Shown here one piece after another: positions 1 through 64,000 of a stretch of 64,000 nt of DNA; within the stretch, counting starts at the first letter, position 1; every line of letters begins with the position of its first letter. This DNA comes from Saprospiraceae bacterium (GTDB lineage: Bacteria; Bacteroidota; Bacteroidia; Chitinophagales; Saprospiraceae), in contig JAHDDO010000002.1 in the NCBI GenBank assembly GCA_020629315.1, forward strand, positions 62,001-126,000, in the 5' to 3' direction. The position numbers and the translations under genes are program-made. A model generated the notes under the pieces. That model was not told the origin of the DNA. It did not search any database and worked only from the letters and a program-made list of their open reading frames with translations.

Positions 1-237
1 AAAGTTGTCTTTGAACTCAAAGATGATTTTATATTCATTACCTACACAGATCATAGCGATCTCTTGATTCGAAGACCCATCGAGGTATTCAATGAAAGAG
101 GTAAACGGATCTTCAGATGTCAGACAAAAAAGATGGAAAAAATTACTGAGTTAAACATGCAGCAACTAAAAGAAGGTAGATATTATGTCAGAACAATTGT
201 CGATGATGTGGTCTACAAACAAACCTTTACCAGATAG
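1..237 (+). CDS. C-terminal end of a protein with a T9SS-like sorting domain (5' end outside window)
   Basis: An open frame runs in from the left edge and stops with TAG at 235-237; 78 residues are visible. The fragment alternates short beta-strand-like stretches: FNERGKRIFRC, then ITELNMQQLKEGRYYVRT and a final YKQTFTR. This pattern (a strand with a G-K turn, an L..L.EGRYYV core and a basic end) is typical of type A sorting domains recognised by the Bacteroidota type IX secretion system. The protein is therefore probably exported and surface-bound or released. Its main function cannot be read from this piece. A strong terminator follows directly. Confidence 0.6.
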   Translation, partial: KVVFELKDDFIFITYTDHSDLLIRRPIEVFNERGKRIFRCQTKKMEKITELNMQQLKEGRYYVRTIVDDVVYKQTFTR

Positions 238-242
238 CCAGT

Positions 243-269
243 AGGCCTGTGAAAGCAGGCCTTTTTTTT
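243..269 (+). terminator. Rho-independent terminator of the partial gene at the left edge
   Basis: AGGCCTG at 243-249 pairs with CAGGCCT at 256-262 around a 6-nt loop and is followed by eight T residues. It lies six bases after the stop codon of the upstream partial gene. Confidence 0.85.
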
Positions 270-305
270 ATAATCGAAGTCATGCCTCTAATAATTTTCG
301 GCAAA

Positions 306-593
306 TTATAGAATAACAGGAATGAAGGTATCATCTAATTGCATCCAGTGTAATCCTGTTCTACTTGTGTGAATTCTTACTTGAAAAACAGGTGCTTTAG
401 TTTTGATTCTCACTTTATAAATATCTTCACCGTTCCCATCAATGATAGTAAGTTTTTTAATTCTTTCCTTTGTTTTGTAAGGTAATACGGTAAGCACTTG
501 TTGGTGATAGATAAGCCTTGCTTTTGGTGTTTCTTTTACGTCACCATCCATTAATGAAAAATTGAATAATATGCCTATGAATAATGTAAACAT
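306..593 (-). CDS. Small exported protein of unknown function, sorting-domain-like
   Basis: A 95-residue protein that I do not recognise. The first 15 residues are hydrophobic (MFTLFIGILFNFSLM) and could be a short signal or anchor. The rest is beta-rich, with a LTIIDGNGEDIYKV segment and a GLHWMQL segment, which resembles the strand-turn-strand layout of a stand-alone T9SS type A C-terminal domain. Its start lies only 2 bp after the stop of the tiny lipoprotein gene at 596-754, so the two are surely co-transcribed and probably translationally coupled. It could be a remnant of a larger secreted protein. Confidence 0.55.
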   Translation of the reverse strand: MFTLFIGILFNFSLMDGDVKETPKARLIYHQQVLTVLPYKTKERIKKLTIIDGNGEDIYKVRIKTKAPVFQVRIHTSRTGLHWMQLDDTFIPVIL

Positions 594-595
594 AT

Positions 596-754
596 CTAAA
601 GTATTTCACTTGAGGAATCAATAATAGTCGCAGTATCAAGGTCTATTTTTACATGATTTGCGGCAGTAGGGCAACCATATTTACATTTTTTGCAACTGCT
701 GAGTAAGCACAGACAAAATAGACTAATTAATAGAAAGATGTTCTTAGGTTTCAT
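596..754 (-). CDS. Tiny lipoprotein, 52 aa
   Basis: A short ORF read directly from the sequence: ATG at 754-752 and TAG at 598-596. It starts MKPKNIFLLISLFCLCLL and continues with the lipobox SSC followed by KKCKYGCPTA. The hydrophobic stretch and the L-S-S-C lipobox identify a lipoprotein signal peptide, leaving a mature peptide of about 32 residues with three cysteines including the lipidated one. Function unknown. It lies 72 bp downstream of the Deg protease gene and 2 bp upstream of the 95-residue gene, so the three probably form one transcript. Confidence 0.6.
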   Translation of the reverse strand: MKPKNIFLLISLFCLCLLSSCKKCKYGCPTAANHVKIDLDTATIIDSSSEIL

Positions 755-826
755 AACAATAGTTGTGTTATACCTAAGTGTCTTTTTTTAGTCCAATGTT
801 ACCTTTAGTAGGAAAATATGTATGGA

Positions 827-2242
827 TTAGAGATCGAAAATGTAAGGATATTCGCCTGGGTAATTCTCATAGAAACCTTCTAAGAATATCCGACCTTTTT
901 GTTCTAGCAATTTTATCAGATCATCTACATTTTCTACATGTTGATTATTACACGAAGTAATGATGTAGCCAGGATCGATGTTTGTTTGATCAAGTATTCC
1001 ATCTTTCTGAACGGAAACCACATAAACCCCTTTCTTGCGCATCCTTCGTGCTTCTTTAGTATCTAGATTACGAAGTTCTACACCAATCTTCTTCAGTATT
1101 GGGTCTTTGCGTATTGATATAATATCCGTGGTATTTAATTGATTACGAAGGATTACAGTTTTTTTCATTTCCTTATCCTCTCGTAAGAAAGAAACACTGA
1201 CCTTATCTCCAGGTCGGTATAACGCGAGTTGTTCGGTGAACTGAGATTTAGAAATGATTACATTACCATTTAATGATTTGATTATGTCTTTCTTCTTTAG
1301 GCCTGCTGAGGCAGCGGCTCCTTCTTTTTCTACTACATCTACAATGACCCCTTCGGTATTCGCATAATCCTTCGCATTTGCCAAATCCGTTATATTGAAT
1401 ACACTTATACCCATCCAGGCCCGTTGCACATTCCCAAATTCTAATATATCAAAAACTACTTTCTGGACTAAATTTGAAGGAATGGCAAATGAGAAACCTT
1501 CGCTATTCCCAGTTTCAGACATAATAGCCGTATTTATTCCAACTAATTCTCCATTCGTGTTAATAAGTGGTCCACCGCTATTTCCTGGGTTTACAGCTGC
1601 ATCCGTTTGTATAAATGATTCTATACCTTGTGTCTGTAATACATTTATATCTCTGGCTTTAGCACTCACTATTCCAGCTGTAACAGATGATTGAAGGTTG
1701 TATGGATTTCCGACAGCTAATACCCATTCACCTACATGTAGTGAGTCAGAATTGCCTATAATAATATGAGGGAATTGTCCTTCTGTTTGAATGCGTAATA
1801 AGGCTATATCTGTAAACTCATCAAAGCCTACAACCTTTGCTGTATATTGTTTGCCTTGGTCAGTGGTTACTTTTATTTGAGTAGAGTTATTTATTACATG
1901 AAAATTAGTAACTATATATCCATCAGAGCTGATCAAAACACCAGAACCGTTCGAGGTATTAAATTTTCGTTGTCTTTGATTAAAGGCACTTTGATCGTAT
2001 GTAGAAATGGATACCGTAGCCAGTCGTCCTTGATTAGCAGCATCTATAAATTCTGTTGGACTACTGGAGTGAAAGATATGCCGCAATGACCCGTTTATGT
2101 TCAATTGATCATTATTGACCAACACTGATGTGTTATCACGTTGTAAATCAACATACCTTTGTTGGCTATAATAGTCGTACACAACGACGCATACAATCGA
2201 GATAAGTAATGAAACAAGTACGGTGTAAATAGAGCCTTTCAT
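827..2242 (-). CDS. Deg/HtrA-type periplasmic serine protease with two PDZ domains
   Basis: 471 residues. An N-terminal membrane anchor or uncleaved signal (about residues 5-25) precedes a trypsin-like domain with the full catalytic triad: His115 in VTNFHVINN, Asp145 in TDIALLR and Ser222 in VNPGNSGGPL. Two PDZ-like regions follow, the first starting near AWMGISVF and the second near KKIGVELRNL. Proteins of this family degrade or refold misfolded envelope proteins. The length fits bacterial DegP/DegQ/DegS homologues (350-500 aa). It is transcribed divergently from dapF, and two tiny exported proteins lie downstream on the same strand. The sequence does not show which Deg subtype it is, so no gene symbol is given. 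Confidence 0.9.
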   Translation of the reverse strand: MKGSIYTVLVSLLISIVCVVVYDYYSQQRYVDLQRDNTSVLVNNDQLNINGSLRHIFHSSSPTEFIDAANQGRLATVSISTYDQSAFNQRQRKFNTSNGSGVLISSDGYIVTNFHVINNSTQIKVTTDQGKQYTAKVVGFDEFTDIALLRIQTEGQFPHIIIGNSDSLHVGEWVLAVGNPYNLQSSVTAGIVSAKARDINVLQTQGIESFIQTDAAVNPGNSGGPLINTNGELVGINTAIMSETGNSEGFSFAIPSNLVQKVVFDILEFGNVQRAWMGISVFNITDLANAKDYANTEGVIVDVVEKEGAAASAGLKKKDIIKSLNGNVIISKSQFTEQLALYRPGDKVSVSFLREDKEMKKTVILRNQLNTTDIISIRKDPILKKIGVELRNLDTKEARRMRKKGVYVVSVQKDGILDQTNIDPGYIITSCNNQHVENVDDLIKLLEQKGRIFLEGFYENYPGEYPYIFDL

Positions 2243-2325
2243 AATGTATTCAAAACCCTTAACGTTGGGGTCAGTGGATTTTATTTTATTAAAAAAGAAA
2301 TACTCTTGATGGGATTGCGGCTACA

Positions 2326-2356
2326 TTTGCACAAATATACATATTATTTATTTTTG
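2326..2356 (+). promoter_or_regulatory. Bacteroidota-type promoter for dapF
   Basis: TTTG at 2326-2329, a 19-bp spacer, and TATTTTTG at 2349-2356 match the TTTG-N19-TAnnTTTG consensus of the Bacteroidota primary sigma factor exactly. Transcription would begin around 2361-2364. That leaves room for an ATG at 2385 but hardly for the TTG at 2370. Confidence 0.65.
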
Positions 2357-2384
2357 TAATATAAATAAATTGACTAAACACGAC

Positions 2385-3164
2385 ATGCAGATACCATTTA
2401 CTAAATACCATGGAACCGGGAATGACTTCATCCTGATCAATAATTTTGATGGATCCATAAACTCTGCTAACATACAATCTCACTTTAAAGAGTGGTGTCA
2501 CCGTCGTTTTGGAGTGGGTGCAGATGGCGTTATTTTGTTAGGTCATCATAAGGAGTATGATTTTAAGATGGATTATTATAATTCGGATGGTAACGAAAGC
2601 TCAATGTGTGGCAATGGGGGGAGATGTCTAGTCCATTTTGCTAGATGGTTAGGCATTATAGAGAATCAATGCCAATTTGAAGCCGTGGATGGTCTTCACG
2701 AAGCCTCTATTTTAGGCGAAGAAGTAACGCTTAAGATGAATGATGTTATGCAAGTCAGTGCGTATGAACATGATTATATCCTAAATACGGGTTCCCCGCA
2801 TTATGTAAGCTTTAAAGAAAACGTAACCCATCTTAATGTTAGAAAGGCTGGATTTCAAATTAGGCATAGTGGGCCATTTGCCCAGGAAGGTATAAATGTA
2901 AATTTCGCCCATGTATCCACAGATGGTATTTATGTACGAACGTATGAAAGGGGAGTGGAGGACGAAACCTATTCTTGTGGTACGGGTGTCGTTGCAGCTG
3001 CAATTGTGCACGGCATTACTAATGAAGAAGCTAAGCAATCGATAAAGGTCAAGACCTTAGGCGGCGATTTGAATGTTAGTTTTACTAAGGCTGAAAACAG
3101 ATATACAGATGTCCATTTACGTGGGCCAGCCACCCGAGTATATGAAGGTGTATTAGAGGTATAA
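2385..3164 (+). CDS. dapF: Diaminopimelate epimerase
   Basis: Interconverts LL- and meso-diaminopimelate in lysine and peptidoglycan synthesis. From the ATG at 2385 the protein has 259 residues and starts MQIPFTKYHGTGNDF, which is the normal beginning of the family. A TTG 15 bp upstream is open but lies only a few bases after the predicted transcription start. The two active-site cysteines are present: Cys75 in SSMCGNGGRC and Cys198 in YSCGTGVVAAA. No anomalies. It stands alone, divergent from the Deg protease and convergent with the SusE/F-like gene, separated from the latter by a shared terminator. Confidence 0.96.
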   Translation: MQIPFTKYHGTGNDFILINNFDGSINSANIQSHFKEWCHRRFGVGADGVILLGHHKEYDFKMDYYNSDGNESSMCGNGGRCLVHFARWLGIIENQCQFEAVDGLHEASILGEEVTLKMNDVMQVSAYEHDYILNTGSPHYVSFKENVTHLNVRKAGFQIRHSGPFAQEGINVNFAHVSTDGIYVRTYERGVEDETYSCGTGVVAAAIVHGITNEEAKQSIKVKTLGGDLNVSFTKAENRYTDVHLRGPATRVYEGVLEV

Positions 3165-3196
3165 AAAAAGGGATGTTGTATACAACATCCCTTTTT
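3165..3196. terminator. Bidirectional terminator between dapF and the SusE/F-like gene
   Basis: GGGATGTTGTA (3170-3180) is followed immediately by its perfect complement TACAACATCCC (3181-3191). The hairpin has an A-run on the left and a T-run on the right, so it serves both converging genes. Confidence 0.85.
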
Positions 3197-3214
3197 ACTT
3201 TTTATAAAAATCGA

Positions 3215-5023
3215 TTATTTAGCAATCGTTAAACGCTTACCTACAATCAGATTGTCTCCATATATAGTAATTAGATATTGGCCAGTTCCTAAACTTGAAA
3301 CATCTAGATTTTGCAATTGACTCACATCCACTTTTTGAGATAAGGCTTGTGCCCCTTTCATATCAGATATAACAATATTTACAGTACCCGCAATATCTAA
3401 ATTGCTTACATCAATAGAGATACTATTTTGGGCAGGATTAGGAAATACTGATATACTGGAAGGGTCTATGATTATGTCATCATTAGACAAAGGATCACTA
3501 AAGATGTATTCACCGGTAGATGAGTTAAACGTCACACCATATGTACCGGCCACTGTTTGAATATTCGGTCCGCCATTGGTACCTACACCTGAAGGGAAGG
3601 CTACATCACCCCAGTTTACAGCCCAGTCATTATCCGCTCTGAACTTTACTCCTGTAGCGTCATCTGCTGGATCATAGTCAGTAACGGTAACGCTGGTTAA
3701 TGTCCATAAATTAAAGTCATCTGCATTTTTGTCCATAGGAACATCATTATCCCAATCTGCATTAGGACCAGACATACCGATAAGTCCGACAGTTCCGTAT
3801 TCTACGACTTCTCTAAATTCATAAGCACCGGATAATGAATTAAAGCTTATGATATAATCTCCAGCAGTAACTGGAATATTAGCACCGTCTTGTGTGGCTA
3901 CACCTGCAGGGAAATCACCAGATCCCCAGTTAACATCCCAAGCATCATCCGCTCTAAATTTAGCTTCTCCATCTAATAGTTCTAATCGGATAGACCATTG
4001 GTGAACATCATTCGCATCTTTTTCCATATCCGTGTCTTCTGCCCAATCACCTGGCGTTGCATTACCAATGATACCAACTGAGCCATACTCTACAATTTCT
4101 CTAAACTCATACTCCAGCGTATTTGAATTAAAAGAAACAAAGTAGTCACCCGCTGTTACTTGAATGTTATCTCCACCAGGTACGCCAACACCACTTGGGA
4201 AATCAGTACCTCCCCAGTTGTCAATCCAGTCATCATCCGCTCTGAACTTTACTTCACCATCAGTAAGTGTGATGATTAAAGTCCATAGATTAGCATCATT
4301 AGGATCGTTGACCATATTCGTATCCACATCCCAACCACCTGGCGTCGCATCACCAATAAGACCAATAGTTGCATAAGTCTTATTAGATTCAAATAAATAC
4401 TCACCAGTCATGGTGTCTAATGAAACAAAATAAGGGCCTGCTTCGTCAACGATAATGTTTGGTCCATCTTGCGTAGCAACGCCTTCAGGAAAGCCTTCAC
4501 CGCCCCAGTTTACTGCCCAGTCATCATCTTTTCTAAATTTCACTTCATTGGCTTCTTCGCCAGCTGTCAAATCAAGTTGAACAAAGAATCGATTTGGGTT
4601 TGTTTGATCCTTAAACATGTTAATATCAGAATCCCATCCATTAGCAGTAGCAGATCCAATTATGCCTATGTCAGAATCAACGTCAAAACAATACTCTCCT
4701 GTTTTTACATTTAAGGTAACCGTGTAATCACCGGCAAAAACAGGAATATCTGGGCCATCCTGCTCTCCTAAACCTTTGGGAAAATCGGCACCTCCCCAGT
4801 TAATCATCCATTCGTCATTAGCTCTAAATTTAACGACGCCGTCAAATAGTGTAACGTCTAATGAATAGATACTGTCCATTTCATTAATTAGCGTCATATC
4901 TGTATCAGTTTCCCACCCACCTGGAGTAGCAGATCCCAATAAGCCTACGCTAGTAATTTGCGATACTCCTACGCTTGCAAAAAGGAATAGGGCGCAAAAA
5001 GTTGTAAGTAGATTTTTTATCAT
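3215..5023 (-). CDS. SusE/SusF-like starch-binding surface protein with five modules and a T9SS sorting domain
   Basis: 602 residues. A signal peptide without lipobox (ends ...ASVGVSQ) is followed by five tandem modules of about 95 residues. Each begins like GLIGDATPGGWDVDTDM and carries the signature VKFRADDDW..NWGG..FP.GV and a closing TGEY.F. This is the SusE/SusF outer-membrane starch-binding module of Bacteroidota. The last 80 residues, starting near VFPNPAQNSISI, form a type A T9SS sorting domain. Classical SusE and SusF are lipoproteins; this one should instead be exported by T9SS. It is transcribed divergently from susC. A perfect palindrome lies between them, suggesting joint control. 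Expected role: holding starch or maltodextrins at the cell surface. Confidence 0.88.
   Translation of the reverse strand: MIKNLLTTFCALFLFASVGVSQITSVGLLGSATPGGWETDTDMTLINEMDSIYSLDVTLFDGVVKFRANDEWMINWGGADFPKGLGEQDGPDIPVFAGDYTVTLNVKTGEYCFDVDSDIGIIGSATANGWDSDINMFKDQTNPNRFFVQLDLTAGEEANEVKFRKDDDWAVNWGGEGFPEGVATQDGPNIIVDEAGPYFVSLDTMTGEYLFESNKTYATIGLIGDATPGGWDVDTNMVNDPNDANLWTLIITLTDGEVKFRADDDWIDNWGGTDFPSGVGVPGGDNIQVTAGDYFVSFNSNTLEYEFREIVEYGSVGIIGNATPGDWAEDTDMEKDANDVHQWSIRLELLDGEAKFRADDAWDVNWGSGDFPAGVATQDGANIPVTAGDYIISFNSLSGAYEFREVVEYGTVGLIGMSGPNADWDNDVPMDKNADDFNLWTLTSVTVTDYDPADDATGVKFRADNDWAVNWGDVAFPSGVGTNGGPNIQTVAGTYGVTFNSSTGEYIFSDPLSNDDIIIDPSSISVFPNPAQNSISIDVSNLDIAGTVNIVISDMKGAQALSQKVDVSQLQNLDVSSLGTGQYLITIYGDNLIVGKRLTIAK
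3490..4957 (-). repeat. Five tandem SusE/F-type modules (protein-level repeat)
   Basis: Five consecutive copies of a roughly 95-residue module make up most of the SusE/F-like protein. The copies share the opening G.IG.AT.G.W and the KFR.DD.W..NWG core. The third and fourth copies are the most alike. The fifth is extended by an insertion after LTSVTVTDY. Confidence 0.8.
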
Positions 5024-5054
5024 TGCTGCTTATTTTTGATGTTTAATTATGTAG

Positions 5055-5075
5055 ATTGTGTCATTATGACACAAT
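5055..5075. promoter_or_regulatory. Candidate operator, ATTGTGTC-N5-GACACAAT
   Basis: A perfect inverted repeat with 8-bp arms, ATTGTGTC at 5055-5062 and GACACAAT at 5068-5075, separated by ATTAT. It sits in the divergent promoter region of the SusE/F-like gene (start 5023) and susC (start 5143). The same core, GTGTC-N5-GACAC, recurs at 20169-20183 beside the Nudix regulator gene. I infer that the Nudix regulator binds both sites. Confidence 0.6.
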
Positions 5076-5142
5076 ATATACAAAAAAACTTATTTTTATT
5101 GAGTCTACTCATTTTAATCAATAAAGAGGTAAACCTACCAAA

Positions 5143-8094
5143 ATGACAAATTTTATTTCGTTAGTAAAGCTCAGTGCATATTGTGCGATCCTTCTTATAT
5201 CAGGGCAAATGGAAGCTCAACGTTATATAAAAGGGCAGATAACAGATGAGCAAACAAATGAGCCCATTATTGGAGCCAATGTAATTGAACCTGGGACTAG
5301 GAATGGCACGATCACAGATATTGATGGTGCATTCTCACTGACCGTCTCAGAGAATACGGCATTTATTGAAATAAGCTACATAGGGTATAATGATGTACAA
5401 TTAGACATTAGAGGTCAAGAAAAATTCATGGTTTCCATGACCTCTGGAGAAGTATTGGAAGAAGTAGTCGTTATCGGTTATGGTACTGTAAAGAGAGAAG
5501 ACGCAACTGGCGCTGTCCAAACAGTGACGGCTGCAGACTTCAATAAAGGGGCCTTAACGGGTCCGCAAGAATTATTAGCTGGAAAAGTACCTGGCGTAAA
5601 TATTAATACGGGTGCAGACCCTGGTGGTGGATCGAAAATTAGGATTCGGGGTGAATCTTCATTAAATGCCTCAAATGATCCGCTTATCGTGATTGATGGA
5701 GTGCCATTGGACAACACCCAAATCGCAGGTAATAGAAATCCTCTGGATATTATTAATCCAAATGATATAGAATCGTTTACAGTTTTAAAGGATGCCTCAG
5801 CCACGGCCATATATGGTAATAGAGCGGCCGGTGGTGTTATCCTAATAACTACAAAAAAAGGAAAGGCCGACCAAAAACTATCAGTTGCTTACAACGGTAA
5901 TGTGAGTGTAGGGACCATTACTAACCGAATAGAAGTGCTAGATGCAGATGAGTATAGAGATATCATTAGAGAAATCCATGGTGAAGAATCAGAAGCGTAT
6001 ATGGTTCTTGGAGATGCAAATACGGATTGGCAGGATGAGATTTACCAAAATGCAACGGGTACTGAACACAATTTAAATTTTAGCGGTGGGGTAAAACAAT
6101 TACCGTATCGATTATCGCTAGGCTATATAAATAAGAATGGGATTTTGAAAACAGACAATTATCAGCGGTCTTCTTTAGGAGTCAATCTTAATCCAAGTTT
6201 TTTAGATAATCGATTGCAAGTGAATGTTGGCTTAAAATCTATTTGGTCTAATAATCATTTTGCCGATCGAGGTGCTATAGTTGATGCCTTAAGCTTCGAT
6301 CCCACACAGACTGTTCGTGACCCTAATAGTGCGTACGGCGGATTTACCACTTGGTTAGACGCTTCGGGAAACCCGCAGTTCTTATCGCCCACAAACCCAG
6401 TGGCTAAGCTTGAACTTAAAGATGATGAGTCTACTGTAAACCGATACATTGTTAACGCTAGTGCTGATTATCGTTTTTCTTTCATGCCAGCACTCAGAGC
6501 TAATCTAAATCTAGCACTAGACCAATTAGAGGCAAATGGCAGTGTAACGGAACCCACATTTGCAGCGTTTTCATTTGATCCACAATTTGGTGGAGGTAAA
6601 AACAATACCTATAATGAGCAAAAGAATAATCGATTATTAGAATATTATATGAATTACAAAAAAGGGTTTGGAATTCATGATGTGGATTTGATGGCCGGTT
6701 ATTCATGGCAACGTTTTGCCTACGAAAAAACATTCCGAGATTCAGATGCAGCAGGTTCAGAATCAAAAACAGTAGAGGGCGTAGATAAAAATGAATTGTA
6801 CTTAATTTCCTTGTTTTCTAGATTGAATTATAACCTATTAGATAGATATCTATTTACGTTCAGTTTACGACGAGATGGGACCTCTAGATTTGCCGAAGGT
6901 TCACGATGGGGTCTTTTCCCTGCAGCCGCTCTTGCGGTAAAGATTATTGAAAAAGAGGATGCTCGCTTGAATAGACTGAAGCTACGAACAGGATGGGGGG
7001 TCACTGGCCAAGAAAATCTGGATAAGGATGAAGATTATAATCGCTATGCTTCTCTGCCAAGATACACCTTTGGCTTCTCTACAGCAGCATATCAAGTCGG
7101 TGATGAATTTGTAACAACCTTGCGACCAGAAGGCTATGACTCTGAATTGCGTTGGGAAACGACAACAACATACAATATAGGTCTTGATTTTGGATTGTTT
7201 AATGACCGGCTTTCAGGATATGTGGATCTCTATAGACGAGACACCAAGGATTTGTTAAATAGAATTCCAGTTCCTGCAGGAACAAACCTTACAAACTTCG
7301 TTACTACGAATATTGGAAACATGACAAACAATGGGGTTGAAGTTGCCTTATTTACAAAACCGATTTCCACAAAAAATCTGAATTGGGACTTAGGCTTTAA
7401 TGTTTCCAGAAATGTAAATGAAATAACCAAACTGACAGCTACTGATGATCCTGAATATATTGGAATACTTACAGGTGGAATTGCAGGTGGTGTGGGAAGT
7501 AATATCCAGATTCACAGTGTGGGTTATGCTCCTTTTTCTTTCTACGTAAAAGAACAATTGTATGATGAAGAAGGAAACATTCTAGAAGGGGAGTTCGCAG
7601 ATTTGGATGGTGATGGTATTTCTAATGATAATTATCGGTATAAAAATCCAGCGCCTGAATACGCATATGGTATCACGAGTAGTCTGGGCTATAAAGCACT
7701 TCGCCTATCATTTGCAGGAAGAGCACAAACAGGAAACTATGTTTACAATAATGTTTTGACAAACATTGGCTATTTAAATCGATTAGTTTCATCTCAGAAC
7801 ACATTGTATAATGTCCATAGTGAAGCTGTAGAATTAGATGTATATGATCAAGGTAATCTAACATTCAGCGATCACTTTATCCAAGAAGCTTCCTTCTTTA
7901 GATTGGACCATGTAACTCTTTCTACAGATATTAGTTCCTTGACTAAATTTAATGCTGGATTAAGTTTTACTGTTCAAAACCCTCTGGTTATCACTAGATA
8001 TACCGGTGTAGATCCAGAAGCATCAGATGGTATAGATAATGATACCTATCCACGTGCCCGAACGTATGTTTTAGGATTCAATGCTCAATTTTAA
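5143..8094 (+). CDS. susC: SusC/RagA-type TonB-dependent outer-membrane transporter (maltooligosaccharide uptake)
   Basis: 983 residues. A signal peptide (about 1-26, ending near GQMEA) is followed by a carboxypeptidase-regulatory-like beta-sandwich domain starting IKGQITDEQTNEPIIGANV. Next comes the SusC linker VVVIGYGTVKREDATGAV, then the plug domain with IRGESSLNASNDPLIVIDGV and AIYGNRAAGGVILITTKKG, and a long 22-stranded-barrel region ending in Phe (LGFNAQF). These are the defining parts of the SusC class, which imports oligosaccharides together with a SusD lid, powered by TonB. Alpha-glucan specificity is inferred from the neighbouring SusE/F, GH13 and GH65 genes. susD follows after 20 bp. 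Confidence 0.93.
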   Translation: MTNFISLVKLSAYCAILLISGQMEAQRYIKGQITDEQTNEPIIGANVIEPGTRNGTITDIDGAFSLTVSENTAFIEISYIGYNDVQLDIRGQEKFMVSMTSGEVLEEVVVIGYGTVKREDATGAVQTVTAADFNKGALTGPQELLAGKVPGVNINTGADPGGGSKIRIRGESSLNASNDPLIVIDGVPLDNTQIAGNRNPLDIINPNDIESFTVLKDASATAIYGNRAAGGVILITTKKGKADQKLSVAYNGNVSVGTITNRIEVLDADEYRDIIREIHGEESEAYMVLGDANTDWQDEIYQNATGTEHNLNFSGGVKQLPYRLSLGYINKNGILKTDNYQRSSLGVNLNPSFLDNRLQVNVGLKSIWSNNHFADRGAIVDALSFDPTQTVRDPNSAYGGFTTWLDASGNPQFLSPTNPVAKLELKDDESTVNRYIVNASADYRFSFMPALRANLNLALDQLEANGSVTEPTFAAFSFDPQFGGGKNNTYNEQKNNRLLEYYMNYKKGFGIHDVDLMAGYSWQRFAYEKTFRDSDAAGSESKTVEGVDKNELYLISLFSRLNYNLLDRYLFTFSLRRDGTSRFAEGSRWGLFPAAALAVKIIEKEDARLNRLKLRTGWGVTGQENLDKDEDYNRYASLPRYTFGFSTAAYQVGDEFVTTLRPEGYDSELRWETTTTYNIGLDFGLFNDRLSGYVDLYRRDTKDLLNRIPVPAGTNLTNFVTTNIGNMTNNGVEVALFTKPISTKNLNWDLGFNVSRNVNEITKLTATDDPEYIGILTGGIAGGVGSNIQIHSVGYAPFSFYVKEQLYDEEGNILEGEFADLDGDGISNDNYRYKNPAPEYAYGITSSLGYKALRLSFAGRAQTGNYVYNNVLTNIGYLNRLVSSQNTLYNVHSEAVELDVYDQGNLTFSDHFIQEASFFRLDHVTLSTDISSLTKFNAGLSFTVQNPLVITRYTGVDPEASDGIDNDTYPRARTYVLGFNAQF

Positions 8095-8114
8095 ACGCCT
8101 AGAAAAGATTAAAA

Positions 8115-10298
8115 ATGAAGAATAGATTTCAATATATATTTTGTGCTTTGTTCGTAAGCTTGGTTTTGACTTCTTGCTTTAATGATCTAAATACTATTCC
8201 AGCGGATGAAGATGTAATTACATCTGAACAAGTGTATGATAATCCAGAAGCCTACAAACAAGTGTTGGCAAAGTTATATGCGGGATTGGCTCTAACTGGT
8301 CAACAAGGACCTGCGGGGAAAGGAGATATTGAAGGTATAGATGAAGGTTTTGGTCAGTACCTACGGATGTTATTTTATCACCAGGAGTTTACTACTGATG
8401 AAGCCGTTGTGGGGTGGAATGATCAGACGATCAAAGATTTTCACGAACAAGATTGGGCGGATAATGATGGTTTTGTGTTCGCCATGTATAGCCGGATTTA
8501 TTATCAGATTCCATTAGCCAATGAATTTCTGAGAGAAACCACAGACGCTAAATTAAATGAGAGAGGTGTAGATGATGCCCTTAAAACAGAAATTCAAGGT
8601 TTTAGAGCAGAAGCTAGATTTCTGAGAGCCCTTAGTTATTGGCATGCCTTAGACCTATTTAGAAACGTACCGTTTGTTACTGAAGATGATCCAGTAGGTA
8701 GCTTCTTCCCTGAGCAAATAAGTGCGGTTGATTTATTTGCATATCTAGAAGCAGAATTACTAGATATAGAAAATAAAATAGCCGATGTACGAACAAACGA
8801 ATATGGTCGTGCAGATCAAGGGGCGGTGTGGGCATTGTTGAGTAAGTTATATTTAAATGCCGAAGTATATACTGGCCAAGCGAGATATGAAGATTGCTTG
8901 ACTTATTGCGATAAGATCTTATCTGCAGGTTATGCTTTGGAGGAAAATTACCAGAACCTATTCTTAGCGGATAATCACTTATCTGATGAGATCATTTTCC
9001 CTATAGCTTTTGATGGTATTAATACTAGAACCTGGGGTGGCATGACCTTTATCATAAGGGCAGCTATTGGAGGCAGTATGACAGCCGCAGATTCTGGTGT
9101 CAAAGATGGATGGGGAGGTACGAGAACCACTCGACAACTAGTCGATAAATTTGGAGAGATAGGTGGGGTTTTAGTAGAGCCCAATGCAGGTTCTACGGCC
9201 CAGTATCCAAAGTTATATGTCCCTGCATCATATAATGATTTCGATTTTAGTGATCTCGAGAATGCATTATCATCGGTAGAAAATGATAATGTATTCCAAG
9301 GGTATAAATACTTTCCAAGTGGCGGAGGGAGCTTCTTATTGAGCCGAATTCCTGATGCATCTGCACCTTATTTTGGAGACAATGGCGGAGATGGTAGCTT
9401 GGATCAGTTCGGTGATGAAATCCAGGTAGCGGAAGAAGGTTTGTATTACTTTGAAGTGGACTTAAATGACAATACATACACCTTAGAAAAGCAAGAATGG
9501 GGCGTTATTGGAGATGCAACGGAGGGTAGCTGGGATAGTGATACAGATATGGAATGGAGCGATGAGCTAAATGCGCTACGGGTGATTGTTAATGGAAATG
9601 GAGGTGAATTTAAGTTTAGGGCTAATGATGCTTGGGACATAAATCTCGGAGATACCAATGCAGATGCCATTCTGGATTTTGACGGGGATAATATCTCCTT
9701 GCCAGCTGGTGAGTTTGAGATCGTTCTTTACATTGGAAAGCCAGATTACACATATAGTATTACCCTAAATAGCTTTGACACTCGACCTTTATTTTATTCA
9801 GATGGTCAGAACTTGGATATTGATGATATTACACAATTCAATCAAGGCTATGCAGTGGTTAAGTTCAAGAATGTGGATTCTAACGGTAATCCAGGTAGTG
9901 ACTCTGATTTCCCAGATACAGACTTTCCTGTTTTTAGATTAGCGGATGTGCACCTTATGGCTGCTGAAGCAGCACTGCGAACTGGGGCAAGCAGTCAATC
10001 ATTAGATTATTTAAATCCAGTCAGAAATCGGGCTTTTAAGAGTTCCGCAGGTCATATCTCAGAAAGTGAATTAAGCTTGGATTTCATCTTAGATGAACGA
10101 GCTCGAGAATTGTATTGGGAGTGTCACCGTAGAACGGATCTTGTTCGTTTTGGTCAATTTTCGGATGGTGAATATTTATGGCAGTGGAAAGGTGGATTGT
10201 TCTTAGGTACTCAGGTGCCTGACTTTAGAAACGTATTTCCTATACCATCTGCCGACTTGGCAGCTAACCCTAATTTAATACAAAACGAAGGCTATTAA
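8115..10298 (+). CDS. susD: SusD-like glycan-binding lipoprotein with an inserted SusE/F-type module
   Basis: 727 residues, clearly longer than usual SusD (about 500-600). The lipobox LTSC places the lipidated Cys at residue 21. The N-terminal helical TPR part (EIQGFRAEARFLRALSYW) and the C-terminal signature (FPVFRLADVHLMAAEAAL, then LDERARELYWECHRR) are typical RagB/SusD features. Between them, about residues 385-550, lies extra beta-rich sequence. Its second half (from Trp462: WGVIGDATEGSWDSDTDM ... GEFKFRANDAWDINLG) is an unmistakable copy of the module that forms the SusE/F-like protein upstream. The first half, YKYFPSGGGSFLLSRI..., looks like a decayed or partial second copy. SusD normally caps SusC and captures glycan; the insert probably adds a starch-binding site. 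Confidence 0.92.
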   Translation: MKNRFQYIFCALFVSLVLTSCFNDLNTIPADEDVITSEQVYDNPEAYKQVLAKLYAGLALTGQQGPAGKGDIEGIDEGFGQYLRMLFYHQEFTTDEAVVGWNDQTIKDFHEQDWADNDGFVFAMYSRIYYQIPLANEFLRETTDAKLNERGVDDALKTEIQGFRAEARFLRALSYWHALDLFRNVPFVTEDDPVGSFFPEQISAVDLFAYLEAELLDIENKIADVRTNEYGRADQGAVWALLSKLYLNAEVYTGQARYEDCLTYCDKILSAGYALEENYQNLFLADNHLSDEIIFPIAFDGINTRTWGGMTFIIRAAIGGSMTAADSGVKDGWGGTRTTRQLVDKFGEIGGVLVEPNAGSTAQYPKLYVPASYNDFDFSDLENALSSVENDNVFQGYKYFPSGGGSFLLSRIPDASAPYFGDNGGDGSLDQFGDEIQVAEEGLYYFEVDLNDNTYTLEKQEWGVIGDATEGSWDSDTDMEWSDELNALRVIVNGNGGEFKFRANDAWDINLGDTNADAILDFDGDNISLPAGEFEIVLYIGKPDYTYSITLNSFDTRPLFYSDGQNLDIDDITQFNQGYAVVKFKNVDSNGNPGSDSDFPDTDFPVFRLADVHLMAAEAALRTGASSQSLDYLNPVRNRAFKSSAGHISESELSLDFILDERARELYWECHRRTDLVRFGQFSDGEYLWQWKGGLFLGTQVPDFRNVFPIPSADLAANPNLIQNEGY

Positions 10299-10307
10299 TC
10301 AATACCT

Positions 10308-13300
10308 ATGAACACAGTAAGAACAATTCTATTATTTATATTATTAGCGGTAAGCCATTTCCATCAAGCTCAGCAATGGTCAGTGCTGGGGGCAGAAATT
10401 GGCTTTGATATTATGGGCTTGAACAGAGGAGTAGCTATCGCTGATTACGATAATGACGGATGGGAAGATATCTATTTTAGTGTAAAGGATGGCCCCAACC
10501 TTTTATTCAAGAACCTAGGTAACTTCCAGTTTATTGAAGTAGCCGAAGAATTGGGTTTAGCTAACGCAGGCAATACCTTGGCGAGCGTATGGATTGACAT
10601 CGAAAATGATGGAGATCTTGATCTATTTTGTGGCAATCAATTTCAAAAGAGTCGACTGTATATTCAAGAAAATGGTTCCTTTTATGACCGAACTAACGAA
10701 TTTGGTATTGATGTCAATGCGAATATTCAATCTGTAAATGCTATCGATTATAATAACGATGGATTATTGGATATTTATTTGGCAGCCTTTGAAAGAGAGA
10801 ACTACTTTTTACAAAATGAAGGGACTCACTTTACAGATGTTATTGCAGACCTAGGTATTAGTAGCACACTACAATCTATGGGTGCTATATTTTTTGACGC
10901 AGATCAAGATGGAGATGCTGATCTATATCAGACCCATGATGGAAATAAAGGCAATGAGTTTTTTAGAAATGAAGGCGATGGAACCTTTAGAAAGAAAACC
11001 GCAAGCACAGGTACTGGATATAAAGGGCAAGGTATGGGAGTGGATGTTGGGGATATAAATGGAGATGGGGCCTTGGATATTTACTTCACAAATCTATTTC
11101 ACAATATATTATACCTAAGAAAAGGGGATGAATATGAATTGAGCTTCGATCCACTCTTGAATGATGATGGAATGGGTTGGGGCACATTCATTTTTGATGC
11201 AGATAATGACAGTGATGAAGATATCTTTATTGCTAACGATTCGCATTTTCAGGTCGATGGTATAAATTATGCAAACCAACTCCTACTAAATCAAGGAGAC
11301 ATGTCTTTGACTACATTGAATCAAACTGCAGTGCAAACCACAGATGCTTCCTATGGTGCTGCCACAGCTGATCTAAATAAAGATGGTCTTTTGGATATAG
11401 TGATAGCCAATTCTGTTACGACAGGTAATCAGATTTTAGTTAATGAAAGTGATCCAGCTAATTATATATCTGTAGCCTTAGAAGGGGTGAACTCTAATCG
11501 TCAAGGCATCGGAGCTACCGTCTATGCTTATTTGGAAGATAAGACCCTAGTTAAGAATGTTTCAGCAGGTAGTTCGTATGCCTCACAAAGCAGTTCCATT
11601 CTACACTTTGGCTTGGGGGATATAAGTGTGGTAGATAGTATTGTAGTCCAATGGCCTTCAGGAATACGGCAAACCATTTTGGGTGTGGATGCAAATCAAC
11701 GTTTGGAAATCATTGAACAAGAAACGGTGAATTTTAACGGACCTTTGGTCTGGACGGACCCACCGTTTCCTACGCAATTAGATGATATAACACTCTACTT
11801 TGACGCCCGAGAAGGCAATGGAGCCTTGGCTGGATTTGAAGGTGATGTATATGCTCATACGGGTGTAATTACCTCAGAATCGACGGCTCCGAATGACTGG
11901 AAACATGTGCAAGGTGTATGGGGAACGCCAGATGCTACTGTTCTCATGGAAAGAGTAGAAGATGATGTTTATAGCTTAGAATATAATATAACGGATTACT
12001 ATGGAATTAACGAAGGAGAGATTGTGGAGCAATTGGCCTTTGTATTCAGGAACAGTAATGGAGGGATCGTTGGACGTGATACGGATGGATCAGATATCTT
12101 TCATGATGTATATGAATTTACTGAAGGATTTTTAGTAAATCTGATTTCACCAGCCAGTGAAAATACAGTGATCTATCAAGGTGAAGATCTTTTGATTCAA
12201 TTGCAATCCAATTTGCCCGGAACCCTAGAAATCTATGATAATGAATCCTTAATTTTTACAGGTGAAGGGACTGATTTTGAATATGCGCAAGTGGGAGAGT
12301 CTTTGGGTGAGCATCAACTTCGATTTGTAATTTTTGACGAAATAGACACTGCAGAGCTTACTAGTAGATACTTTGTCATAGATGCAAATGAAGATGTAGT
12401 GGATTTGCCTAGTGATGTGCACGAAGGCATCAATTATACTCAAGATGGAAATCTGTTGTTTCGCTTGACCGCTCCTCTAAAAGAACATGTTTTTATACTA
12501 TGCCCTTGGAATGAGTATAAGGTTGATGTTGACTTTAGAATGCAGAAAACGACAGATGGTGATAACTTTTTATTAGAGCTTCCTACTTCTTATTTTGCGG
12601 ATGGGAATAACACCTATCAATATCTTATCGATGGTGTAATAAAAGTAGCTGATCCTTTTTCGTCTGTAGTTTTGGATCCGTGGAATGACGCTGGAGTGCC
12701 TGCTGATGTAATGGACGAACTACCAGATTACCCCGAAGGTCTGACAACAGGGATAGTATCCGTTGTGGATACAGAACCACTTGTTTTTGATTGGCAAAGC
12801 AATGACTTTGAAAAGCCCGCCAATGATAATCTCATCATTTATGAAATCTTGATGCGTGATTTTGTTGAGGACCGCAATTACAAGTCACTTTTAGATAGTT
12901 TAACTTACTTAAAAGGACTTGGAGTCAATGCCATTCAATTAATGCCTATTCAGGAGTTTGAAGGAAATCAATCCTGGGGGTATAATCCAAGTTTTCATAT
13001 GGCAGTAGATAAATATTATGGAAGCAGGGATCAGTTGAAAAGACTAATTGATGAGGCGCATGGCTTAGGCATAGCTGTCATCTTGGATGTCGTCTTTAAT
13101 CATGCTTTTTCGCAATCTCCTTTGTGTCAAATGTACTGGGATCCGACCTTATTCAGACCTACACCAGAGAGCCCTTACTTAAATGAAGAAGCTAGACATC
13201 CTTTTAATGTAGGGTATGACTTTAACCATGAAAGCCCTTACACTAAAGACTGGGTGAAACGAGTGCTTACGCATTGGATCGAAGAATATAGATTCGATGG

Positions 13301-14492
13301 ATTTAGATTTGATCTTTCTAAAGGGTTTACCCAAAAATTTTCTGGGTCTAATATCGAAGCCTGGAGCCAATATGATTTTACCAGGGTAGGTATTCTAGAT
13401 GATTATGCATCCCATATATGGAGTTTAGATCCAGAATCATATGTAATCATGGAGCATTTTGCAGTGAATGAAGAAGAAAGTGATATGTCTGATTTAGGGA
13501 TGATGATCTGGGGTAATATGACCCACCAGTTTGCAGAAGCAGCGATGGGATATGGTTCTAATCTTGGCTGGGCAGATTATACAGAGAGGGGCTGGGACGA
13601 CCCTAATTTGATCGCTTACATGGAGTCACACGATGAAGAAAGAATGGGGTATAAACTGATTACATATGGAAATGAAAACCAAGAGTATAGCACGAAAGAT
13701 ATAGCTACAGGCGCAGAACGTCTCGTCGCTGCATCCGTTATTTATATGTCTATTCCGGGGCCTAAGATGCTTTGGCAGTTTGGCGAGTTAGTCTATGATT
13801 ACTCAATTAATCGTTGCGTTAATGGTTCCATAAATCCAGACTGTCGATTAGATCCAAAACCAGTACGCTGGGATTATTTTGAAGACGAACGTAGAAAATT
13901 GGCTTATGATAAATTAGCGGCCCTTCATGAGTTGCGTCAAAATTATCCCGTGTTTAGGACCAGAGATTTTGAATATAAAGATGTAAACGCATTTGTCAAG
14001 TCGGTCAGTCTTACTGGGGAAGAGATGGATGTATTCGCCTTGGCCAACTTCCGAATCACACCTTCTGATGCCAGCGTGACCTTTCCTTCAGACGGAATTT
14101 GGTACGACTATTTTACAGGAGATTCGATAAGCTTGGATCAAAGTAATGTTACCCTAAGCTTAGATGTAGGCGAATACCGCTTATATACTAGTGAAAAGCT
14201 GGCACCTCCAAATGGATTCTTTACGACCGTTCATGAAAAAAATGAGCTACCATTTGTAGTATTTCCTAACCCGAGTCATCGAGGCCAAAATACTTTCATC
14301 CAATTAGAAAGTGATCCAAGATCTGATTGGAAGATCGAAGTTTGGAATGCGGATGGAAAACGATCTATGATGCAATCTGGAACATCGAAGGACATTGAAC
14401 TACAAACAAAAGATCTCGGACCTGGCATATACATGCTTATGATATTTTCTGATGATCAGATAGGGTATAAAAAGTTGATCATACATGAGTAG
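10308..14492 (+). CDS. Secreted multidomain alpha-amylase: FG-GAP/ASPIC repeats, starch-binding-like domains, GH13, T9SS tail
   Basis: 1394 residues. A signal peptide (to ...HQAQQ) is followed by FG-GAP/VCBS-type repeats with Ca-binding-like DYDNDGW, DYNNDGL and DADQDGDAD loops (about 25-385) and an ASPIC/UnbV domain (about 390-450). A domain seen on Bacteroidota alpha-amylases follows (about 481-604, DDITLYFDAREGNG...DIFHDVYE), then an Ig-like stretch and a CBM48-like domain (about 700-790). The GH13 barrel begins near residue 840. Its conserved regions are present: DVVFNH 927-932, nucleophile Asp1002 in FRFDLSKGF, acid/base Glu1049 in VIMEHF, and Asp1109 in SHDEER. A type A T9SS domain closes the protein. 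It should act outside the cell on starch. The gene starts 9 bp after susD and overlaps the next gene by 8 bp. Confidence 0.9.
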   Translation: MNTVRTILLFILLAVSHFHQAQQWSVLGAEIGFDIMGLNRGVAIADYDNDGWEDIYFSVKDGPNLLFKNLGNFQFIEVAEELGLANAGNTLASVWIDIENDGDLDLFCGNQFQKSRLYIQENGSFYDRTNEFGIDVNANIQSVNAIDYNNDGLLDIYLAAFERENYFLQNEGTHFTDVIADLGISSTLQSMGAIFFDADQDGDADLYQTHDGNKGNEFFRNEGDGTFRKKTASTGTGYKGQGMGVDVGDINGDGALDIYFTNLFHNILYLRKGDEYELSFDPLLNDDGMGWGTFIFDADNDSDEDIFIANDSHFQVDGINYANQLLLNQGDMSLTTLNQTAVQTTDASYGAATADLNKDGLLDIVIANSVTTGNQILVNESDPANYISVALEGVNSNRQGIGATVYAYLEDKTLVKNVSAGSSYASQSSSILHFGLGDISVVDSIVVQWPSGIRQTILGVDANQRLEIIEQETVNFNGPLVWTDPPFPTQLDDITLYFDAREGNGALAGFEGDVYAHTGVITSESTAPNDWKHVQGVWGTPDATVLMERVEDDVYSLEYNITDYYGINEGEIVEQLAFVFRNSNGGIVGRDTDGSDIFHDVYEFTEGFLVNLISPASENTVIYQGEDLLIQLQSNLPGTLEIYDNESLIFTGEGTDFEYAQVGESLGEHQLRFVIFDEIDTAELTSRYFVIDANEDVVDLPSDVHEGINYTQDGNLLFRLTAPLKEHVFILCPWNEYKVDVDFRMQKTTDGDNFLLELPTSYFADGNNTYQYLIDGVIKVADPFSSVVLDPWNDAGVPADVMDELPDYPEGLTTGIVSVVDTEPLVFDWQSNDFEKPANDNLIIYEILMRDFVEDRNYKSLLDSLTYLKGLGVNAIQLMPIQEFEGNQSWGYNPSFHMAVDKYYGSRDQLKRLIDEAHGLGIAVILDVVFNHAFSQSPLCQMYWDPTLFRPTPESPYLNEEARHPFNVGYDFNHESPYTKDWVKRVLTHWIEEYRFDGFRFDLSKGFTQKFSGSNIEAWSQYDFTRVGILDDYASHIWSLDPESYVIMEHFAVNEEESDMSDLGMMIWGNMTHQFAEAAMGYGSNLGWADYTERGWDDPNLIAYMESHDEERMGYKLITYGNENQEYSTKDIATGAERLVAASVIYMSIPGPKMLWQFGELVYDYSINRCVNGSINPDCRLDPKPVRWDYFEDERRKLAYDKLAALHELRQNYPVFRTRDFEYKDVNAFVKSVSLTGEEMDVFALANFRITPSDASVTFPSDGIWYDYFTGDSISLDQSNVTLSLDVGEYRLYTSEKLAPPNGFFTTVHEKNELPFVVFPNPSHRGQNTFIQLESDPRSDWKIEVWNADGKRSMMQSGTSKDIELQTKDLGPGIYMLMIFSDDQIGYKKLIIHE

Positions 14493-16731
14493 ATTAGTTC
14501 TCTTCTTATTTTTTTTGATGGTCCAATGTTATCTTGGTCACGCTCAATATGATCACCCACAAGACGGCCTTCTTTTTGACCGGACTGAGGTGCCTCAAAT
14601 CGAGATTATTCTTGCCCCAGAGGACTTTCAAGCTATATTGGATGATCCATCAAGTAATGAAGAATATCCAGCTAACTTTATTTTCTCTAGCTCAAGTCTA
14701 AACGATACGATGGAGAATATTGGATTTAGATTACGAGGTAACACCTCTAGATTTTCGCAAAAAAAATCATTCAAAATTTCATTCAACACCTTCGAAGCTG
14801 GACGAAAATTTGAAGGGGTTGAAAAACTAAATTTGAATGGGGAACACAATGATCCATCTATTACTCGATCATTGTTATGCTGGGATCTATGTAAAGAGTT
14901 AGATATTATTGCGGCCCGCTCTAACCATGTTCGATTGTACATTAATGGTGAATACCGCGGACTTTATATTAATGTAGAGCACATTGATGAGGAGTTTGTT
15001 CAAAAGCGTTTTTCTCATAGTGAAGGCAATCTATTTAAATGTTTGTATCCAGCCGACTTGCATTATAAAGGACCTGATCCCAATGCATATAAGGAAGAAC
15101 AAAATGGAAGGCGCACGTATGACCTCAAGACCAATAAGGGAGGTGATGACTATTCAGCATTGGCACACTTTATCGATGTGCTAAATAATTATGAAGGAGA
15201 ATCATTTAGATGTGAAATTGAAGAAGTCTTTGATGTCGATACATATTTACGTGCAATCGTAATGGATATATTGACATCCAATTGGGATGGTCCTATCTTT
15301 TTGAAGAATAACTTTTATTTATATCATGATCCGTATAAAGATCGGTTCACCTATATTTCATATGACCTTGATAATACCTTTGGTATAGATTGGTTTGGTA
15401 TAGATTGGGCCAATTCCAATATCTATACCTGGGCAGGATTGAGTGGCGAGTACAGACCTATTTTTGAAAAAATAATGTTGGTTCCGGAGTTCAAAAATCG
15501 GTTTAGTTATTATATGTCGGAAGCGATTCAAACTGTGTTTACAGCGGAAGCATTGCACCCTAAAATGGAAGCGATTAAAGACCGCATCGAGGCCTATAGA
15601 GTGAATGACATCTTTGCAGGCTTGGATTATGGTTGGAGCTATACTGATTTCTTAGATAGTTATAATATGTCTTTGGGTGATCATGTGAAACTAGGATTGA
15701 AAAATTATGTGGAGAGGCGAGTGGCCAGTATTGAAGATCAATTAAACTTGGTGGATATTTATCCAGTAATCCGCTATCACGATTCGCAGTGGAGTCCAGA
15801 AAATATTGATTTTTCTATCCATTACTTTGATGATGTAGAAGTCAGTGAAGCGGTTTTTCATTATAGTGTAGATGGTAATGAATGGATGAGTGAAACTATG
15901 GATATAGATGGGGATAAAGCTACATTCCTCTACCCAATAGATACGGGTGCTTCCATGGAATATTATTTTTCTGTTGAGGATAACATTGGACAAAATCAAC
16001 GATATCCTCTTTGTGAATCACTACAAATAAATATCGTCTCTGAAGAATTGCCAGATATTGTGATTAATGAAGTGATGACAGATAATTCAGATTTTAAAAA
16101 GGATGAAAATGGAGAATATGATGATTGGATTGAAATCTATAACAATTCCAATACAGTAGTTCCGATAAGTCAATTTTATCTATCGGATGATCCCACAGTG
16201 CCAAACAAATGGTCGATGCCAAATACCATTCTGAACCCAAATGAATATATGATTATCTGGGCCGATGGTGAGCCTCACCAAGGAAGCAGACATGCTAACT
16301 TTAAACTAAAGGCAGGCGGTGAATTCTTAGGACTTTTTTCATCTGAAGAAAATCACTTTTTGCCTATAGATGTAGTAGATATACCTGAATTAGAAAGTAA
16401 TACCTCGTATGCCAGGCAGCCCAATGGAGATGGTTTCTTTTTTGAAACGGATGAAGTCACTTTTGACTTCAATAACGATGAATTTTCGAGTACAGATGAA
16501 CCATCCATTTACTCGGCTATTTTTTATCCTTTGCCTAGTGATGGCCTATTTAATTTGAAAGGCTCTGCTACGGGATTAGAGATACTATCCATTAGCGATT
16601 TGCTAGGTAGAACTATAGATTTTAATTGGAATGGTAAGCAACTAAAATTAAACGATGCTCCAAAGGGAAACTACTTCTGCCAAGTGAAAAATAAGAACAC
16701 ATATCAAACCATAAAATTAGTAGTGCATTGA
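14485..16731 (+). CDS. CotH-like protein with lamin-tail domain and T9SS tail
   Basis: 748 residues with a signal peptide ending near YLGHAQ. A CotH kinase-like domain (about 60-420) shows the strand LRGNTSRFSQKKSFKISF, RLYINGEYRGLYINVEHID and the acidic metal-binding motif SYDLDNTFG. A lamin-tail-like domain follows (about 525-640, IVINEVMTDNSDF ... DDWIEIYNNS), and a T9SS-like C-terminal domain with SISDLLGRTIDF. CotH proteins are atypical kinases that phosphorylate secreted proteins in Bacillus spore coats; the role of exported Bacteroidota versions is unknown. The ATG overlaps the stop of the amylase gene (ATGAGTAG), and its own stop overlaps the next start (TTGA), so it is firmly part of the starch operon. 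Whether it modifies operon proteins or serves as an adhesion scaffold cannot be told from sequence. Confidence 0.85.
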   Translation: MSRLVLFLFFLMVQCYLGHAQYDHPQDGLLFDRTEVPQIEIILAPEDFQAILDDPSSNEEYPANFIFSSSSLNDTMENIGFRLRGNTSRFSQKKSFKISFNTFEAGRKFEGVEKLNLNGEHNDPSITRSLLCWDLCKELDIIAARSNHVRLYINGEYRGLYINVEHIDEEFVQKRFSHSEGNLFKCLYPADLHYKGPDPNAYKEEQNGRRTYDLKTNKGGDDYSALAHFIDVLNNYEGESFRCEIEEVFDVDTYLRAIVMDILTSNWDGPIFLKNNFYLYHDPYKDRFTYISYDLDNTFGIDWFGIDWANSNIYTWAGLSGEYRPIFEKIMLVPEFKNRFSYYMSEAIQTVFTAEALHPKMEAIKDRIEAYRVNDIFAGLDYGWSYTDFLDSYNMSLGDHVKLGLKNYVERRVASIEDQLNLVDIYPVIRYHDSQWSPENIDFSIHYFDDVEVSEAVFHYSVDGNEWMSETMDIDGDKATFLYPIDTGASMEYYFSVEDNIGQNQRYPLCESLQINIVSEELPDIVINEVMTDNSDFKKDENGEYDDWIEIYNNSNTVVPISQFYLSDDPTVPNKWSMPNTILNPNEYMIIWADGEPHQGSRHANFKLKAGGEFLGLFSSEENHFLPIDVVDIPELESNTSYARQPNGDGFFFETDEVTFDFNNDEFSSTDEPSIYSAIFYPLPSDGLFNLKGSATGLEILSISDLLGRTIDFNWNGKQLKLNDAPKGNYFCQVKNKNTYQTIKLVVH

Positions 16732-18578
16732 AATACTTGATTAGCTTTTTAACGATTATACTCTGCGGCACGTTATCGTACACACAGCAGATAGACAGAA
16801 TTGAGCCGCCCCATTGGTATGCTGGAATGGTAAATCCCAATGTCCAACTATTAATTTATGGGGAGGATATAAAAGAGCTAAACGTCAGTTGTGATCATGA
16901 TTTGATTACGATCAAGCAAGTCCATCAAGCGGAAAGTGACAATTATCTGTTTGTTGATCTAGAAATGCAAGATGGGTTTTCAGCTTCAGAAGTCCAATTT
17001 ACATTTAAAGACAAGCGCAAAACTGTAGCAAGTATAGACTATCAATTTTTTCAAAAGGAATTGATAGAATCAGGTTCTCGAACTATAGAGCCTTCTGACG
17101 TAATATATTTAATTACACCTGATCGCTTTGTAAATGGAAACGTGGATAATGATGAAGTGGAAGGATTAAAAGAAGGCTTGCTCCGTTCTGCAGAATATGG
17201 CAGACATGGAGGAGATCTAGAAGGGATATCTCAAAGTCTCCCTTATTTAAAGGATCTTGGATTTACTGCAGTATGGCTTAACCCTGTACTCATCAATGAT
17301 CAACCGGCTTGGTCTTACCATGGGTATGCCACCACAGACTATTATTTAGTAGATCCTAGATTTGGCTCGAACGAAAGCTATGTGGACTTAGTAGAGGAGG
17401 CCAATGCAATGGGTATGGGTATGATCATGGATATTATTGTAAACCATTGTGGAGATCATCATTGGTGGATGGAAGATCCACCCTTTGCGGATTGGATAAA
17501 CCGACAGGATAAACCATTTATTCATACGAATCACCGGAAAACAACGCTCTTGGATCCGTATGTATCAGAGTATGATCGTGAGATCATGACGGAAGGTTGG
17601 TTTGTGAAGGAGATGCCTGATTTAAATCAGAATAATCCTTTCATGGCTACCTACTTGATACAAAATTCTATTTGGTGGGTAGCGTATGCTAAGTTGAGTG
17701 GTATTCGACAAGATACCTATTCGTATCCATTTAGATCATTTATGACAGATTGGACATGCGCTCTACAAACCGAGTATCCTGATTTGTACATTGTTGGTGA
17801 AGAGTGGATAGATGAGCCTGCAGTAATATCGTATTGGCAGCAAGGTAAGGTCAATACAGATGGGTATACCTCGTGCTTGCCTGGGCTCATGGACTTTCCA
17901 TTGTGTTTTGCTATGCACAAAGCGTTTACGGAAGAAGAAGGATGGGGGACTGGCCTTATAAAACTATATGAAAAATTAGCGATGGATTTTCTCTATGCCG
18001 ACCCCAAAAAGCTAGTTATTTTCCCAGATAATCATGATATGAGTAGAATCTATACGCAGGTAGATGAGAATTATGACCACTTTAAAATGGCCATGACTTT
18101 CCTGTTGACTACAAGAGGGATCCCACAGATTTATTATGGTACAGAAATATTAATGGCAAACCCAGGCACCGAAAGCCATGGCATTATTCGGTCTGATTTT
18201 CCAGGAGGTTGGATAGGTGATGAAACCAATGGTTTTACAGGAAAAGGCATGGACTCTTTGGCTTTGGATGCCCAAGACTTTACCAAACGAATATTGAATT
18301 GGAGAAAGGAAAACACGACTATTCACGATGGAGCCTTAGTGCATTTTGAGCCTCAAAACGGGTTTTATGTCTACTTTCGATATGACACTGAAAGCACGAT
18401 AATGGTAGTATTAAATAAAAATGAAAAACCATCAGAACTTCCTTTAGAAAGATTTAGAGAGCGTATTGGTGGATCTAAGACATTTAAAAATGTACTCACA
18501 GGTGACAATATAGAGAACGCAAATCAGACTCTGACGTTTAACGAAATGGGAGCCTACATCCTGGAAGTACTACCGTAA
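16728..18578 (+). CDS. susA: Neopullulanase/cyclomaltodextrinase-like GH13 enzyme (SusA-like)
   Basis: 616 residues with a signal peptide (MKYLISFLTIILCGTLSYTQQ), so probably periplasmic. An N-terminal cyclomaltodextrinase-type beta domain (about 22-110, starting IDRIEPPHWYAGMVNP) precedes the GH13 barrel. Conserved regions: DIIVNH from Asp235, nucleophile Asp329 in GIRQDTYSY, acid/base Glu358 in IVGEEW, and Asp437 in FPDNHDMSR. A C-terminal beta domain ends the protein. The layout matches SusA of the Bacteroides starch system, which cuts imported maltooligosaccharides. The start is TTG, in a TTGA overlap with the CotH stop; no ATG precedes the signal peptide. The assignment to the family is firm; exact bond specificity is not known. 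Confidence 0.9.
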   Translation: MKYLISFLTIILCGTLSYTQQIDRIEPPHWYAGMVNPNVQLLIYGEDIKELNVSCDHDLITIKQVHQAESDNYLFVDLEMQDGFSASEVQFTFKDKRKTVASIDYQFFQKELIESGSRTIEPSDVIYLITPDRFVNGNVDNDEVEGLKEGLLRSAEYGRHGGDLEGISQSLPYLKDLGFTAVWLNPVLINDQPAWSYHGYATTDYYLVDPRFGSNESYVDLVEEANAMGMGMIMDIIVNHCGDHHWWMEDPPFADWINRQDKPFIHTNHRKTTLLDPYVSEYDREIMTEGWFVKEMPDLNQNNPFMATYLIQNSIWWVAYAKLSGIRQDTYSYPFRSFMTDWTCALQTEYPDLYIVGEEWIDEPAVISYWQQGKVNTDGYTSCLPGLMDFPLCFAMHKAFTEEEGWGTGLIKLYEKLAMDFLYADPKKLVIFPDNHDMSRIYTQVDENYDHFKMAMTFLLTTRGIPQIYYGTEILMANPGTESHGIIRSDFPGGWIGDETNGFTGKGMDSLALDAQDFTKRILNWRKENTTIHDGALVHFEPQNGFYVYFRYDTESTIMVVLNKNEKPSELPLERFRERIGGSKTFKNVLTGDNIENANQTLTFNEMGAYILEVLP

Positions 18579-18589
18579 TGTACTTGTGA

Positions 18590-19369
18590 TTATTTAAATG
18601 AAGTAAACGCTATATCTCCTTCATCGATTTGTAAGTTGCCTTTTTCGTAATATTGGAAAGTTGCGTTGTGTTTAGCACCCAACGGTGTAACGTAAACTTT
18701 GTAAAAGTCAATCCCTTGTGCAAAAGAATACACGTGATTTCCACCACTTCCTTCGTAATCTAATTGACCATTTTCCACAATAATAATAGGGGGTTCTTTT
18801 TTGCTCTGCATTTTTTGCCAAACAACCAATCTATATCCATTGCCTATTTGATCCACCCTAAGACTGTAGGTCAAGGTGTGCATTTCGATTCGTTGATTAT
18901 CAAAAGTTGATATACTGGGATGTAATTGATTATTGAATGATTTTTCTAGTTTGACCCTAATTTCTTTTTCTGCTGTAGATTCATAATTTATTGAAATGAT
19001 GCGGCCATCAAAATCTATCCAAAGATCTCCTGTTCCTAACATAATACCCTGACTACCCACCGCTGACCAATCTGATGATGGATCAGAACCTAGGATTTTT
19101 TCAATTAAGAAAGCATCAAATATTTCTGGATACCTAGTGACAAACTGTCCTTCATCGTTTATTTCAGGAATAGGACTTTTCCTTTTTAATGGATATCTTA
19201 CATTCTTGGCTATTTGTTCGACATCACCCGATTCAATACTCTTTTGAAAATGTTGAACCACTGGTGTGTGAATACTTTCATCAGAAGTAATAATTGTTTG
19301 AGGAACTGTCTTATTTGAGTTACAGGCCACAAGAAAGAGAAAGAATGGAAGTAGTTTTGCGTTATACAT
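18590..19369 (-). CDS. Lipoprotein of unknown function beside the Nudix regulator
   Basis: 259 residues that I do not recognise. A signal peptide with lipobox LVAC (Cys16) makes it a lipoprotein. The region around residues 40-80 (QHFQKSIESGDVEQIAKNVRYPL) resembles the short helical start of SnoaL/NTF2-like or DUF-type periplasmic proteins, and a beta-rich half follows. It begins 29 bp after the stop of the Nudix regulator gene and on the same strand, so the two are probably co-transcribed. It converges on the susA-like gene, 11 bp apart. A link to glucan use is possible by position only. Confidence 0.7.
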   Translation of the reverse strand: MYNAKLLPFFLFLVACNSNKTVPQTIITSDESIHTPVVQHFQKSIESGDVEQIAKNVRYPLKRKSPIPEINDEGQFVTRYPEIFDAFLIEKILGSDPSSDWSAVGSQGIMLGTGDLWIDFDGRIISINYESTAEKEIRVKLEKSFNNQLHPSISTFDNQRIEMHTLTYSLRVDQIGNGYRLVVWQKMQSKKEPPIIIVENGQLDYEGSGGNHVYSFAQGIDFYKVYVTPLGAKHNATFQYYEKGNLQIDEGDIAFTSFK

Positions 19370-19398
19370 ATTACTGGTAATCGGAATAATGATGGATA

Positions 19399-20133
19399 CT
19401 ATATCTGGAAGTTAAACTCCTTTTTACCACTGACCGCCTTAAATTTTTTGTGATCAAAACTGTAAAGTTTGGCGGGTCTATGTGCATTTCCTTCCGTAAA
19501 CTCATCTAAGTCAAGCAAGATATCGATGGACCTAAGCTTTCTTCTAAAATTTCGTTTGTCAAAAGAAATACCTAGAATGGCTTCGTATAAGGATTGTAGT
19601 TCTTGCAACGTAAATTTCTTGGGTAAAAGTTCAAACCCAATTGGACGAGTTCTAACATTGCGTTGCAATAGACTGAACGAGGCATCTAAGATCTCTTTAT
19701 GATCAAAGGCCATCTTTTGTAAACTATGAATATCCATCCATTTAAGACCTTTGTCTTTAAAGTCTGTCAAGGTGTATTCTTCAATCTTGATCAATGAATA
19801 GTAAGCCACCGTAAGTACTCTACCTAATGGGTGCCTGCCTGGATCAGCAAAAGCGTGAACTTGTTGAATATGTACCCCTTTTAATCCGGTTACTGTTTCT
19901 AAGACTCGCTGCGCAGCGCCATCTAGATTTTCGTCCTTCTTTACGAGGTCTCCAATCAAAGAACGTTTACCCAAATGAGGTGGCATATCAGACTCAATCG
20001 TAAGTATTTTGATCGACTCATCATCATAACCAAAAATGACACAATCTACAGATATAGCAGCTTTGGACTCTTCATTTAATTGATCGAGCCAAATATTGAT
20101 GTTTTTCGCTTGTTTTACGGCTTCAGTACCCAT
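19399..20133 (-). CDS. Nudix-type transcriptional regulator (NrtR-like)
   Basis: 244 residues. The N-terminal 150 residues have a Nudix fold (start near AISVDCVIFGYDDESIKILT), but the Nudix box is degenerate. Where active enzymes have REUxEExGU, this protein reads RVLETVTGL, so hydrolysis is unlikely and ligand sensing more likely. The C-terminal 85 residues (LLPKKFTLQELQSLYEAILG, DKRNFRRKL, HRPAKLYSF) form the winged-helix DNA-binding domain of the NrtR family. In Bacteroidota, members of this family are known to control sugar catabolism (AraR of Bacteroides thetaiotaomicron is one). It is divergent from the maltose transporter gene. A perfect palindrome lies between them and recurs in front of susC. 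I infer it is the regulator of the whole glucan island and of itself. Confidence 0.88.
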   Translation of the reverse strand: MGTEAVKQAKNINIWLDQLNEESKAAISVDCVIFGYDDESIKILTIESDMPPHLGKRSLIGDLVKKDENLDGAAQRVLETVTGLKGVHIQQVHAFADPGRHPLGRVLTVAYYSLIKIEEYTLTDFKDKGLKWMDIHSLQKMAFDHKEILDASFSLLQRNVRTRPIGFELLPKKFTLQELQSLYEAILGISFDKRNFRRKLRSIDILLDLDEFTEGNAHRPAKLYSFDHKKFKAVSGKKEFNFQI

Positions 20134-20168
20134 AACTAATATGCTATAAATCTAATAAAAAAATCTTT

Positions 20169-20183
20169 GTGTCCTCGTGACAC
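20169..20183. promoter_or_regulatory. Candidate operator, GTGTC-N5-GACAC
   Basis: Perfect inverted repeat GTGTC (20169-20173), CTCGT, GACAC (20179-20183). It lies between the divergent Nudix regulator (start 20133) and MFS transporter (start 20225). It shares core and spacing with the site at 5055-5075. The left flank, TTTGTGTC, also resembles the ATTGTGTC arm of that site. Confidence 0.55.
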
Positions 20184-20224
20184 TATTAGAATATACTTAT
20201 ATTGTAGATACTATCGGAACGAAC

Positions 20225-21706
20225 ATGCAAAAGCGTAAATTAAGTTTTTGGGAAATCTGGAATATGAGTTTTGGATTTCTAGGTATCCAATTTGGATTTG
20301 CTCTCCAAAATGCAAACACCTCACGCATTTTTGAAACCTTGGGTGCCTCAGTGGATGATATCCCAATTTTGTGGATAGCTGCACCAGTAACTGGACTTAT
20401 TGTGCAACCTATAGTTGGATACTTCAGTGACCGAACATGGAATCGATTTGGGCGAAGAAGGCCTTATTTCTTGGTTGGAGCTATTCTTTCAAGTATCGCC
20501 TTGTTCATAATGCCTAATAGCCCTGCTCTTTGGATAGCGGCGGGTACTTTATGGATTATGGATGCTTCCATCAATATCACCATGGAGCCATTTAGAGCCT
20601 TTGTTGGAGATAATTTATCCGACGATCAAAAAGCCCAAGGTTTTGCGATGCAATCTTTCTTTATAGGCATTGGTGCTGTAGCTGGATCTTTATTACCTTA
20701 TGTTTTTAGTAATGTCATTGGACTCGAAAACACAGCACCAGAGGGTATTATTCCTCCTTCAGTAAAATGGTCTTTCTATTGTGGTGGCATAGTATTTTTG
20801 ATTGCAGTTTTGTGGACTGTTTTTAAATCATTTGAATATTCACCAGAGGAACTGAAAAGTTTCGAAGAAGATGAAGATGAATATGATACGGATTATGACC
20901 TCACAAAAGTGACTCGGATACAGCAACGGGCAGGTGCGGTAATGACAATAATTGGAGTTGTTGCTATAATTGCCCTTCGAAGTCTAGCCTTAGAAAAAGA
21001 ACTATACATTTTAGCAGCAGGTATTTTAATCGCTGGGATTTTATTCTTGCTATCTGGTCAAATGAATAAGGGTAAAAAGGAGAATGGTTTTGTCACGATG
21101 ATGAATGATATTATTCAAATGCCAAAAACAATGATGGATTTGGCTTGGGTGCAATTCTTTTCTTGGTTCTCCTTGTTTGCTATGTGGATCTATACAACCT
21201 CAGCCGTTACACGAAGTGTTTTTGGAAGTAGTGATCCTCAAAGTGCGGCCTACGGAGAAGGTGCAGATTGGGTGACCGTTTTATTTACAGTGTATAACGG
21301 AGTGGCTGCATTAGTGGCTTTTTTATTGCCTGTAATCGCAAAAAGGATTGGTATTAAAGCAACGCATATGCTAGCTTTAGTGATGGGGGGACTAGGCTTG
21401 GCTTCCATTTTCTTTATCCAAGATCAATACCTGCTATTAATATCTATGATAGGGGTAGGGATAGCGTGGTCTTCTATAGTGTCCCTGCCATATGCATTAT
21501 TGGCAAACGCACTTCCATCTTCCAAAATGGGATATTACATGGGCGTGTTTAATTTTTTTATAGTAATTCCTCAGATTGTTGCAGCCACGATCTTAGGTTT
21601 TATGGTTAGATCTATTTCTGAAGACGAACCAGTATATGCACTTTTGATTGGGGGTATATCAATGATATTGGCTGGATTATTAACCTTACGAGTTAGAGTT
21701 AAATAG
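20225..21706 (+). CDS. MFS transporter, maltose/maltooligosaccharide type
   Basis: From the ATG at 20225 the protein has 493 residues, starts [20 protein letters not shown] and is predicted to have about 12 membrane segments. The pattern [22 protein letters not shown], then [20 protein letters not shown] and [10 protein letters not shown] is that of the GPH/SLC45-like sugar carriers found next to maltose phosphorylase in Bacteroidota. A very acidic cytoplasmic loop ([14 protein letters not shown]) sits in the middle. A GTG 48 bp upstream is also open, but it lies inside the candidate operator, so I prefer the ATG. The next gene, beta-phosphoglucomutase, starts 6 bp downstream. Expected role: inner-membrane uptake of maltose. 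Confidence 0.87.
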
Positions 21707-21712
21707 AGAGAG

Positions 21713-22378
21713 ATGCAAAGAGGATTTATTTTTGATTTGGATGGTGTTATCGTTGATACGGCTAAGTATCATTTCCAATGTTGGCAACGGATCGCAGAAA
21801 AAGCAGGTGTAAGCTTTACAATAGAGGAAAATGAACAATTGAAGGGCGTTGGCAGGGTCCAATCCTTAGAGTGGATTTTGAGTAGAAGCAAAAAGAAGTA
21901 CACCCAAAAACAGAAAGATATTTGGTTGATCGAAAAGAATGAAGAGTATGTATCCTTGATCAGTAATATGACTAGAGATGAGTTGCTTCCCGATGTACTC
22001 AAAGTAATGGAACTGATCAGAGATCGAGGACATAAAATGGCATTAGGCTCAGCCTCTAGAAATGCAAAACTTATTCTTGAGATTTTACGCTTAACGTCTT
22101 CTTTTGATGTCATTGTGGATGGCAAGTCTGTTACGAAGACAAAACCAGATCCAGAAGGATTTTTGTTAGCATCAGAATTGATGAGAATAGATCCAACTAA
22201 TTGTGTGGTTTTTGAAGATGCTATAGCGGGTGTACAGGCTGCAAATACAGCAAAAATGTTGAGTATAGGAATTGGAGACAGTGCCTACTTGGGTGCTGCC
22301 AATCATGTTTTTGGAGGTTTTAATGAAATGTCAGATTCCTTTCTAGATGAACTGACACTAATCCCAGTTCAAGAATAA
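21713..22378 (+). CDS. pgmB: Beta-phosphoglucomutase (HAD family)
   Basis: 221 residues, the usual length. It begins with the HAD motif FIFDLDGVIVDTA, with Asp8 (nucleophile) and Asp10 (acid/base) at the same positions as in the well-studied Lactococcus enzyme. Later motifs are LGSASRN (motif II Ser), KTKPDPEGF (motif III Lys) and VVFEDAIAGVQAA (motif IV). The enzyme converts beta-glucose-1-phosphate, the product of maltose phosphorylase, to glucose-6-phosphate. Its stop (TAA) overlaps the ATG of the GH65 gene by one base, which supports a coupled pair. Confidence 0.95.
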   Translation: MQRGFIFDLDGVIVDTAKYHFQCWQRIAEKAGVSFTIEENEQLKGVGRVQSLEWILSRSKKKYTQKQKDIWLIEKNEEYVSLISNMTRDELLPDVLKVMELIRDRGHKMALGSASRNAKLILEILRLTSSFDVIVDGKSVTKTKPDPEGFLLASELMRIDPTNCVVFEDAIAGVQAANTAKMLSIGIGDSAYLGAANHVFGGFNEMSDSFLDELTLIPVQE

Positions 22379-24672
22379 TGGAAAATCAAGTAATTATTAA
22401 TCCGTGGTCAATCATCGAAGAAGGATTTGACCCTGAAAGAATATGCTCTGCAGAAAGTTTATTCTCAATTGGAAATGGAGCAGTGGGTCAACGAGCAAAC
22501 TTTGAAGAAAGTTATTCAGGCCATTCATTACAAGGATCTTATTTGGGTGGTATTTATTACCCAGATAAAACGAGAGTAGGATGGTGGAAAAATGGATATC
22601 CAGAATACTTTGCCAAAGTCTTGAACGCACCAAACTGGATAGGGATAGACATCAAAATCAATGGTCAAGTCCTTGACTTAGCCACAGTTCCCGTTACTCG
22701 ATTTAGGAGAGAACTAAATATGAAGGAAGGCTGGTATGAACGAAAATTCCAAGTGCAATGCGCAGGCGTTGAGCTAGCGGTTACAGCCCTTCGGTTTATC
22801 TCATATGATAACAAAGAATTAGCATGTATTAAGTATAAAATTCAGCTGATTAGTGGATCTGGAAGCCTTTCAATATCCCCATATCTAGATGGAGGTATAG
22901 TCAATGCTGATGCTAATTGGGATGAACGATTTTGGAACACCCTTTCACATACGTCCAATAAGAATCAAGCCTATCTATTGTCAGAAACTAAGAAAACAGA
23001 ATTTGTAGTACAAGTAGGCATGAAAAACTTCATTACCAAAAATGGCGAAGAGGTGCCCGTTGAATGGGAAAAAGAAGAAAGTGAAAACAAAATAGGATTA
23101 TCCAGTACTCACCAAACTAAGCAAGGAGACGAATGGGTAGTATACAAATTTGCTTCAAATGCTACATCATTGAATCATGATAAAGAAGACTTAAGACAAT
23201 TGCATCACACAGGGCTAGACGCTTTACAAATTGAAGACTTTGCCAAGTTAAAAGAAGAGCAAGCACAATCGTGGTCAAATATCTGGCGAACCTCAGATAT
23301 TCAAATATCTGGTGATGATAAAGCACAACAAGGTATTCGATTTAATATATTTCAATTAAATCAAACCTATTCTGGTGAAGATGCCAGGTTAAACATTGGT
23401 CCAAAAGGCTTCACTGGCGAAAAGTATGGCGGATCTACGTATTGGGACACAGAAGCGTATTGTTTGCCATTTTACATGTGTACAAAAGGAGAAGAAGTAG
23501 CTAGAAATCTACTTTTATACAGATATAATCAACTAGATAAGGCTATCGAAAATGCTGAAAAGCTTGGTTTCTCAGATGGGGCAGCACTATACCCAATGGT
23601 TACTATGGATGGTACTGAGTGCCATAATGAATGGGAAATTACATTTGAGGAAATTCATAGGAATGGAGCTATTGCATTTGCCATTTATAATTATCAAAGA
23701 TTTACGGGCGATACATCCTATATCAAAGAGTATGGCATTGATGTACTCATTGGCATTGCTCGGTTTTGGGTCCAACGAGTAAATTTTAGTCAAGAAAAAC
23801 AAGCGTATGTTATGTTGGGCGTTACGGGTCCCAATGAGTATGAGAATAACGTAAATAACAATTGGTATACAAACTATATAGCCAAATGGTGTATTCAATT
23901 TACTAACGCTTGTTTAGAAAAGTATAAGCAAGAAGAGCCATCATTGTATTCTCAAATACTGGCTCGTAATTCCTTCAAGGATGAGGAACGTATTACTTGG
24001 GAAACAGTATCCTCCAATTTCTATTTTCCAAAGGATGAAAAATTAGGCATATTTCTCCAGCAAGATGGATTCTTGGATAAAGACCTAGTTCCTGCTAGTG
24101 AGATTCCTCAAGGACAAAGGCCTATAAACCAATATTGGTCATGGGATAGAATCTTACGATCGCCCTATATTAAACAAGGTGATGTATTACAAGGCTTTTA
24201 CTTTTTTGAAGATCACTTTTCAAAAGAGGAGCTGGAAAAGCACTACAAATTTTATGAGCCACTCACGGTTCATGAATCCTCCTTAAGCCCTTGTATTCAT
24301 GCTGTTTTGGCGACACATCTAGGTATGATGGATCATGCATATGAGCTGTACCTGCGAACCTCAAGATTAGACTTAGATGATTATAATAAGGAAATAGAAG
24401 AGGGTTGTCATATTACAAGTATGGCAGGTACTTGGCTAAGTATAGTCGAAGGGTTTGGAGGAATGAAAATGCAAAATGGTCATCTTCATTTCTACCCATC
24501 TTTACCTAAACAATGGGAATCCTTACATTTTAAAATACAACATAGATCTAGAGTGCTTGCGGTTCATATAAATCAACATAGTACCACGATTAAATTAGAA
24601 GAAGGTAGCCCTTTAAAGGTATTCGTGAATAATGAAGAAAGGGTAGTGAGCCAACAAACAGTCTTGTCTTAG
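22378..24672 (+). CDS. Maltose phosphorylase (GH65)
   Basis: 764 residues, standard for the family. An N-terminal beta-sandwich (about 1-260) is followed by an (alpha/alpha)6 barrel. The substrate-binding motif GGSTYWDTEAYCLPFY is intact. The catalytic acid is Glu487 in VTGPNEYENN, the position reported for the Lactobacillus brevis enzyme. The C-terminal part has the usual small beta-sheet domain ending near VFVNNEERVV. The enzyme phosphorolyses maltose to glucose and beta-glucose-1-phosphate. Kojibiose, trehalose or nigerose phosphorylases are relatives, but the neighbouring maltose carrier, pgmB and starch genes favour maltose. It ends the transport-catabolism operon and converges on sucC, 16 bp away. 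Confidence 0.92.
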   Translation: MENQVIINPWSIIEEGFDPERICSAESLFSIGNGAVGQRANFEESYSGHSLQGSYLGGIYYPDKTRVGWWKNGYPEYFAKVLNAPNWIGIDIKINGQVLDLATVPVTRFRRELNMKEGWYERKFQVQCAGVELAVTALRFISYDNKELACIKYKIQLISGSGSLSISPYLDGGIVNADANWDERFWNTLSHTSNKNQAYLLSETKKTEFVVQVGMKNFITKNGEEVPVEWEKEESENKIGLSSTHQTKQGDEWVVYKFASNATSLNHDKEDLRQLHHTGLDALQIEDFAKLKEEQAQSWSNIWRTSDIQISGDDKAQQGIRFNIFQLNQTYSGEDARLNIGPKGFTGEKYGGSTYWDTEAYCLPFYMCTKGEEVARNLLLYRYNQLDKAIENAEKLGFSDGAALYPMVTMDGTECHNEWEITFEEIHRNGAIAFAIYNYQRFTGDTSYIKEYGIDVLIGIARFWVQRVNFSQEKQAYVMLGVTGPNEYENNVNNNWYTNYIAKWCIQFTNACLEKYKQEEPSLYSQILARNSFKDEERITWETVSSNFYFPKDEKLGIFLQQDGFLDKDLVPASEIPQGQRPINQYWSWDRILRSPYIKQGDVLQGFYFFEDHFSKEELEKHYKFYEPLTVHESSLSPCIHAVLATHLGMMDHAYELYLRTSRLDLDDYNKEIEEGCHITSMAGTWLSIVEGFGGMKMQNGHLHFYPSLPKQWESLHFKIQHRSRVLAVHINQHSTTIKLEEGSPLKVFVNNEERVVSQQTVLS

Positions 24673-24688
24673 TAGTCAGAAATAGCTT

Positions 24689-25891
24689 CTAGCTAACTAA
24701 CTTTTCTACTAGATCTGCAGCTTCTTGTAATAGAATAGCAGAATGTACCTCTAAGCCACTTTGGTCAATGATCTCTTTTGCGATATCTGCATTTGTCCCT
24801 TGTAATCGTACAATAATAGGTACAGAAATATCACCTATGTTTTTGTAAGCATCAACAACACCTTGCGCTACTCTGTCACAACGTACAATACCTCCAAAAA
24901 TATTGATCAATATAGCTTTTACATTAGGATCTCTAAGAATGATTCTAAACGCTTGTTCTACTCTTGCAGCATCTGCAGTTCCACCTACATCAAGGAAGTT
25001 AGCAGGAGACCCGCCGCTCAATTTGATGATATCCATTGTAGCCATAGCTAGCCCTGCACCATTTACCATGCATCCTACATTACCATCTAGATTTACATAA
25101 TTTAGACCGTAACTTTTAGCTTCTACTTCTGTTGGATCCTCTTCTTTTTCATCTCTTAGTTCAGCAAGATCAGCGTGTCTGAATAATGCATTTTCGTCAA
25201 GACTTACTTTACAGTCAACCGCAATAATGCGATCGTCACCGGTTTGTAAACAAGGATTGATCTCAAATAATGAAGCATCACTGCCTACAAAAGCCTTATA
25301 TAAATTACTGATGAATTTGGTCATTTCCTTGAATGCCTTTCCAGACAAGCCTAAATTAAAAGCTACTTTTCTTGCTTGAAAGCCCATCAATCCTAGTCTA
25401 GGATCTACATATTCTTTGTGTACTAAGTGAGGTGTATGCTCTGCCACTTCTTCTATATCCATACCACCTTCGGTAGAATATATAATTACATTCTGCTTTT
25501 GTTCTCTGTCCATTAGGATAGAGATATACATTTCATTACATGCATCAAAATCTGGCGCATATACATCTTCACCAATCAATATTTTTCGCACTAATTTTCC
25601 AGGTCCATTCAAGCCACCTGGCGTCTGAGGCGTTTTAAGCATCATGCCAAGAATATTTCCAGCATGCTCTTTTAATTCATCTTCGTTTTTAGCCAATTTA
25701 ACACCGCCACCTTTACCTCGGCCTCCGGCATGAATCTGCGCCTTAATAACGCCAAACTCTGTACCCGTATCTGCTTGTAATGTCTTAAATCCTTCGATGG
25801 CTTCTTCCACAGTTTCTGCAATCACTCCTCTTTGAATTGTCACTCCATAAGAAGCTAATAAGTCTTTTCCTTGATACTCGTGTAAATTCAT
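24689..25891 (-). CDS. sucC: Succinyl-CoA synthetase (ADP-forming) beta subunit
   Basis: 400 residues. The N-terminal ATP-grasp domain starts [17 protein letters not shown] and contains [15 protein letters not shown]. The C-terminal ligase domain contains [18 protein letters not shown] and [17 protein letters not shown], as in all SucC proteins. It makes succinate and ATP from succinyl-CoA in the TCA cycle, paired with SucD, which is not in this window. It appears to be a single-gene unit with its own -7 element 18 bp upstream. Confidence 0.97.
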
Positions 25892-25908
25892 TAACTAAAA
25901 ATTTTGCG

Positions 25909-25916
25909 CAAATTTA
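25909..25916 (-). promoter_or_regulatory. -7 element (TAnnTTTG) upstream of sucC
   Basis: On the minus strand the sequence is TAAATTTG, an exact TAnnTTTG match 17 bp before the sucC ATG. I see no convincing -33 TTTG at 19-21 bp, so it is only a half-match. Confidence 0.4.
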
Positions 25917-25959
25917 AAAAACTTGCGGAAGCATGTATGATAATATTAATTATATGTGA

Positions 25960-27462
25960 TTATCGACGAACCCATTTTTTGCTGGATTGGCCATTTGATG
26001 TTTCAATTTTAACAATATACATTCCACCCGATAAATGTTCAGGCAGGTCAATAACTTGTAGATCTGTATCAATTTCAATGTCTCTTGAAAAGACGGCTGC
26101 CCCTGTAATATCAAAAATGTGCAAGGTGCCTAATTCTTTCTTATTTCCCTTCAGATACACATTTGCTTGGTCATTTGATGGATTCGGTTGAATGGCAAAA
26201 GTGCTAAAAGAAGTGTCTGTATTATCAGTGCTTGAAGTCGTTCCTGTATCAAAAGTAAAGGTGGTAGTCCGAGTACATCCCCAAGATTCATTATACGCAA
26301 TTACATACCAGTTTACCTTTGAATCAGAAGTGATCTCGGTCATAAGAAACTCTGAATCTTCAACGAAATACTCATATTCTTTAAAGTCAAAAATATCTCT
26401 TATAAAAATGTAATAACCATCCGCGTTTTCTACATCCTCCCAATCGAAAAGAATATTGTTAAATACTTCAACATCTCCATCCGGTGGACTCAGCACGACG
26501 ATGTCCTCTTCGATTCGACTATCATTAGGTACATAACCTGTACGGATGTGCGCCCTAGCTGGAGATTCAAAATCAACTTCCATGAGTTGTACTTGATCAT
26601 CCGTAAAATCATAGACATCACATTCAAAGTAGCTCATGATGTTATTTTCCATAGTTTCTATCAAGTCGACGTTTCGATCAAAGACCTCAGTCAACATATT
26701 ACAATTACTGACGGAAACACTATTTGAAAATGAGAATAAATAGTCAGGAGGCGTATCACACACTCGGTCGCCTGAGTTTGTGCAGTTACTTCCGTCCACT
26801 AATTCTATAGGATAGCCATTAATCGTATTTTGACTGATAGGATTGCCGTGTTCATTCGCATCATAAGGTTCATTTTCCCAACCAAAGAAGGGGTGGTTCA
26901 AGCTTAAATAATGACCCAGTTCATGTGTTAGGGTTGCCGTTGAGTCGCTTACCTCAGCTGTTCGTACCACGATTAAATCATAAGTAGGATCGTAATATCC
27001 TAAGATTGTTCCAGACGCGCCTTGCACATCCGCTGATTTACATATGAATACATTTACAGCGTTTGGATCTTTTAAACCATTCATAATTAAAGAAGAACCA
27101 TTCGTGTTAGGAGAATTATTAACCCCAGAATGGTCGATCTTTTCAGGTAGTCCATCCATGTAAGGAATGAATCCTAACGGCTCGTAGTCGTTTCTAAGCT
27201 TGCATAATTGTTTAAATACAGATGCATAACTGACTCGACTGGCTCCATTATCATCGGCCATCATAAAAAACTTGATAGGAATATATCGCGTCATTCGCAC
27301 AGGGACGTTTGATGGATCTTCTAAGGTCTCGATATGCTTCTTTAAACGTATGTCATTTAAATGGCCATCGGTACCGCAAGGATAATGATGTTGCGCTTGG
27401 ATGCTTACAGCCATTAAAAAGCTAATAAATAGAATGAGGGAAAATTGTTTTGTAGGTATCAT
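25960..27462 (-). CDS. Secreted M43 (cytophagalysin/pappalysin-type) zinc metalloprotease with T9SS tail
   Basis: From the ATG at 27462 it has 500 residues; an upstream TTG in frame only adds residues before the signal peptide (MIPTKQFSLILFISFLMAVSIQAQ). The zinc site HELGHYLSLNH fits HExxHxxxxxH of M43 proteases. Downstream comes the cysteine-rich stretch NCTNSGDRVCDTPPDYLF, also typical. A fibronectin-like segment (DWEDVENADGYYIFIRD) and a type A T9SS domain (FAIQPNPSNDQANVYL ... KWVRR) follow. It is expected to act outside the cell on proteins. It stands alone, upstream of sucC on the same strand and divergent from mdh. Confidence 0.9.
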   Translation of the reverse strand: MIPTKQFSLILFISFLMAVSIQAQHHYPCGTDGHLNDIRLKKHIETLEDPSNVPVRMTRYIPIKFFMMADDNGASRVSYASVFKQLCKLRNDYEPLGFIPYMDGLPEKIDHSGVNNSPNTNGSSLIMNGLKDPNAVNVFICKSADVQGASGTILGYYDPTYDLIVVRTAEVSDSTATLTHELGHYLSLNHPFFGWENEPYDANEHGNPISQNTINGYPIELVDGSNCTNSGDRVCDTPPDYLFSFSNSVSVSNCNMLTEVFDRNVDLIETMENNIMSYFECDVYDFTDDQVQLMEVDFESPARAHIRTGYVPNDSRIEEDIVVLSPPDGDVEVFNNILFDWEDVENADGYYIFIRDIFDFKEYEYFVEDSEFLMTEITSDSKVNWYVIAYNESWGCTRTTTFTFDTGTTSSTDNTDTSFSTFAIQPNPSNDQANVYLKGNKKELGTLHIFDITGAAVFSRDIEIDTDLQVIDLPEHLSGGMYIVKIETSNGQSSKKWVRR

Positions 27463-27551
27463 AATCTCGAAATTACAGTTTAAAATTGTACCTCTGTCGG
27501 ACAGCAAAGTTAATTATTTTAAGAGGCCTAAAATTCATATTGTCTTTTTAG

Positions 27552-27559
27552 TAATTTTG
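27552..27559 (+). promoter_or_regulatory. -7 element (TAnnTTTG) upstream of mdh
   Basis: TAATTTTG at 27552-27559 matches TAnnTTTG and lies 25 bp before the mdh ATG. No clear TTTG lies 19-21 bp upstream. Confidence 0.4.
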
Positions 27560-27584
27560 CGCGTCTAAAATTAAAAGTAAAAAT

Positions 27585-28520
27585 ATGAGTAAGGTTTCCG
27601 TAATTGGAGCTGGAAATGTAGGGGCAACTGTCGCTAATGTGCTAGCTCACAAAGATATTGTTAAAGATGTTGTACTTCTAGATATCAAAGGAGATGTCGC
27701 AAGAGGTAAAGCATTAGACTCTTGGCAACAAGCGCCAATCGATTATTATTCTACTAGACTACATGGTACGGAAGACTATAAAGAAACCGCAAATTCTGAC
27801 ATAGTTGTTATTACGGCAGGGGTACCAAGAAGACCAGGGATGAGTCGGGATGACCTGATCACCACCAATGCAAAAATCGTTGTATCAGTGACTAGAGCCA
27901 TTCTGGAGCATTCTGACAACCCAACAATCATTGTTGTGTCGAACCCATTAGATGTTATGACCTATGCAGCTAGCAAAGCTTCTGGACTACCTGCTAATAA
28001 AGTATTCGGTATGGCCGGTATCTTAGATACAGCTAGATACAGAGCTTTCTTAGCTACAGCATTAGATGTATCTCCAAAAGATATCCAAGCTGTTTTAATG
28101 GGTGGACATGGTGACACTATGGTACCATTACCAAGATATACGACAGTAGCCGGTATTCCAGTAACAGAAATGATTGATGGGGATACATTAGATTCCATCA
28201 TTAGTCGTACTAAAACAGGAGGAGGCGAACTAGTAAAACTTATGGGTACTTCCGCGTGGTATGCACCAGGTGCCGCCGCAGCTCAAATGGTAGAAAGTAT
28301 CATTAAAGATGAAAATAGAATCTTCCCAGTATGTGCTAGATTGACAGGCCAATATGGGCTAGATGACCTTTTCTTAGGTGTTCCTGTACAGTTAGGTGAA
28401 GGAGGTGTTGAAAAAATTCTTGAACTTAAATTGAACAAAGAGGAGTCAGAATTGCTTAATACTTCAGCAAGTCACGTTAGATCTGTAATTGATAAATTCA
28501 ATTCAATGGGGCTTGTTTAA
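27585..28520 (+). CDS. mdh: Malate dehydrogenase
   Basis: 311 residues of the LDH-like MDH class. The NAD-binding motif is VIGAGNVGATVANVLA. Asp at LLDIKGD favours NAD. The substrate motifs are AGVPRRPGMSRDDL, SNPLDVMTY, GILDTARYR and the catalytic-His motif GGHGDTMVP. It oxidises malate to oxaloacetate in the TCA cycle. A peroxiredoxin-like gene follows at 9 bp. Confidence 0.97.
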   Translation: MSKVSVIGAGNVGATVANVLAHKDIVKDVVLLDIKGDVARGKALDSWQQAPIDYYSTRLHGTEDYKETANSDIVVITAGVPRRPGMSRDDLITTNAKIVVSVTRAILEHSDNPTIIVVSNPLDVMTYAASKASGLPANKVFGMAGILDTARYRAFLATALDVSPKDIQAVLMGGHGDTMVPLPRYTTVAGIPVTEMIDGDTLDSIISRTKTGGGELVKLMGTSAWYAPGAAAAQMVESIIKDENRIFPVCARLTGQYGLDDLFLGVPVQLGEGGVEKILELKLNKEESELLNTSASHVRSVIDKFNSMGLV

Positions 28521-28529
28521 AACGAAGCC

Positions 28530-29060
28530 TTGATCGATAAGAAAAAAATAGCAGCCGTTGTCACTAATAAAGGCAACAAATTATTAGAAATGTCTAAGGA
28601 AAAACCAGTCATGTTGGTTTTTCTTAGACACTTCGGCTGTATTTTTTGTCGGGATGCCATGAGAGAGTTGGGGATAAAAAAAGAAACATTCCAATCCAGG
28701 GATGTTACACTGGTTCTGGTTCACATGACATCACATGATATTGCTACCGACTTTTTTGAAAAATATGACCTCGAAGGATTTGAGTCCATTTCAGATCCAG
28801 ACACACAATTGTACCAAATATTCGGATTGGGAAAAGGTAATTTCAATCAACTGTTTGGTCTTAAAAGTTTAATCCGCGGATTCGAGGCTTCTATGAGCGG
28901 GACCAAAGTTAGCCTTAAGCAGATCGGAGATGGCTTTCAAATGCCTGGTGTTTTCTTGCTGCATAACAGCGAGATTGTAGGTAGCTATGTTCACCAAACA
29001 GCAGCAGACAAACCCGATTATGAAGGCATTATGGATACTTACCTAAAAGTTCACAATTAA
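28530..29060 (+). CDS. Peroxiredoxin-like protein (AhpC/TSA-2, Prx-like2 type)
   Basis: 176 residues. A thioredoxin fold is suggested by PVMLVFLRHFGCIFCRDAM, with a CxxC pair, and by the later strand VTLVLVHM and PGVFLLHNSEIVGSYVH. This matches the AhpC/TSA-2 (peroxiredoxin-like 2) family, whose substrates are poorly defined. The start is TTG, 9 bp after mdh; the next in-frame Met comes 20 residues later and would cut into the helix before the first strand, so TTG is preferred. Probably co-transcribed with mdh. Confidence 0.8.
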   Translation: MIDKKKIAAVVTNKGNKLLEMSKEKPVMLVFLRHFGCIFCRDAMRELGIKKETFQSRDVTLVLVHMTSHDIATDFFEKYDLEGFESISDPDTQLYQIFGLGKGNFNQLFGLKSLIRGFEASMSGTKVSLKQIGDGFQMPGVFLLHNSEIVGSYVHQTAADKPDYEGIMDTYLKVHN

Positions 29061-29099
29061 TTAAGCCCTTACATCGTTTGCCATTGTAAATGGAGTCTC

Positions 29100-30008
29100 A
29101 TGGGAAGAACTGTTGTAACCCTTATCTTTTTTTCTCTAATTACGAGTAGTTATGCACAGTCAAATGCATCGACTGAAGATTTGTCTTTTTACGGAGATAT
29201 CATGGTCAATGCGGCAGAAGGTAAACACCGAGAAAGAGCCGCAAAAATGTACTATCCCTTGTTGGAAGAATACGTATCCACGAAAGGGTACCTCTTAGAT
29301 AATTTCGCAGCACTAGATGGGAATGCTAGAGTAGAGTATTCTGAAGATAGTTTGCTAACGATCATTACGTGGCAATTGAAATCAGAATTAGAAAGCTTTA
29401 ACTATGGTGGATACATCATTAAGGAAGGCTTAGACCCAATACCCTTAGTGCAAAATATGGACATTGATCGAGAAGATCAATATGATATCATGAGTCCTTC
29501 CAATTGGTATGGGGCCCTGTATTATAACATAAAAGACTTTAAAACCAAAGAAGGCGAAACATGCTATTTTTTATTTGGGTTTAATGGATTTAATAAATAT
29601 GACTCCTTTAAGGTATTGGACGTACTTTCTTTTGAGGGGTCCAATGTTACTCTCGGAAAAGAGTTATTTACCTTTCCTTCAGAAGGGCCTAGGCCGGATA
29701 CAAGAACCAGACTCAAATTGAAGTATTCCAGTGAGTCGCAAGTATCCATAAATTACAATGAAAATTTAGGTATGATTATGTACGATCATCTTATTTCAAG
29801 AATGGGTCAATTAGAAGGTCAAGGTGTTACATCAGTACCAGATGGAAGTTATGAAGGCTTTATTATCGACAAAGGGACATTGACCTACAAAGAAAAACTC
29901 TTTGACCATATTTATGAGACCGCTCCGGTTATGGAAAAAGAAGAAGAAAAAACGAAGAATATTTTTGGCAAGGAAGAAAGGAAGGCTACCAAGACCAGGA
30001 AATCCTAA
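29100..30008 (+). CDS. Exported protein of unknown function
   Basis: 302 residues with a clear signal peptide (MGRTVVTLIFFSLITSSYAQ) and no lipobox. The body is mixed alpha/beta with a WYGALYYNIKDFKTKEGETCYFLFGFNG stretch whose style recurs in uncharacterised Bacteroidota proteins. The C-terminus is strongly charged (EKEEEKTKNIFGKEERKATK). I do not recognise a domain. It starts 39 bp after the peroxiredoxin-like gene on the same strand, and its last 23 bp overlap the end of tilS on the other strand. Confidence 0.7.
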   Translation: MGRTVVTLIFFSLITSSYAQSNASTEDLSFYGDIMVNAAEGKHRERAAKMYYPLLEEYVSTKGYLLDNFAALDGNARVEYSEDSLLTIITWQLKSELESFNYGGYIIKEGLDPIPLVQNMDIDREDQYDIMSPSNWYGALYYNIKDFKTKEGETCYFLFGFNGFNKYDSFKVLDVLSFEGSNVTLGKELFTFPSEGPRPDTRTRLKLKYSSESQVSINYNENLGMIMYDHLISRMGQLEGQGVTSVPDGSYEGFIIDKGTLTYKEKLFDHIYETAPVMEKEEEKTKNIFGKEERKATKTRKS

Positions 30009-31260
30009 GCCTATTAGAGGCATCGCCCTTATCAAATAAAACAAATTTTGAAGGACGATAATCCGCAATCCATATTATCCGTCCTTTAGCATCAACAACT
30101 ACAGGAAGTGCTGATTTTTGAGGTATAGAACGCTTCAATTCGTTGTAAATGGTTTTGAGTTTTTTTGCCCCATTCATGCCCATTACATGCATTTTATCAC
30201 CGGCTTTATACGGCCTAATAGTCAAAGGAAAGGGTACTTTACTCATATCAATCGTCCCTTTATCATCTTTACTAAATTGCAGTTTTAGCTTGTTGCTCAA
30301 TGTGATTTCTGCTTCGATAGAATCAAGTATAGTTTCGTTCAAAGCATACCCCCCTGTAGGACATACCCAAAGATGATCATGCCCTACATAAATCTGCCAC
30401 GAATCGTTCTGAACGTTTTTTCCTGGCTTATCTAAACAAGCCCATAAATCGTGAGCTTGCACTTTATTAAACCCCCAAGCCCTTATCAGTAAGTATAAGG
30501 TATAACTTGAATTCGCGTTCTCTTTTAGCGGTCCAATGGCCAATTTGATAAAAGGACCTTCCTGTGTTGAAACGTTATCCAATAGCAATTGTCGAAACTC
30601 TCCAGCAAATTGGAGCAAATCTTCAATATTCTCATGCGATTTATTTAAGCGTTTTTCTACTCCTTGAAAACGCTCTTGGAGTTGAGGGATTAAATGGTTT
30701 CGGATATAATTTCTATCGTAATCATTGTGATCATTTGATGAATCAAAAACGTATGAGACCTTGTGCTCTGCAGCGTAATGTTCAATGTCTTTTTTTTCAA
30801 TATCTAATAAAGGCTTTAAGAAAGGAGTATTACTACGTTGCATGCCCTGTAAGCCCCATACATCCGTTCCACGAAATAGATTTAAAAGCATACTTTCTCG
30901 GACATCGGCTTTATGGTGGGCAGTAAGAATATAGGAATGACCATTTTTTGCTTGCACGTCGAGTGCTACTTTTCTTCTTGTTTCCCTCGCACTTAATTGA
31001 AAATTTTTGTCGTCAGGTATGTGAATAGATTTTATTTCACACGCTAGACCCAGTCGTTCGCACTGATTTTTAACAAATAAGGCATCTTCCTTACTCTGGC
31101 CATTCCGTGTATTGTGATCAAAGCACAACACTGAAAAAGAAAAGCCTTGATGGTACAGCAGATGTAATAAAACCATGGAATCCACACCACCACTACACAA
31201 AAGAAGATAGTCTTTTTCCTTGTCAAGGGTATCCACGGCTTCATTAAATTTATCTATCAC
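29986..31260 (-). CDS. tilS: tRNA(Ile)-lysidine synthetase
   Basis: 424 residues. The PP-loop ATP-binding motif LLCSGGVDSMVLL (Ser23-Ser28) opens the N-terminal domain. NTRNGQSKEDALFV, LTAHHKADVRES and NYIRNHLIPQL follow as in TilS. The C-terminal TilS domain reads IRPYKAGDKMHVMGMNGAKKLK. It modifies C34 of the tRNA-Ile CAU anticodon to lysidine, an essential step. The start codon is GTG. The 3' end overlaps the convergent unknown gene by 23 bp. Confidence 0.95.
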   Translation of the reverse strand: MIDKFNEAVDTLDKEKDYLLLCSGGVDSMVLLHLLYHQGFSFSVLCFDHNTRNGQSKEDALFVKNQCERLGLACEIKSIHIPDDKNFQLSARETRRKVALDVQAKNGHSYILTAHHKADVRESMLLNLFRGTDVWGLQGMQRSNTPFLKPLLDIEKKDIEHYAAEHKVSYVFDSSNDHNDYDRNYIRNHLIPQLQERFQGVEKRLNKSHENIEDLLQFAGEFRQLLLDNVSTQEGPFIKLAIGPLKENANSSYTLYLLIRAWGFNKVQAHDLWACLDKPGKNVQNDSWQIYVGHDHLWVCPTGGYALNETILDSIEAEITLSNKLKLQFSKDDKGTIDMSKVPFPLTIRPYKAGDKMHVMGMNGAKKLKTIYNELKRSIPQKSALPVVVDAKGRIIWIADYRPSKFVLFDKGDASNRLRISWSW

Positions 31261-31385
31261 TTTGGAATGTTCTCTTTATTGTGTGTAATGAGGTATTGCT
31301 ATGATGAATTCTTCCATTGTAGTAAAATTACATATCACAGTATCAATACAATCCATATCTTCGTTCTTAATTCTAAGATTTGATT

Positions 31386-32021
31386 ATGAAGTTTAAAATT
31401 TTTGCGGTCTTACTAAGCCTTTCAATAATGTATTCTTGTGGAGGTGATAGTGCATCAAACACGGCGTCAACAGATAGCGATACGGCTAATCCTTTGAAAG
31501 CGGTCCCTGAACAAGAGGTAGTTACTGACGATGCTGAGGATAGTAAATTGGATCTGATCATGCGGACGAGTGCTAATCGCGATTATACGCATAAGCGCCC
31601 TGAGGCATTGAGTATTCTTGATCACAGAATAAGTAAAGATGGAGAAATCTATCAAATTATTGAAAACGGGATGTTTGAATATGATATGGTTCATAATGGG
31701 ACTAAAATGAGCAGACCTGGCGATTATGAAGGACAGTGGATTGACTTTAAAGATGATCACACCTATACTTATGGAAATAACAAAGATCAGCAAGGACAAG
31801 GTAGATATCATTACTCGCTTGACTCAGGCAAATTATTAATGATTGATAACGATAAGAGTTCTAATCCTCAAGAATGGAATGTTATGCGAAAGGCGCACGT
31901 GATGATTCTCGTTGGAAATGAGGTCTATGGTAACAATAATTATCAGATGAAGCTTGTCCAACGATTTACTGTTGATCAAGTGATGGATCCTAATTATGTA
32001 GAGCCAGACGGAAGCAATTAG
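31386..32021 (+). CDS. Lipoprotein of unknown function
   Basis: From the ATG at 31386 it has 211 residues; the upstream TTG would only add two residues. The signal peptide ends in lipobox YSCGG, so it is a lipoprotein. The second half (DYEGQWIDFKDDHTYTYG, GRYHYSLDSGKLLMIDND, EWNVM) is laid out like a lipocalin-type calycin barrel. Function unknown. Its stop overlaps the mltG stop on the other strand by 4 bp. Confidence 0.75.
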   Translation: MKFKIFAVLLSLSIMYSCGGDSASNTASTDSDTANPLKAVPEQEVVTDDAEDSKLDLIMRTSANRDYTHKRPEALSILDHRISKDGEIYQIIENGMFEYDMVHNGTKMSRPGDYEGQWIDFKDDHTYTYGNNKDQQGQGRYHYSLDSGKLLMIDNDKSSNPQEWNVMRKAHVMILVGNEVYGNNNYQMKLVQRFTVDQVMDPNYVEPDGSN

Positions 32022-33025
32022 CGAATCCCTTCGCTAGATAACCACCGTTGATATACACTTGCATTTTTGTTATGCTCTCGCAAGTGTTTCGCAAATGCAT
32101 GCTGGCCTTCATAACCTGGTTTAGCACAGAAATATAAATATTTGTGATCCTCATAAGAAAGAACCGCGTCTATAGAGGATATAGAAGGTAAGCATATAGG
32201 ACCGGGAGGTAATCCAGGATATAAGTAAGTATTGTACGGCGAATCATGTAACAAATGTTTATTTAGAACCCTACGTATCGTAAAATCCCCAAGTCCATAC
32301 ACTACAGTAGGATCCGCTTGTAGATGCATGCCTAATCGCAAGCGATTCATGTATACACCCGCGATTCGCTTTTTTTCTGGATTATAATTGGTTTCTTTTT
32401 CAACTATGGAAGCCAAGGTCATGACCTCATCTTTACTCATTTTTAAAGATTCCAACTTATCTGCTCTGTTTTCTTTACTCCAAAAAGCATCATATTCATC
32501 ATACAATCTTTTTAATAAGCCTTCAGGAGACGTTCTCCAATATACTTCATAGGTGTTAGGGATAAAGCCGGCTATATATAAGGAAGAGTCTGATGATTCT
32601 TTTCTAATAGCACTAAGGAGTGCTGTGGAATCAAATGACATTTGCTCGCTTACGTTGCCAGCAAATTGCTGTATGGTTCGGGCTTGTGAAATAGTCAAGT
32701 TGATGGGACTTCTTCGGCCAGATCTTAGCAAACCGAGTAAGTCCCTATTCGAATGTAAACCTTTTGTTTCGTATCGACCGGGCTTTATGGAGCTGTCTTC
32801 AAAACGCATCAATTTAGCAGTCAAAGCAAAGCTGTTTGGATCTTCAATTAAGGAAGAATCTACGAGCATTTTTTCAAGAGATTCATAAGACGCATTTTCT
32901 GGGATGAAAAGTATAGGTGCATTATCAGGGATAACATTGGACCCCCATATACTATTGTATGCATACAAGCCTACCATCCCACATATAATGAATAGAAAAA
33001 GTAGTATGAACAGAAATTTTCTCAC
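32018..33025 (-). CDS. mltG: Endolytic murein transglycosylase (YceG family)
   Basis: 335 residues. An N-terminal membrane segment (about 4-24) precedes a periplasmic YceG domain with LASIVEKETNY, which carries the catalytic Glu. RIAGVYMNRLRLGMHLQADPTVVYGLG and YNTYLYPGLPPGPICLPS follow. The enzyme cuts nascent glycan strands and limits their length. The start codon is GTG, 5 bp after the panB stop, so the two are co-transcribed. Confidence 0.95.
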   Translation of the reverse strand: MRKFLFILLFLFIICGMVGLYAYNSIWGSNVIPDNAPILFIPENASYESLEKMLVDSSLIEDPNSFALTAKLMRFEDSSIKPGRYETKGLHSNRDLLGLLRSGRRSPINLTISQARTIQQFAGNVSEQMSFDSTALLSAIRKESSDSSLYIAGFIPNTYEVYWRTSPEGLLKRLYDEYDAFWSKENRADKLESLKMSKDEVMTLASIVEKETNYNPEKKRIAGVYMNRLRLGMHLQADPTVVYGLGDFTIRRVLNKHLLHDSPYNTYLYPGLPPGPICLPSISSIDAVLSYEDHKYLYFCAKPGYEGQHAFAKHLREHNKNASVYQRWLSSEGIR

Positions 33026-33030
33026 TACGT

Positions 33031-33849
33031 CTAGTACGATTCTTTTTTATTCGGGAAATCAGTGGATTTCACATCTTTGATGTAATGAGTAACAGCATCG
33101 GCGATATCATCAAATAGATTCATATATCTTCTAAGAAAACGGGGATTAAACTCATGGGTTATCCCGAGCAAATCATGAGATACCAGCACTTGCCCATCTA
33201 CATCAGGGCCCGCCCCAATCCCTATAATGGGCATGGCTACACTCGAGGCTGCTTTTTTAGCCAAGGTGGCTGGAATCTTTTCTAATACAGCACCAAAACA
33301 ACCAATCTTATCAAGTAATTTAATATCACTCAGTAATTGTTTGGCCTCCTCCTCCTCTTTAGCTCGCACCGTGTAGGTGCCGAACTTATATATAGACTGT
33401 GGGGTCAATCCTAAGTGCCCCATGACTGGAATACCGGCTGATAAAACTCGTTTTATAGAATCTTCCACTTGCTTTCCTCCTTCAATCTTAACCGCATGAG
33501 CACCTGACTCCTTCATTATTCGTATGGCAGAGGCTAATGCTTTTTTAGAGTTTCCTTGATACGTACCAAAAGGAAGATCAACCACAACCAAACACTTTTT
33601 TATACCTCGAATGACAGATTGTGCATGATAAATCATTTGATCTAAAGTGATCGGCAAAGTGGTTTCGTGTCCTGCCATAACATTGGAAGCAGAATCGCCA
33701 ACTAATATCACATCGATGCCGGCATGATCAAAGATTTTTGCCATGCTATAATCGTATGCGGTCAGCATACTGATTTTTTCACCATCCGCTTTCATTTTGA
33801 TGAGCGTATTGGTAGTAATTCGCTTTGCACTTTTACTAACTGCAGACAT
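33031..33849 (-). CDS. panB: Ketopantoate hydroxymethyltransferase
   Basis: 272 residues from the ATG at 33849; an in-frame TTG 12 bp upstream is less likely. Family motifs are [53 protein letters not shown] and [18 protein letters not shown]. It makes ketopantoate from ketoisovalerate and methylene-tetrahydrofolate, the first step to pantothenate and CoA. It is the first gene of a two-gene unit with mltG. Confidence 0.96.
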
Positions 33850-34000
33850 ATTAGCTATCAATTTTTGAGGATACCAAGTTACTTAAATGTCGTTTCAGAT
33901 TCCTCGTCTATGAAATAAAAACTCAAATTAGTCGAAAAGCCCTCAATAAGTTTACTTTTGTCTCGTTTTGTTCTCGATATTTACATCTTTATAAAGAGAT

Positions 34001-34993
34001 ATGAAGTACTACTTAATTGCCTTAGCCCTACTGTTTTTATTGACTGCTTGCGATAACGAGTTAAATCTTACCGCAGAAAAAGAAGAAACCTCCGTGGTTT
34101 TTGGTCTTTTGAATCCAAGTGATACAGCTCAATATATCAGAGTAGAAAGAGCGTTCATCGATCCTAATGTATCTGCCTTGGACATTGCTCAGATCCCTGA
34201 TTCAATTTATTACCAAGATCTTGATATCAAATTGGTGAAGCTTTCTGAAGATATCAGTTACGACCTCGAAGAAGTAGATGGTAATGTGGAAGGATATATA
34301 AAAGATGATGGTGCCTTTGCTCAGTCGCCAAACACACTCTATAAAATTAAGACCGATGATTTAGGATGGTTTGATGAAGAAGATTATGAAGATGAGATTT
34401 ACGAGCTAAGAATCAAAACAAATGAGAATGACACGGCCATCACCTCACAAACATTAATCGCTGAAAAACCATCTTTAACACGTCCAAAGACGGGAAGCTC
34501 TCTTGCTTTTTCAGCCATTAGTGATCCCTTAATTCGGTGGTTGGAAAAGGAATCTTTGAAGATATATGATGTGCGTATCAAAATGTATATCAAGCAACAA
34601 GATTTGACCACAGGTGAAGGTTTCGTTGACACTACCTTGATTTGGGATGTAGCCAAAAATGTTAGAGATAAAGAAGTAGTTATCCCATATCAAAATTTCT
34701 TTTTATTCCTCCGCAGTGAATTAAAAGAAGATCCAGACATTAGAAGAAGGTTTATTGATATGGATGTAGAATTGTATGGCGGTGGAGAAGAGATGGATAA
34801 TTTTGTAAATGTCCTTCAAGCCAACCTAGGTATTACGTCTTCTCAAGAAATTCCTATTTACACTAATATGAGTGATGGATTAGGTATTTTCTCCAGTCGA
34901 AATGAAGATATAAGTACAGAAGTAAGAATCAGTCCTGTCACTATTGATTCATTGTATAATGGTTCGATTACAAAAGACTTGAATTTTCAGTAA
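34001..34993 (+). CDS. Lipoprotein of unknown function (DUF4249-like)
   Basis: 330 residues. The signal peptide ends in lipobox LTAC (Cys17). The start of the mature part, ETSVVFGLLNPSDTAQYIRVERAF, is reminiscent of DUF4249-type Bacteroidota lipoproteins, which often accompany TonB receptors, but I cannot confirm it. The protein is acidic. No partner receptor lies next to it; dnaK follows after a 167-bp regulatory-looking gap. Confidence 0.7.
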   Translation: MKYYLIALALLFLLTACDNELNLTAEKEETSVVFGLLNPSDTAQYIRVERAFIDPNVSALDIAQIPDSIYYQDLDIKLVKLSEDISYDLEEVDGNVEGYIKDDGAFAQSPNTLYKIKTDDLGWFDEEDYEDEIYELRIKTNENDTAITSQTLIAEKPSLTRPKTGSSLAFSAISDPLIRWLEKESLKIYDVRIKMYIKQQDLTTGEGFVDTTLIWDVAKNVRDKEVVIPYQNFFLFLRSELKEDPDIRRRFIDMDVELYGGGEEMDNFVNVLQANLGITSSQEIPIYTNMSDGLGIFSSRNEDISTEVRISPVTIDSLYNGSITKDLNFQ

Positions 34994-34995
34994 TC

Positions 34996-35072
34996 TGACG
35001 ATTTGTCATACTTCATAGACAAAGCGCACTATTTCTGACACAGCAAATTGCCATTTATCGTACAGTATGTCA
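34996..35072. promoter_or_regulatory. TGAC/GTCA inverted repeats upstream of dnaK
   Basis: TGAC-N5-GTCA is found at 34996-35008. Another TGAC at 35036-35039 faces a GTCA at 35069-35072. These half-sites sit roughly 25-100 bp upstream of a sigma-54-like element, where an enhancer-binding activator would be expected. Their role is inference. Confidence 0.3.
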
Positions 35073-35093
35073 GTTTTTTTCTTATTAATTGCC

Positions 35094-35110
35094 TTGGCAC
35101 AGCAATTGAC
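35094..35110 (+). promoter_or_regulatory. Candidate sigma-54 (-24/-12) promoter of dnaK
   Basis: TTGGCAC, a 5-bp gap, then TTGA. The distance between the -24 GG and the -12 G equals that of the YTGGCACGrNNNTTGCW consensus; only the last C is replaced by A. It lies about 50 bp before the dnaK ATG. No TTTG/TAnnTTTG promoter is visible here. Confidence 0.4.
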
Positions 35111-35160
35111 TAGCTATTACCTGTATAGTAATTTAGAAAGCAATTTAAATAAGAATATTC

Positions 35161-37077
35161 ATGGGTAAAATTATTGGTATAGACCTCGGAACCACAAATT
35201 CTGTTGTGTCTGTAATGGAAGGTAACGAACCAGTCGTTATCCCTAATGAAGAGGGGAGACGGACGACACCATCTATCGTTGCATTTCTTGATAACGGCGA
35301 ACGTAAAATTGGAGATCCAGCAAAAAGACAAGCGATCACAAACCCAGAACGTACTATCGCATCTATCAAGAGATATATGGGGCAGCGATTTAGTGAGGTA
35401 GGAAAGGAAGTAGATCGATCTGCTTACAAAGTGGTAAAAGGAGATAACGATACGGTACGTGTAGAAATAGACGACAGAAAATATACGGCACAGGAGATTT
35501 CAGCCATGATCCTTCAAAAGATGAAGAAGACGGCAGAAGATTTCTTAGGTCAAGAAGTTACGGAAGCGGTAGTTACAGTACCGGCTTACTTCAATGATTC
35601 TCAGAGACAGGCAACGAAAGAAGCAGGTGAGATTGCGGGCTTGAAAATTAGTCGAATAATAAATGAGCCTACAGCTGCTGCCTTAGCATATGGATTAGAT
35701 AAAAAGACTACTGATTCTACCATTGCAGTGTATGATTTAGGAGGAGGAACATTTGATATCTCTATTCTAGAGTTAGGTGATGGTGTTTTTGAGGTGAAGT
35801 CTACAAACGGTGATACGCACTTAGGGGGTGATGATTTCGATCATGAGATTATTGATTGGTTAGCAAACCAATTTAAAGAATCTGATAACATCGATCTAAG
35901 AAAAGATCCAATGGCCTTACAACGACTTAAGGAAGCAGCGGAAAAAGCTAAAATTGAGCTTTCTAGTAGTACACAGGCAGAGATAAATCTACCGTACGTA
36001 ACAGCCGTTGATGGAGTACCTAAGCACTTAGTTACAAAGTTGACTAGAGCTAAATTCGAGCAACTGGTTGACAATCTTGTCCAGCGGACCTTAGCTCCTT
36101 GTGCAGAAGCATTGAAAGATGCAGGATTAAGTAAAACAGAAATCGATGAGGTTATTTTAGTAGGCGGTTCTACTCGGATACCTAAAATTCAAGAAGCTGT
36201 TGAGTCTTTCTTCGGAAAGAAGCCAAATAAAGGAGTAAACCCAGATGAAGTGGTTGCTGTTGGAGCAGCTATTCAAGGAGGGGTGTTAAGTGGTGATGTA
36301 CAGGATGTACTACTACTCGATGTTACGCCATTATCATTAGGGATAGAGACCATGGGTGGTGTGTATGATGTTGTCATTGAAGCTAACTCTACAATTCCGA
36401 CCAAAAAGCAGAAAACCTACTCGACGGCAGCAGATAATCAACCATCCGTAGAGATCCATATTTTGCAAGGTGAACGACCTATGGCTAGAGACAATCGCTC
36501 CGTAGGACGATTTATCTTAGACGGAATTCCACCTGCCCCTAGAGGTATGCCTCAAATCGAAGTAACCTTTGATATAGATGCAAACGGAATTTTGAGCGTA
36601 TTTGCTAAAGATAAAGGAACAGGTAAAGAACAGAACATTAGAATTGAAGCATCAACAGGTCTTTCTAAAGAAGAGATCGAAAAGATGAAGCAAGAAGCAG
36701 AAGCTAATGCCGCAGCGGATAAAGAAGAAAGAGAAAAAGTGGATAAGCTGAATGCTGCAGATACCTTGATTTTCCAAACAGAAAAGCAGATCAGTGAGTA
36801 TGGAGATAAAATTCCTGCTGATAAGAAAGACACTATTGAAGCAGCCGTGGCAGAACTAAAGGAAGCCCATAAGATGCAAGACTTAGATAAAGTAGATGAT
36901 GCAAGCAAGAAGTTAAACGATGCTTGGACGGCGGCTAGTCAGGATATTTATCAGGCGACTCAGGGTGATCCAAACGCGGCAGCTAATGCAACTGCAGAAG
37001 GTGGAGCTGACGATGCATCCGGAAGTTCTGAGGATGTGACCGATGTAGAGTTTGAAGAAGTAGATGATTCAAAATAG
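35161..37077 (+). CDS. dnaK: Molecular chaperone DnaK (Hsp70)
   Basis: 638 residues, full length. The N-terminal ATPase domain begins [20 protein letters not shown] and contains [37 protein letters not shown] and [13 protein letters not shown]. The substrate-binding domain contains [17 protein letters not shown]. The tail ends in the usual acidic motif [14 protein letters not shown]. It folds and protects proteins together with DnaJ and GrpE, which are not in this window. It is a single-gene unit closed by a strong terminator, with a sigma-54-like element and TGAC/GTCA repeats upstream. Confidence 0.98.
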
Positions 37078-37084
37078 ATAATTG

Positions 37085-37109
37085 AAGGAGCCGCAAGGCT
37101 CCTTTTTTT
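37085..37109 (+). terminator. Terminator of dnaK
   Basis: AAGGAGCC (37085-37092), a GCAA tetraloop, and GGCTCCTT (37097-37104) followed by a T-run. It starts 8 bp after the dnaK stop. Confidence 0.9.
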
Positions 37110-37425
37110 ATAACTCTATTTCCAAATTCATTTTCGCAGTATTCAGTTCGGAGGCAGCATGAAAGTCATTTGTGTTTTTTGCAAGCACAAGACCTTCAGA
37201 GTAGATACGTAAGGCATCTTGAATACGATCCATACGTTCGTAAAGCTTGCCTAAATTATAGTATAAGCCGATATAATCTGAGCTCTGTTCTTGGAGTCTA
37301 AGGAACCAAGTCTCAGCTGTTTCAAATTGATCCCTTTTTTCGTATTCTTTAGCCACTGCAAAGAGTAAAAAGTCGTCTTTTGGATCCTCTTCTAGGTGGG
37401 CCAAAAGTTGAGTTAATCTATCCAT
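37108..37425 (-). CDS. Small tetratricopeptide-repeat protein
   Basis: 105 residues, no signal peptide. Helical pairs such as LLFAVAKEYEKRDQFETAETWFLRL and YIGLYYNLGKLYERMDRIQDALRIYSEGL fit two to three TPR units. Likely a cytoplasmic protein-interaction module; the partner is unknown. It converges on dnaK and is divergent from etfB. Confidence 0.8.
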   Translation of the reverse strand: MDRLTQLLAHLEEDPKDDFLLFAVAKEYEKRDQFETAETWFLRLQEQSSDYIGLYYNLGKLYERMDRIQDALRIYSEGLVLAKNTNDFHAASELNTAKMNLEIEL

Positions 37426-37501
37426 ATCAAAGTGACAATTAGTGTATAGTTAATGCTAATATGATTATACAACAATACTCATAATATCGTGTTTAAAAAA
37501 G

Positions 37502-37509
37502 TATATTTG
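37502..37509 (+). promoter_or_regulatory. -7 element (TAnnTTTG) upstream of etfB
   Basis: TATATTTG at 37502-37509 is an exact TAnnTTTG match 23 bp before the etfB ATG. A clear -33 TTTG is missing. Confidence 0.45.
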
Positions 37510-37532
37510 CACTACAATTTTAGGAGAAAAAG

Positions 37533-38273
37533 ATGAATAGTTTAGTTTGTATAAGTAAGACTCCTGACACAACAGCTAAGATTAGTTTTGTGGATGGAAA
37601 TACGGCCTTTAATGAAGATGGCGTAAGCTTTATCCTCAATCCGTATGATGAATGGTATGCCTTGGTTAGAGCAATTGAGCTAAAGGAAGAAAAAGGCGGA
37701 AAAGTAACTGTAATCAATGTTGGAGATCCATCCAATGATATTATAATAAGAAAAGCACTAGCTATAGGTGCTGATGAGGCGGTACGGATCAATAAGAAAG
37801 CAGAGTCTTCGGCAGATGTGGCTTTGCAAGTAGCCGAATATGTCAAGAATAACAATTTTGACATTATATTTCTAGGTAAAGAAACCATTGACTATAATGG
37901 CGCTGAAGTAGGTGCGATGATAGCCGAGCATTTAGACTTGGATTATGTTTCGTTTGCATCGAAAATGGAAAGCAATGGCGATGGATTTAAAGTGACTAGA
38001 GATATCGAAGGTGGAATCGAAGAAATCGCCTTATCTGCTCCCTTTGTTATTTCAGCGGCTAAAGGATTGGCAGAGCAGCGAATCCCTAATATGAAAGGAA
38101 TTATGATGGCTAAGCGTAAACCATTGAACGTGGTCGAGCCTGTTGGTTTCAATGGACATGTGAATGTGGCCTCCTTTTCACTGCCATCAGAGAAAGGAGG
38201 AGTAACTATGGTCGACCCAGAAAATATGGAAGAATTAGTAAGATTACTTAAAGAAGAAGCTAAAGTGCTATAA
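37533..38273 (+). CDS. etfB: Electron transfer flavoprotein, beta subunit
   Basis: 246 residues. The family pattern is clear: VCISKTPDTTAKISF at the start, LNPYDEWYALVRAIELKE, VTVINVGDPSNDIIIRKALAIGADEAVRI, IIFLGKETIDYNGAEVGAMIAE and the late motif QRIPNMKGIMMAKRKPL. With EtfA it carries electrons from acyl-CoA dehydrogenases to the quinone pool. It is followed by etfA after 2 bp. Confidence 0.96.
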   Translation: MNSLVCISKTPDTTAKISFVDGNTAFNEDGVSFILNPYDEWYALVRAIELKEEKGGKVTVINVGDPSNDIIIRKALAIGADEAVRINKKAESSADVALQVAEYVKNNNFDIIFLGKETIDYNGAEVGAMIAEHLDLDYVSFASKMESNGDGFKVTRDIEGGIEEIALSAPFVISAAKGLAEQRIPNMKGIMMAKRKPLNVVEPVGFNGHVNVASFSLPSEKGGVTMVDPENMEELVRLLKEEAKVL

Positions 38274-38275
38274 AT

Positions 38276-39226
38276 ATGTCAGTATTAGTTGTAGGAGAAA
38301 TTTCAAACGGATCATTGAGAGCAGCATCTAAAGAGGCGGCTTATTATGGTCATTTAACAGCGCAGAAATTAGGCGGTGAGTGTACTGTCTTATTGATTGG
38401 AGAAGCGCAAGATGCTAGCGAACTTGGTGTTTATGGTGCTAATAAAGTACTTACGGTAGATCCTGGATCAGAAGGATTTGATAGTAGAGTTTATGCAGAT
38501 ATTATAAAGCAAACGGCACAAAGTACAGACGCAAAAGCTGTAATTTTCATGCACAGCTCTACAGGAAAATCATTGGCTGGAAGAGTATCTGTAGCCTTAG
38601 GTGCTGGCTTGGTAAGTGGCGCTACCTCTATTCCAGAAGCATCAACGAACGGATACTCGGTAAGTAAGTCGGTTTTCTCTGGAAAAGCCATTGCTACCTA
38701 TGAAATTACTAGCCCAACTATGGTGATTTCTGTTATGGGTAATTCATTTAAACCTGAAGCGGTTGGCGCTGCTTGTGAGGTTACGGCAAATACCCTTAGT
38801 GCAAAGACAGCAAACACTCAAATTTTAGGCAGAAGCACACAAAGTGGGACGGTACCTTTGCCAGAAGCAGAACTGGTCATTTCTGCCGGTCGTGGCATGA
38901 AAGGACCTGAAAATTGGGGCATAATTGAAGAGCTTGCTGATTGTATAGGCGCCACAACCGCTTGTTCAAGGCCCGTAGCCGATATTGGATGGAGACCTCA
39001 TCATGAGCATGTGGGTCAGACAGGGGTCGCTATTAGACCTAATTTATATATTGCTATCGGTATTAGCGGCGCTATCCAGCATTTAGCAGGTGTTAATAAC
39101 TCTAAGGTAATTGTAGTGATAAATAAAGATCCGGAAGCACCATTCTTTAAGGCAGCTGATTATGGAGTTTGTGCGGATTTATTTGATGTAGTGCCCAGAT
39201 TAACAGCGGCGCTTAAAAATGCCTAA
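38276..39226 (+). CDS. etfA: Electron transfer flavoprotein, alpha subunit
   Basis: 316 residues. The C-terminal FAD domain has VISAGRGMKGPENW, ELADCIGATTACSRPVADIGW, QTGVAIRPNLYIAIGISGA and VVINKDPEAPFFKAADYG, all standard for EtfA. It forms the FAD-bearing heterodimer with EtfB. The 2-bp spacing from etfB implies coupled translation. A bifunctional-nuclease family gene follows 21 bp later. Confidence 0.97.
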   Translation: MSVLVVGEISNGSLRAASKEAAYYGHLTAQKLGGECTVLLIGEAQDASELGVYGANKVLTVDPGSEGFDSRVYADIIKQTAQSTDAKAVIFMHSSTGKSLAGRVSVALGAGLVSGATSIPEASTNGYSVSKSVFSGKAIATYEITSPTMVISVMGNSFKPEAVGAACEVTANTLSAKTANTQILGRSTQSGTVPLPEAELVISAGRGMKGPENWGIIEELADCIGATTACSRPVADIGWRPHHEHVGQTGVAIRPNLYIAIGISGAIQHLAGVNNSKVIVVINKDPEAPFFKAADYGVCADLFDVVPRLTAALKNA

Positions 39227-39247
39227 TCATAAAAGTATTGCCCCCGG

Positions 39248-39832
39248 ATGAAGAAAATTGAGCTCGAAATAGTAGCCTTATCTCACAGTGTTACCAAGTC
39301 ACACAACTATGCAGTAGTATTAGGTGAGGTAGGTGGTGATAGACGATTGCCGATTGTAATTGGGGGCTTTGAGGCGCAAGCCATTGCTGTAGCTATGGAA
39401 AACATGGCGCCTAATAGACCCTTGACACATGACCTCTTTAAAAATACCTTATCTACCTTCAATATTGATTTGAAAGAAGTGGTCATTAATAACCTGATGG
39501 ATGGTATTTTCTATGCTCAGTTAATATGTGATAAGGATGGAGAAGAACTGACTGTAGATTCCAGAACATCAGACGCTATAGCACTAGCTGTTCGATTCGA
39601 TAGCAGCATTTATACCTATGAATTCATAATGGAACAAGCAGGGGTCATTTTTGAAGGTGAAGAAGCAGAAGGAAAACCTAAACAAAGAACCAAATCTGCA
39701 AAACCTAAATCCTACGCAGACTATTCCACCGAAGAACTTGAAGAGTTACTACAGAAAGTCTTGGAAGAAGAGAACTATGAAAAGGCCGCTAAAATTCGAG
39801 ACGAACTTCAATCAAGAGAAGGAGAAGAATAG
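39248..39832 (+). CDS. Bifunctional nuclease (DUF151/BFN) family protein with UVR motif
   Basis: 194 residues. The N-terminal BFN domain (about 1-135) shows YAVVLGEVGGDRRLPIVIGGFEAQAIAVAMEN and VDSRTSDAIALAVR. A linker rich in Lys and Pro leads to a UVR (UvrB/UvrC interaction-type) motif near the C-terminus, TEELEELLQKVLEEENYEKA. The family is widespread next to central metabolic genes in Bacteroidota. Nuclease activity has been reported for plant and mycobacterial relatives; its role here is unknown. Likely in the etfBA transcript. Confidence 0.9.
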   Translation: MKKIELEIVALSHSVTKSHNYAVVLGEVGGDRRLPIVIGGFEAQAIAVAMENMAPNRPLTHDLFKNTLSTFNIDLKEVVINNLMDGIFYAQLICDKDGEELTVDSRTSDAIALAVRFDSSIYTYEFIMEQAGVIFEGEEAEGKPKQRTKSAKPKSYADYSTEELEELLQKVLEEENYEKAAKIRDELQSREGEE

Positions 39833-39839
39833 TAGTTAG

Positions 39840-40856
39840 TTACCATCGATCTATGGTTTCCATGAAATACGTAAACTGTTCCTCACTAATATCCTTGTGA
39901 GTAATAAATCGTATTGATTCGGGCCCAAACGGGGTAGCTAGAATACCTTTTTTAGCTAGTTTATCTAAGAAGTCAGCGGCTCCATTTTTCTCATTTAGAT
40001 GGAAGATTACAATATTAGTGTGTACTGGGTTTATCCCTTTTACGAAACTCTTTTTTTGTAATACCTGCTCTATTTGTCGGGCTCTTTTATGATCTTCCTG
40101 AAGTCGTTCAATGTTATTTTCAAGCGCAAACATGGCTCCAGCAGCTAGATAACCTGCTTGACGCATACCGCCTCCCATAACTTTTCGGAAACGTCTCGCC
40201 TTTTTGATAAACGCCTGATTGCCCAAGAGAAGAGAACCTACTGGGGCCCCGAGGCCTTTGGACAAGCAGATAGAAATAGAATCAAATATTTGGCCTGTCT
40301 GTTCAGTAGTGTCTCCACTTTCAGTAAGTGCGTTAAAAAGTCGAGCTCCATCCAGATGAAGGCCTAAAGAATGTGTATTACAAAGATCACGTATCGGCTT
40401 TATTTCATCTATGGTATAATAACTCCCTCCTCCCTTATTACACGTATTTTCCAATACAACTAAAGAGGTGCGTGGTAACCAGTCATGCGGCGCATGAATC
40501 CTGTTTTCAATTTGATCGGCTGTAATTTTGCCAAAAGTACCTTGGATTAGCGCCACTGAAATGGCAGAATTAAAAGCATAACCACCTGCTTCATACCGAT
40601 ATACGTGCGAATCAACATCACAAATCATCTCATCCAAGGCCTGTGTGTGGCATTTAATGGCTATTTGGTTAGTCATCGTGCCTGATGGGCAAAATAAAGC
40701 GGCATCCATAGCAAACATGGAGGCTGCCTTCTCTTCTAAAGCATTAATACTAGGATCTTGACCAAACACATCATCACCTACCGGAGCAGCCATCATATAT
40801 TCAAGCATCTCGGGGGTGGGCTTAGTAACCGTGTCACTCATCATATTTACTTCCAT
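39840..40856 (-). CDS. Low-specificity L-threonine aldolase (PLP, beta-eliminating lyase type)
   Basis: 338 residues. It starts MEVNMMSDTVTKPTPEML, which aligns with the MIDLRSDTVTKPT start of the family, so the first ATG is kept. PLP-binding Lys is in ICLSKGLGAPVGSLL, and DGARLFNA and AIKCHTQALDEM are also typical. It cleaves threonine to glycine and acetaldehyde. It stands alone, convergent with the BFN gene and divergent from lepA. Confidence 0.92.
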   Translation of the reverse strand: MEVNMMSDTVTKPTPEMLEYMMAAPVGDDVFGQDPSINALEEKAASMFAMDAALFCPSGTMTNQIAIKCHTQALDEMICDVDSHVYRYEAGGYAFNSAISVALIQGTFGKITADQIENRIHAPHDWLPRTSLVVLENTCNKGGGSYYTIDEIKPIRDLCNTHSLGLHLDGARLFNALTESGDTTEQTGQIFDSISICLSKGLGAPVGSLLLGNQAFIKKARRFRKVMGGGMRQAGYLAAGAMFALENNIERLQEDHKRARQIEQVLQKKSFVKGINPVHTNIVIFHLNEKNGAADFLDKLAKKGILATPFGPESIRFITHKDISEEQFTYFMETIDRW

Positions 40857-40964
40857 AGATCTTTCTTGTGTACCCGAATGTAATCAAAAGCCATTTAGAA
40901 TCATATAGTGGGGCTTTAGATTAAAATTTCAATTTATTGGGCAATTTGCTACCATCAATAAGGC

Positions 40965-40972
40965 TATCTTTG
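40965..40972 (+). promoter_or_regulatory. -7 element (TAnnTTTG) just before lepA
   Basis: TATCTTTG at 40965-40972 matches TAnnTTTG and ends only 6 bp before the lepA ATG at 40979. TTTG at 40945-40948 gives a short 16-bp spacer. If used, the mRNA would be leaderless or nearly so. Confidence 0.4.
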
Positions 40973-40978
40973 TGCGGT

Positions 40979-42772
40979 ATGGAGTTGATTAGGAATTTTT
41001 GCGTTATCGCACATATTGACCATGGTAAGAGTACCTTGTCGGATCGTTTATTAGAATATACTCAGACTATCTCTGAACGGGATATGACCAATCAGGCCCT
41101 AGATGATATGGACATAGAGCGAGAACGAGGGATAACGATTAAAAGTCATGCTATCCAATTGAATTACAAAGCTTTGGACGGCAATGAATATACCTTTAAC
41201 CTTATTGATACACCTGGTCACGTGGATTTCTCCTATGAGGTATCGAGGTCAATTGCAGCCTGTGAAGGTGCACTCTTATTGGTTGACGCTACCCAAGGCA
41301 TCCAAGCACAGACCATTTCCAATTTGTACTTGGCCATGGAAAATGATCTTGAGATCATCCCAATCATAAATAAAGTGGATATGCCCAATGCAATGATTGA
41401 AGAGGTGACAGATCAAATTGTAGATTTAATAGGGGTTGAAGAAGAAGATATAGTATTGGCAAGTGGTAAGACTGGTAAAGGGGTACCTGATATTCTTGAA
41501 GCAATCACAAAGCGTATACCTGCACCTACAGGGGAACCTGATGGGCCACTCCAAGCCTTAATTTTCGATTCTGTCTTTAATTCTTTCCGAGGTGTAATTG
41601 CCTATTTTAGAATTTATAATGGCTCTATCAAGAAAAGAGATAAAGTTCGTTTCGTTAATACAGGAAAGGAATATGATGCAGATGAGATCGGTATTTTACG
41701 ATTGAATCAAGAGCCTAAAAATGAATTGTTGGCGGGAGATGTAGGCTATATAATAACGGGTATAAAAAAGTCAGCTGAAATTAAAGTAGGTGATACCATT
41801 ACGCATGTATCTCGACCTTGTGATAAAGCTATTGAAGGATTCGAGCATGTTAAACCAATGGTATTTGCGGGAATCTATCCTATTGATAATGATGACTTCG
41901 AGGATTTACGAGACAGTCTAGAAAAGCTTCAGTTAAATGATGCTTCATTGGTATTTGAGCCAGAATCATCTATTGCTCTTGGATTTGGTTTTCGTTGCGG
42001 ATTCTTAGGTATGTTACACCTTGAGATTATTCAAGAACGTCTTTCAAGGGAATTTGATCAAGAAGTAATCACGACGGTACCGAACGTATCCTATAGAGCC
42101 TATACAAAGAAAGGTGAGGAACTAGTCATTAATACGCCTAATGACCTGCCGGACCCAACCTTGATAGATCGGATTGAGGAACCTTACATTAGAGCTCAGA
42201 TCATTACAAAACCTGATTTTATTGGTTCGATAATGACGCTCTGTATGGAAAAAAGAGGGATGTTAACGAACCAAACGTACTTAACGACCAGCAGGGTAGA
42301 ATTGACTTTCGAACTCCCGCTAGCGGAGATCGTTTTTGATTTTTATGACAAGTTAAAATCCATATCTAAAGGATATGCTTCTTTTGATTACTATATGATC
42401 GATTATAGAAGCTCTGATTTGGTGAAATTAGATATTAAGTTGAATGGTGAAAATGTAGATGCCTTATCATCTCTAGTGCACAGGGATAAAGCGGAAGCCT
42501 TTGGTAGGCAGATATGTAAACGTTTAAAAGAATTATTGCCTCGCCAGCAATTTATGATTGCGATTCAAGCAGCCATAGGTATGAAAATTATTGCTCGTGA
42601 AACCATTTCTGCCTTACGTAAGGATGTTACAGCCAAGTGTTATGGTGGAGATATCACAAGAAAACGTAAGCTCCTTGAAAAGCAAAAGAAAGGAAAGAAG
42701 AAAATGAGACAAGTGGGTAGTGTTCAAGTACCACAAAAAGCCTTCTTAGAAGTCCTAAAACTGAATGACTAA
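40979..42772 (+). CDS. lepA: Elongation factor 4 (LepA), ribosome back-translocase GTPase
   Basis: 597 residues from the ATG at 40979 ([20 protein letters not shown]), the family's usual beginning and length; the frame is open to a TTG 42 bp upstream, but those residues are not family-like. GTPase motifs are [25 protein letters not shown] and NKVD. The C-terminal LepA-specific domain has [20 protein letters not shown]. It acts on stalled or mistranslocated ribosomes. Confidence 0.97.
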
Positions 42773-42782
42773 ATCAGGCAGA

Positions 42783-43178
42783 TCAGTCTATTAATTCAAA
42801 GGTATAACTGGTAATCCTAAAGTAAGGTGCATCGATTTCTTCGATGATATTTTTGAAGATTATATCTATCTCTACTTCTCCAGATTCTTCTTTTTCAGTA
42901 CTATCAAAACGCACATCGATTCGTGCCCGATCACCTGGTGCAATCGCCTTAATGGGCCAATCCAATGTGGTGCATTCACAACCCGAAACTAAATCAATTT
43001 GGAGGGTGTCTAAACCTATATTTGTAAAGTGTATAGCTGTGTCAATTACAGTCCCGCGGGTCATTTCGCCTAAAGCGATCACATCTTGATCAAATTGAAT
43101 ATCTAGCTGTTTTACTTCTTGCGCTTGACTGCTTAGCATGAAAGTACATAGTACAAATAGGGTAGATAAAAATTTCAT
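42783..43178 (-). CDS. DUF1573 secreted protein
   Basis: From the ATG at 43178 it has 131 residues with a clean signal peptide (MKFLSTLFVLCTFMLSSQAQ). An ATG 18 bp upstream would spoil the peptide's start. The remainder is a single Ig-like DUF1573 domain: DVIALGEMTRGTVIDTAIHFTN, then GCECTTLDWPIKAIAPGD and a final beta-strand pair. DUF1573 proteins are common exported Bacteroidota proteins of unknown role. The gene converges on lepA with a 10-bp gap. Confidence 0.82.
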   Translation of the reverse strand: MKFLSTLFVLCTFMLSSQAQEVKQLDIQFDQDVIALGEMTRGTVIDTAIHFTNIGLDTLQIDLVSGCECTTLDWPIKAIAPGDRARIDVRFDSTEKEESGEVEIDIIFKNIIEEIDAPYFRITSYTFELID

Positions 43179-43235
43179 ATTGCAAAATTGCACCATTGAT
43201 TGCTAAGATTTTCTTAAGCTCTTGTTAATGGGATT

Positions 43236-44192
43236 CTAATCTTGGAATAAGGCTTCGATAAAGGCACTTCGGTTAAACGGTTGTAGATGCTCTATTCCTT
43301 CACCCACACCAATATATTTGATCGGTATTTTGAAGATATCTGAAATCCCTAAAACTACTCCTCCTTTTGCTGACCCATCTAATTTTGTCAGAGCAATGGC
43401 ACTAACGTCTGTAGCTTCCGTAAAATGTTTAGCTTGTTCAATGGCATTTTGGCCTGTAGTAGCGTCTAAAACTAATAAAACCTCATGGGGTGCGCCTTCT
43501 AAGGATTTTGCAACGGAACGCTTGATCTTAGAGAGCTCTTCCATTAGATGTTTCTTTGTATGTAATCTTCCGGCAGTATCTATAATGGCTACATCCAAAT
43601 TATTAGTTATGGCGTATTGAACTGTTTCGTATGCAACAGCCGCTGGATCGGTATTCATACCTTTTGCATAAAAATGACAATCATTTCGATCTGCCCATAT
43701 TTTAAGTTGATCTACGGCTGCCGCCCTAAAGGTATCACCGGCACCTAGAACCACGCTTTTGCCCTGCTTTTTAAGCTGATGCGTTATCTTACCTATAGTA
43801 GTTGTTTTCCCGACACCATTTACACCTACAACCAAGAAGATGGCTGGTTTTTTATCTGTAGGTAGATCAAAGCCAGAAACATCTTCTGTTTTATTTTCCA
43901 AAAAGATATTGGCAATTTCATCTCGCAAGATTCTATTCAGATCTGCGGTGTCTATGTATTTATCTTTTGCGACTCGTTGTTCTAGTCGGTCTATTATTTT
44001 AATGGTAGTATCCAATCCAACATCTGCTGAAATAAAGATAGCTTCCAGTTCATCTAAAAAACTCTCATCAACTTTGGATTTACCGGCGACGGCTTTAGCG
44101 ATCTGTCCGAATATATTTGACTTGGTTTTCTCAAGACCTTGGTCTAGCTCTTCCTTCTTCTCTCTAGTAAAAAACTTCTTAAAAAATGACAT
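43236..44192 (-). CDS. ftsY: Signal recognition particle receptor FtsY
   Basis: 318 residues. A short charged N-terminus and four-helix N domain precede the G domain with GVNGVGKTTTIGKITHQ, DTFRAAAVDQLKIWA, DTAGRLHTKKHLMEEL and TKLDGSAKGGVVLGI. It docks SRP-bound ribosomes to the membrane. It lies downstream of the rpmB-rpmG-DUF4295 cluster, separated from it by a terminator-like hairpin. Confidence 0.97.
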   Translation of the reverse strand: MSFFKKFFTREKKEELDQGLEKTKSNIFGQIAKAVAGKSKVDESFLDELEAIFISADVGLDTTIKIIDRLEQRVAKDKYIDTADLNRILRDEIANIFLENKTEDVSGFDLPTDKKPAIFLVVGVNGVGKTTTIGKITHQLKKQGKSVVLGAGDTFRAAAVDQLKIWADRNDCHFYAKGMNTDPAAVAYETVQYAITNNLDVAIIDTAGRLHTKKHLMEELSKIKRSVAKSLEGAPHEVLLVLDATTGQNAIEQAKHFTEATDVSAIALTKLDGSAKGGVVLGISDIFKIPIKYIGVGEGIEHLQPFNRSAFIEALFQD

Positions 44193-44242
44193 ACTCGTTT
44201 TCCTTACAATATGCTAATGAGTGTTATCAAATAATGGTTCAC

Positions 44243-44283
44243 CTAAAAAATAAAAAAGTCCACAACAAGGTTATGGACTTTAA
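44243..44283 (-). terminator. Terminator between the DUF4295 gene and ftsY
   Basis: Reading the minus strand, AAAGTCCA (44281-44274) and TGGACTTT (44262-44255) form a perfect 8-bp stem followed by T-rich sequence (TTTATTTTTTA). It may end or attenuate the ribosomal protein transcript before ftsY. Confidence 0.7.
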
Positions 44284-44302
44284 AATTTAAGGATGTACCT
44301 TT

Positions 44303-44479
44303 TTATTTTTGGTTGGCAAAGAACTCTTTTACTTTGTCCTTGTGGATCATCAATTCTTTATAAGAATACTTGCCAGTAGCTGGATCTTTCACACTCTGAA
44401 CTACCTTTACATAGTCCCGACCTGATCCTGCGTTAGCTGCTCTTTGTGCAACCCTTGCGTTTTTGGATACTTTAGCCAT
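44303..44479 (-). CDS. DUF4295 protein, 58 aa
   Basis: A short ORF read from the sequence: ATG at 44479-44477, TAA at 44305-44303. The protein starts MAKVSKNARVAQRAANAGSG and continues with a KVVQSVKDPATGKYSYKEL stretch. Its basic, MAKK-like start and the VKDPATGKY pattern match DUF4295, a small protein encoded after rpmG in Bacteroidota and probably ribosome-associated. It starts 2 bp after the rpmG stop and precedes ftsY, the usual order in this phylum. Confidence 0.85.
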   Translation of the reverse strand: MAKVSKNARVAQRAANAGSGRDYVKVVQSVKDPATGKYSYKELMIHKDKVKEFFANQK

Positions 44480-44481
44480 GA

Positions 44482-44670
44482 TTACTTAATTTCTTTGTGA
44501 ATAGTATATTTCTTTAAGATAGGGTTGTATTTTTTCAACTCCAATCTATCAGGTGTATTCTTCCTGTTCTTTTGCGTAACATATCTAGATGTACCTGGCA
44601 TACCTGAATTCTTATGCTCTGTACATTCCAAGATTATCTGCAATCGATTTCCTTTTGACTTCTTTGCCAT
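44482..44670 (-). CDS. rpmG: Ribosomal protein bL33
   Basis: 62 residues, [19 protein letters not shown] at the start and [18 protein letters not shown] at the end, the signature of bL33. There is one Cys only, so it is the zinc-free form. It sits between rpmB and the DUF4295 gene in one transcript. Confidence 0.96.
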
Positions 44671-44681
44671 TGCTTTTCCTT

Positions 44682-44930
44682 TTAAAGTTCGACTCCGTGG
44701 TTAATACCTTTCTTCTCCAATTTTTTCAGGTATGTATACACACCCATTTTATTTATAGACCGTAAAGCAGTAGAAGATACTTTAAGCGTTACCCACTTAT
44801 CTACTTCAGGAATATAAAAACGCTTCTTGTGAAGATTAGGAAGGAATCTACGCTTCGTTTTTCTATTAGAATGCGAGACATGATTCCCTGTAATTGGTCT
44901 CTTTCCTGTTAATTCACAAATTCTTGACAT
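44682..44930 (-). CDS. rpmB: Ribosomal protein bL28
   Basis: 82 residues starting [20 protein letters not shown], with [20 protein letters not shown], the bL28 pattern. It lies 17 bp downstream of tRNA-Arg on the same strand, so the tRNA and the ribosomal proteins may share a transcript. Confidence 0.97.
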
Positions 44931-44947
44931 GATCCAAATCTTTTAAG

Positions 44948-45021
44948 TGACTCCGGAAGGGTTCGAACCTTCAACCTCCTGATCCGTAGTCAGGTACTCT
45001 ATCCAGTTGAGCTACGGAGCC
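44948..45021 (-). tRNA. tRNA-Arg (anticodon ACG)
   Basis: 74 nt on the minus strand. The acceptor arm is GGCTCCG paired with CGGAGTC, plus discriminator A. The D arm is GCTCAACTGGATAGAGT and the T arm contains GGTTCGAACCC. The anticodon stem CCTGA/TCAGG encloses the loop CTACGGA, giving anticodon ACG, which is read as inosine-CG for CGN codons. CCA is not encoded. Confidence 0.96.
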
Positions 45022-45081
45022 ATACATATAAATAAAATTAATATATGACTAATTGAACAGTCCGTTCTTCCGAACCGGCTG

Positions 45082-45111
45082 CAAATATAAGAAGGTTTTA
45101 CTGATAAAACC
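45082..45111 (-). promoter_or_regulatory. Promoter region of tRNA-Arg/rpmB unit with inverted repeat
   Basis: The minus strand carries TATATTTG (45089-45082), an exact -7 element about 60 bp before the tRNA. Just upstream lies the perfect inverted repeat GGTTTTA-TCAG-TAAAACC (45111-45094), filling the spacer between -33 and -7. It could be an operator or a DNA-structure element; its function is not known. Confidence 0.4.
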
Positions 45112-45263
45112 AGTCTTTACCGCATATGATTTTCAATGAAATTGAACATTTCAAATCAAGCGCTTTAGCATAACTGAGCTTGGACGCAAATATGATCATT
45201 TTTTGGCAAGAAAGGGCCCTGTTGATATTGATAAATAGATAGAACGTGTTAACTATCATTTTT

Positions 45264-45367
45264 CCGCGAGAGGGGTAGTAAGGGGCCGAAGGCGTTCTGA
45301 TATGGCAAAGCCATATAGAGAACCTAGCCCTGAATGACCCGATCCTGAAGTATTTCAGGACTCGCCC
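45264..45367 (-). repeat. Structured intergenic element, copy 1
   Basis: Read on the minus strand it starts GGGCGA, then hairpin TCCTGAA-atac-TTCAGGA, CGGGTC, CTAGG, and a long hairpin (GTTCT/AGAAC-flanked ATATGGC-ttt-GCCATAT type). It ends CTACCCCTCTCGCGG. The same order of landmarks recurs in inverted orientation at 55795-55917. It is non-coding and probably an RNA or DNA structure. I recall similar layouts between genes of other Bacteroidota but cannot name the family. Confidence 0.55.
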
Positions 45368-45655
45368 AAAGCCTTATGATTATGGGCCTGCGAACAAATC
45401 AAAAAAAATATATGTGAAAAATACTAGCTATTGAAATTTTTTATCCTTGATCTAGGCTTTACATTTGAAATCTAATAGCAGGAGCTACTCATATTCAAAA
45501 CTGTTTCTGCTGTTTTTAGTAACGACTAAATAACCAAGACCCAATTCATTTCAACTCTATGGATCATGTGATCCGTTTACTTGTTATTATGCGGGCCCCT
45601 CTAATCTGGACTTTGGACCTTCCCCGAGGCATTATTCAATTAAATACCAAAGTTC

Positions 45656-46057
45656 ATGAGATCTACTACGTTATTGTACAGATTATCTGTTTCCGTTAAA
45701 GCAGTTTTGCTTTGTTTTCTATTTTTCGGTTCTGCAGCTAGCGCTTCAGCACAAACTAACACGCAAGATGTATATCTAAGTAAAGGCCAAACTGAGGCTG
45801 GATATATTTCGGCTGATATGCGGCTAGACATTCTCAGATACGCACATACTGCATACAAAGATGTTTCGATTTCTGCGGCTAGCACTTTACAAAAGTTGAC
45901 CGTAAATCAGGCTAATCATGCCTTATGGACAGATATGCTTAGAAACATCTCTGCCAATGAAATCCTATATGTGATCTCACAATTTCAAGAAGTAAAATTA
46001 ACAGAGGCTGACGTCCGGAATGCAATCAAGATTGCGACCCTTAAAACCCAGTCTTAA
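45656..46057 (+). CDS. Small secreted protein of unknown function
   Basis: 133 residues with a signal peptide ending near ASASAQ. The mature part (about 100 residues) is helical and hydrophilic, with TQDVYLSKGQTEAGYISADM near the start and a closing KLTEADVRNAIKIATLK. No domain is recognised. It lies 45 bp before the giant surface protein on the same strand and is probably co-transcribed; it could be an accessory factor for that protein. Confidence 0.65.
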   Translation: MRSTTLLYRLSVSVKAVLLCFLFFGSAASASAQTNTQDVYLSKGQTEAGYISADMRLDILRYAHTAYKDVSISAASTLQKLTVNQANHALWTDMLRNISANEILYVISQFQEVKLTEADVRNAIKIATLKTQS

Positions 46058-46102
46058 GAATCTCAATAAATACCGAATTACACGTTTCAAAAACCGACCA
46101 TT

Positions 46103-49100
46103 ATGAAAAATTTGATAATCAAGGTCATATTCTTAAGTTGTTTTGTTTCAAGCAGCTTTTTAGTTTTTGGTCAATGCCCTGTAGGTGAGACCGAAGTGAC
46201 GATCAGTTTCCCAGATTTAGGAGACTGGCCAAGTGAAATTTCTTTTACCATAGATCCGGAACCACCTGGAGGTCCAGTTTCAGGAGGAAGCGCAGGTGCT
46301 ACCTTCTGTGCAGCAGATGGGATTACGTACAGTGTCCTAGGCGAAGACAGCTTTGGTGATGGTTGGAATGGTGCTGATATACAGGTGGATATCACAGAAG
46401 ATGGCAGTGTCAATGGATGTTCAGGTGCCCAGGATGGCTGTACTGTAGCCATAGTAGAAGATGCTTTTGTTGATGGTGCAGGCCCAACCGTAGTAGCAGA
46501 AATTACTACAGGCGGTAGTTTAGTCACTGATGATGCTGGCTGCGCTTTAACAGATATAATGGGTTGTACCACACCTACCGCTTGTAACTATGATCCTTGT
46601 GCTACAGTGGATGATGGTTCTTGCGTTAATGAGGGTGATTCATGTGATGATGGGCTAGCTTGTACAGAAAATGATATGATCCAAGAGGATTGTAGTTGTG
46701 CTGGTACACCAATGGAAGGAACGACTGTAGATTGTGAGGGGAATTGTACAGAGGTAATTGCGGATCTTGGTGGTGTTTCTCAAGCTTGTCCGGGCACCTC
46801 CATTGATATTTCACTGGATGATGTATATCCCAAAGGCGGAGATGGTATAAATATTTTCGTTATTTCAGATAATATAGATGGTCAAGGTACATCAGGTACT
46901 CTAGCCGTTCATGATGTATGGAGTCTAGATGACGATCCTGTGGATGTCCCATTAGACTTTACAAATCCAACGTGTGAAATCATAACAGTAAATCTGAGCT
47001 ACGAAGTAACTTGTTGGCCGGATGCTAATGATCCAGAAAATGTTATCCTATCTGGAGAAATAGGGCAAATGGACGTTTTTCCAGAACCATTTACCGTGGT
47101 TATTACAGCACCTGATTGTGGTGGAAATGACGGGGTAGCCGAACTTACCTCAGCTGATGGTACCGTTTGTGAAACCATAGTTTTAGCTGCTGGTATGGTC
47201 GCTTGTGGTGGTGATGTAGATACAGATGAGTCGTATGATTTTGGAACTTTATTCGCCGGTACAATATGTGAACAAGGTCCATTTATGGGTACAGGTTCGA
47301 CGGATTGTGAGTTGTGTGATTGTCCAGCAGGGGTAGATTATACAGACCCTATGGAAGTGGCTTGTGGATCAGCAGTACCTACATTACCTGCCATTGAAGA
47401 TCTTATAGATGTGCCTGCATCAGCTTTTGGAGTTGCTATCGAATGGACACCAGATCCTGACGCTGTTGTAGAGCCGATGGGATGTGAAGAAGAAGTAGTT
47501 GAATATACCTTTAACTTGACTTGCTTGTTAGATGATACAGATATAACGCCGGCTCAGAACACGCATACATTAACAGTCTATCCAACGCTTACAGCTAGTC
47601 TGACTCCTCCATTATGCGATGGATCTACGAGTGGTCTATATGAAGTCTTGGCACCCGATGGTAGCGTGTGTGACTTTGTTGCAGGGACTGCAGGTTCGGT
47701 AGATGAGACATGCAGTGGTGGTTCTACACCAGCTGAATTGACTTATGGTCCAATGACCTTTTTTGCAGGGACAGCCTGTGAAGTAATTTTTGAAGAAGAT
47801 TATTTAGCGACTTGCGATCCTACAGGTGCTTGTGGTTCGACTTGTTTAGAGATTGATATTGCAGAAGTAGCTACGGAAGCTTGTTCGGGTGAAGATTTTA
47901 CGTTCTCTGTCGGTATAGTAAATGATGGAGCAGATGTAAATATTTTGATTTATGATAATTTAGGAAATGCCTGGGGTCCTTTCAATGAATGGGACTTTGC
48001 AACGGATGTAGCCGTTGCTCCATTCCCGATTGCATATGAGAATGAAACGTGCGAAGCCTTTGATGTAACGTTTAGTTATGAGATATCTTGTTTCTTTGGT
48101 GGAGACTTGATCTTCGCTGATGAGCTAGGTACGACTACGATTAGTCCAGCGCAACCTGAAGCAAATATAGCTAATGCTGAAACACAAGCTTGTAGTGGAC
48201 AAGCAGATGTTATTACAATAGAATTACTGGCAGGAAATGAGGACATGTGCCAAGAAGTAAATGTCCCAGCTTCTGTAAATATGACCTGTGCTTCAGTAGA
48301 TGCATCCGTAAGTTATTTATACGACGCTGCAGCTATCGCCACAAGCCTTGGCGGTGCAGCCAGCTGTTATAGCGACATTACTGGCTCCGAAGATATGACT
48401 ATCTTCCCAGCCCAACCTACAGCCGTAGTTACCGATAACGTAATGAATGCATGTAGCGAAGATGAAGAAGTAATAACTGTAGAACTAAGGGGTGTCGACG
48501 GCTGTGTGCTCGACACTAAAACATATGACGCACCCGCTAATGAAGGGTGCGAAGTAAGCGCTGAAGAAGTCGCTTATGAATGGACAGTAGCAGAATTGGA
48601 AACACTAACAGGTGCACCAGCGGCATTAGCTTGTTATACTGCAGTAACTGGTACAGCAACTGTAAATATTGCACCAGCTGAACCAACAGCCGTAGTTAGT
48701 AATAATGTAATGAATGCATGTAGTGGCGCTACTAATGTGATCACGGTTGAATTAAGAGCTGCAGATGGTACGGTATGCGATACTAAAATGTATGATGCCA
48801 GTGCCAATAATACATGCGCAGTTGTATCAGAATCGATAGCGTATGGATGGACCTTGACTGAGTTGCAAACGATCACGGGAACTACCACAGATTGTTACGA
48901 AGCCATAACGGGTTCTGCCAATGTAAATGTAGCACCTGCACAGCCTTCGGCTGTTGTTACAAATAATGTGGCTGCAGCTTGTAGTGCCGCTGAAGATGTA
49001 ATCACAGTAGAATTAAGAGCTGTAGATGGCTCGGTTTGCGCTACTAAAATGTATGATGCTACCGCAAATAATACTTGTGAAGTTGCGACGCAATCCATTG

Positions 49101-52100
49101 CATATAGTTGGACAGCTGCAGAGATTACAACACTTACAGGTGCGGTGGCGAGCTGCTATGCTGATGTAACAGGCACTAGTGATGTAGATATCTCACCGGC
49201 TCAACCTACAGCTGTGGTAACAAATAATGTTGGTACAGCTTGTAGTGGTGCGGAAGATGTAATAACAGTTGAGTTAAGAGCCGCAGATGGTACTGTTTGT
49301 GCCACTAAAATGTATGATGCAAGCGCTAATAATACCTGTGCTGTTGTAACAGAGGCTGTAGCTTACAGCTGGACAGCAGGCGAACTATTAACGATTACAG
49401 GTTCTACTGTGGCTTGCTATTCTGCAGTTACAGGCACAGCCGATGTGAATGTATCACCGGCACAACCTACAGCAGTGGTTGTCGGAAATGCAATGAATGC
49501 ATGTAGTGAAGCGGCTAATGTAATAGCCGTAGAATTACGAGCGGCCAATGGTTCTGTTTGTGCCACTAAAATGTACCCTGCACCTGCTAATCATACCTGT
49601 GCTGTGGTAGCAGCCGATATAGATTATAGCTGGACAGCAGCCGAAATAGAAACGATTACAGGGTCTTCTGAGTCTTGTTATTCAGATGTTTCTGGAACTG
49701 AACAAGTAAACGTGACACCAGCTCAATTAATAGCTGTTGTTACAGAAAATGAAGAAGAATCTTGTAGTGAAGCGAGTGAGGTAATTACGGTAGAATTACG
49801 GTCAGTAGATGGTAGTGTTTGCGACACAAAGACCTATGATGCACCGGTAAATAACACCTGTGACGTAGTGAACGAAAACGTTGCATATGCTTGGACATTG
49901 ACTGAATTAGAAACCATTACTGGAAGCACTATTGGTTGTATGGCTGCCGTTTCAGGCAGTGCCATGGTAGCCGTATCTCCAGCTCAACCAAGCATAGTCA
50001 TTGTATCTTCTGAAGATGCCTCTTGTGATGGTTCTGAAGGAAGCGTTGAGTATAGAATTATGGCAGCAGATGGTGTATCTATTTGTCACGAAGGCTCTAT
50101 AGATATAGATGCAAATATGACGTGTACACCTGCAGAAACAGCGGTGATGGCGGAAATGTCGGCGGCAGAATTAGCCGGAATCTTAAATGGATTAGAAGAG
50201 TGCTATGAAGATGTTTCTGAAACAGAAGTTGTAGCTCAGCCTGTATTGGCTCAAGCGCCAGTCATAAATAAAACGGAAGCCTGTATTCCAGGTACATTCG
50301 GATTATGTTCATATGAAATTGTCTCTGCATGTGGTAATGATGAGTTAGACTTTGATGCAGCAGCAGTGCAAATGGAAGCTTCTGGTTTTGAAGGAGCCAC
50401 TTTCAATGTTGAGGTAACAACAGAAGATGGTTGTGTAGAAATATTTGAAGTAAGTAAAGCAGCTTGTGATTGCAATATCTCATTAGAGTATAATACAGAC
50501 CTTTCGGATCCATGTGCTTGTAATGATGATCAAAGCGCTAATGGTGCTCAAGATGGTACATTCTCTGAGACCGTTACCTTCACAGGTACATGTGGTCTAG
50601 ATATTTTCGTAGGTGCAGGTTCTACACCTGCTAGCTTGGAAGGTTTGGCCTTCACATCTGTCCTTAATGCAAATGGTGTCGATTGTGATTACAGCATAAC
50701 CTTTGATCACGTAGATCAAGTAGGGTACTATATATTCCTTGTAAATGGAGCGGGTTTACCGGTTGTAGATAGTGATTCAGGGGAAGCATATGAAATTGGA
50801 AATGTATGCGCATATCCAGTAATTACAGAACCAGATCTAGCAGATCTTTGTGAAGACGATCCTGTAGTTATGGATTTGGCAGCATTGTCTCCTGAGCTTT
50901 CAGCATACCCTGGAACGTACTCAGTAAGTATTGCCTCAAATGGGGGGGCAGGTGTAGCAACGCCTGATTTTGATCCAGCAGCATTAGGTATTGGATACCA
51001 TGATGTTACATGGAGTTATACAGGAGATTTCTTTAGTAACCAAGGAGGTACGGATCTAAATCCAGCATTCCCAGGTTGTTCTACAGATTATACAGAACGG
51101 GTATACATTAATCCTGTACCTGAAGTATTAAATGCGCCAGAATCAGTGATGATTTGTGCAGGTTCAGAAGCCAGCTTCGATCTTAGTGTTAGACTAGAAG
51201 CTGCGGATCACTTGACTCCAGCAAGATCACCGCTAACCTACGAAGTAGAAGCCTTCATTGGTGGGGTTTGGACAGTAGTATATACAGATTATACAGATGC
51301 CGGTGGGGTAGCTACGGAAACGATAGATAAAACGATTACCGTGCCTAGCACAAGTGGTTCGTTAAGTTGTACAGATATTAGAATATCAGTAACCGCATTC
51401 CACGATGTGGGATCTAGATGTACAGCAGTAAGTGAATCTACACCTATTATCGTGCATGATGAAGGTTTGATCGCTTGTAATGATACGATCAGCTTTAGTA
51501 TCAATACAGACTGTACAGCCGAAACAAGAATTGAAATGTTCTTGGAAAGCGAGCCTGAAGAAGTGTGTGGTGAGTATGTACCTGATTACTTGTCGACATT
51601 CTATAACGCAGTGGTCACCAATGCAGATGGAGACCCTGTTTCAGATGACGAATTGGTAGATTATTTGGGCCAATGTCTAAGCTTTGAAGTGACTGATTTA
51701 TGCTCCGAGAATAGCTGTTGGGGTACAGTGTGCATTGAAGACAAGATCACTCCAGTAATAGAAAATTGTGAAGACTTAGATATGTCGCTAAGATGTTTTG
51801 AGTTAGATCATGTGTTAAACAGTAAATGGTATACACACCCAACTAAAGGTATTCTTCCGTATCCGGAAGTAACGGATTGTGGTGATGATTATACAATTAG
51901 TTATGTAGACGATTTTGAATATACAAATTTGGAAGACCCTAAATGCGGTGAGATCATAGTCACCAGAACATGGATATCTTCTGAAAATACAACGGCAGGA
52001 CATGTGATTGCGGATACTTGTGTTGCTACGTATACATTGGGTGGATTTACACTTGGAGACGTTATTCATCCTGAAGCTGTTATTAGCTTGTCATGTGGAC

Positions 52101-55100
52101 AATCTGCTCACCCAGATTCAATCCAGCACTATTTTGATCATCCTAGCACGGATGACATTGAACTAGGAGAAAATGCAGCTGGTATGGAATGTGATTTGAT
52201 GGCCTTAGAAAATAATGAAGGTGTAGTATATGCATACCCTCATTATTATGTACTAGGCTGTGATGGCGAATTACATCCACAGGCTGTAAACAATAATGTA
52301 TGTAACATCTTTACTAGCTATGCTGATCTAGAATTTGAAGCATGTAGTGATTGTCCTGAGGCGGATCATAAAAAGATAGAAAGAACATGGACATACCTTG
52401 ACTGGTGTACGGGAGAAATCGAAGAGTTTACTCAATTAATTAAGCAGGTAGATGATGTGCCTCCAGTGATAGAAAGACCAGATTACTCTATGAGTGTTGA
52501 TCCATGGACGTGTTTAGGAAAATTCATTTTATTGGATCCAGAACATTTATATGATGAGTGCACACACTATGCAGATTACACAGTGACTGGACCAGGTTCA
52601 ATTATTAGTGTAAATGGAGATGGATCAGCACCGTTTGAAGTAAGCGGATTACCTAAAGGAGAGAATACATTCTACTACCATGGATTTGACTGTTGTGGTA
52701 ACACTAGTGTTGATACGGTAATTATATCAGTAGAAGATAATGTACCACCAACGCCAATCGTACTACAGGACCTTGTTGTCAGTTTAACAACGACAAATAC
52801 GGAAGAAGGTATAGCTAAAGTATATGCGGAAGAGTTTGATAATGGTTCTCACGATGGTAACTGTGGGCCGGTTAGATTTGAGGTGCGAAGATCTTCAGGA
52901 GGTTCTTGTTTAAATGAAGGTGTAGATGGATATAATAACAACATCACCTTCAATGATGACATTCATCAGTTTGATAATGAAAGTGATACAGATGGAGGCG
53001 AATGGGTTACATTCTGCTGTGAAGATTTAGATGAAATAGATGAAAACGGAATCGCTTACGGTATCCATAAAGTATGGCTACGTGTATTTGATTCTGGAAC
53101 AGATATGGTTTTCAATACAGAAGATGATAACTATAACGAATCTTGGATCAATGTTCGAGTAGAAGATAAGTTATTTGCAAATGTAATTTGTCCACCGGAT
53201 GTAACAATATGTTGTGGATGGGATCCAGATGATCAGTCGCATACTGGCGTACCGTATAATAACTCCGTATGTCATGATTATGAATTAGAGGTTCGATATG
53301 ATTTGCCATTAGGCAACTTCGATGAGTTCTGTAATGAAGGAACTATTCAACGAACTTATGATGTGGTTATTGAAAGAGATAGCTTGACAGGTGAGGTGAC
53401 AAAGTGGGGTGAACATGGTTGTACGCAATTGATTGAAGTAGAGTGGTCTTCTTGTTGGGATCCAACGAGACCAGGTGGTCCTCTATATGATGGCACTTGG
53501 GAAGCAAATGATTGTGATGATCCTAATGAAGAATACTGTGGTGGTGAAATAGATTGGCCAGAAGATGAGACCTTAATATGCCAAGATTTTGAATTGAACG
53601 TGCCTACATGGGTAGGAGGTCCTTGTGATCGGATAGCCTATCATGTAGATCAAGATACGTTCTGGTTTGAAGAAGGTGCTTGTTTCAAATTATTGAATCA
53701 CTGGACAGTACTCAATGAATGTGTTGAAGAGCGATATCCAGGATATGGTACATGGACACATACGCAAGTAGTGAAGTTCTTTGATGATGAAGATCCAATC
53801 TTGAGCGGCGTGGATACTTGTTATGCAGCTCCAATTGAATGCGCAGGAACACCAACATTAACCAATGTAGCTTGTGACACCTTAGGTGAGTGTATGAGTG
53901 AATGGATTAAGTGGGAGGTACTTATTGATCTGTGGGGTGACTGGACGATCGATTATAGATTTAGTACAGATTCTGATCGATTCGATCCGAATTACGGCAC
54001 ACCACAAAATGAGCTTTATATTCCAGCGACAAATAGTTGTGCTCCGGTATTCGTAACCTTGCCAGAAGAGATTCCAGTGAGTAATTACGAGCATAGAGTA
54101 GTATGGAGAGCAAGTGATGGATGTGGTAATACAGCAACACAAACGACTTACTTTACAGTCGAAGACAAGAAGGCGCCAACACCGTATTGTTTAAATGTGA
54201 GTACAGCCTTGATGGATAATGGGGAGCTTGATTTGTGGGCTTGCGATTTTGACTTAGGTAGTTTTGATGATTGTACACCAGACGAAGACTTGCAGTATAC
54301 TTTCAGCGAAGTGCCACCTGCTGATGATCCAGATTTTAATGAAGATCTTCAGTGCTCTGCCAGAACGTTTACATGTCAGGATATTCCTTCGGGGATTGAT
54401 CATGGTTCGCCGATCTTGTTAGAGATTTATGTGTGGGATAATAACGGGAATAGCGACTTCTGTTTAGTAGAACTAGACCTAATCGATAATTCAGAGGATA
54501 GCATGTGTGATGAAGATGAGAATTCAAGAATTGGTGGTAACATATTCACAGAAGCAGGTACACCGGTTAATGATGTAGCTATTACGGTAGAAGCATTATT
54601 ACCTGAGTATCCGATCAGTGCTAGCTCAGATGAGAATGGCGCCTACGATACGAATATGCATGCGCACGGAAATAATTACACTGTCTTTGCCAACAAGGAT
54701 ATCAATTACTTGAATGGCGTTTCTACGGTCGATATCGTATTGATACAACGTCACATTTTGGGACTTGAAGATTTGAATTCTCCATATAAGATGATTGCTT
54801 CTGATGTTAATGAAGATGAGAAGATTACCACCTTCGATCTTTTGGAAATCAGAAAGCTGATATTAGGTATTCATGATGAATTCCCTGAAACGGATAGTTG
54901 GCAGTTCATTGACGAATCACAGGCACTGGCTACAGAATCACCATGGAATTATAATGAAGTTATCCAGGTGTTCGATTTAGATGCAGAGCGAATGAACGAA
55001 GATTTCGTAGCTGTTAAAATGGGTGATGTGAATAATAGTGTGATTGCTAATGTCGGTGATGAAGCAGAGACGCGAAGTGGTCAAATATTATCTGTCATTT

Positions 55101-55726
55101 TACCAGAGGTACAATTGTCAGCTGGAGATGTGGTCGATATTCCACTTACCTTCGATAGCCAGGAGGATTGGTTTGGATTCCAGTTTACCATGGAACTAGT
55201 TGGACTAGAATTTATGGGTGTTGCCAATGAGAATGGTTTACTACGAGATGAAAATATTGCAAGAGTTGAATCAGATATTCTTACAGTGAGTTGGAACAGT
55301 ATTACTCCTGAAAATATCTCGGATCAAAGCATGGATCTTCAATTTAGAGTTACAGAAGACATCTCTATTGATGAAGCCATTCAATTGAGTTCGATGATTA
55401 CCAAGGCAGAAGCGTATAATCAGTATTTGCAAGTAGCAGATATCCAGTTGTCTAGCTATGATTCAGAAATCATTTTGTTCCAGAATGAGCCGAATCCATT
55501 TGTAGATAACACGAATATTAGATTTAGCCTTCCTGAAGAAAATACAGTGCGATTAACGATCTATGATGTACAAGGTAAGCAGTTGTATAATAGCAGTGCA
55601 TACTATGGAAAAGGTCAGCATACAGTGAGTATAAGTAGTGAAATTCTCACAGGACCTGGTATGTATTACTACCAGATCGATGTTGCTGACTTTAGTCAAT
55701 CGCAGAAGATGATATTGATAAATTAA
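46103..55726 (+). CDS. Giant Cys-rich surface protein with eight tandem repeats, dockerin- and cohesin-like parts, T9SS tail
   Basis: 3207 residues. Signal peptide 1-24 (to ...FLVFGQ). Near 154-174 lies GCTTPTACNYDPCATVDDGSC-like sequence, a motif common in Saprospiria surface proteins. Residues 682-1379 are eight repeats of about 87 residues with four conserved Cys each. A Cys-rich central part with HYR/Ig-like blocks follows (for example VPPVIERPDYSM, EDNVPPTPIVL, EDKKAPTPYCLN). About 2869-2922 resembles a dockerin, with one good Ca-loop (DVNEDEKITTFDLLEIRKLILG) and one degenerate. About 2993-3116 has a cohesin-like beta-sandwich pattern. The last 85 residues form a type A T9SS domain (FQNEPNPFVDNTNIRF). 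It is probably an adhesin or matrix protein; no catalytic site is visible. A terminator follows 23 bp after the stop. Confidence 0.88.
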   Translation: MKNLIIKVIFLSCFVSSSFLVFGQCPVGETEVTISFPDLGDWPSEISFTIDPEPPGGPVSGGSAGATFCAADGITYSVLGEDSFGDGWNGADIQVDITEDGSVNGCSGAQDGCTVAIVEDAFVDGAGPTVVAEITTGGSLVTDDAGCALTDIMGCTTPTACNYDPCATVDDGSCVNEGDSCDDGLACTENDMIQEDCSCAGTPMEGTTVDCEGNCTEVIADLGGVSQACPGTSIDISLDDVYPKGGDGINIFVISDNIDGQGTSGTLAVHDVWSLDDDPVDVPLDFTNPTCEIITVNLSYEVTCWPDANDPENVILSGEIGQMDVFPEPFTVVITAPDCGGNDGVAELTSADGTVCETIVLAAGMVACGGDVDTDESYDFGTLFAGTICEQGPFMGTGSTDCELCDCPAGVDYTDPMEVACGSAVPTLPAIEDLIDVPASAFGVAIEWTPDPDAVVEPMGCEEEVVEYTFNLTCLLDDTDITPAQNTHTLTVYPTLTASLTPPLCDGSTSGLYEVLAPDGSVCDFVAGTAGSVDETCSGGSTPAELTYGPMTFFAGTACEVIFEEDYLATCDPTGACGSTCLEIDIAEVATEACSGEDFTFSVGIVNDGADVNILIYDNLGNAWGPFNEWDFATDVAVAPFPIAYENETCEAFDVTFSYEISCFFGGDLIFADELGTTTISPAQPEANIANAETQACSGQADVITIELLAGNEDMCQEVNVPASVNMTCASVDASVSYLYDAAAIATSLGGAASCYSDITGSEDMTIFPAQPTAVVTDNVMNACSEDEEVITVELRGVDGCVLDTKTYDAPANEGCEVSAEEVAYEWTVAELETLTGAPAALACYTAVTGTATVNIAPAEPTAVVSNNVMNACSGATNVITVELRAADGTVCDTKMYDASANNTCAVVSESIAYGWTLTELQTITGTTTDCYEAITGSANVNVAPAQPSAVVTNNVAAACSAAEDVITVELRAVDGSVCATKMYDATANNTCEVATQSIAYSWTAAEITTLTGAVASCYADVTGTSDVDISPAQPTAVVTNNVGTACSGAEDVITVELRAADGTVCATKMYDASANNTCAVVTEAVAYSWTAGELLTITGSTVACYSAVTGTADVNVSPAQPTAVVVGNAMNACSEAANVIAVELRAANGSVCATKMYPAPANHTCAVVAADIDYSWTAAEIETITGSSESCYSDVSGTEQVNVTPAQLIAVVTENEEESCSEASEVITVELRSVDGSVCDTKTYDAPVNNTCDVVNENVAYAWTLTELETITGSTIGCMAAVSGSAMVAVSPAQPSIVIVSSEDASCDGSEGSVEYRIMAADGVSICHEGSIDIDANMTCTPAETAVMAEMSAAELAGILNGLEECYEDVSETEVVAQPVLAQAPVINKTEACIPGTFGLCSYEIVSACGNDELDFDAAAVQMEASGFEGATFNVEVTTEDGCVEIFEVSKAACDCNISLEYNTDLSDPCACNDDQSANGAQDGTFSETVTFTGTCGLDIFVGAGSTPASLEGLAFTSVLNANGVDCDYSITFDHVDQVGYYIFLVNGAGLPVVDSDSGEAYEIGNVCAYPVITEPDLADLCEDDPVVMDLAALSPELSAYPGTYSVSIASNGGAGVATPDFDPAALGIGYHDVTWSYTGDFFSNQGGTDLNPAFPGCSTDYTERVYINPVPEVLNAPESVMICAGSEASFDLSVRLEAADHLTPARSPLTYEVEAFIGGVWTVVYTDYTDAGGVATETIDKTITVPSTSGSLSCTDIRISVTAFHDVGSRCTAVSESTPIIVHDEGLIACNDTISFSINTDCTAETRIEMFLESEPEEVCGEYVPDYLSTFYNAVVTNADGDPVSDDELVDYLGQCLSFEVTDLCSENSCWGTVCIEDKITPVIENCEDLDMSLRCFELDHVLNSKWYTHPTKGILPYPEVTDCGDDYTISYVDDFEYTNLEDPKCGEIIVTRTWISSENTTAGHVIADTCVATYTLGGFTLGDVIHPEAVISLSCGQSAHPDSIQHYFDHPSTDDIELGENAAGMECDLMALENNEGVVYAYPHYYVLGCDGELHPQAVNNNVCNIFTSYADLEFEACSDCPEADHKKIERTWTYLDWCTGEIEEFTQLIKQVDDVPPVIERPDYSMSVDPWTCLGKFILLDPEHLYDECTHYADYTVTGPGSIISVNGDGSAPFEVSGLPKGENTFYYHGFDCCGNTSVDTVIISVEDNVPPTPIVLQDLVVSLTTTNTEEGIAKVYAEEFDNGSHDGNCGPVRFEVRRSSGGSCLNEGVDGYNNNITFNDDIHQFDNESDTDGGEWVTFCCEDLDEIDENGIAYGIHKVWLRVFDSGTDMVFNTEDDNYNESWINVRVEDKLFANVICPPDVTICCGWDPDDQSHTGVPYNNSVCHDYELEVRYDLPLGNFDEFCNEGTIQRTYDVVIERDSLTGEVTKWGEHGCTQLIEVEWSSCWDPTRPGGPLYDGTWEANDCDDPNEEYCGGEIDWPEDETLICQDFELNVPTWVGGPCDRIAYHVDQDTFWFEEGACFKLLNHWTVLNECVEERYPGYGTWTHTQVVKFFDDEDPILSGVDTCYAAPIECAGTPTLTNVACDTLGECMSEWIKWEVLIDLWGDWTIDYRFSTDSDRFDPNYGTPQNELYIPATNSCAPVFVTLPEEIPVSNYEHRVVWRASDGCGNTATQTTYFTVEDKKAPTPYCLNVSTALMDNGELDLWACDFDLGSFDDCTPDEDLQYTFSEVPPADDPDFNEDLQCSARTFTCQDIPSGIDHGSPILLEIYVWDNNGNSDFCLVELDLIDNSEDSMCDEDENSRIGGNIFTEAGTPVNDVAITVEALLPEYPISASSDENGAYDTNMHAHGNNYTVFANKDINYLNGVSTVDIVLIQRHILGLEDLNSPYKMIASDVNEDEKITTFDLLEIRKLILGIHDEFPETDSWQFIDESQALATESPWNYNEVIQVFDLDAERMNEDFVAVKMGDVNNSVIANVGDEAETRSGQILSVILPEVQLSAGDVVDIPLTFDSQEDWFGFQFTMELVGLEFMGVANENGLLRDENIARVESDILTVSWNSITPENISDQSMDLQFRVTEDISIDEAIQLSSMITKAEAYNQYLQVADIQLSSYDSEIILFQNEPNPFVDNTNIRFSLPEENTVRLTIYDVQGKQLYNSSAYYGKGQHTVSISSEILTGPGMYYYQIDVADFSQSQKMILIN
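48146..50239 (+). repeat. Eight tandem 261-bp repeats inside the giant surface protein gene
   Basis: Units start (Pro codon of P-A-Q/E-P or P-A-Q-L) at 48146, 48407, 48674, 48935, 49196, 49457, 49718 and 49979. Seven are 261 bp and the second is 267 bp. The consensus protein pattern is PAQPTAVVTNNV..AC, then DVITVELRAADG.VC.TKM, YDA.ANNTC.V, and finally ITG....CY..VTGT. The middle units are most alike; the first and last have drifted. Four cysteines per unit are conserved. Confidence 0.93.
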
Positions 55727-55748
55727 GAATAAACGGTCGGTATTTAAT

Positions 55749-55781
55749 AAATGGGTCTACAGCTATGTGGGCCCATTTTTT
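55749..55781 (+). terminator. Terminator of the giant surface protein gene
   Basis: ATGGGTC-t-ACA-gcta-TGT-g-GGCCCAT forms a stem from 55751 to 55776 (one T-G pair, one mismatch), extended by A-T pairs and followed by a T-run. It starts 23 bp after the stop codon. Confidence 0.8.
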
Positions 55782-55794
55782 ATTTATTTTAGTT

Positions 55795-55917
55795 GGGCGA
55801 TCCCCTCATTACATGCAGCAAAGAATCTAGTGTAAAGAACCGGGTCGGTGTATTCTAGGCTTGGTCCCGAGACAAGGTCTCGCGACACCTAAAGGTCCTG
55901 CCATCCACCTATCGCAG
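55795..55917 (+). repeat. Structured intergenic element, copy 2
   Basis: Plus-strand landmarks: GGGCGATCC, a TTACA/TGTAA stem, CGGGTC, TCTAGG, hairpin CGAGAC-aag-GTCTCG flanked by GGT/ACC, and the end CATCCACCTATCGCAG. The order matches copy 1 at 45264-45367, which is on the minus strand. The closing 10 bases differ from copy 1 at only two positions (CCTATCGCAG against CCTCTCGCGG). Confidence 0.5.
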
Positions 55918-55933
55918 CTAAACCATTACTTAT

Positions 55934-56389
55934 ATGAACGACATTTTTTATCCGATTCACCATCAATCATTTAGGTTCACTAATAATGAAAAGCTTTCAG
56001 AAGAGGGACTTAGAGAAAAGATAATTGCCATCCGCCTAAATCAAAGAGGCAATCATTCCAAATACCCAAGGTCGAGAATGTTTGGAAATGAGGTCTTTAA
56101 AATAGGAGAGGATCTATGGTTTCTTATTGAAGAGGTAAATGAGGAGTATTATCAACTTTCGTTTCAATCTCGTGATAATAAGCGGCCTGTATTATTTGTA
56201 GTTATTTTATTCTTCGGTCTAGGGGCGCTCTTTTCTTCATTTATCCGATCAATTTTAATTCCAACAGCGATCTTCTTTGGCGCTGTTTTCTTGATGTTTC
56301 ATTTTATCTCCAAAGCCACAACACAAAACTTTGCATTGTATGCTCATAGATTGGCTAATGAACTCGATTCAATAGCTCAGAAAAAGTAA
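55934..56389 (+). CDS. Membrane protein of unknown function, two TM segments
   Basis: 151 residues, no signal peptide. A soluble N-terminal half (about 1-83) precedes two adjacent hydrophobic segments, VLFVVILFFGLGALFSSFI and LIPTAIFFGAVFLMFHFI. A short cytoplasmic tail (ANELDSIAQKK) follows. No family is recognised. It lies just after structured element copy 2 and converges on the thioredoxin-like gene. Confidence 0.65.
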   Translation: MNDIFYPIHHQSFRFTNNEKLSEEGLREKIIAIRLNQRGNHSKYPRSRMFGNEVFKIGEDLWFLIEEVNEEYYQLSFQSRDNKRPVLFVVILFFGLGALFSSFIRSILIPTAIFFGAVFLMFHFISKATTQNFALYAHRLANELDSIAQKK

Positions 56390-56416
56390 AGGGTAGCATA
56401 AATGGAAAGTAAAGGA

Positions 56417-56974
56417 TCAATTATTTCCACCAATGTGGATAAGATTTTGATCTACTTTTTGGGTATTGAAGAATTGGCTATATCTACGCCATGGGGTTCT
56501 TTTATAATGATCTTCATTGAAGTAATGAACAATCTGAGTAAAAGTAGCTGGCGATTGATATCCTCTAATAGGTTGGATAATATTAGATTTCTCATCTAAG
56601 AAAACGGTAGTTGGGAAACTGAGCCTTCCTTGTAATAACTGCACGGCAAACTCGTGGTAACCACCTTTATTCGTTTTTCTAAACTCATAAGACTCATCAT
56701 CATAGATGATATCTTCTTTCATTTGCGCATCAAACATAACAGGATAGAAGTGTTCATTAATGTAGGCTACCACTGCTGAATCTTTAAAGGTGGTTTTATC
56801 CATCTTTTTACACCAGCTACATTTTTTAATGTATACTTCTACTAATATCTTTCGAGGCTCATTTTCATTGAGCGCCACAGCTTCTTCCCACGTCAACCAA
56901 TTCACCTCTTGAGCAAAGCTGTCTTGAAAGGGGATGCATAGCGTTACAAATAGTATAATTCTGAATATATTCAA
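56417..56974 (-). CDS. Exported thioredoxin-like protein
   Basis: A thioredoxin-fold protein with redox motif CSWCKKMD (CxxC) after ILVEVYIKK, and the cis-Pro segment RLSFPTTVFLDE. It resembles DUF255/thioredoxin_7-type proteins exported by Bacteroidota. The start is uncertain. The open frame reaches an ATG at 57049, but a TTG at 56974 gives a clean signal peptide (MNIFRIILFVTLCIPFQDSFAQ) and 185 residues. A promoter-like TTTG-N21-TATTTTG lies between the two, which also favours the TTG. Expected role: reduction or protection of thiols in the envelope. Confidence 0.75.
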   Translation of the reverse strand: MNIFRIILFVTLCIPFQDSFAQEVNWLTWEEAVALNENEPRKILVEVYIKKCSWCKKMDKTTFKDSAVVAYINEHFYPVMFDAQMKEDIIYDDESYEFRKTNKGGYHEFAVQLLQGRLSFPTTVFLDEKSNIIQPIRGYQSPATFTQIVHYFNEDHYKRTPWRRYSQFFNTQKVDQNLIHIGGNN

Positions 56975-57072
56975 ATTAACTCCTATTGGGTTACAGGGCA
57001 AAATAACAATAAAGGATACTAAATAGCAAACGATTAAATTGATGAACAAGTTGCTTTAAAACAACTTTAACG

Positions 57073-58113
57073 CTATTTAACAGTCTCATTCTCGATGTAC
57101 AAGATTTCATCACCCAAAATGGCCTTTTTATCAAGAAGCCGACCTTTGAGAGTAGGGGCTTTAATGCCATCAGAAAGAAGGTGTGATGTGCGGATGACTC
57201 GAGCTTCATCCCACATATTTTCTTTTATGAATGCTTCTAAAGTAAAGGCGCCTCCTTCTACAAGCAGATAATAAATATCGAATTTATACAAGGCTTTGCA
57301 CAAGGATGCTATGGAATATTCCTTTTCTTCCATTTTTAGATAAGTGACATTACCTTCAATACCTTCTTTGGTATAGTTACAAACAATCACTTTCCCATTT
57401 TCTCCAAATATGGCCTTGTCCTTAGGAACACGCAAATGTGGGTCAATTAACACTCTTATTGGGTCTTCTCCTGGGTATTCACGGGTTGTTAATTTAGGGT
57501 CATCAGTGATTGCCGTGTTGGCCCCAATTAATATGGCATCGATGTCACTACGCCATTTGTGGCTTAAAACCTTAGATTGAGCATTGCTCAACCACACCTG
57601 TTGCCCTTTTACACCTAAATATGCATGTTTAGACTGTGCCCACTTGAGAATGATATAGGGACGTTTTTGGGTCTGATGGACGATAAATGGCGCAATAATA
57701 GCCTTTCCTTTATCAGCTAAAATCCCTTGTTGAATAAGGACCCCTTTCGATTGTAAAAAGCGCATACCTTGACCGGAAACATTAGGATTTGGATCCAGGT
57801 TTGCGATGAATACCTTTTGAACCTTTTCCTCGATTATCCTATGGGTACAAGCTCCGGTTTTTCCTACATGATTACAAGGTTCTAATGATACATATAGACT
57901 TGATTCGGGTATTTTATAGGTATCTGCTATCGATACTGAATTAAAAGCATTCACCTCGGCATGGGCTTGACCATACGCTTGATGAAAACCCTCACCAATG
58001 ATAGTATCCTGGTGCACTAGAACCGCTCCCACCATTGGGTTGCTTTTAGTCCTTTTTCCTCCTCTAAGAGCTAGGGAGAAACAACGTCGTATATATTTTT
58101 CATGATTATCCAA
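57073..58113 (-). CDS. ribD: Bifunctional riboflavin biosynthesis deaminase/reductase
   Basis: 346 residues. The N-terminal deaminase has the zinc motif HAEVNAF and SLEPCNHVGKTGACTHRII. The C-terminal reductase has RPYIILKWAQSKHAY, SDIDAILIGANTAITDDPKLT and LLVEGGAFTLEAFI. It carries out the second and third steps of riboflavin synthesis. The start is TTG, overlapping the cysteine desulfurase stop by 8 bp. It is the last gene of a minus-strand cluster. Confidence 0.95.
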   Translation of the reverse strand: MDNHEKYIRRCFSLALRGGKRTKSNPMVGAVLVHQDTIIGEGFHQAYGQAHAEVNAFNSVSIADTYKIPESSLYVSLEPCNHVGKTGACTHRIIEEKVQKVFIANLDPNPNVSGQGMRFLQSKGVLIQQGILADKGKAIIAPFIVHQTQKRPYIILKWAQSKHAYLGVKGQQVWLSNAQSKVLSHKWRSDIDAILIGANTAITDDPKLTTREYPGEDPIRVLIDPHLRVPKDKAIFGENGKVIVCNYTKEGIEGNVTYLKMEEKEYSIASLCKALYKFDIYYLLVEGGAFTLEAFIKENMWDEARVIRTSHLLSDGIKAPTLKGRLLDKKAILGDEILYIENETVK

Positions 58114-59230
58114 GCAGGATATTCTCTAAGGCTTGAACCGTTTTATTTATCTCATCCATTTGAGTGACATGACTAAACGAAAAGCGAATCGTTTTTCTGT
58201 CTGAAGGGCTACCAATAGCTTCTAAAACATGAGAGGCTTTTACAGATCCGCTGCTACAAGCACTACCTCCTGAGACTAGTATGCCATCCATATCTAACAA
58301 CATATCTAACATATCATTCTTGGCGGATGGCGGAAAGCTTACGCTTAATATATGGGGACTCTGACTATTCTCAGTCCCATTAAACATAATATCATCAAAC
58401 CTATCCCTTAGTTCTTTTTTCAAATGACTTTTTATTTGTTGCAGGTGTGTCACTCGATCATCTAGATGGTCATAAGCTTGCATCATAGCTTTATGAATCC
58501 CTATGATGCCATGCAAATTCTCTGTGCCAGATCGTATATTTCGTTCTTGAGCACCGCCAGTAAGCCAAGGTTTCAATTGGGCATCATGCCTCATGTACAT
58601 AAAACCTATTCCCTTAGGGGCATGGAATTTATGGCCTGAAGCTGTTAGAAAATGGGCCCCTAAGGTCTCCAGATTATACGCAAATTTGCCAACACCTTGA
58701 GCAGCATCTGTATGGAAATAAGCAGCGCCTTCATTGCACAATGCTGCGACTCGCTCTAAATCCAATACATTACCCAATTCATTATTTACATGCATTAGAC
58801 TCACTAAGGTCTTTTTGTTAGAGGGTAAAAGCTCTTCTAAGGATTCTATATTTACTCGACCTTCATGATTGACGTCCAATAAAACCACTTCGATACCTTG
58901 TTCATGCTCTAATCGCTCCAAGGTGTGGAGTATACAATGATGCTCTAAAGGAGAAGAAATGATGCGCGCCACACCTAAATCTATAGGTGCCCTGTTGAGG
59001 ATCATATTGTTAGCTTCTGTAGCACAAGAGGTAAAAAATATCTCACCCGTTGATGCGCCTAATATATGAGCTATTTCAGCACGTGCTGATTCTATTTTGG
59101 TTCTTGATAAACGGCCATATTGATGAGTAGACGAAGGATTCCCATTACAATCAAGCATGGCTTGATAAATTTCCTTAGCTATATCTTCAAGGATGGGCGT
59201 TGTTGCCGCATGATCTAAATATACTGCCAT
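58106..59230 (-). CDS. Cysteine desulfurase (NifS/IscS-like)
   Basis: 374 residues starting MAVYLDHAATTPILEDIAK. The PLP-binding Lys is in LTASGHKFHAPKGIGF, the active-site Cys in VSGGSACSSGSVKASHVL, and HTDAAQGVGKF is the usual PLP-contact motif. It removes sulfur from cysteine for Fe-S clusters or tRNA thiolation. The extended Cys loop suggests an IscS/NifS-type rather than SufS-type enzyme. It lies between another class V enzyme and ribD in one tight cluster. Confidence 0.93.
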   Translation of the reverse strand: MAVYLDHAATTPILEDIAKEIYQAMLDCNGNPSSTHQYGRLSRTKIESARAEIAHILGASTGEIFFTSCATEANNMILNRAPIDLGVARIISSPLEHHCILHTLERLEHEQGIEVVLLDVNHEGRVNIESLEELLPSNKKTLVSLMHVNNELGNVLDLERVAALCNEGAAYFHTDAAQGVGKFAYNLETLGAHFLTASGHKFHAPKGIGFMYMRHDAQLKPWLTGGAQERNIRSGTENLHGIIGIHKAMMQAYDHLDDRVTHLQQIKSHLKKELRDRFDDIMFNGTENSQSPHILSVSFPPSAKNDMLDMLLDMDGILVSGGSACSSGSVKASHVLEAIGSPSDRKTIRFSFSHVTQMDEINKTVQALENILLG

Positions 59231-59233
59231 GTA

Positions 59234-60697
59234 TTAGATTCGACTAAACCAGTCTTCCACCATATAAGACTCGTCTTTGTATTTATTTTTGAAAATAAAT
59301 TCATTTATGTTGGCATCATAGGTGTAGTCTTCAGCCCACTCTTTGTGATTAGCAGCCAACTCTTGTATACATGCGAGGATATATTCAATTTCCTCATTGG
59401 TGCTAGTAGGGTGCAAAGACATCCTAATCCAACCTGGTTTTGAACTAAGTATACCACAGTTTATTTCATCTGTTATATTCTTGGAGAATTCCTTGCTTAC
59501 CGAAAGTAAATAATGGCCATACGTACCTGCACATGAACAACCACCTCGAACTTGAATACCAAACCGATCATTTAATATTTTGACACCAAGATTATAATGT
59601 AGTTGATCAATATAAAAGGAGAAAACGCAAAGTCGCTCTTTATGCTCTCCGGCCAACATATGCAGATTAGGAATGCCGTCTAATGATGCAAACACTTGTT
59701 TACATATCTCTGCTTCTCTTCGTTCAATTTGGTCGACTCCCATTCGTTCCTTTAATTGGACGGCTAATCCTACTCGGATGGTTTGGAGGAAGGCAGGTGT
59801 ACCTCCATCTTCTCTAGCCTCTATATGGTCGTGGTATTTATGTTCGCCCCAAGGATTGGTCCAGTCTACAGTACCCCCTCCAGGATTATCAGGTACTTTA
59901 TTATTGTACAGTGCTTGATCAAAAATTAATATCCCCGTTCCAGAAGGCCCTCCTAGGAATTTATGTGGGCTAAAGTAAATGGCATCTAGCCTACATTCTG
60001 GATCTTCAGGATGCATATTAATGTCTATATACGGAGCCGAACAAGCAAAGTCTACAAAACAGTAGCCGCCTGCTTGATGTATTTTTTTAGCTAATTCGTG
60101 GTATGGTGTTTTAAGCCCTGTCACATTAGAGCATGATGTGATTGCCGCTATTTTTAGTGGCCGTTCTTTATATTCCTCTAATAGTTGATCAAAGTGCTCC
60201 ATATTAACACGCCCTTTGCCACATGCTTCAATAATTTGTACATCAGCAATGGTTTCAAGCCAAGATGTCTGGTTCGAATGATGCTCCATGTGAGTGACAA
60301 AAACAATGGGTCTTTCTTCGGATTTAGGTTGCACACGATCCTTAAAAGTTTCATGAATGCGTAGACCTAAAATTCGTTGAAATTTATTGATCACACCCGT
60401 CATTCCAGAATTCGAAGAAATTAAGATGTCTGTATCAGCAGCATTAACGTGATCTTTAATGATCATTTTTGCTTTATGATAAGCCAAGGTCATACTGCAG
60501 CCGGTAACTGTTGTTTCCGTATGTGTATTGCCTACGAAGGGATAGATCTCATTGCGCATCAAATCTTCTATGGGTGCATACATTCTACCACTGGCCGTCC
60601 AATCAGCATAGATAATCCGTTTAGGCCCATAAGGGGTAATAAACTCTTGATTGGATCCTATAATTTGCTCTCGAAATGGACCAAAGTATTCTTCCAT
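59234..60697 (-). CDS. Class V aminotransferase-fold PLP enzyme, cysteine desulfurase/selenocysteine lyase-like
   Basis: 487 residues from the ATG at 60697 (MEEYFGPFREQIIGSNQEF); the frame continues to 60856 but that part lies inside glmM. The start YADWTASGRMYAPIE fits a family common in Bacteroidota. PLP Lys is in IYFSPHKFLGGPSGTG, and a Cys-rich loop VRGGCSCAGTYGHYL stands where the catalytic Cys of desulfurases is found. The substrate is unknown. It is followed 3 bp later by a true cysteine desulfurase, so a joint role in sulfur mobilisation is plausible. Confidence 0.85.
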   Translation of the reverse strand: MEEYFGPFREQIIGSNQEFITPYGPKRIIYADWTASGRMYAPIEDLMRNEIYPFVGNTHTETTVTGCSMTLAYHKAKMIIKDHVNAADTDILISSNSGMTGVINKFQRILGLRIHETFKDRVQPKSEERPIVFVTHMEHHSNQTSWLETIADVQIIEACGKGRVNMEHFDQLLEEYKERPLKIAAITSCSNVTGLKTPYHELAKKIHQAGGYCFVDFACSAPYIDINMHPEDPECRLDAIYFSPHKFLGGPSGTGILIFDQALYNNKVPDNPGGGTVDWTNPWGEHKYHDHIEAREDGGTPAFLQTIRVGLAVQLKERMGVDQIERREAEICKQVFASLDGIPNLHMLAGEHKERLCVFSFYIDQLHYNLGVKILNDRFGIQVRGGCSCAGTYGHYLLSVSKEFSKNITDEINCGILSSKPGWIRMSLHPTSTNEEIEYILACIQELAANHKEWAEDYTYDANINEFIFKNKYKDESYMVEDWFSRI

Positions 60698-60719
60698 TTC
60701 AGTGCGAGCATTCGCATTT

Positions 60720-62099
60720 TTATTTGGAGATAAAGGCAACATCTTCCATAATTTTTTGAGCCAATTGATTGGCTGAAGCTTCGTCTTTAGATTCTGAATA
60801 CACTCGGAGTATTGGTTCTGTATTCGAAGCCCGAATCTGAACCCAACCTTCTTCAAAATCTATTTTTAGCCCATCCACATTATTCAGCTTCTCGTTGGCA
60901 TATTTGGTCTGAAGATAGTCGATTATTTTAGGAAGTTCAACACCCTCAGTAAGCTGAATTTTATTTTTTGAAATATGATAATTAGGATAACTTGCTCGCA
61001 AGGCAGAAAGACTGGTGTTTCGCTCAGCTAAAAGGCTTAAAACAAGGGCAATACCTACCAAAGCATCTCTACCATAATGTAATTCAGGAAGGATGACTCC
61101 TCCATTCCCTTCACCACCTATAACGGCATCTACAGCTTTCATTTTCCTAACTACATTTACTTCACCTACCGCTGCAGGAGAATATTCACCATTATATCTT
61201 TGCGTTATATCTGAAAGGGCTCTAGTAGATGATAAATTACTTACAGTGTTTCCTGGCTTTTTAGACAATACATGATCCGCCGCAGCCACTAAGGTGTATT
61301 CTTCCCCAAAAAAGATTCCGTTTTCATCAATAAAGGCTAAGCGATCGACATCAGGGTCTACAATGATACCTAGATCTGCTTTTTCTTCTTTTACAGCCGA
61401 TAGGGCTTCTTGGATATGGGCAGGCAAGGGCTCAGGATTATGAGCAAAATCACCCGTCATTTCTTCATTTAGTAGGGTATAACTACAGCCCAAGGCATCT
61501 AATAAAGGGGGAATAGAAATCGCGCCTGTGGAGTTTATACAATCAACCACAACATGAAATGATGTAGACTTTATGGCTTCGATATCCACCAAATCTAAAT
61601 TCAAAATATGCTCAATATGCTTCTCTACACCTTTATCAAAATGGCTGAGGGTACCTAGTTTGTCTACGTCTGCAAAAACCAGCTCTTTTGATCCGATATA
61701 TGATAGGACCTTAGCCCCATTTTCAGGAGAAATAAATTCACCTCGCTGGTTTATAAATTTGAGGGCATTCCATTGTTTTGGATTATGTGACGCTGTAAAG
61801 ATAATCCCCCCTTGTGCATTCAATTCAGGTACCATCATTTCTAGGGTAGGCGTAGTTGTATACCCTAAATCGATTACATCGATGCCTAAAGCTAATAAGC
61901 TATTGATGGCTAATTGACTTACCATCGGCCCACTTATTCGTCCGTCCCGACCCACGATGACGGTTGATTTACCATGATTTTGACGAATCCAAGTACCATA
62001 TGCAGACACACACTCTACAATATCCAAGGGGGTTAGATTATCCCCTTTGCTGCCACCGATAGTACCCCTGATACCGGATATAGATTTAATTAAACTCAA
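60720..62099 (-). CDS. glmM: Phosphoglucosamine mutase
   Basis: 459 residues starting SLIKSISGIRGTIGG after a TTG start (no ATG is nearby, and this is the family's usual beginning). The phosphoserine loop is GIIFTASHNPKQWNALKF, the metal loop DPDVDRLAFIDENG, the sugar-binding loop GGEGNGGVI, and the phosphate-binding RASNTEPILRVYSE. It makes glucosamine-1-phosphate for UDP-GlcNAc. The family also contains phosphomannomutases; GlmM is the usual assignment for this subtype in Bacteroidota. Confidence 0.93.
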   Translation of the reverse strand: MSLIKSISGIRGTIGGSKGDNLTPLDIVECVSAYGTWIRQNHGKSTVIVGRDGRISGPMVSQLAINSLLALGIDVIDLGYTTTPTLEMMVPELNAQGGIIFTASHNPKQWNALKFINQRGEFISPENGAKVLSYIGSKELVFADVDKLGTLSHFDKGVEKHIEHILNLDLVDIEAIKSTSFHVVVDCINSTGAISIPPLLDALGCSYTLLNEEMTGDFAHNPEPLPAHIQEALSAVKEEKADLGIIVDPDVDRLAFIDENGIFFGEEYTLVAAADHVLSKKPGNTVSNLSSTRALSDITQRYNGEYSPAAVGEVNVVRKMKAVDAVIGGEGNGGVILPELHYGRDALVGIALVLSLLAERNTSLSALRASYPNYHISKNKIQLTEGVELPKIIDYLQTKYANEKLNNVDGLKIDFEEGWVQIRASNTEPILRVYSESKDEASANQLAQKIMEDVAFISK

Positions 62100-62126
62100 T
62101 GTACGTTTAGATTTGTGAGTGGATGA

Positions 62127-62504
62127 TTACCCACCCATGGATTTGCGCATTTGATCTATTTGGCTTTCCCAAAGATCTGATGTTGTTTGTTCATCACCCT
62201 CATCACAAAAATCACTGATCTCAAGAATGGTCTCATGAGTTACATCATTTTTATACATGCGGAATTCTAGATATTCGTCTTCATCCTCATCTACCCACTT
62301 GAATTTTAACCTTTCTTCTTCGATATCATCTATTAAAATGGCTTCTTCATCGTCACCATCCCAAGAAAATACAAAGCTATCACCGGTTATATCAACATCG
62401 TCGCAAAACCAACGAACTATACATTCTGTGGTAGTTAGGAATTTATACACAATGGCAGGGGATGCCTTCACTATGAACTCCATGTCTATTCTTACTCTTC
62501 CCAT
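62127..62504 (-). CDS. START-like domain protein
   Basis: 125 residues from the ATG at 62504 (MGRVRIDMEFIVKASPAIVY); the longer open frame adds an unlikely N-terminus. The pattern FIVKASPAIVYKFLTT, then VRWFCDDVDITG and a C-terminal helix SDLWESQIDQMRKSMGG fits the AHSA1/START-like superfamily. It is very acidic. Ligand and role are unknown. It lies 27 bp upstream of glmM and is probably the first gene of that cluster. Confidence 0.85.
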   Translation of the reverse strand: MGRVRIDMEFIVKASPAIVYKFLTTTECIVRWFCDDVDITGDSFVFSWDGDDEEAILIDDIEEERLKFKWVDEDEDEYLEFRMYKNDVTHETILEISDFCDEGDEQTTSDLWESQIDQMRKSMGG

Positions 62505-62620
62505 TAAAAAAAAAGATTTGTGTAAAATTCTGATATTTAGTATTCTACCTGAAGAATACCTGTCCAATGGCGCAAATAAAACATTTTTTTTGAATTAAAA
62601 AAAAAATGAACTTTATTTAT

Positions 62621-62653
62621 TTTGGAACTATTCTATGGTTTATAGTAATTTTG
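62621..62653 (+). promoter_or_regulatory. Promoter of rpoD
   Basis: TTTG at 62621-62624, a 21-bp spacer, and TAATTTTG at 62646-62653 match the Bacteroidota consensus. The leader to the ATG is about 80 nt. Confidence 0.6.
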
Positions 62654-62738
62654 CAGCTTGCTTTACCTTTGAAAGGTAATCAGACTATAAGAACTCTTTT
62701 TAAAAACTAGAACGTATTCTAATTTTAGGCCTATGGGA

Positions 62739-63611
62739 ATGAGACAACTGAAGATCACTAAATCGATCACTAACAGAGAAAGCCAATCACTAGAAAAGTA
62801 TTTGCAAGAGATCGGTAAAGTAGATCTACTAACGCCTGACGAAGAAGTAACACTAGCACAGAAAATAAAGCAAGGAGATCAAGAGTCCCTTGAGCGATTA
62901 ACAAAAGCAAATTTAAGATTCGTTGTATCTGTTGCTAAGCAATATCAAAATCAAGGTCTTTCATTATCAGATCTTATCAATGAAGGAAATCTAGGTTTGA
63001 TTAAAGCAGCTCAGCGTTTTGATGAAACAAGAGGATTTAAATTTATTTCATACGCAGTATGGTGGATTCGCCAATCCATATTGCAAGCCTTAGCAGAACA
63101 ATCTCGTATTGTAAGATTACCACTTAACAAAGTAGGCTCACTAAATAAGATAAATCGAGCATTTTCGGAATTAGAACAAGAATTTGAGAGAGAACCATCT
63201 CCTGAAGAATTAGCAGAATTGCTAGAAATATCTACTGAAGAAGTAGAAACTACCTTAGGGGTTGCCTCACGACATGTATCCATGGACGCACCATTTGTTG
63301 ATGGTGAAGACAATTCATTATTGGATATTCTTGAAAATGGGAATGTAAAAAAGACGGATGCTTCTTTAGAGTACATGGAGTCGTTAAGACGTGAAATCGA
63401 GCGATCCCTAAACACTTTGTCAGAAAGACAAATGGATGTAATCAAATTGTACTTTGGTATAGGTGTTGAACATCCGATGTCTTTAGAAGATATAGGTGAG
63501 AAATTTGGTTTGACTAGAGAACGTGTAAGACAGATTAAAGATAAAGCCATCAATAAGCTACGATCCGCTTCAAGAAGTAAACTGTTGAAACACTATTTGG
63601 GAGAAAGCTAA
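62739..63611 (+). CDS. rpoD: Primary sigma factor RpoD/SigA
   Basis: 290 residues from the ATG at 62739 ([20 protein letters not shown]), the usual start in Bacteroidota; an ATG 6 bp upstream would add Met-Gly. It is the short form without region 1.1. Region 1.2 is [20 protein letters not shown]. Region 2 contains [19 protein letters not shown] and [15 protein letters not shown]. Region 4 contains [19 protein letters not shown]. It directs RNA polymerase to TTTG/TAnnTTTG promoters, several of which are visible in this window, including its own. Confidence 0.97.
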
Positions 63612-63623
63612 GTCAGAACACTC

Positions 63624-64000
63624 ATTACCCAGAACACCCATAAACGATCATCCTCTATTTCCCCTTATGTATGGGTACCATTCCTTGCATTCCTATGTCT
63701 AGCATTAGGATTAGCCGTCGGTTTCCAACTATCATCATCGGGTAATTGGCAATGGATGTACAATGATGCCGATCAATCTACCTTAGGTATCGGAGAAGTA
63801 GAAGAAGCCATAGGCTTAATAGAACAAAAGTATTATAGAGATATAGATAAGGAAAAAATGGTCTCTGTAGCTTTGAAAGCAATTACTGATGAATTAGATC
63901 CCTTTTCCTCATATATACCGAAAAGAAGAGTACCTCAAACTTCAGAGTCATTAACAGATTCTATTCGTGGTATTGGTGTGGAGCTGTATAAGATCCGAGA
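63624..64000 (+). CDS. S41 (C-terminal processing) protease, N-terminal part, runs off the window
   Basis: An open frame begins after the rpoD stop and continues to the window end. Codons 21-41 encode a membrane anchor (YVWVPFLAFLCLALGLAVGF). The text then reads VEEAIGLIEQKYYRDIDKEKMV, ITDELDPFSSYIPKRRV and RGIGVELYKI, the N-terminal and PDZ start of CtpA-type proteases. No ATG, GTG or TTG occurs in frame before the anchor; the first ATG is at 63756, beyond it. I place the start at ATT 63624 with little certainty. A sequence error or a rare start codon are the alternatives. Confidence 0.6.
   Translation, partial: MTQNTHKRSSSISPYVWVPFLAFLCLALGLAVGFQLSSSGNWQWMYNDADQSTLGIGEVEEAIGLIEQKYYRDIDKEKMVSVALKAITDELDPFSSYIPKRRVPQTSESLTDSIRGIGVELYKIR

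Follow-up and report, generated by a model that had tools for sequence, protein, structure and literature searches.

What controls the starch/maltose island of this Saprospiraceae bacterium, which carries the gene of a Nudix-type protein and one palindrome in two divergent promoter regions? The question was addressed for the window (the whole stretch of 64,000 nucleotides analysed), for its source genome and for related loci. In the answer proposed here, sequence data show the two sites and how far they are conserved, the family of the protein and a change in its ligand pocket, and binding, repression and ligand are predicted: with good confidence, the Nudix protein encoded at 19399-20133 is likely to be a sugar-released, NrtR-family repressor of the island and of itself, and both DNA sites are very probably bound by it. 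The features concerned are as follows.

3215..5023, minus strand: secreted SusE/F-like protein for starch binding, carrying a T9SS tail; its gene diverges from susC (Pfam SusF_SusE 1.1e-28, Por_Secre_tail)
5055..5075, no strand: candidate operator 1, an exact palindrome with the top profile score in the window, 25.9 (the site itself being in the training set)
5091..5098, plus strand: TATTTTTA, putative susC promoter box of the -7 type, 33 bp past operator start
5143..8094, plus strand: SusC-type TonB-dependent porin (TIGR04056, 716 bits)
8115..10298, plus strand: SusD-type lipoprotein of 727 aa (SusD_RagB) with an internal SusE/F-like stretch
10308..14492, plus strand: secreted 1394-aa protein with FG-GAP/ASPIC-UnbV, GH13 amylase and T9SS tail (Pfam domain scan)
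14485..16731, plus strand: CotH-kinase/lamin-tail/T9SS protein (domain scan)
16728..18578, plus strand: GH13 cyclomaltodextrinase/neopullulanase-like enzyme (Cyc-maltodext_N, Cyc-maltodext_C, Alpha-amylase)
18590..19369, minus strand: 259-aa protein of unknown family, on the same strand as the regulator gene and 29 bp downstream of it
19399..20133, minus strand: NrtR/AraR-type regulator with inactive-looking Nudix domain and winged helix (NrtR_WHD 5e-27, AraR_C 1.5e-14)
20147..20154, minus strand: TAGATTTA, putative regulator promoter box of the -7 type, 29 bp past operator start
20169..20183, no strand: candidate operator 2, an exact GTGTC-N5-GACAC match in window and genome
20225..21706, plus strand: MFS sugar carrier, probably for maltose (MFS_1 1.9e-27; GPH_sucrose-like below cut-off)
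21713..22378, plus strand: beta-phosphoglucomutase (TIGR01990, 225 bits over a cut-off of 189.4)
22378..24672, plus strand: GH65 phosphorylase-type enzyme, probably a maltose phosphorylase (PRK13807 1140.8 bits; Glyco_hydro_65m)

The specificities of the island enzymes are those suggested by these matches. In the SusD-type protein, both SusF_SusE (residues 387-474, 3.4e-5) and NF033071 matched below cut-off, and the 259-aa protein had neither a Pfam or NCBIfam match nor a homologue in the other loci searched. The carrier frame listed from GTG 20177 overlaps the second palindrome; its start is very likely ATG 20225. Among the island ORFs scanned, neither arabinose nor NAD genes were recognised, nor any regulator family besides the NrtR type.

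The perfect inverted repeats reported in the first-pass annotation were found at the same positions and with a common core. The first, ATTGTGTC-ATTAT-GACACAAT, is a 21-bp palindrome (5055-5075, with its core at 5058-5072) in the spacer that separates the SusE/F-like gene from susC; the second, GTGTCCTCGTGACAC (20169-20183, i.e., GTGTC-CTCGT-GACAC), lies between the regulator and carrier genes. In line with that annotation, there was no third copy in the window (two exact GTGTC-N5-GACAC matches versus 0.04 expected; 0/100 shuffles reached two). With two mismatches allowed, 13 matches were seen versus 12.35 expected, and thus the exact form alone is informative. In the source genome (G000, 3.95 Mb, 94% complete), a scan for copies beside unrelated genes returned the exact form at the same two island places only, so that the palindrome does mark the two divergent promoter regions of the island and nothing else in that genome. 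A reversed control pattern also occurred at two places, which makes the count ordinary and leaves location as what matters; two places drawn at random from the genome would lie no more than 15.1 kb apart with a chance of about 0.008. The longer form TTGTGTC-N5-GACACAA gave the two island sites again with at most one mismatch and, with at most two, 10 places versus 11 for the control. Two-mismatch scans of window and genome were at noise level and were dropped. Rfam, applied to window positions 1-30000 at gathering thresholds, gave no match.

The regulator is the one NrtR_WHD protein of the genome. In addition to the winged-helix and AraR_C matches listed above, Pfam recognised a NUDIX domain (1.8e-5), and Pfam and an AF2 model (pLDDT 91.4), aligned with VIA-align, agreed on the N-terminal Nudix-like domain and NrtR winged helix that characterise the NrtR family; the closest solved fold was BtAraR (Z 25.5). 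Compared with the Nudix signature REUxEE (PMC4666351, in part), the signature Gly is Asp62 and the glutamates are Val77, Thr80 and Val81, in keeping with the degraded Nudix box and winged-helix tail noted from sequence at the outset. Among BtAraR DNA-contact residues, Asp178, Lys179, Arg180, Asn181, Arg183 and Arg205 are kept, whereas Lys184 is changed to Arg and Lys204 to His. Asp178, Arg180, Asn181 and Arg183 were identical in 65/65 clade members and Arg205 was present in 64/65.

Published AraR operators share a GTGT-N7-ACAC core, and AraR-DNA contacts define the GTGT (PMC4666351, in part). Since the semipalindromic island sites have this core, they belong to an operator class already known from AraR and are not a new kind of DNA site. 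The first-pass interpretation is supported with this refinement: what appears new is the predicted starch regulon together with the altered ligand pocket. Its GTGTC-N5-GACAC is exact here, but the core published for the family is GTGT-N7-ACAC, and C at the fifth base is specific to the lineage.

Related regulators were surveyed at 116 loci (119 minus three duplicates; one, L148, had no readable frame, was left outside the tree and was counted as 'other'), several of the named loci being MAG contigs that could be mislabelled. The query alignment consisted of the window and 12 loci picked by gene context after their sites had been seen, 11 of which later received the starch-context label (the exception being L086), so that the sample is enriched for starch-context loci. 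With this enrichment, GTGT-N7-ACAC was present anywhere in the locus in 30/31 starch-context loci (L093 lacked a site) versus 31/85 others, and co-occurrence of palindrome and related regulators at starch loci, suggested earlier as a check, was thus borne out. Upstream of the 31 starch-context regulators, GTGT-N7 ranked first (15/31, next 8) among 256 arms and 16 spacers, a ranking that does not presuppose the motif but rests on the enriched sample nonetheless; among 5-mer arms in the same regions, GTGTC-N5 was first (6/31, next 5). Upstream of 82 of the 85 other-context regulators (three loci had less than 150 bp upstream), GTGT-N7 was found in 15/82, third behind two T-runs. Being frequent there too, the core belongs to the family and not to starch alone. 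The arms of the site profile are invariant by construction, since it was built from sites chosen as exact cores.

On the tree of regulators, the starch-context label changed 15 times, a number as low as this being reached in 0/500 shuffles (mean 27.5). Starch-context regulators did not all group in one clade on the tree, 5/31 falling in a separate Sphingobacteriaceae group. These five (L158, L160, L168, L176 and L179) were labelled through GH13 matches of 24-29% identity only and are lenient calls. Residue 184 (Arg or Lys) tracked the fifth operator base (C in 18/24 versus 2/50 half-sites). This link is confounded by phylogeny, and L067, L074 and L076 have Arg184 but T or A at the fifth base.

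The layout with two operators recurs in a second genus: genome G309 has operators at NrtR|bPGM-GH65-GH13-MFS and, 29 kb off, at SusE/F|SusC. Among six divergent SusE/F|SusC spacers examined, four had an exact site and two a one-mismatch site. The long pattern occurred at seven places in 5/6 regulator-bearing genomes, picked for a core beside the regulator (G001, G054, G309 and G087) or at a carrier locus (G081 and G035), and in 0/5 genomes picked for absence of the regulator; its reversed form never occurred. The occurrence of the extended palindrome without the regulator, another check proposed beforehand, was therefore not seen in the five comparison genomes. At carrier loci distant from the regulator, an exact site was present in 4/15 and absent from 11/15, with imperfect palindromes in two more, and the starch-site profile found no good sites at most of them; the comparison with carrier loci of regulator-free genomes (0/4 with the exact core) involves too few loci for significance. 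A regulator-free congener, G002, also lacks the carrier, a single case of co-loss that proves little.

That the palindromes arose by chance or form RNA hairpins, as the equal genome count of the reversed pattern might suggest, is scarcely credible in view of their position, their recurrence at the same promoters in other genera and the top rank over arms and spacers. Use of the palindromes by another transcription factor, for example of LacI or SusR type, with the Nudix gene as a mere neighbour, is very improbable: the genome does hold one LacI-type protein and SusR serves the starch system of Bacteroides (PMC3878776, in part), but the core is that of AraR operators, the contact residues are conserved, residue 184 is linked to the fifth base, the long pattern is missing from the five regulator-free genomes and the island ORFs scanned show no second regulator family. 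The LacI reading was set aside, the sole LacI-type gene being on another contig, as was the SusR reading, since Pfam and fold place the regulator in the NrtR/AraR group and not in the SusR family with its periplasmic sensor.

The geometry of the promoters bears on the sign of control. A -7-type box 28-35 bp after operator start was found in 11/26 promoter orientations of the Saprospiraceae clade, whereas 500 shuffles of this set gave a mean of 1.2 and a maximum of 5; the pattern was weak in the Chitinophagaceae clade (2/27), and the box was missing from two of the four promoter orientations in the window. This position would fit either occlusion of the -33 region or, at about -40, activation. 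With its operator centred near -38, the regulator might bind as a class-II activator dependent on the sugar, a reading we regard as improbable because apo BtAraR binds DNA and is freed by L-arabinose (PMC4666351, in part) and because the regulator shares a promoter region that it would have to switch on. As a repressor, a regulator dimer would bind GTGT-N7-ACAC, which reads GTGTC-N5-GACAC here, in the SusE/F|SusC and NrtR|MFS spacers, and the operator, starting about 30 bp upstream of the -7-type box, would cover the -33 region and block the divergent promoters. Upon entry of maltodextrins, a cytoplasmic product, most likely maltose and otherwise glucose or a sugar phosphate, would bind the inactive Nudix domain and shift the DNA-binding domains out of register, as in AraR. 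Uptake (SusE/F, SusC and SusD), GH13 cleavage, MFS import, GH65 phosphorolysis, beta-phosphoglucomutase and the regulator itself would then be derepressed jointly.

Maltose is favoured as the ligand. In the pocket, relative to BtAraR, Arg34 is replaced by Ser48, Phe36 by Met50, Gly48 by Asp62 and Phe49 by Leu63. Arg34, which contacts arabinose, is Ser or Cys in 64/65 clade members, whereas the arabinose-binding Arg86 and His131 are both kept; with this set incomplete, and with starch/maltose in place of arabinose genes among the neighbouring ORFs scanned, the regulator departs from AraR orthologues. Phosphorylated effectors are suggested by Arg or Lys at position 67 in 55/65 clade members, where Lys76 of SoNrtR contacts a phosphate (PMC4666351, in part), and by the beta-glucose 1-phosphate and glucose 6-phosphate that GH65 and bPGM enzymes would yield, judged from their families. 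Sensing of either sugar phosphate, or of ADP-ribose by an NAD-type NrtR, is nevertheless unlikely, though less so than activation, since position 67 is Val81 here, the ADP-ribose contacts Asn43 and Arg98 of SoNrtR are Met50 and Leu103, and no NAD genes were recognised among the island ORFs scanned. The nucleotide ligand entertained in the first-pass annotation is itself unlikely because these contacts are lost.

Under a broader and more tentative proposal, plausible but short of probable, the Chitinophagales NrtR branch (65 tree members) turned into starch/maltose repressors that take the place of SusR and whose dead Nudix domain is a direct maltose sensor, loss of the Arg that reads arabinose O4 and gain of Asp at the signature Gly opening the pocket for alpha-1,4-linked glucose. 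The sugar-released repressor proposed above, for its part, offers starch loci in Saprospiraceae and Chitinophagaceae a testable control circuit. It also adds alpha-glucans to a predicted ligand range of Nudix-type regulators that has covered ADP-ribose/NAD, arabinose and xylose, and one pocket residue and one DNA-contact residue could be swapped to probe specificity.

Searches of the open-access PMC literature, a collection with few subscription journals, found no Nudix/NrtR regulator tied to starch or maltose. Two articles mention both Nudix and starch; the accessible parts of these contain no such regulator, PMC7765497 describing a nudix hydrolase beside arabinose genes and PMC10434189 listing BT0791 in an iron table. 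Among known systems, SusR of Bacteroides controls SusCDEF-type starch uptake and binds maltose, but is a membrane protein with a periplasmic sensor from an unrelated family (PMC3878776, in part). NrtR of Shewanella oneidensis, which governs NAD metabolism, shares the Nudix domain and winged helix (Z 21.1) and differs in its DNA-contact residues, in the ADP-ribose contacts lost here and in its NAD genes, none of which were recognised near the regulator. XylR (BT0791) of Bacteroides, compared by description alone, is an NrtR-family sugar regulator from the same phylum but responds to xylose (PMC3878776 and PMC4666351, in part). The closest relative described, AraR (BT0354) of Bacteroides thetaiotaomicron, resembles the regulator in fold (38% identity), operator core, main DNA-contact residues, degraded Nudix box and linkage to the genes of its own sugar, whereas the regulator adjoins starch/maltose genes that it presumably controls, branches apart in the tree and is changed in its pocket and at two DNA-face residues. 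With relatives repeating the arrangement, a regulator family so far known for arabinose, xylose and NAD probably has a starch branch.

The starch island lay between a dapF-like gene and sucC, with the following landmarks.

2370-3164: dapF-like gene, one flank of the island
5055-5075: operator 1, between the SusE/F-like gene and susC
19399-20133, minus strand: Nudix/winged-helix regulator of NrtR/AraR type
20169-20183: operator 2, between the regulator and the MFS carrier
24689-25891: sucC, the other flank

The genes between these flanks encoded, in order, a SusE/F-like protein, SusC, SusD, a secreted GH13 protein, a CotH-kinase protein, a cyclomaltodextrinase-like GH13 enzyme, a small unknown protein, the regulator, the MFS carrier, beta-phosphoglucomutase and a GH65 enzyme. 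The SusD-type protein (8115-10298; 727 aa) contained a weak SusE/F-like stretch (387-474; 3.4e-5) with SusD sequence on either side, an arrangement that looks like the insertion of a starch-binding module. One secreted protein of 1394 aa (10308-14492) carried a GH13 amylase together with FG-GAP/ASPIC-UnbV repeats and a T9SS tail, and the gene for the CotH-kinase/lamin-tail/T9SS protein within the operon (14485-16731) overlapped both adjacent genes by a few bases. Lying 29 bp downstream of the regulator gene and codirectional with it, the gene at 18590-19369 encoded a 259-aa protein that matched no known family and had no homologue among the other loci searched.

The first-pass annotation had placed one palindrome at both divergent promoters of the island and seen no third copy in the window. 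Both claims were confirmed, exact matches to GTGTC-N5-GACAC numbering two in the window (0.04 expected), each in an intergenic space with divergent gene starts, and a search of the whole genome likewise gave the exact form at two places only. Since a reversed control pattern also occurred at two places in the genome, the evidence lies in the position of the palindromes, not in their count.

The regulator was the one NrtR_WHD protein found in the genome, had its best named relatives in Saprospiraceae and carried a broken Nudix signature. Its nearest solved relative, both by sequence (1.4e-50) and by fold (predicted model pLDDT 91.4; Z 25.5 to 5bs6), was AraR (BT0354) of Bacteroides thetaiotaomicron. 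In the AraR study, AraR targets are 21-bp semipalindromes, GTGT-N7-ACAC occurs in the DNA of the crystal as well as in the single-site oligo, and AraR comes off DNA with L-arabinose (PMC4666351). This core is also that of the sites in the window, and the DNA-touching residues of AraR were retained in the regulator, the base-contacting exceptions being Lys184 to Arg and Lys204 to His.

Conservation of the site was assessed in 38 regulator loci from genomes of the order, 80 named loci and the window (119; 116 without duplicates), labeled by tblastn with island genes as having starch genes at most 9 kb away (31 loci) or not (85 loci). The core was present somewhere in the locus in 30/31 starch-context versus 31/85 other loci; among the former, 4-mer arms containing two G/C were present in 6.8 on average, and the backwards-read arm, TGTG-N7-CACA, was present in 4. 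When 256 arms and 16 spacers were scanned over 400 bp upstream of starch-context regulators, GTGT-N7 ranked first (15/31; runner-up 8), as did GTGTC-N5 among 5-mers (6/31; runner-up 5). In the upstream regions of 82 regulators from other contexts, GTGT-N7 ranked third (15/82), which indicates that the core is a family trait. The strict GTGTC form occurred in 7/31 starch loci versus 1/85 others, the one other copy being 8.5 kb from the regulator.

The same architecture was noted in a genome of a different genus (G309), where an operator separated the regulator from divergent bPGM-GH65-GH13-MFS genes and another, 29 kb away, lay between SusE/F and divergent SusC-SusD; the 15-base core of the latter was identical to operator 1, including the spacer. 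In G087, these 15 bases also stood ahead of a SusC-like gene (28% identity). The congener G001 had one intergenic operator, between regulator and carrier, from which the starch genes found pointed outward on both strands, and an additional core within a reading frame. Six divergent SusE/F-SusC spacers were seen, four with the exact core and two with a one-mismatch form. Exact sites were present at the carrier locus in four genomes with the regulator elsewhere (G081, G285, G415 and G035). No exact site was present at the carrier locus in 11 of the 15 genomes with the regulator away from it, and in four of these 11 (G100, G103, G391 and G380) a site adjoined the regulator. Carrier loci of four regulator-free genomes had no site, and the long form of the palindrome was found in five of six chosen regulator-bearing genomes and 0/5 regulator-free genomes, with none reversed.

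Tandem operators 30-48 bp apart, resembling tandem AraR sites, were seen in some Chitinophagaceae starch loci (L113, L124, L141 and L164), the second in L164 lying inside a called frame. Ahead of a GH13 gene in G281 (L229:11866-11886) stood ATATTGTC-N5-GACAATAA, a palindrome whose arm has T in place of its first G; it is perhaps a drifted operator.

In a quick-search tree with several long branches, all 26 starch-context regulators outside Sphingobacteriaceae fell inside one 65-row clade (SH-aLRT 97), which left out BtAraR and a neighbouring 27-row clade and included 39 rows without adjacent starch genes in the stretch visible. Relatives at 43-46% identity on contigs labeled Verrucomicrobiota, Planctomycetota, Ignavibacteria and Myxococcota (L157, L165, L166, L167, L181 and L182) reflect either transfer or misbinned contigs. 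Among half-sites of starch-context loci of the clade, the fifth base was C in 18/24 with Arg at AraR position 184 and in 2/50 with Lys. Since each group comes mostly from a single family, this correlation is partly shared descent. Within the Saprospiraceae group, L083 had Lys184 and A at the fifth base in all four half-sites; L067, L074 and L076 had Arg184 yet T or A.

The ligand pocket also differed from that of AraR, whose Arg34 bonds O4 of arabinose (PMC4666351). This residue was kept in AraR, SoNrtR of Shewanella oneidensis, 27/27 rows of the neighbouring clade and 7/7 Sphingobacteriaceae rows; the 65-member clade had Ser (43), Cys (21) or Asn (1) instead. Arg86 and His131 were invariant in all of these. 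With Arg34 replaced, there would be room for an O4-linked second glucose, and maltose is therefore the favoured ligand. A sugar phosphate is a possible effector within the branch, since 55/65 members have Arg or Lys at position 67, where SoNrtR makes a phosphate contact (PMC4666351); against this, the window's own regulator has Val there. In seven Pedobacter/Mucilaginibacter loci (L158, L160, L162, L168, L172, L176 and L179), a related regulator (at 10001) with Arg34 lay near phosphofructokinase and GAPDH genes, with GH31 nearby in 4/7 and GTGT-N7-ACAC 71-115 bp upstream in 7/7, possibly a glycolysis-linked sugar regulon.

A -7-type box (consensus TAnnTTTG, PMC7366714; searched as TAnnTTT[GA]) stood 28-35 bp past the operator start in 11/26 promoter orientations of the Saprospiraceae clade (500 shuffles: mean 1.2, maximum 5) and in 2/27 of the Chitinophagaceae clade. 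In the window, the box was present at the susC and regulator promoters, where by this spacing the operator would overlie the -33 region, and absent on the SusE/F and carrier sides. Together with the AraR precedent, this placement makes a sugar-released repressor the favoured reading; an activator is possible.

Control of the island by the Nudix regulator through both palindromes, as the first-pass annotation had proposed, is thus an interpretation supported by comparative evidence. On these sequence comparisons, the regulator would add a new functional branch to a known regulator type, and the system as a whole is not of a new kind.
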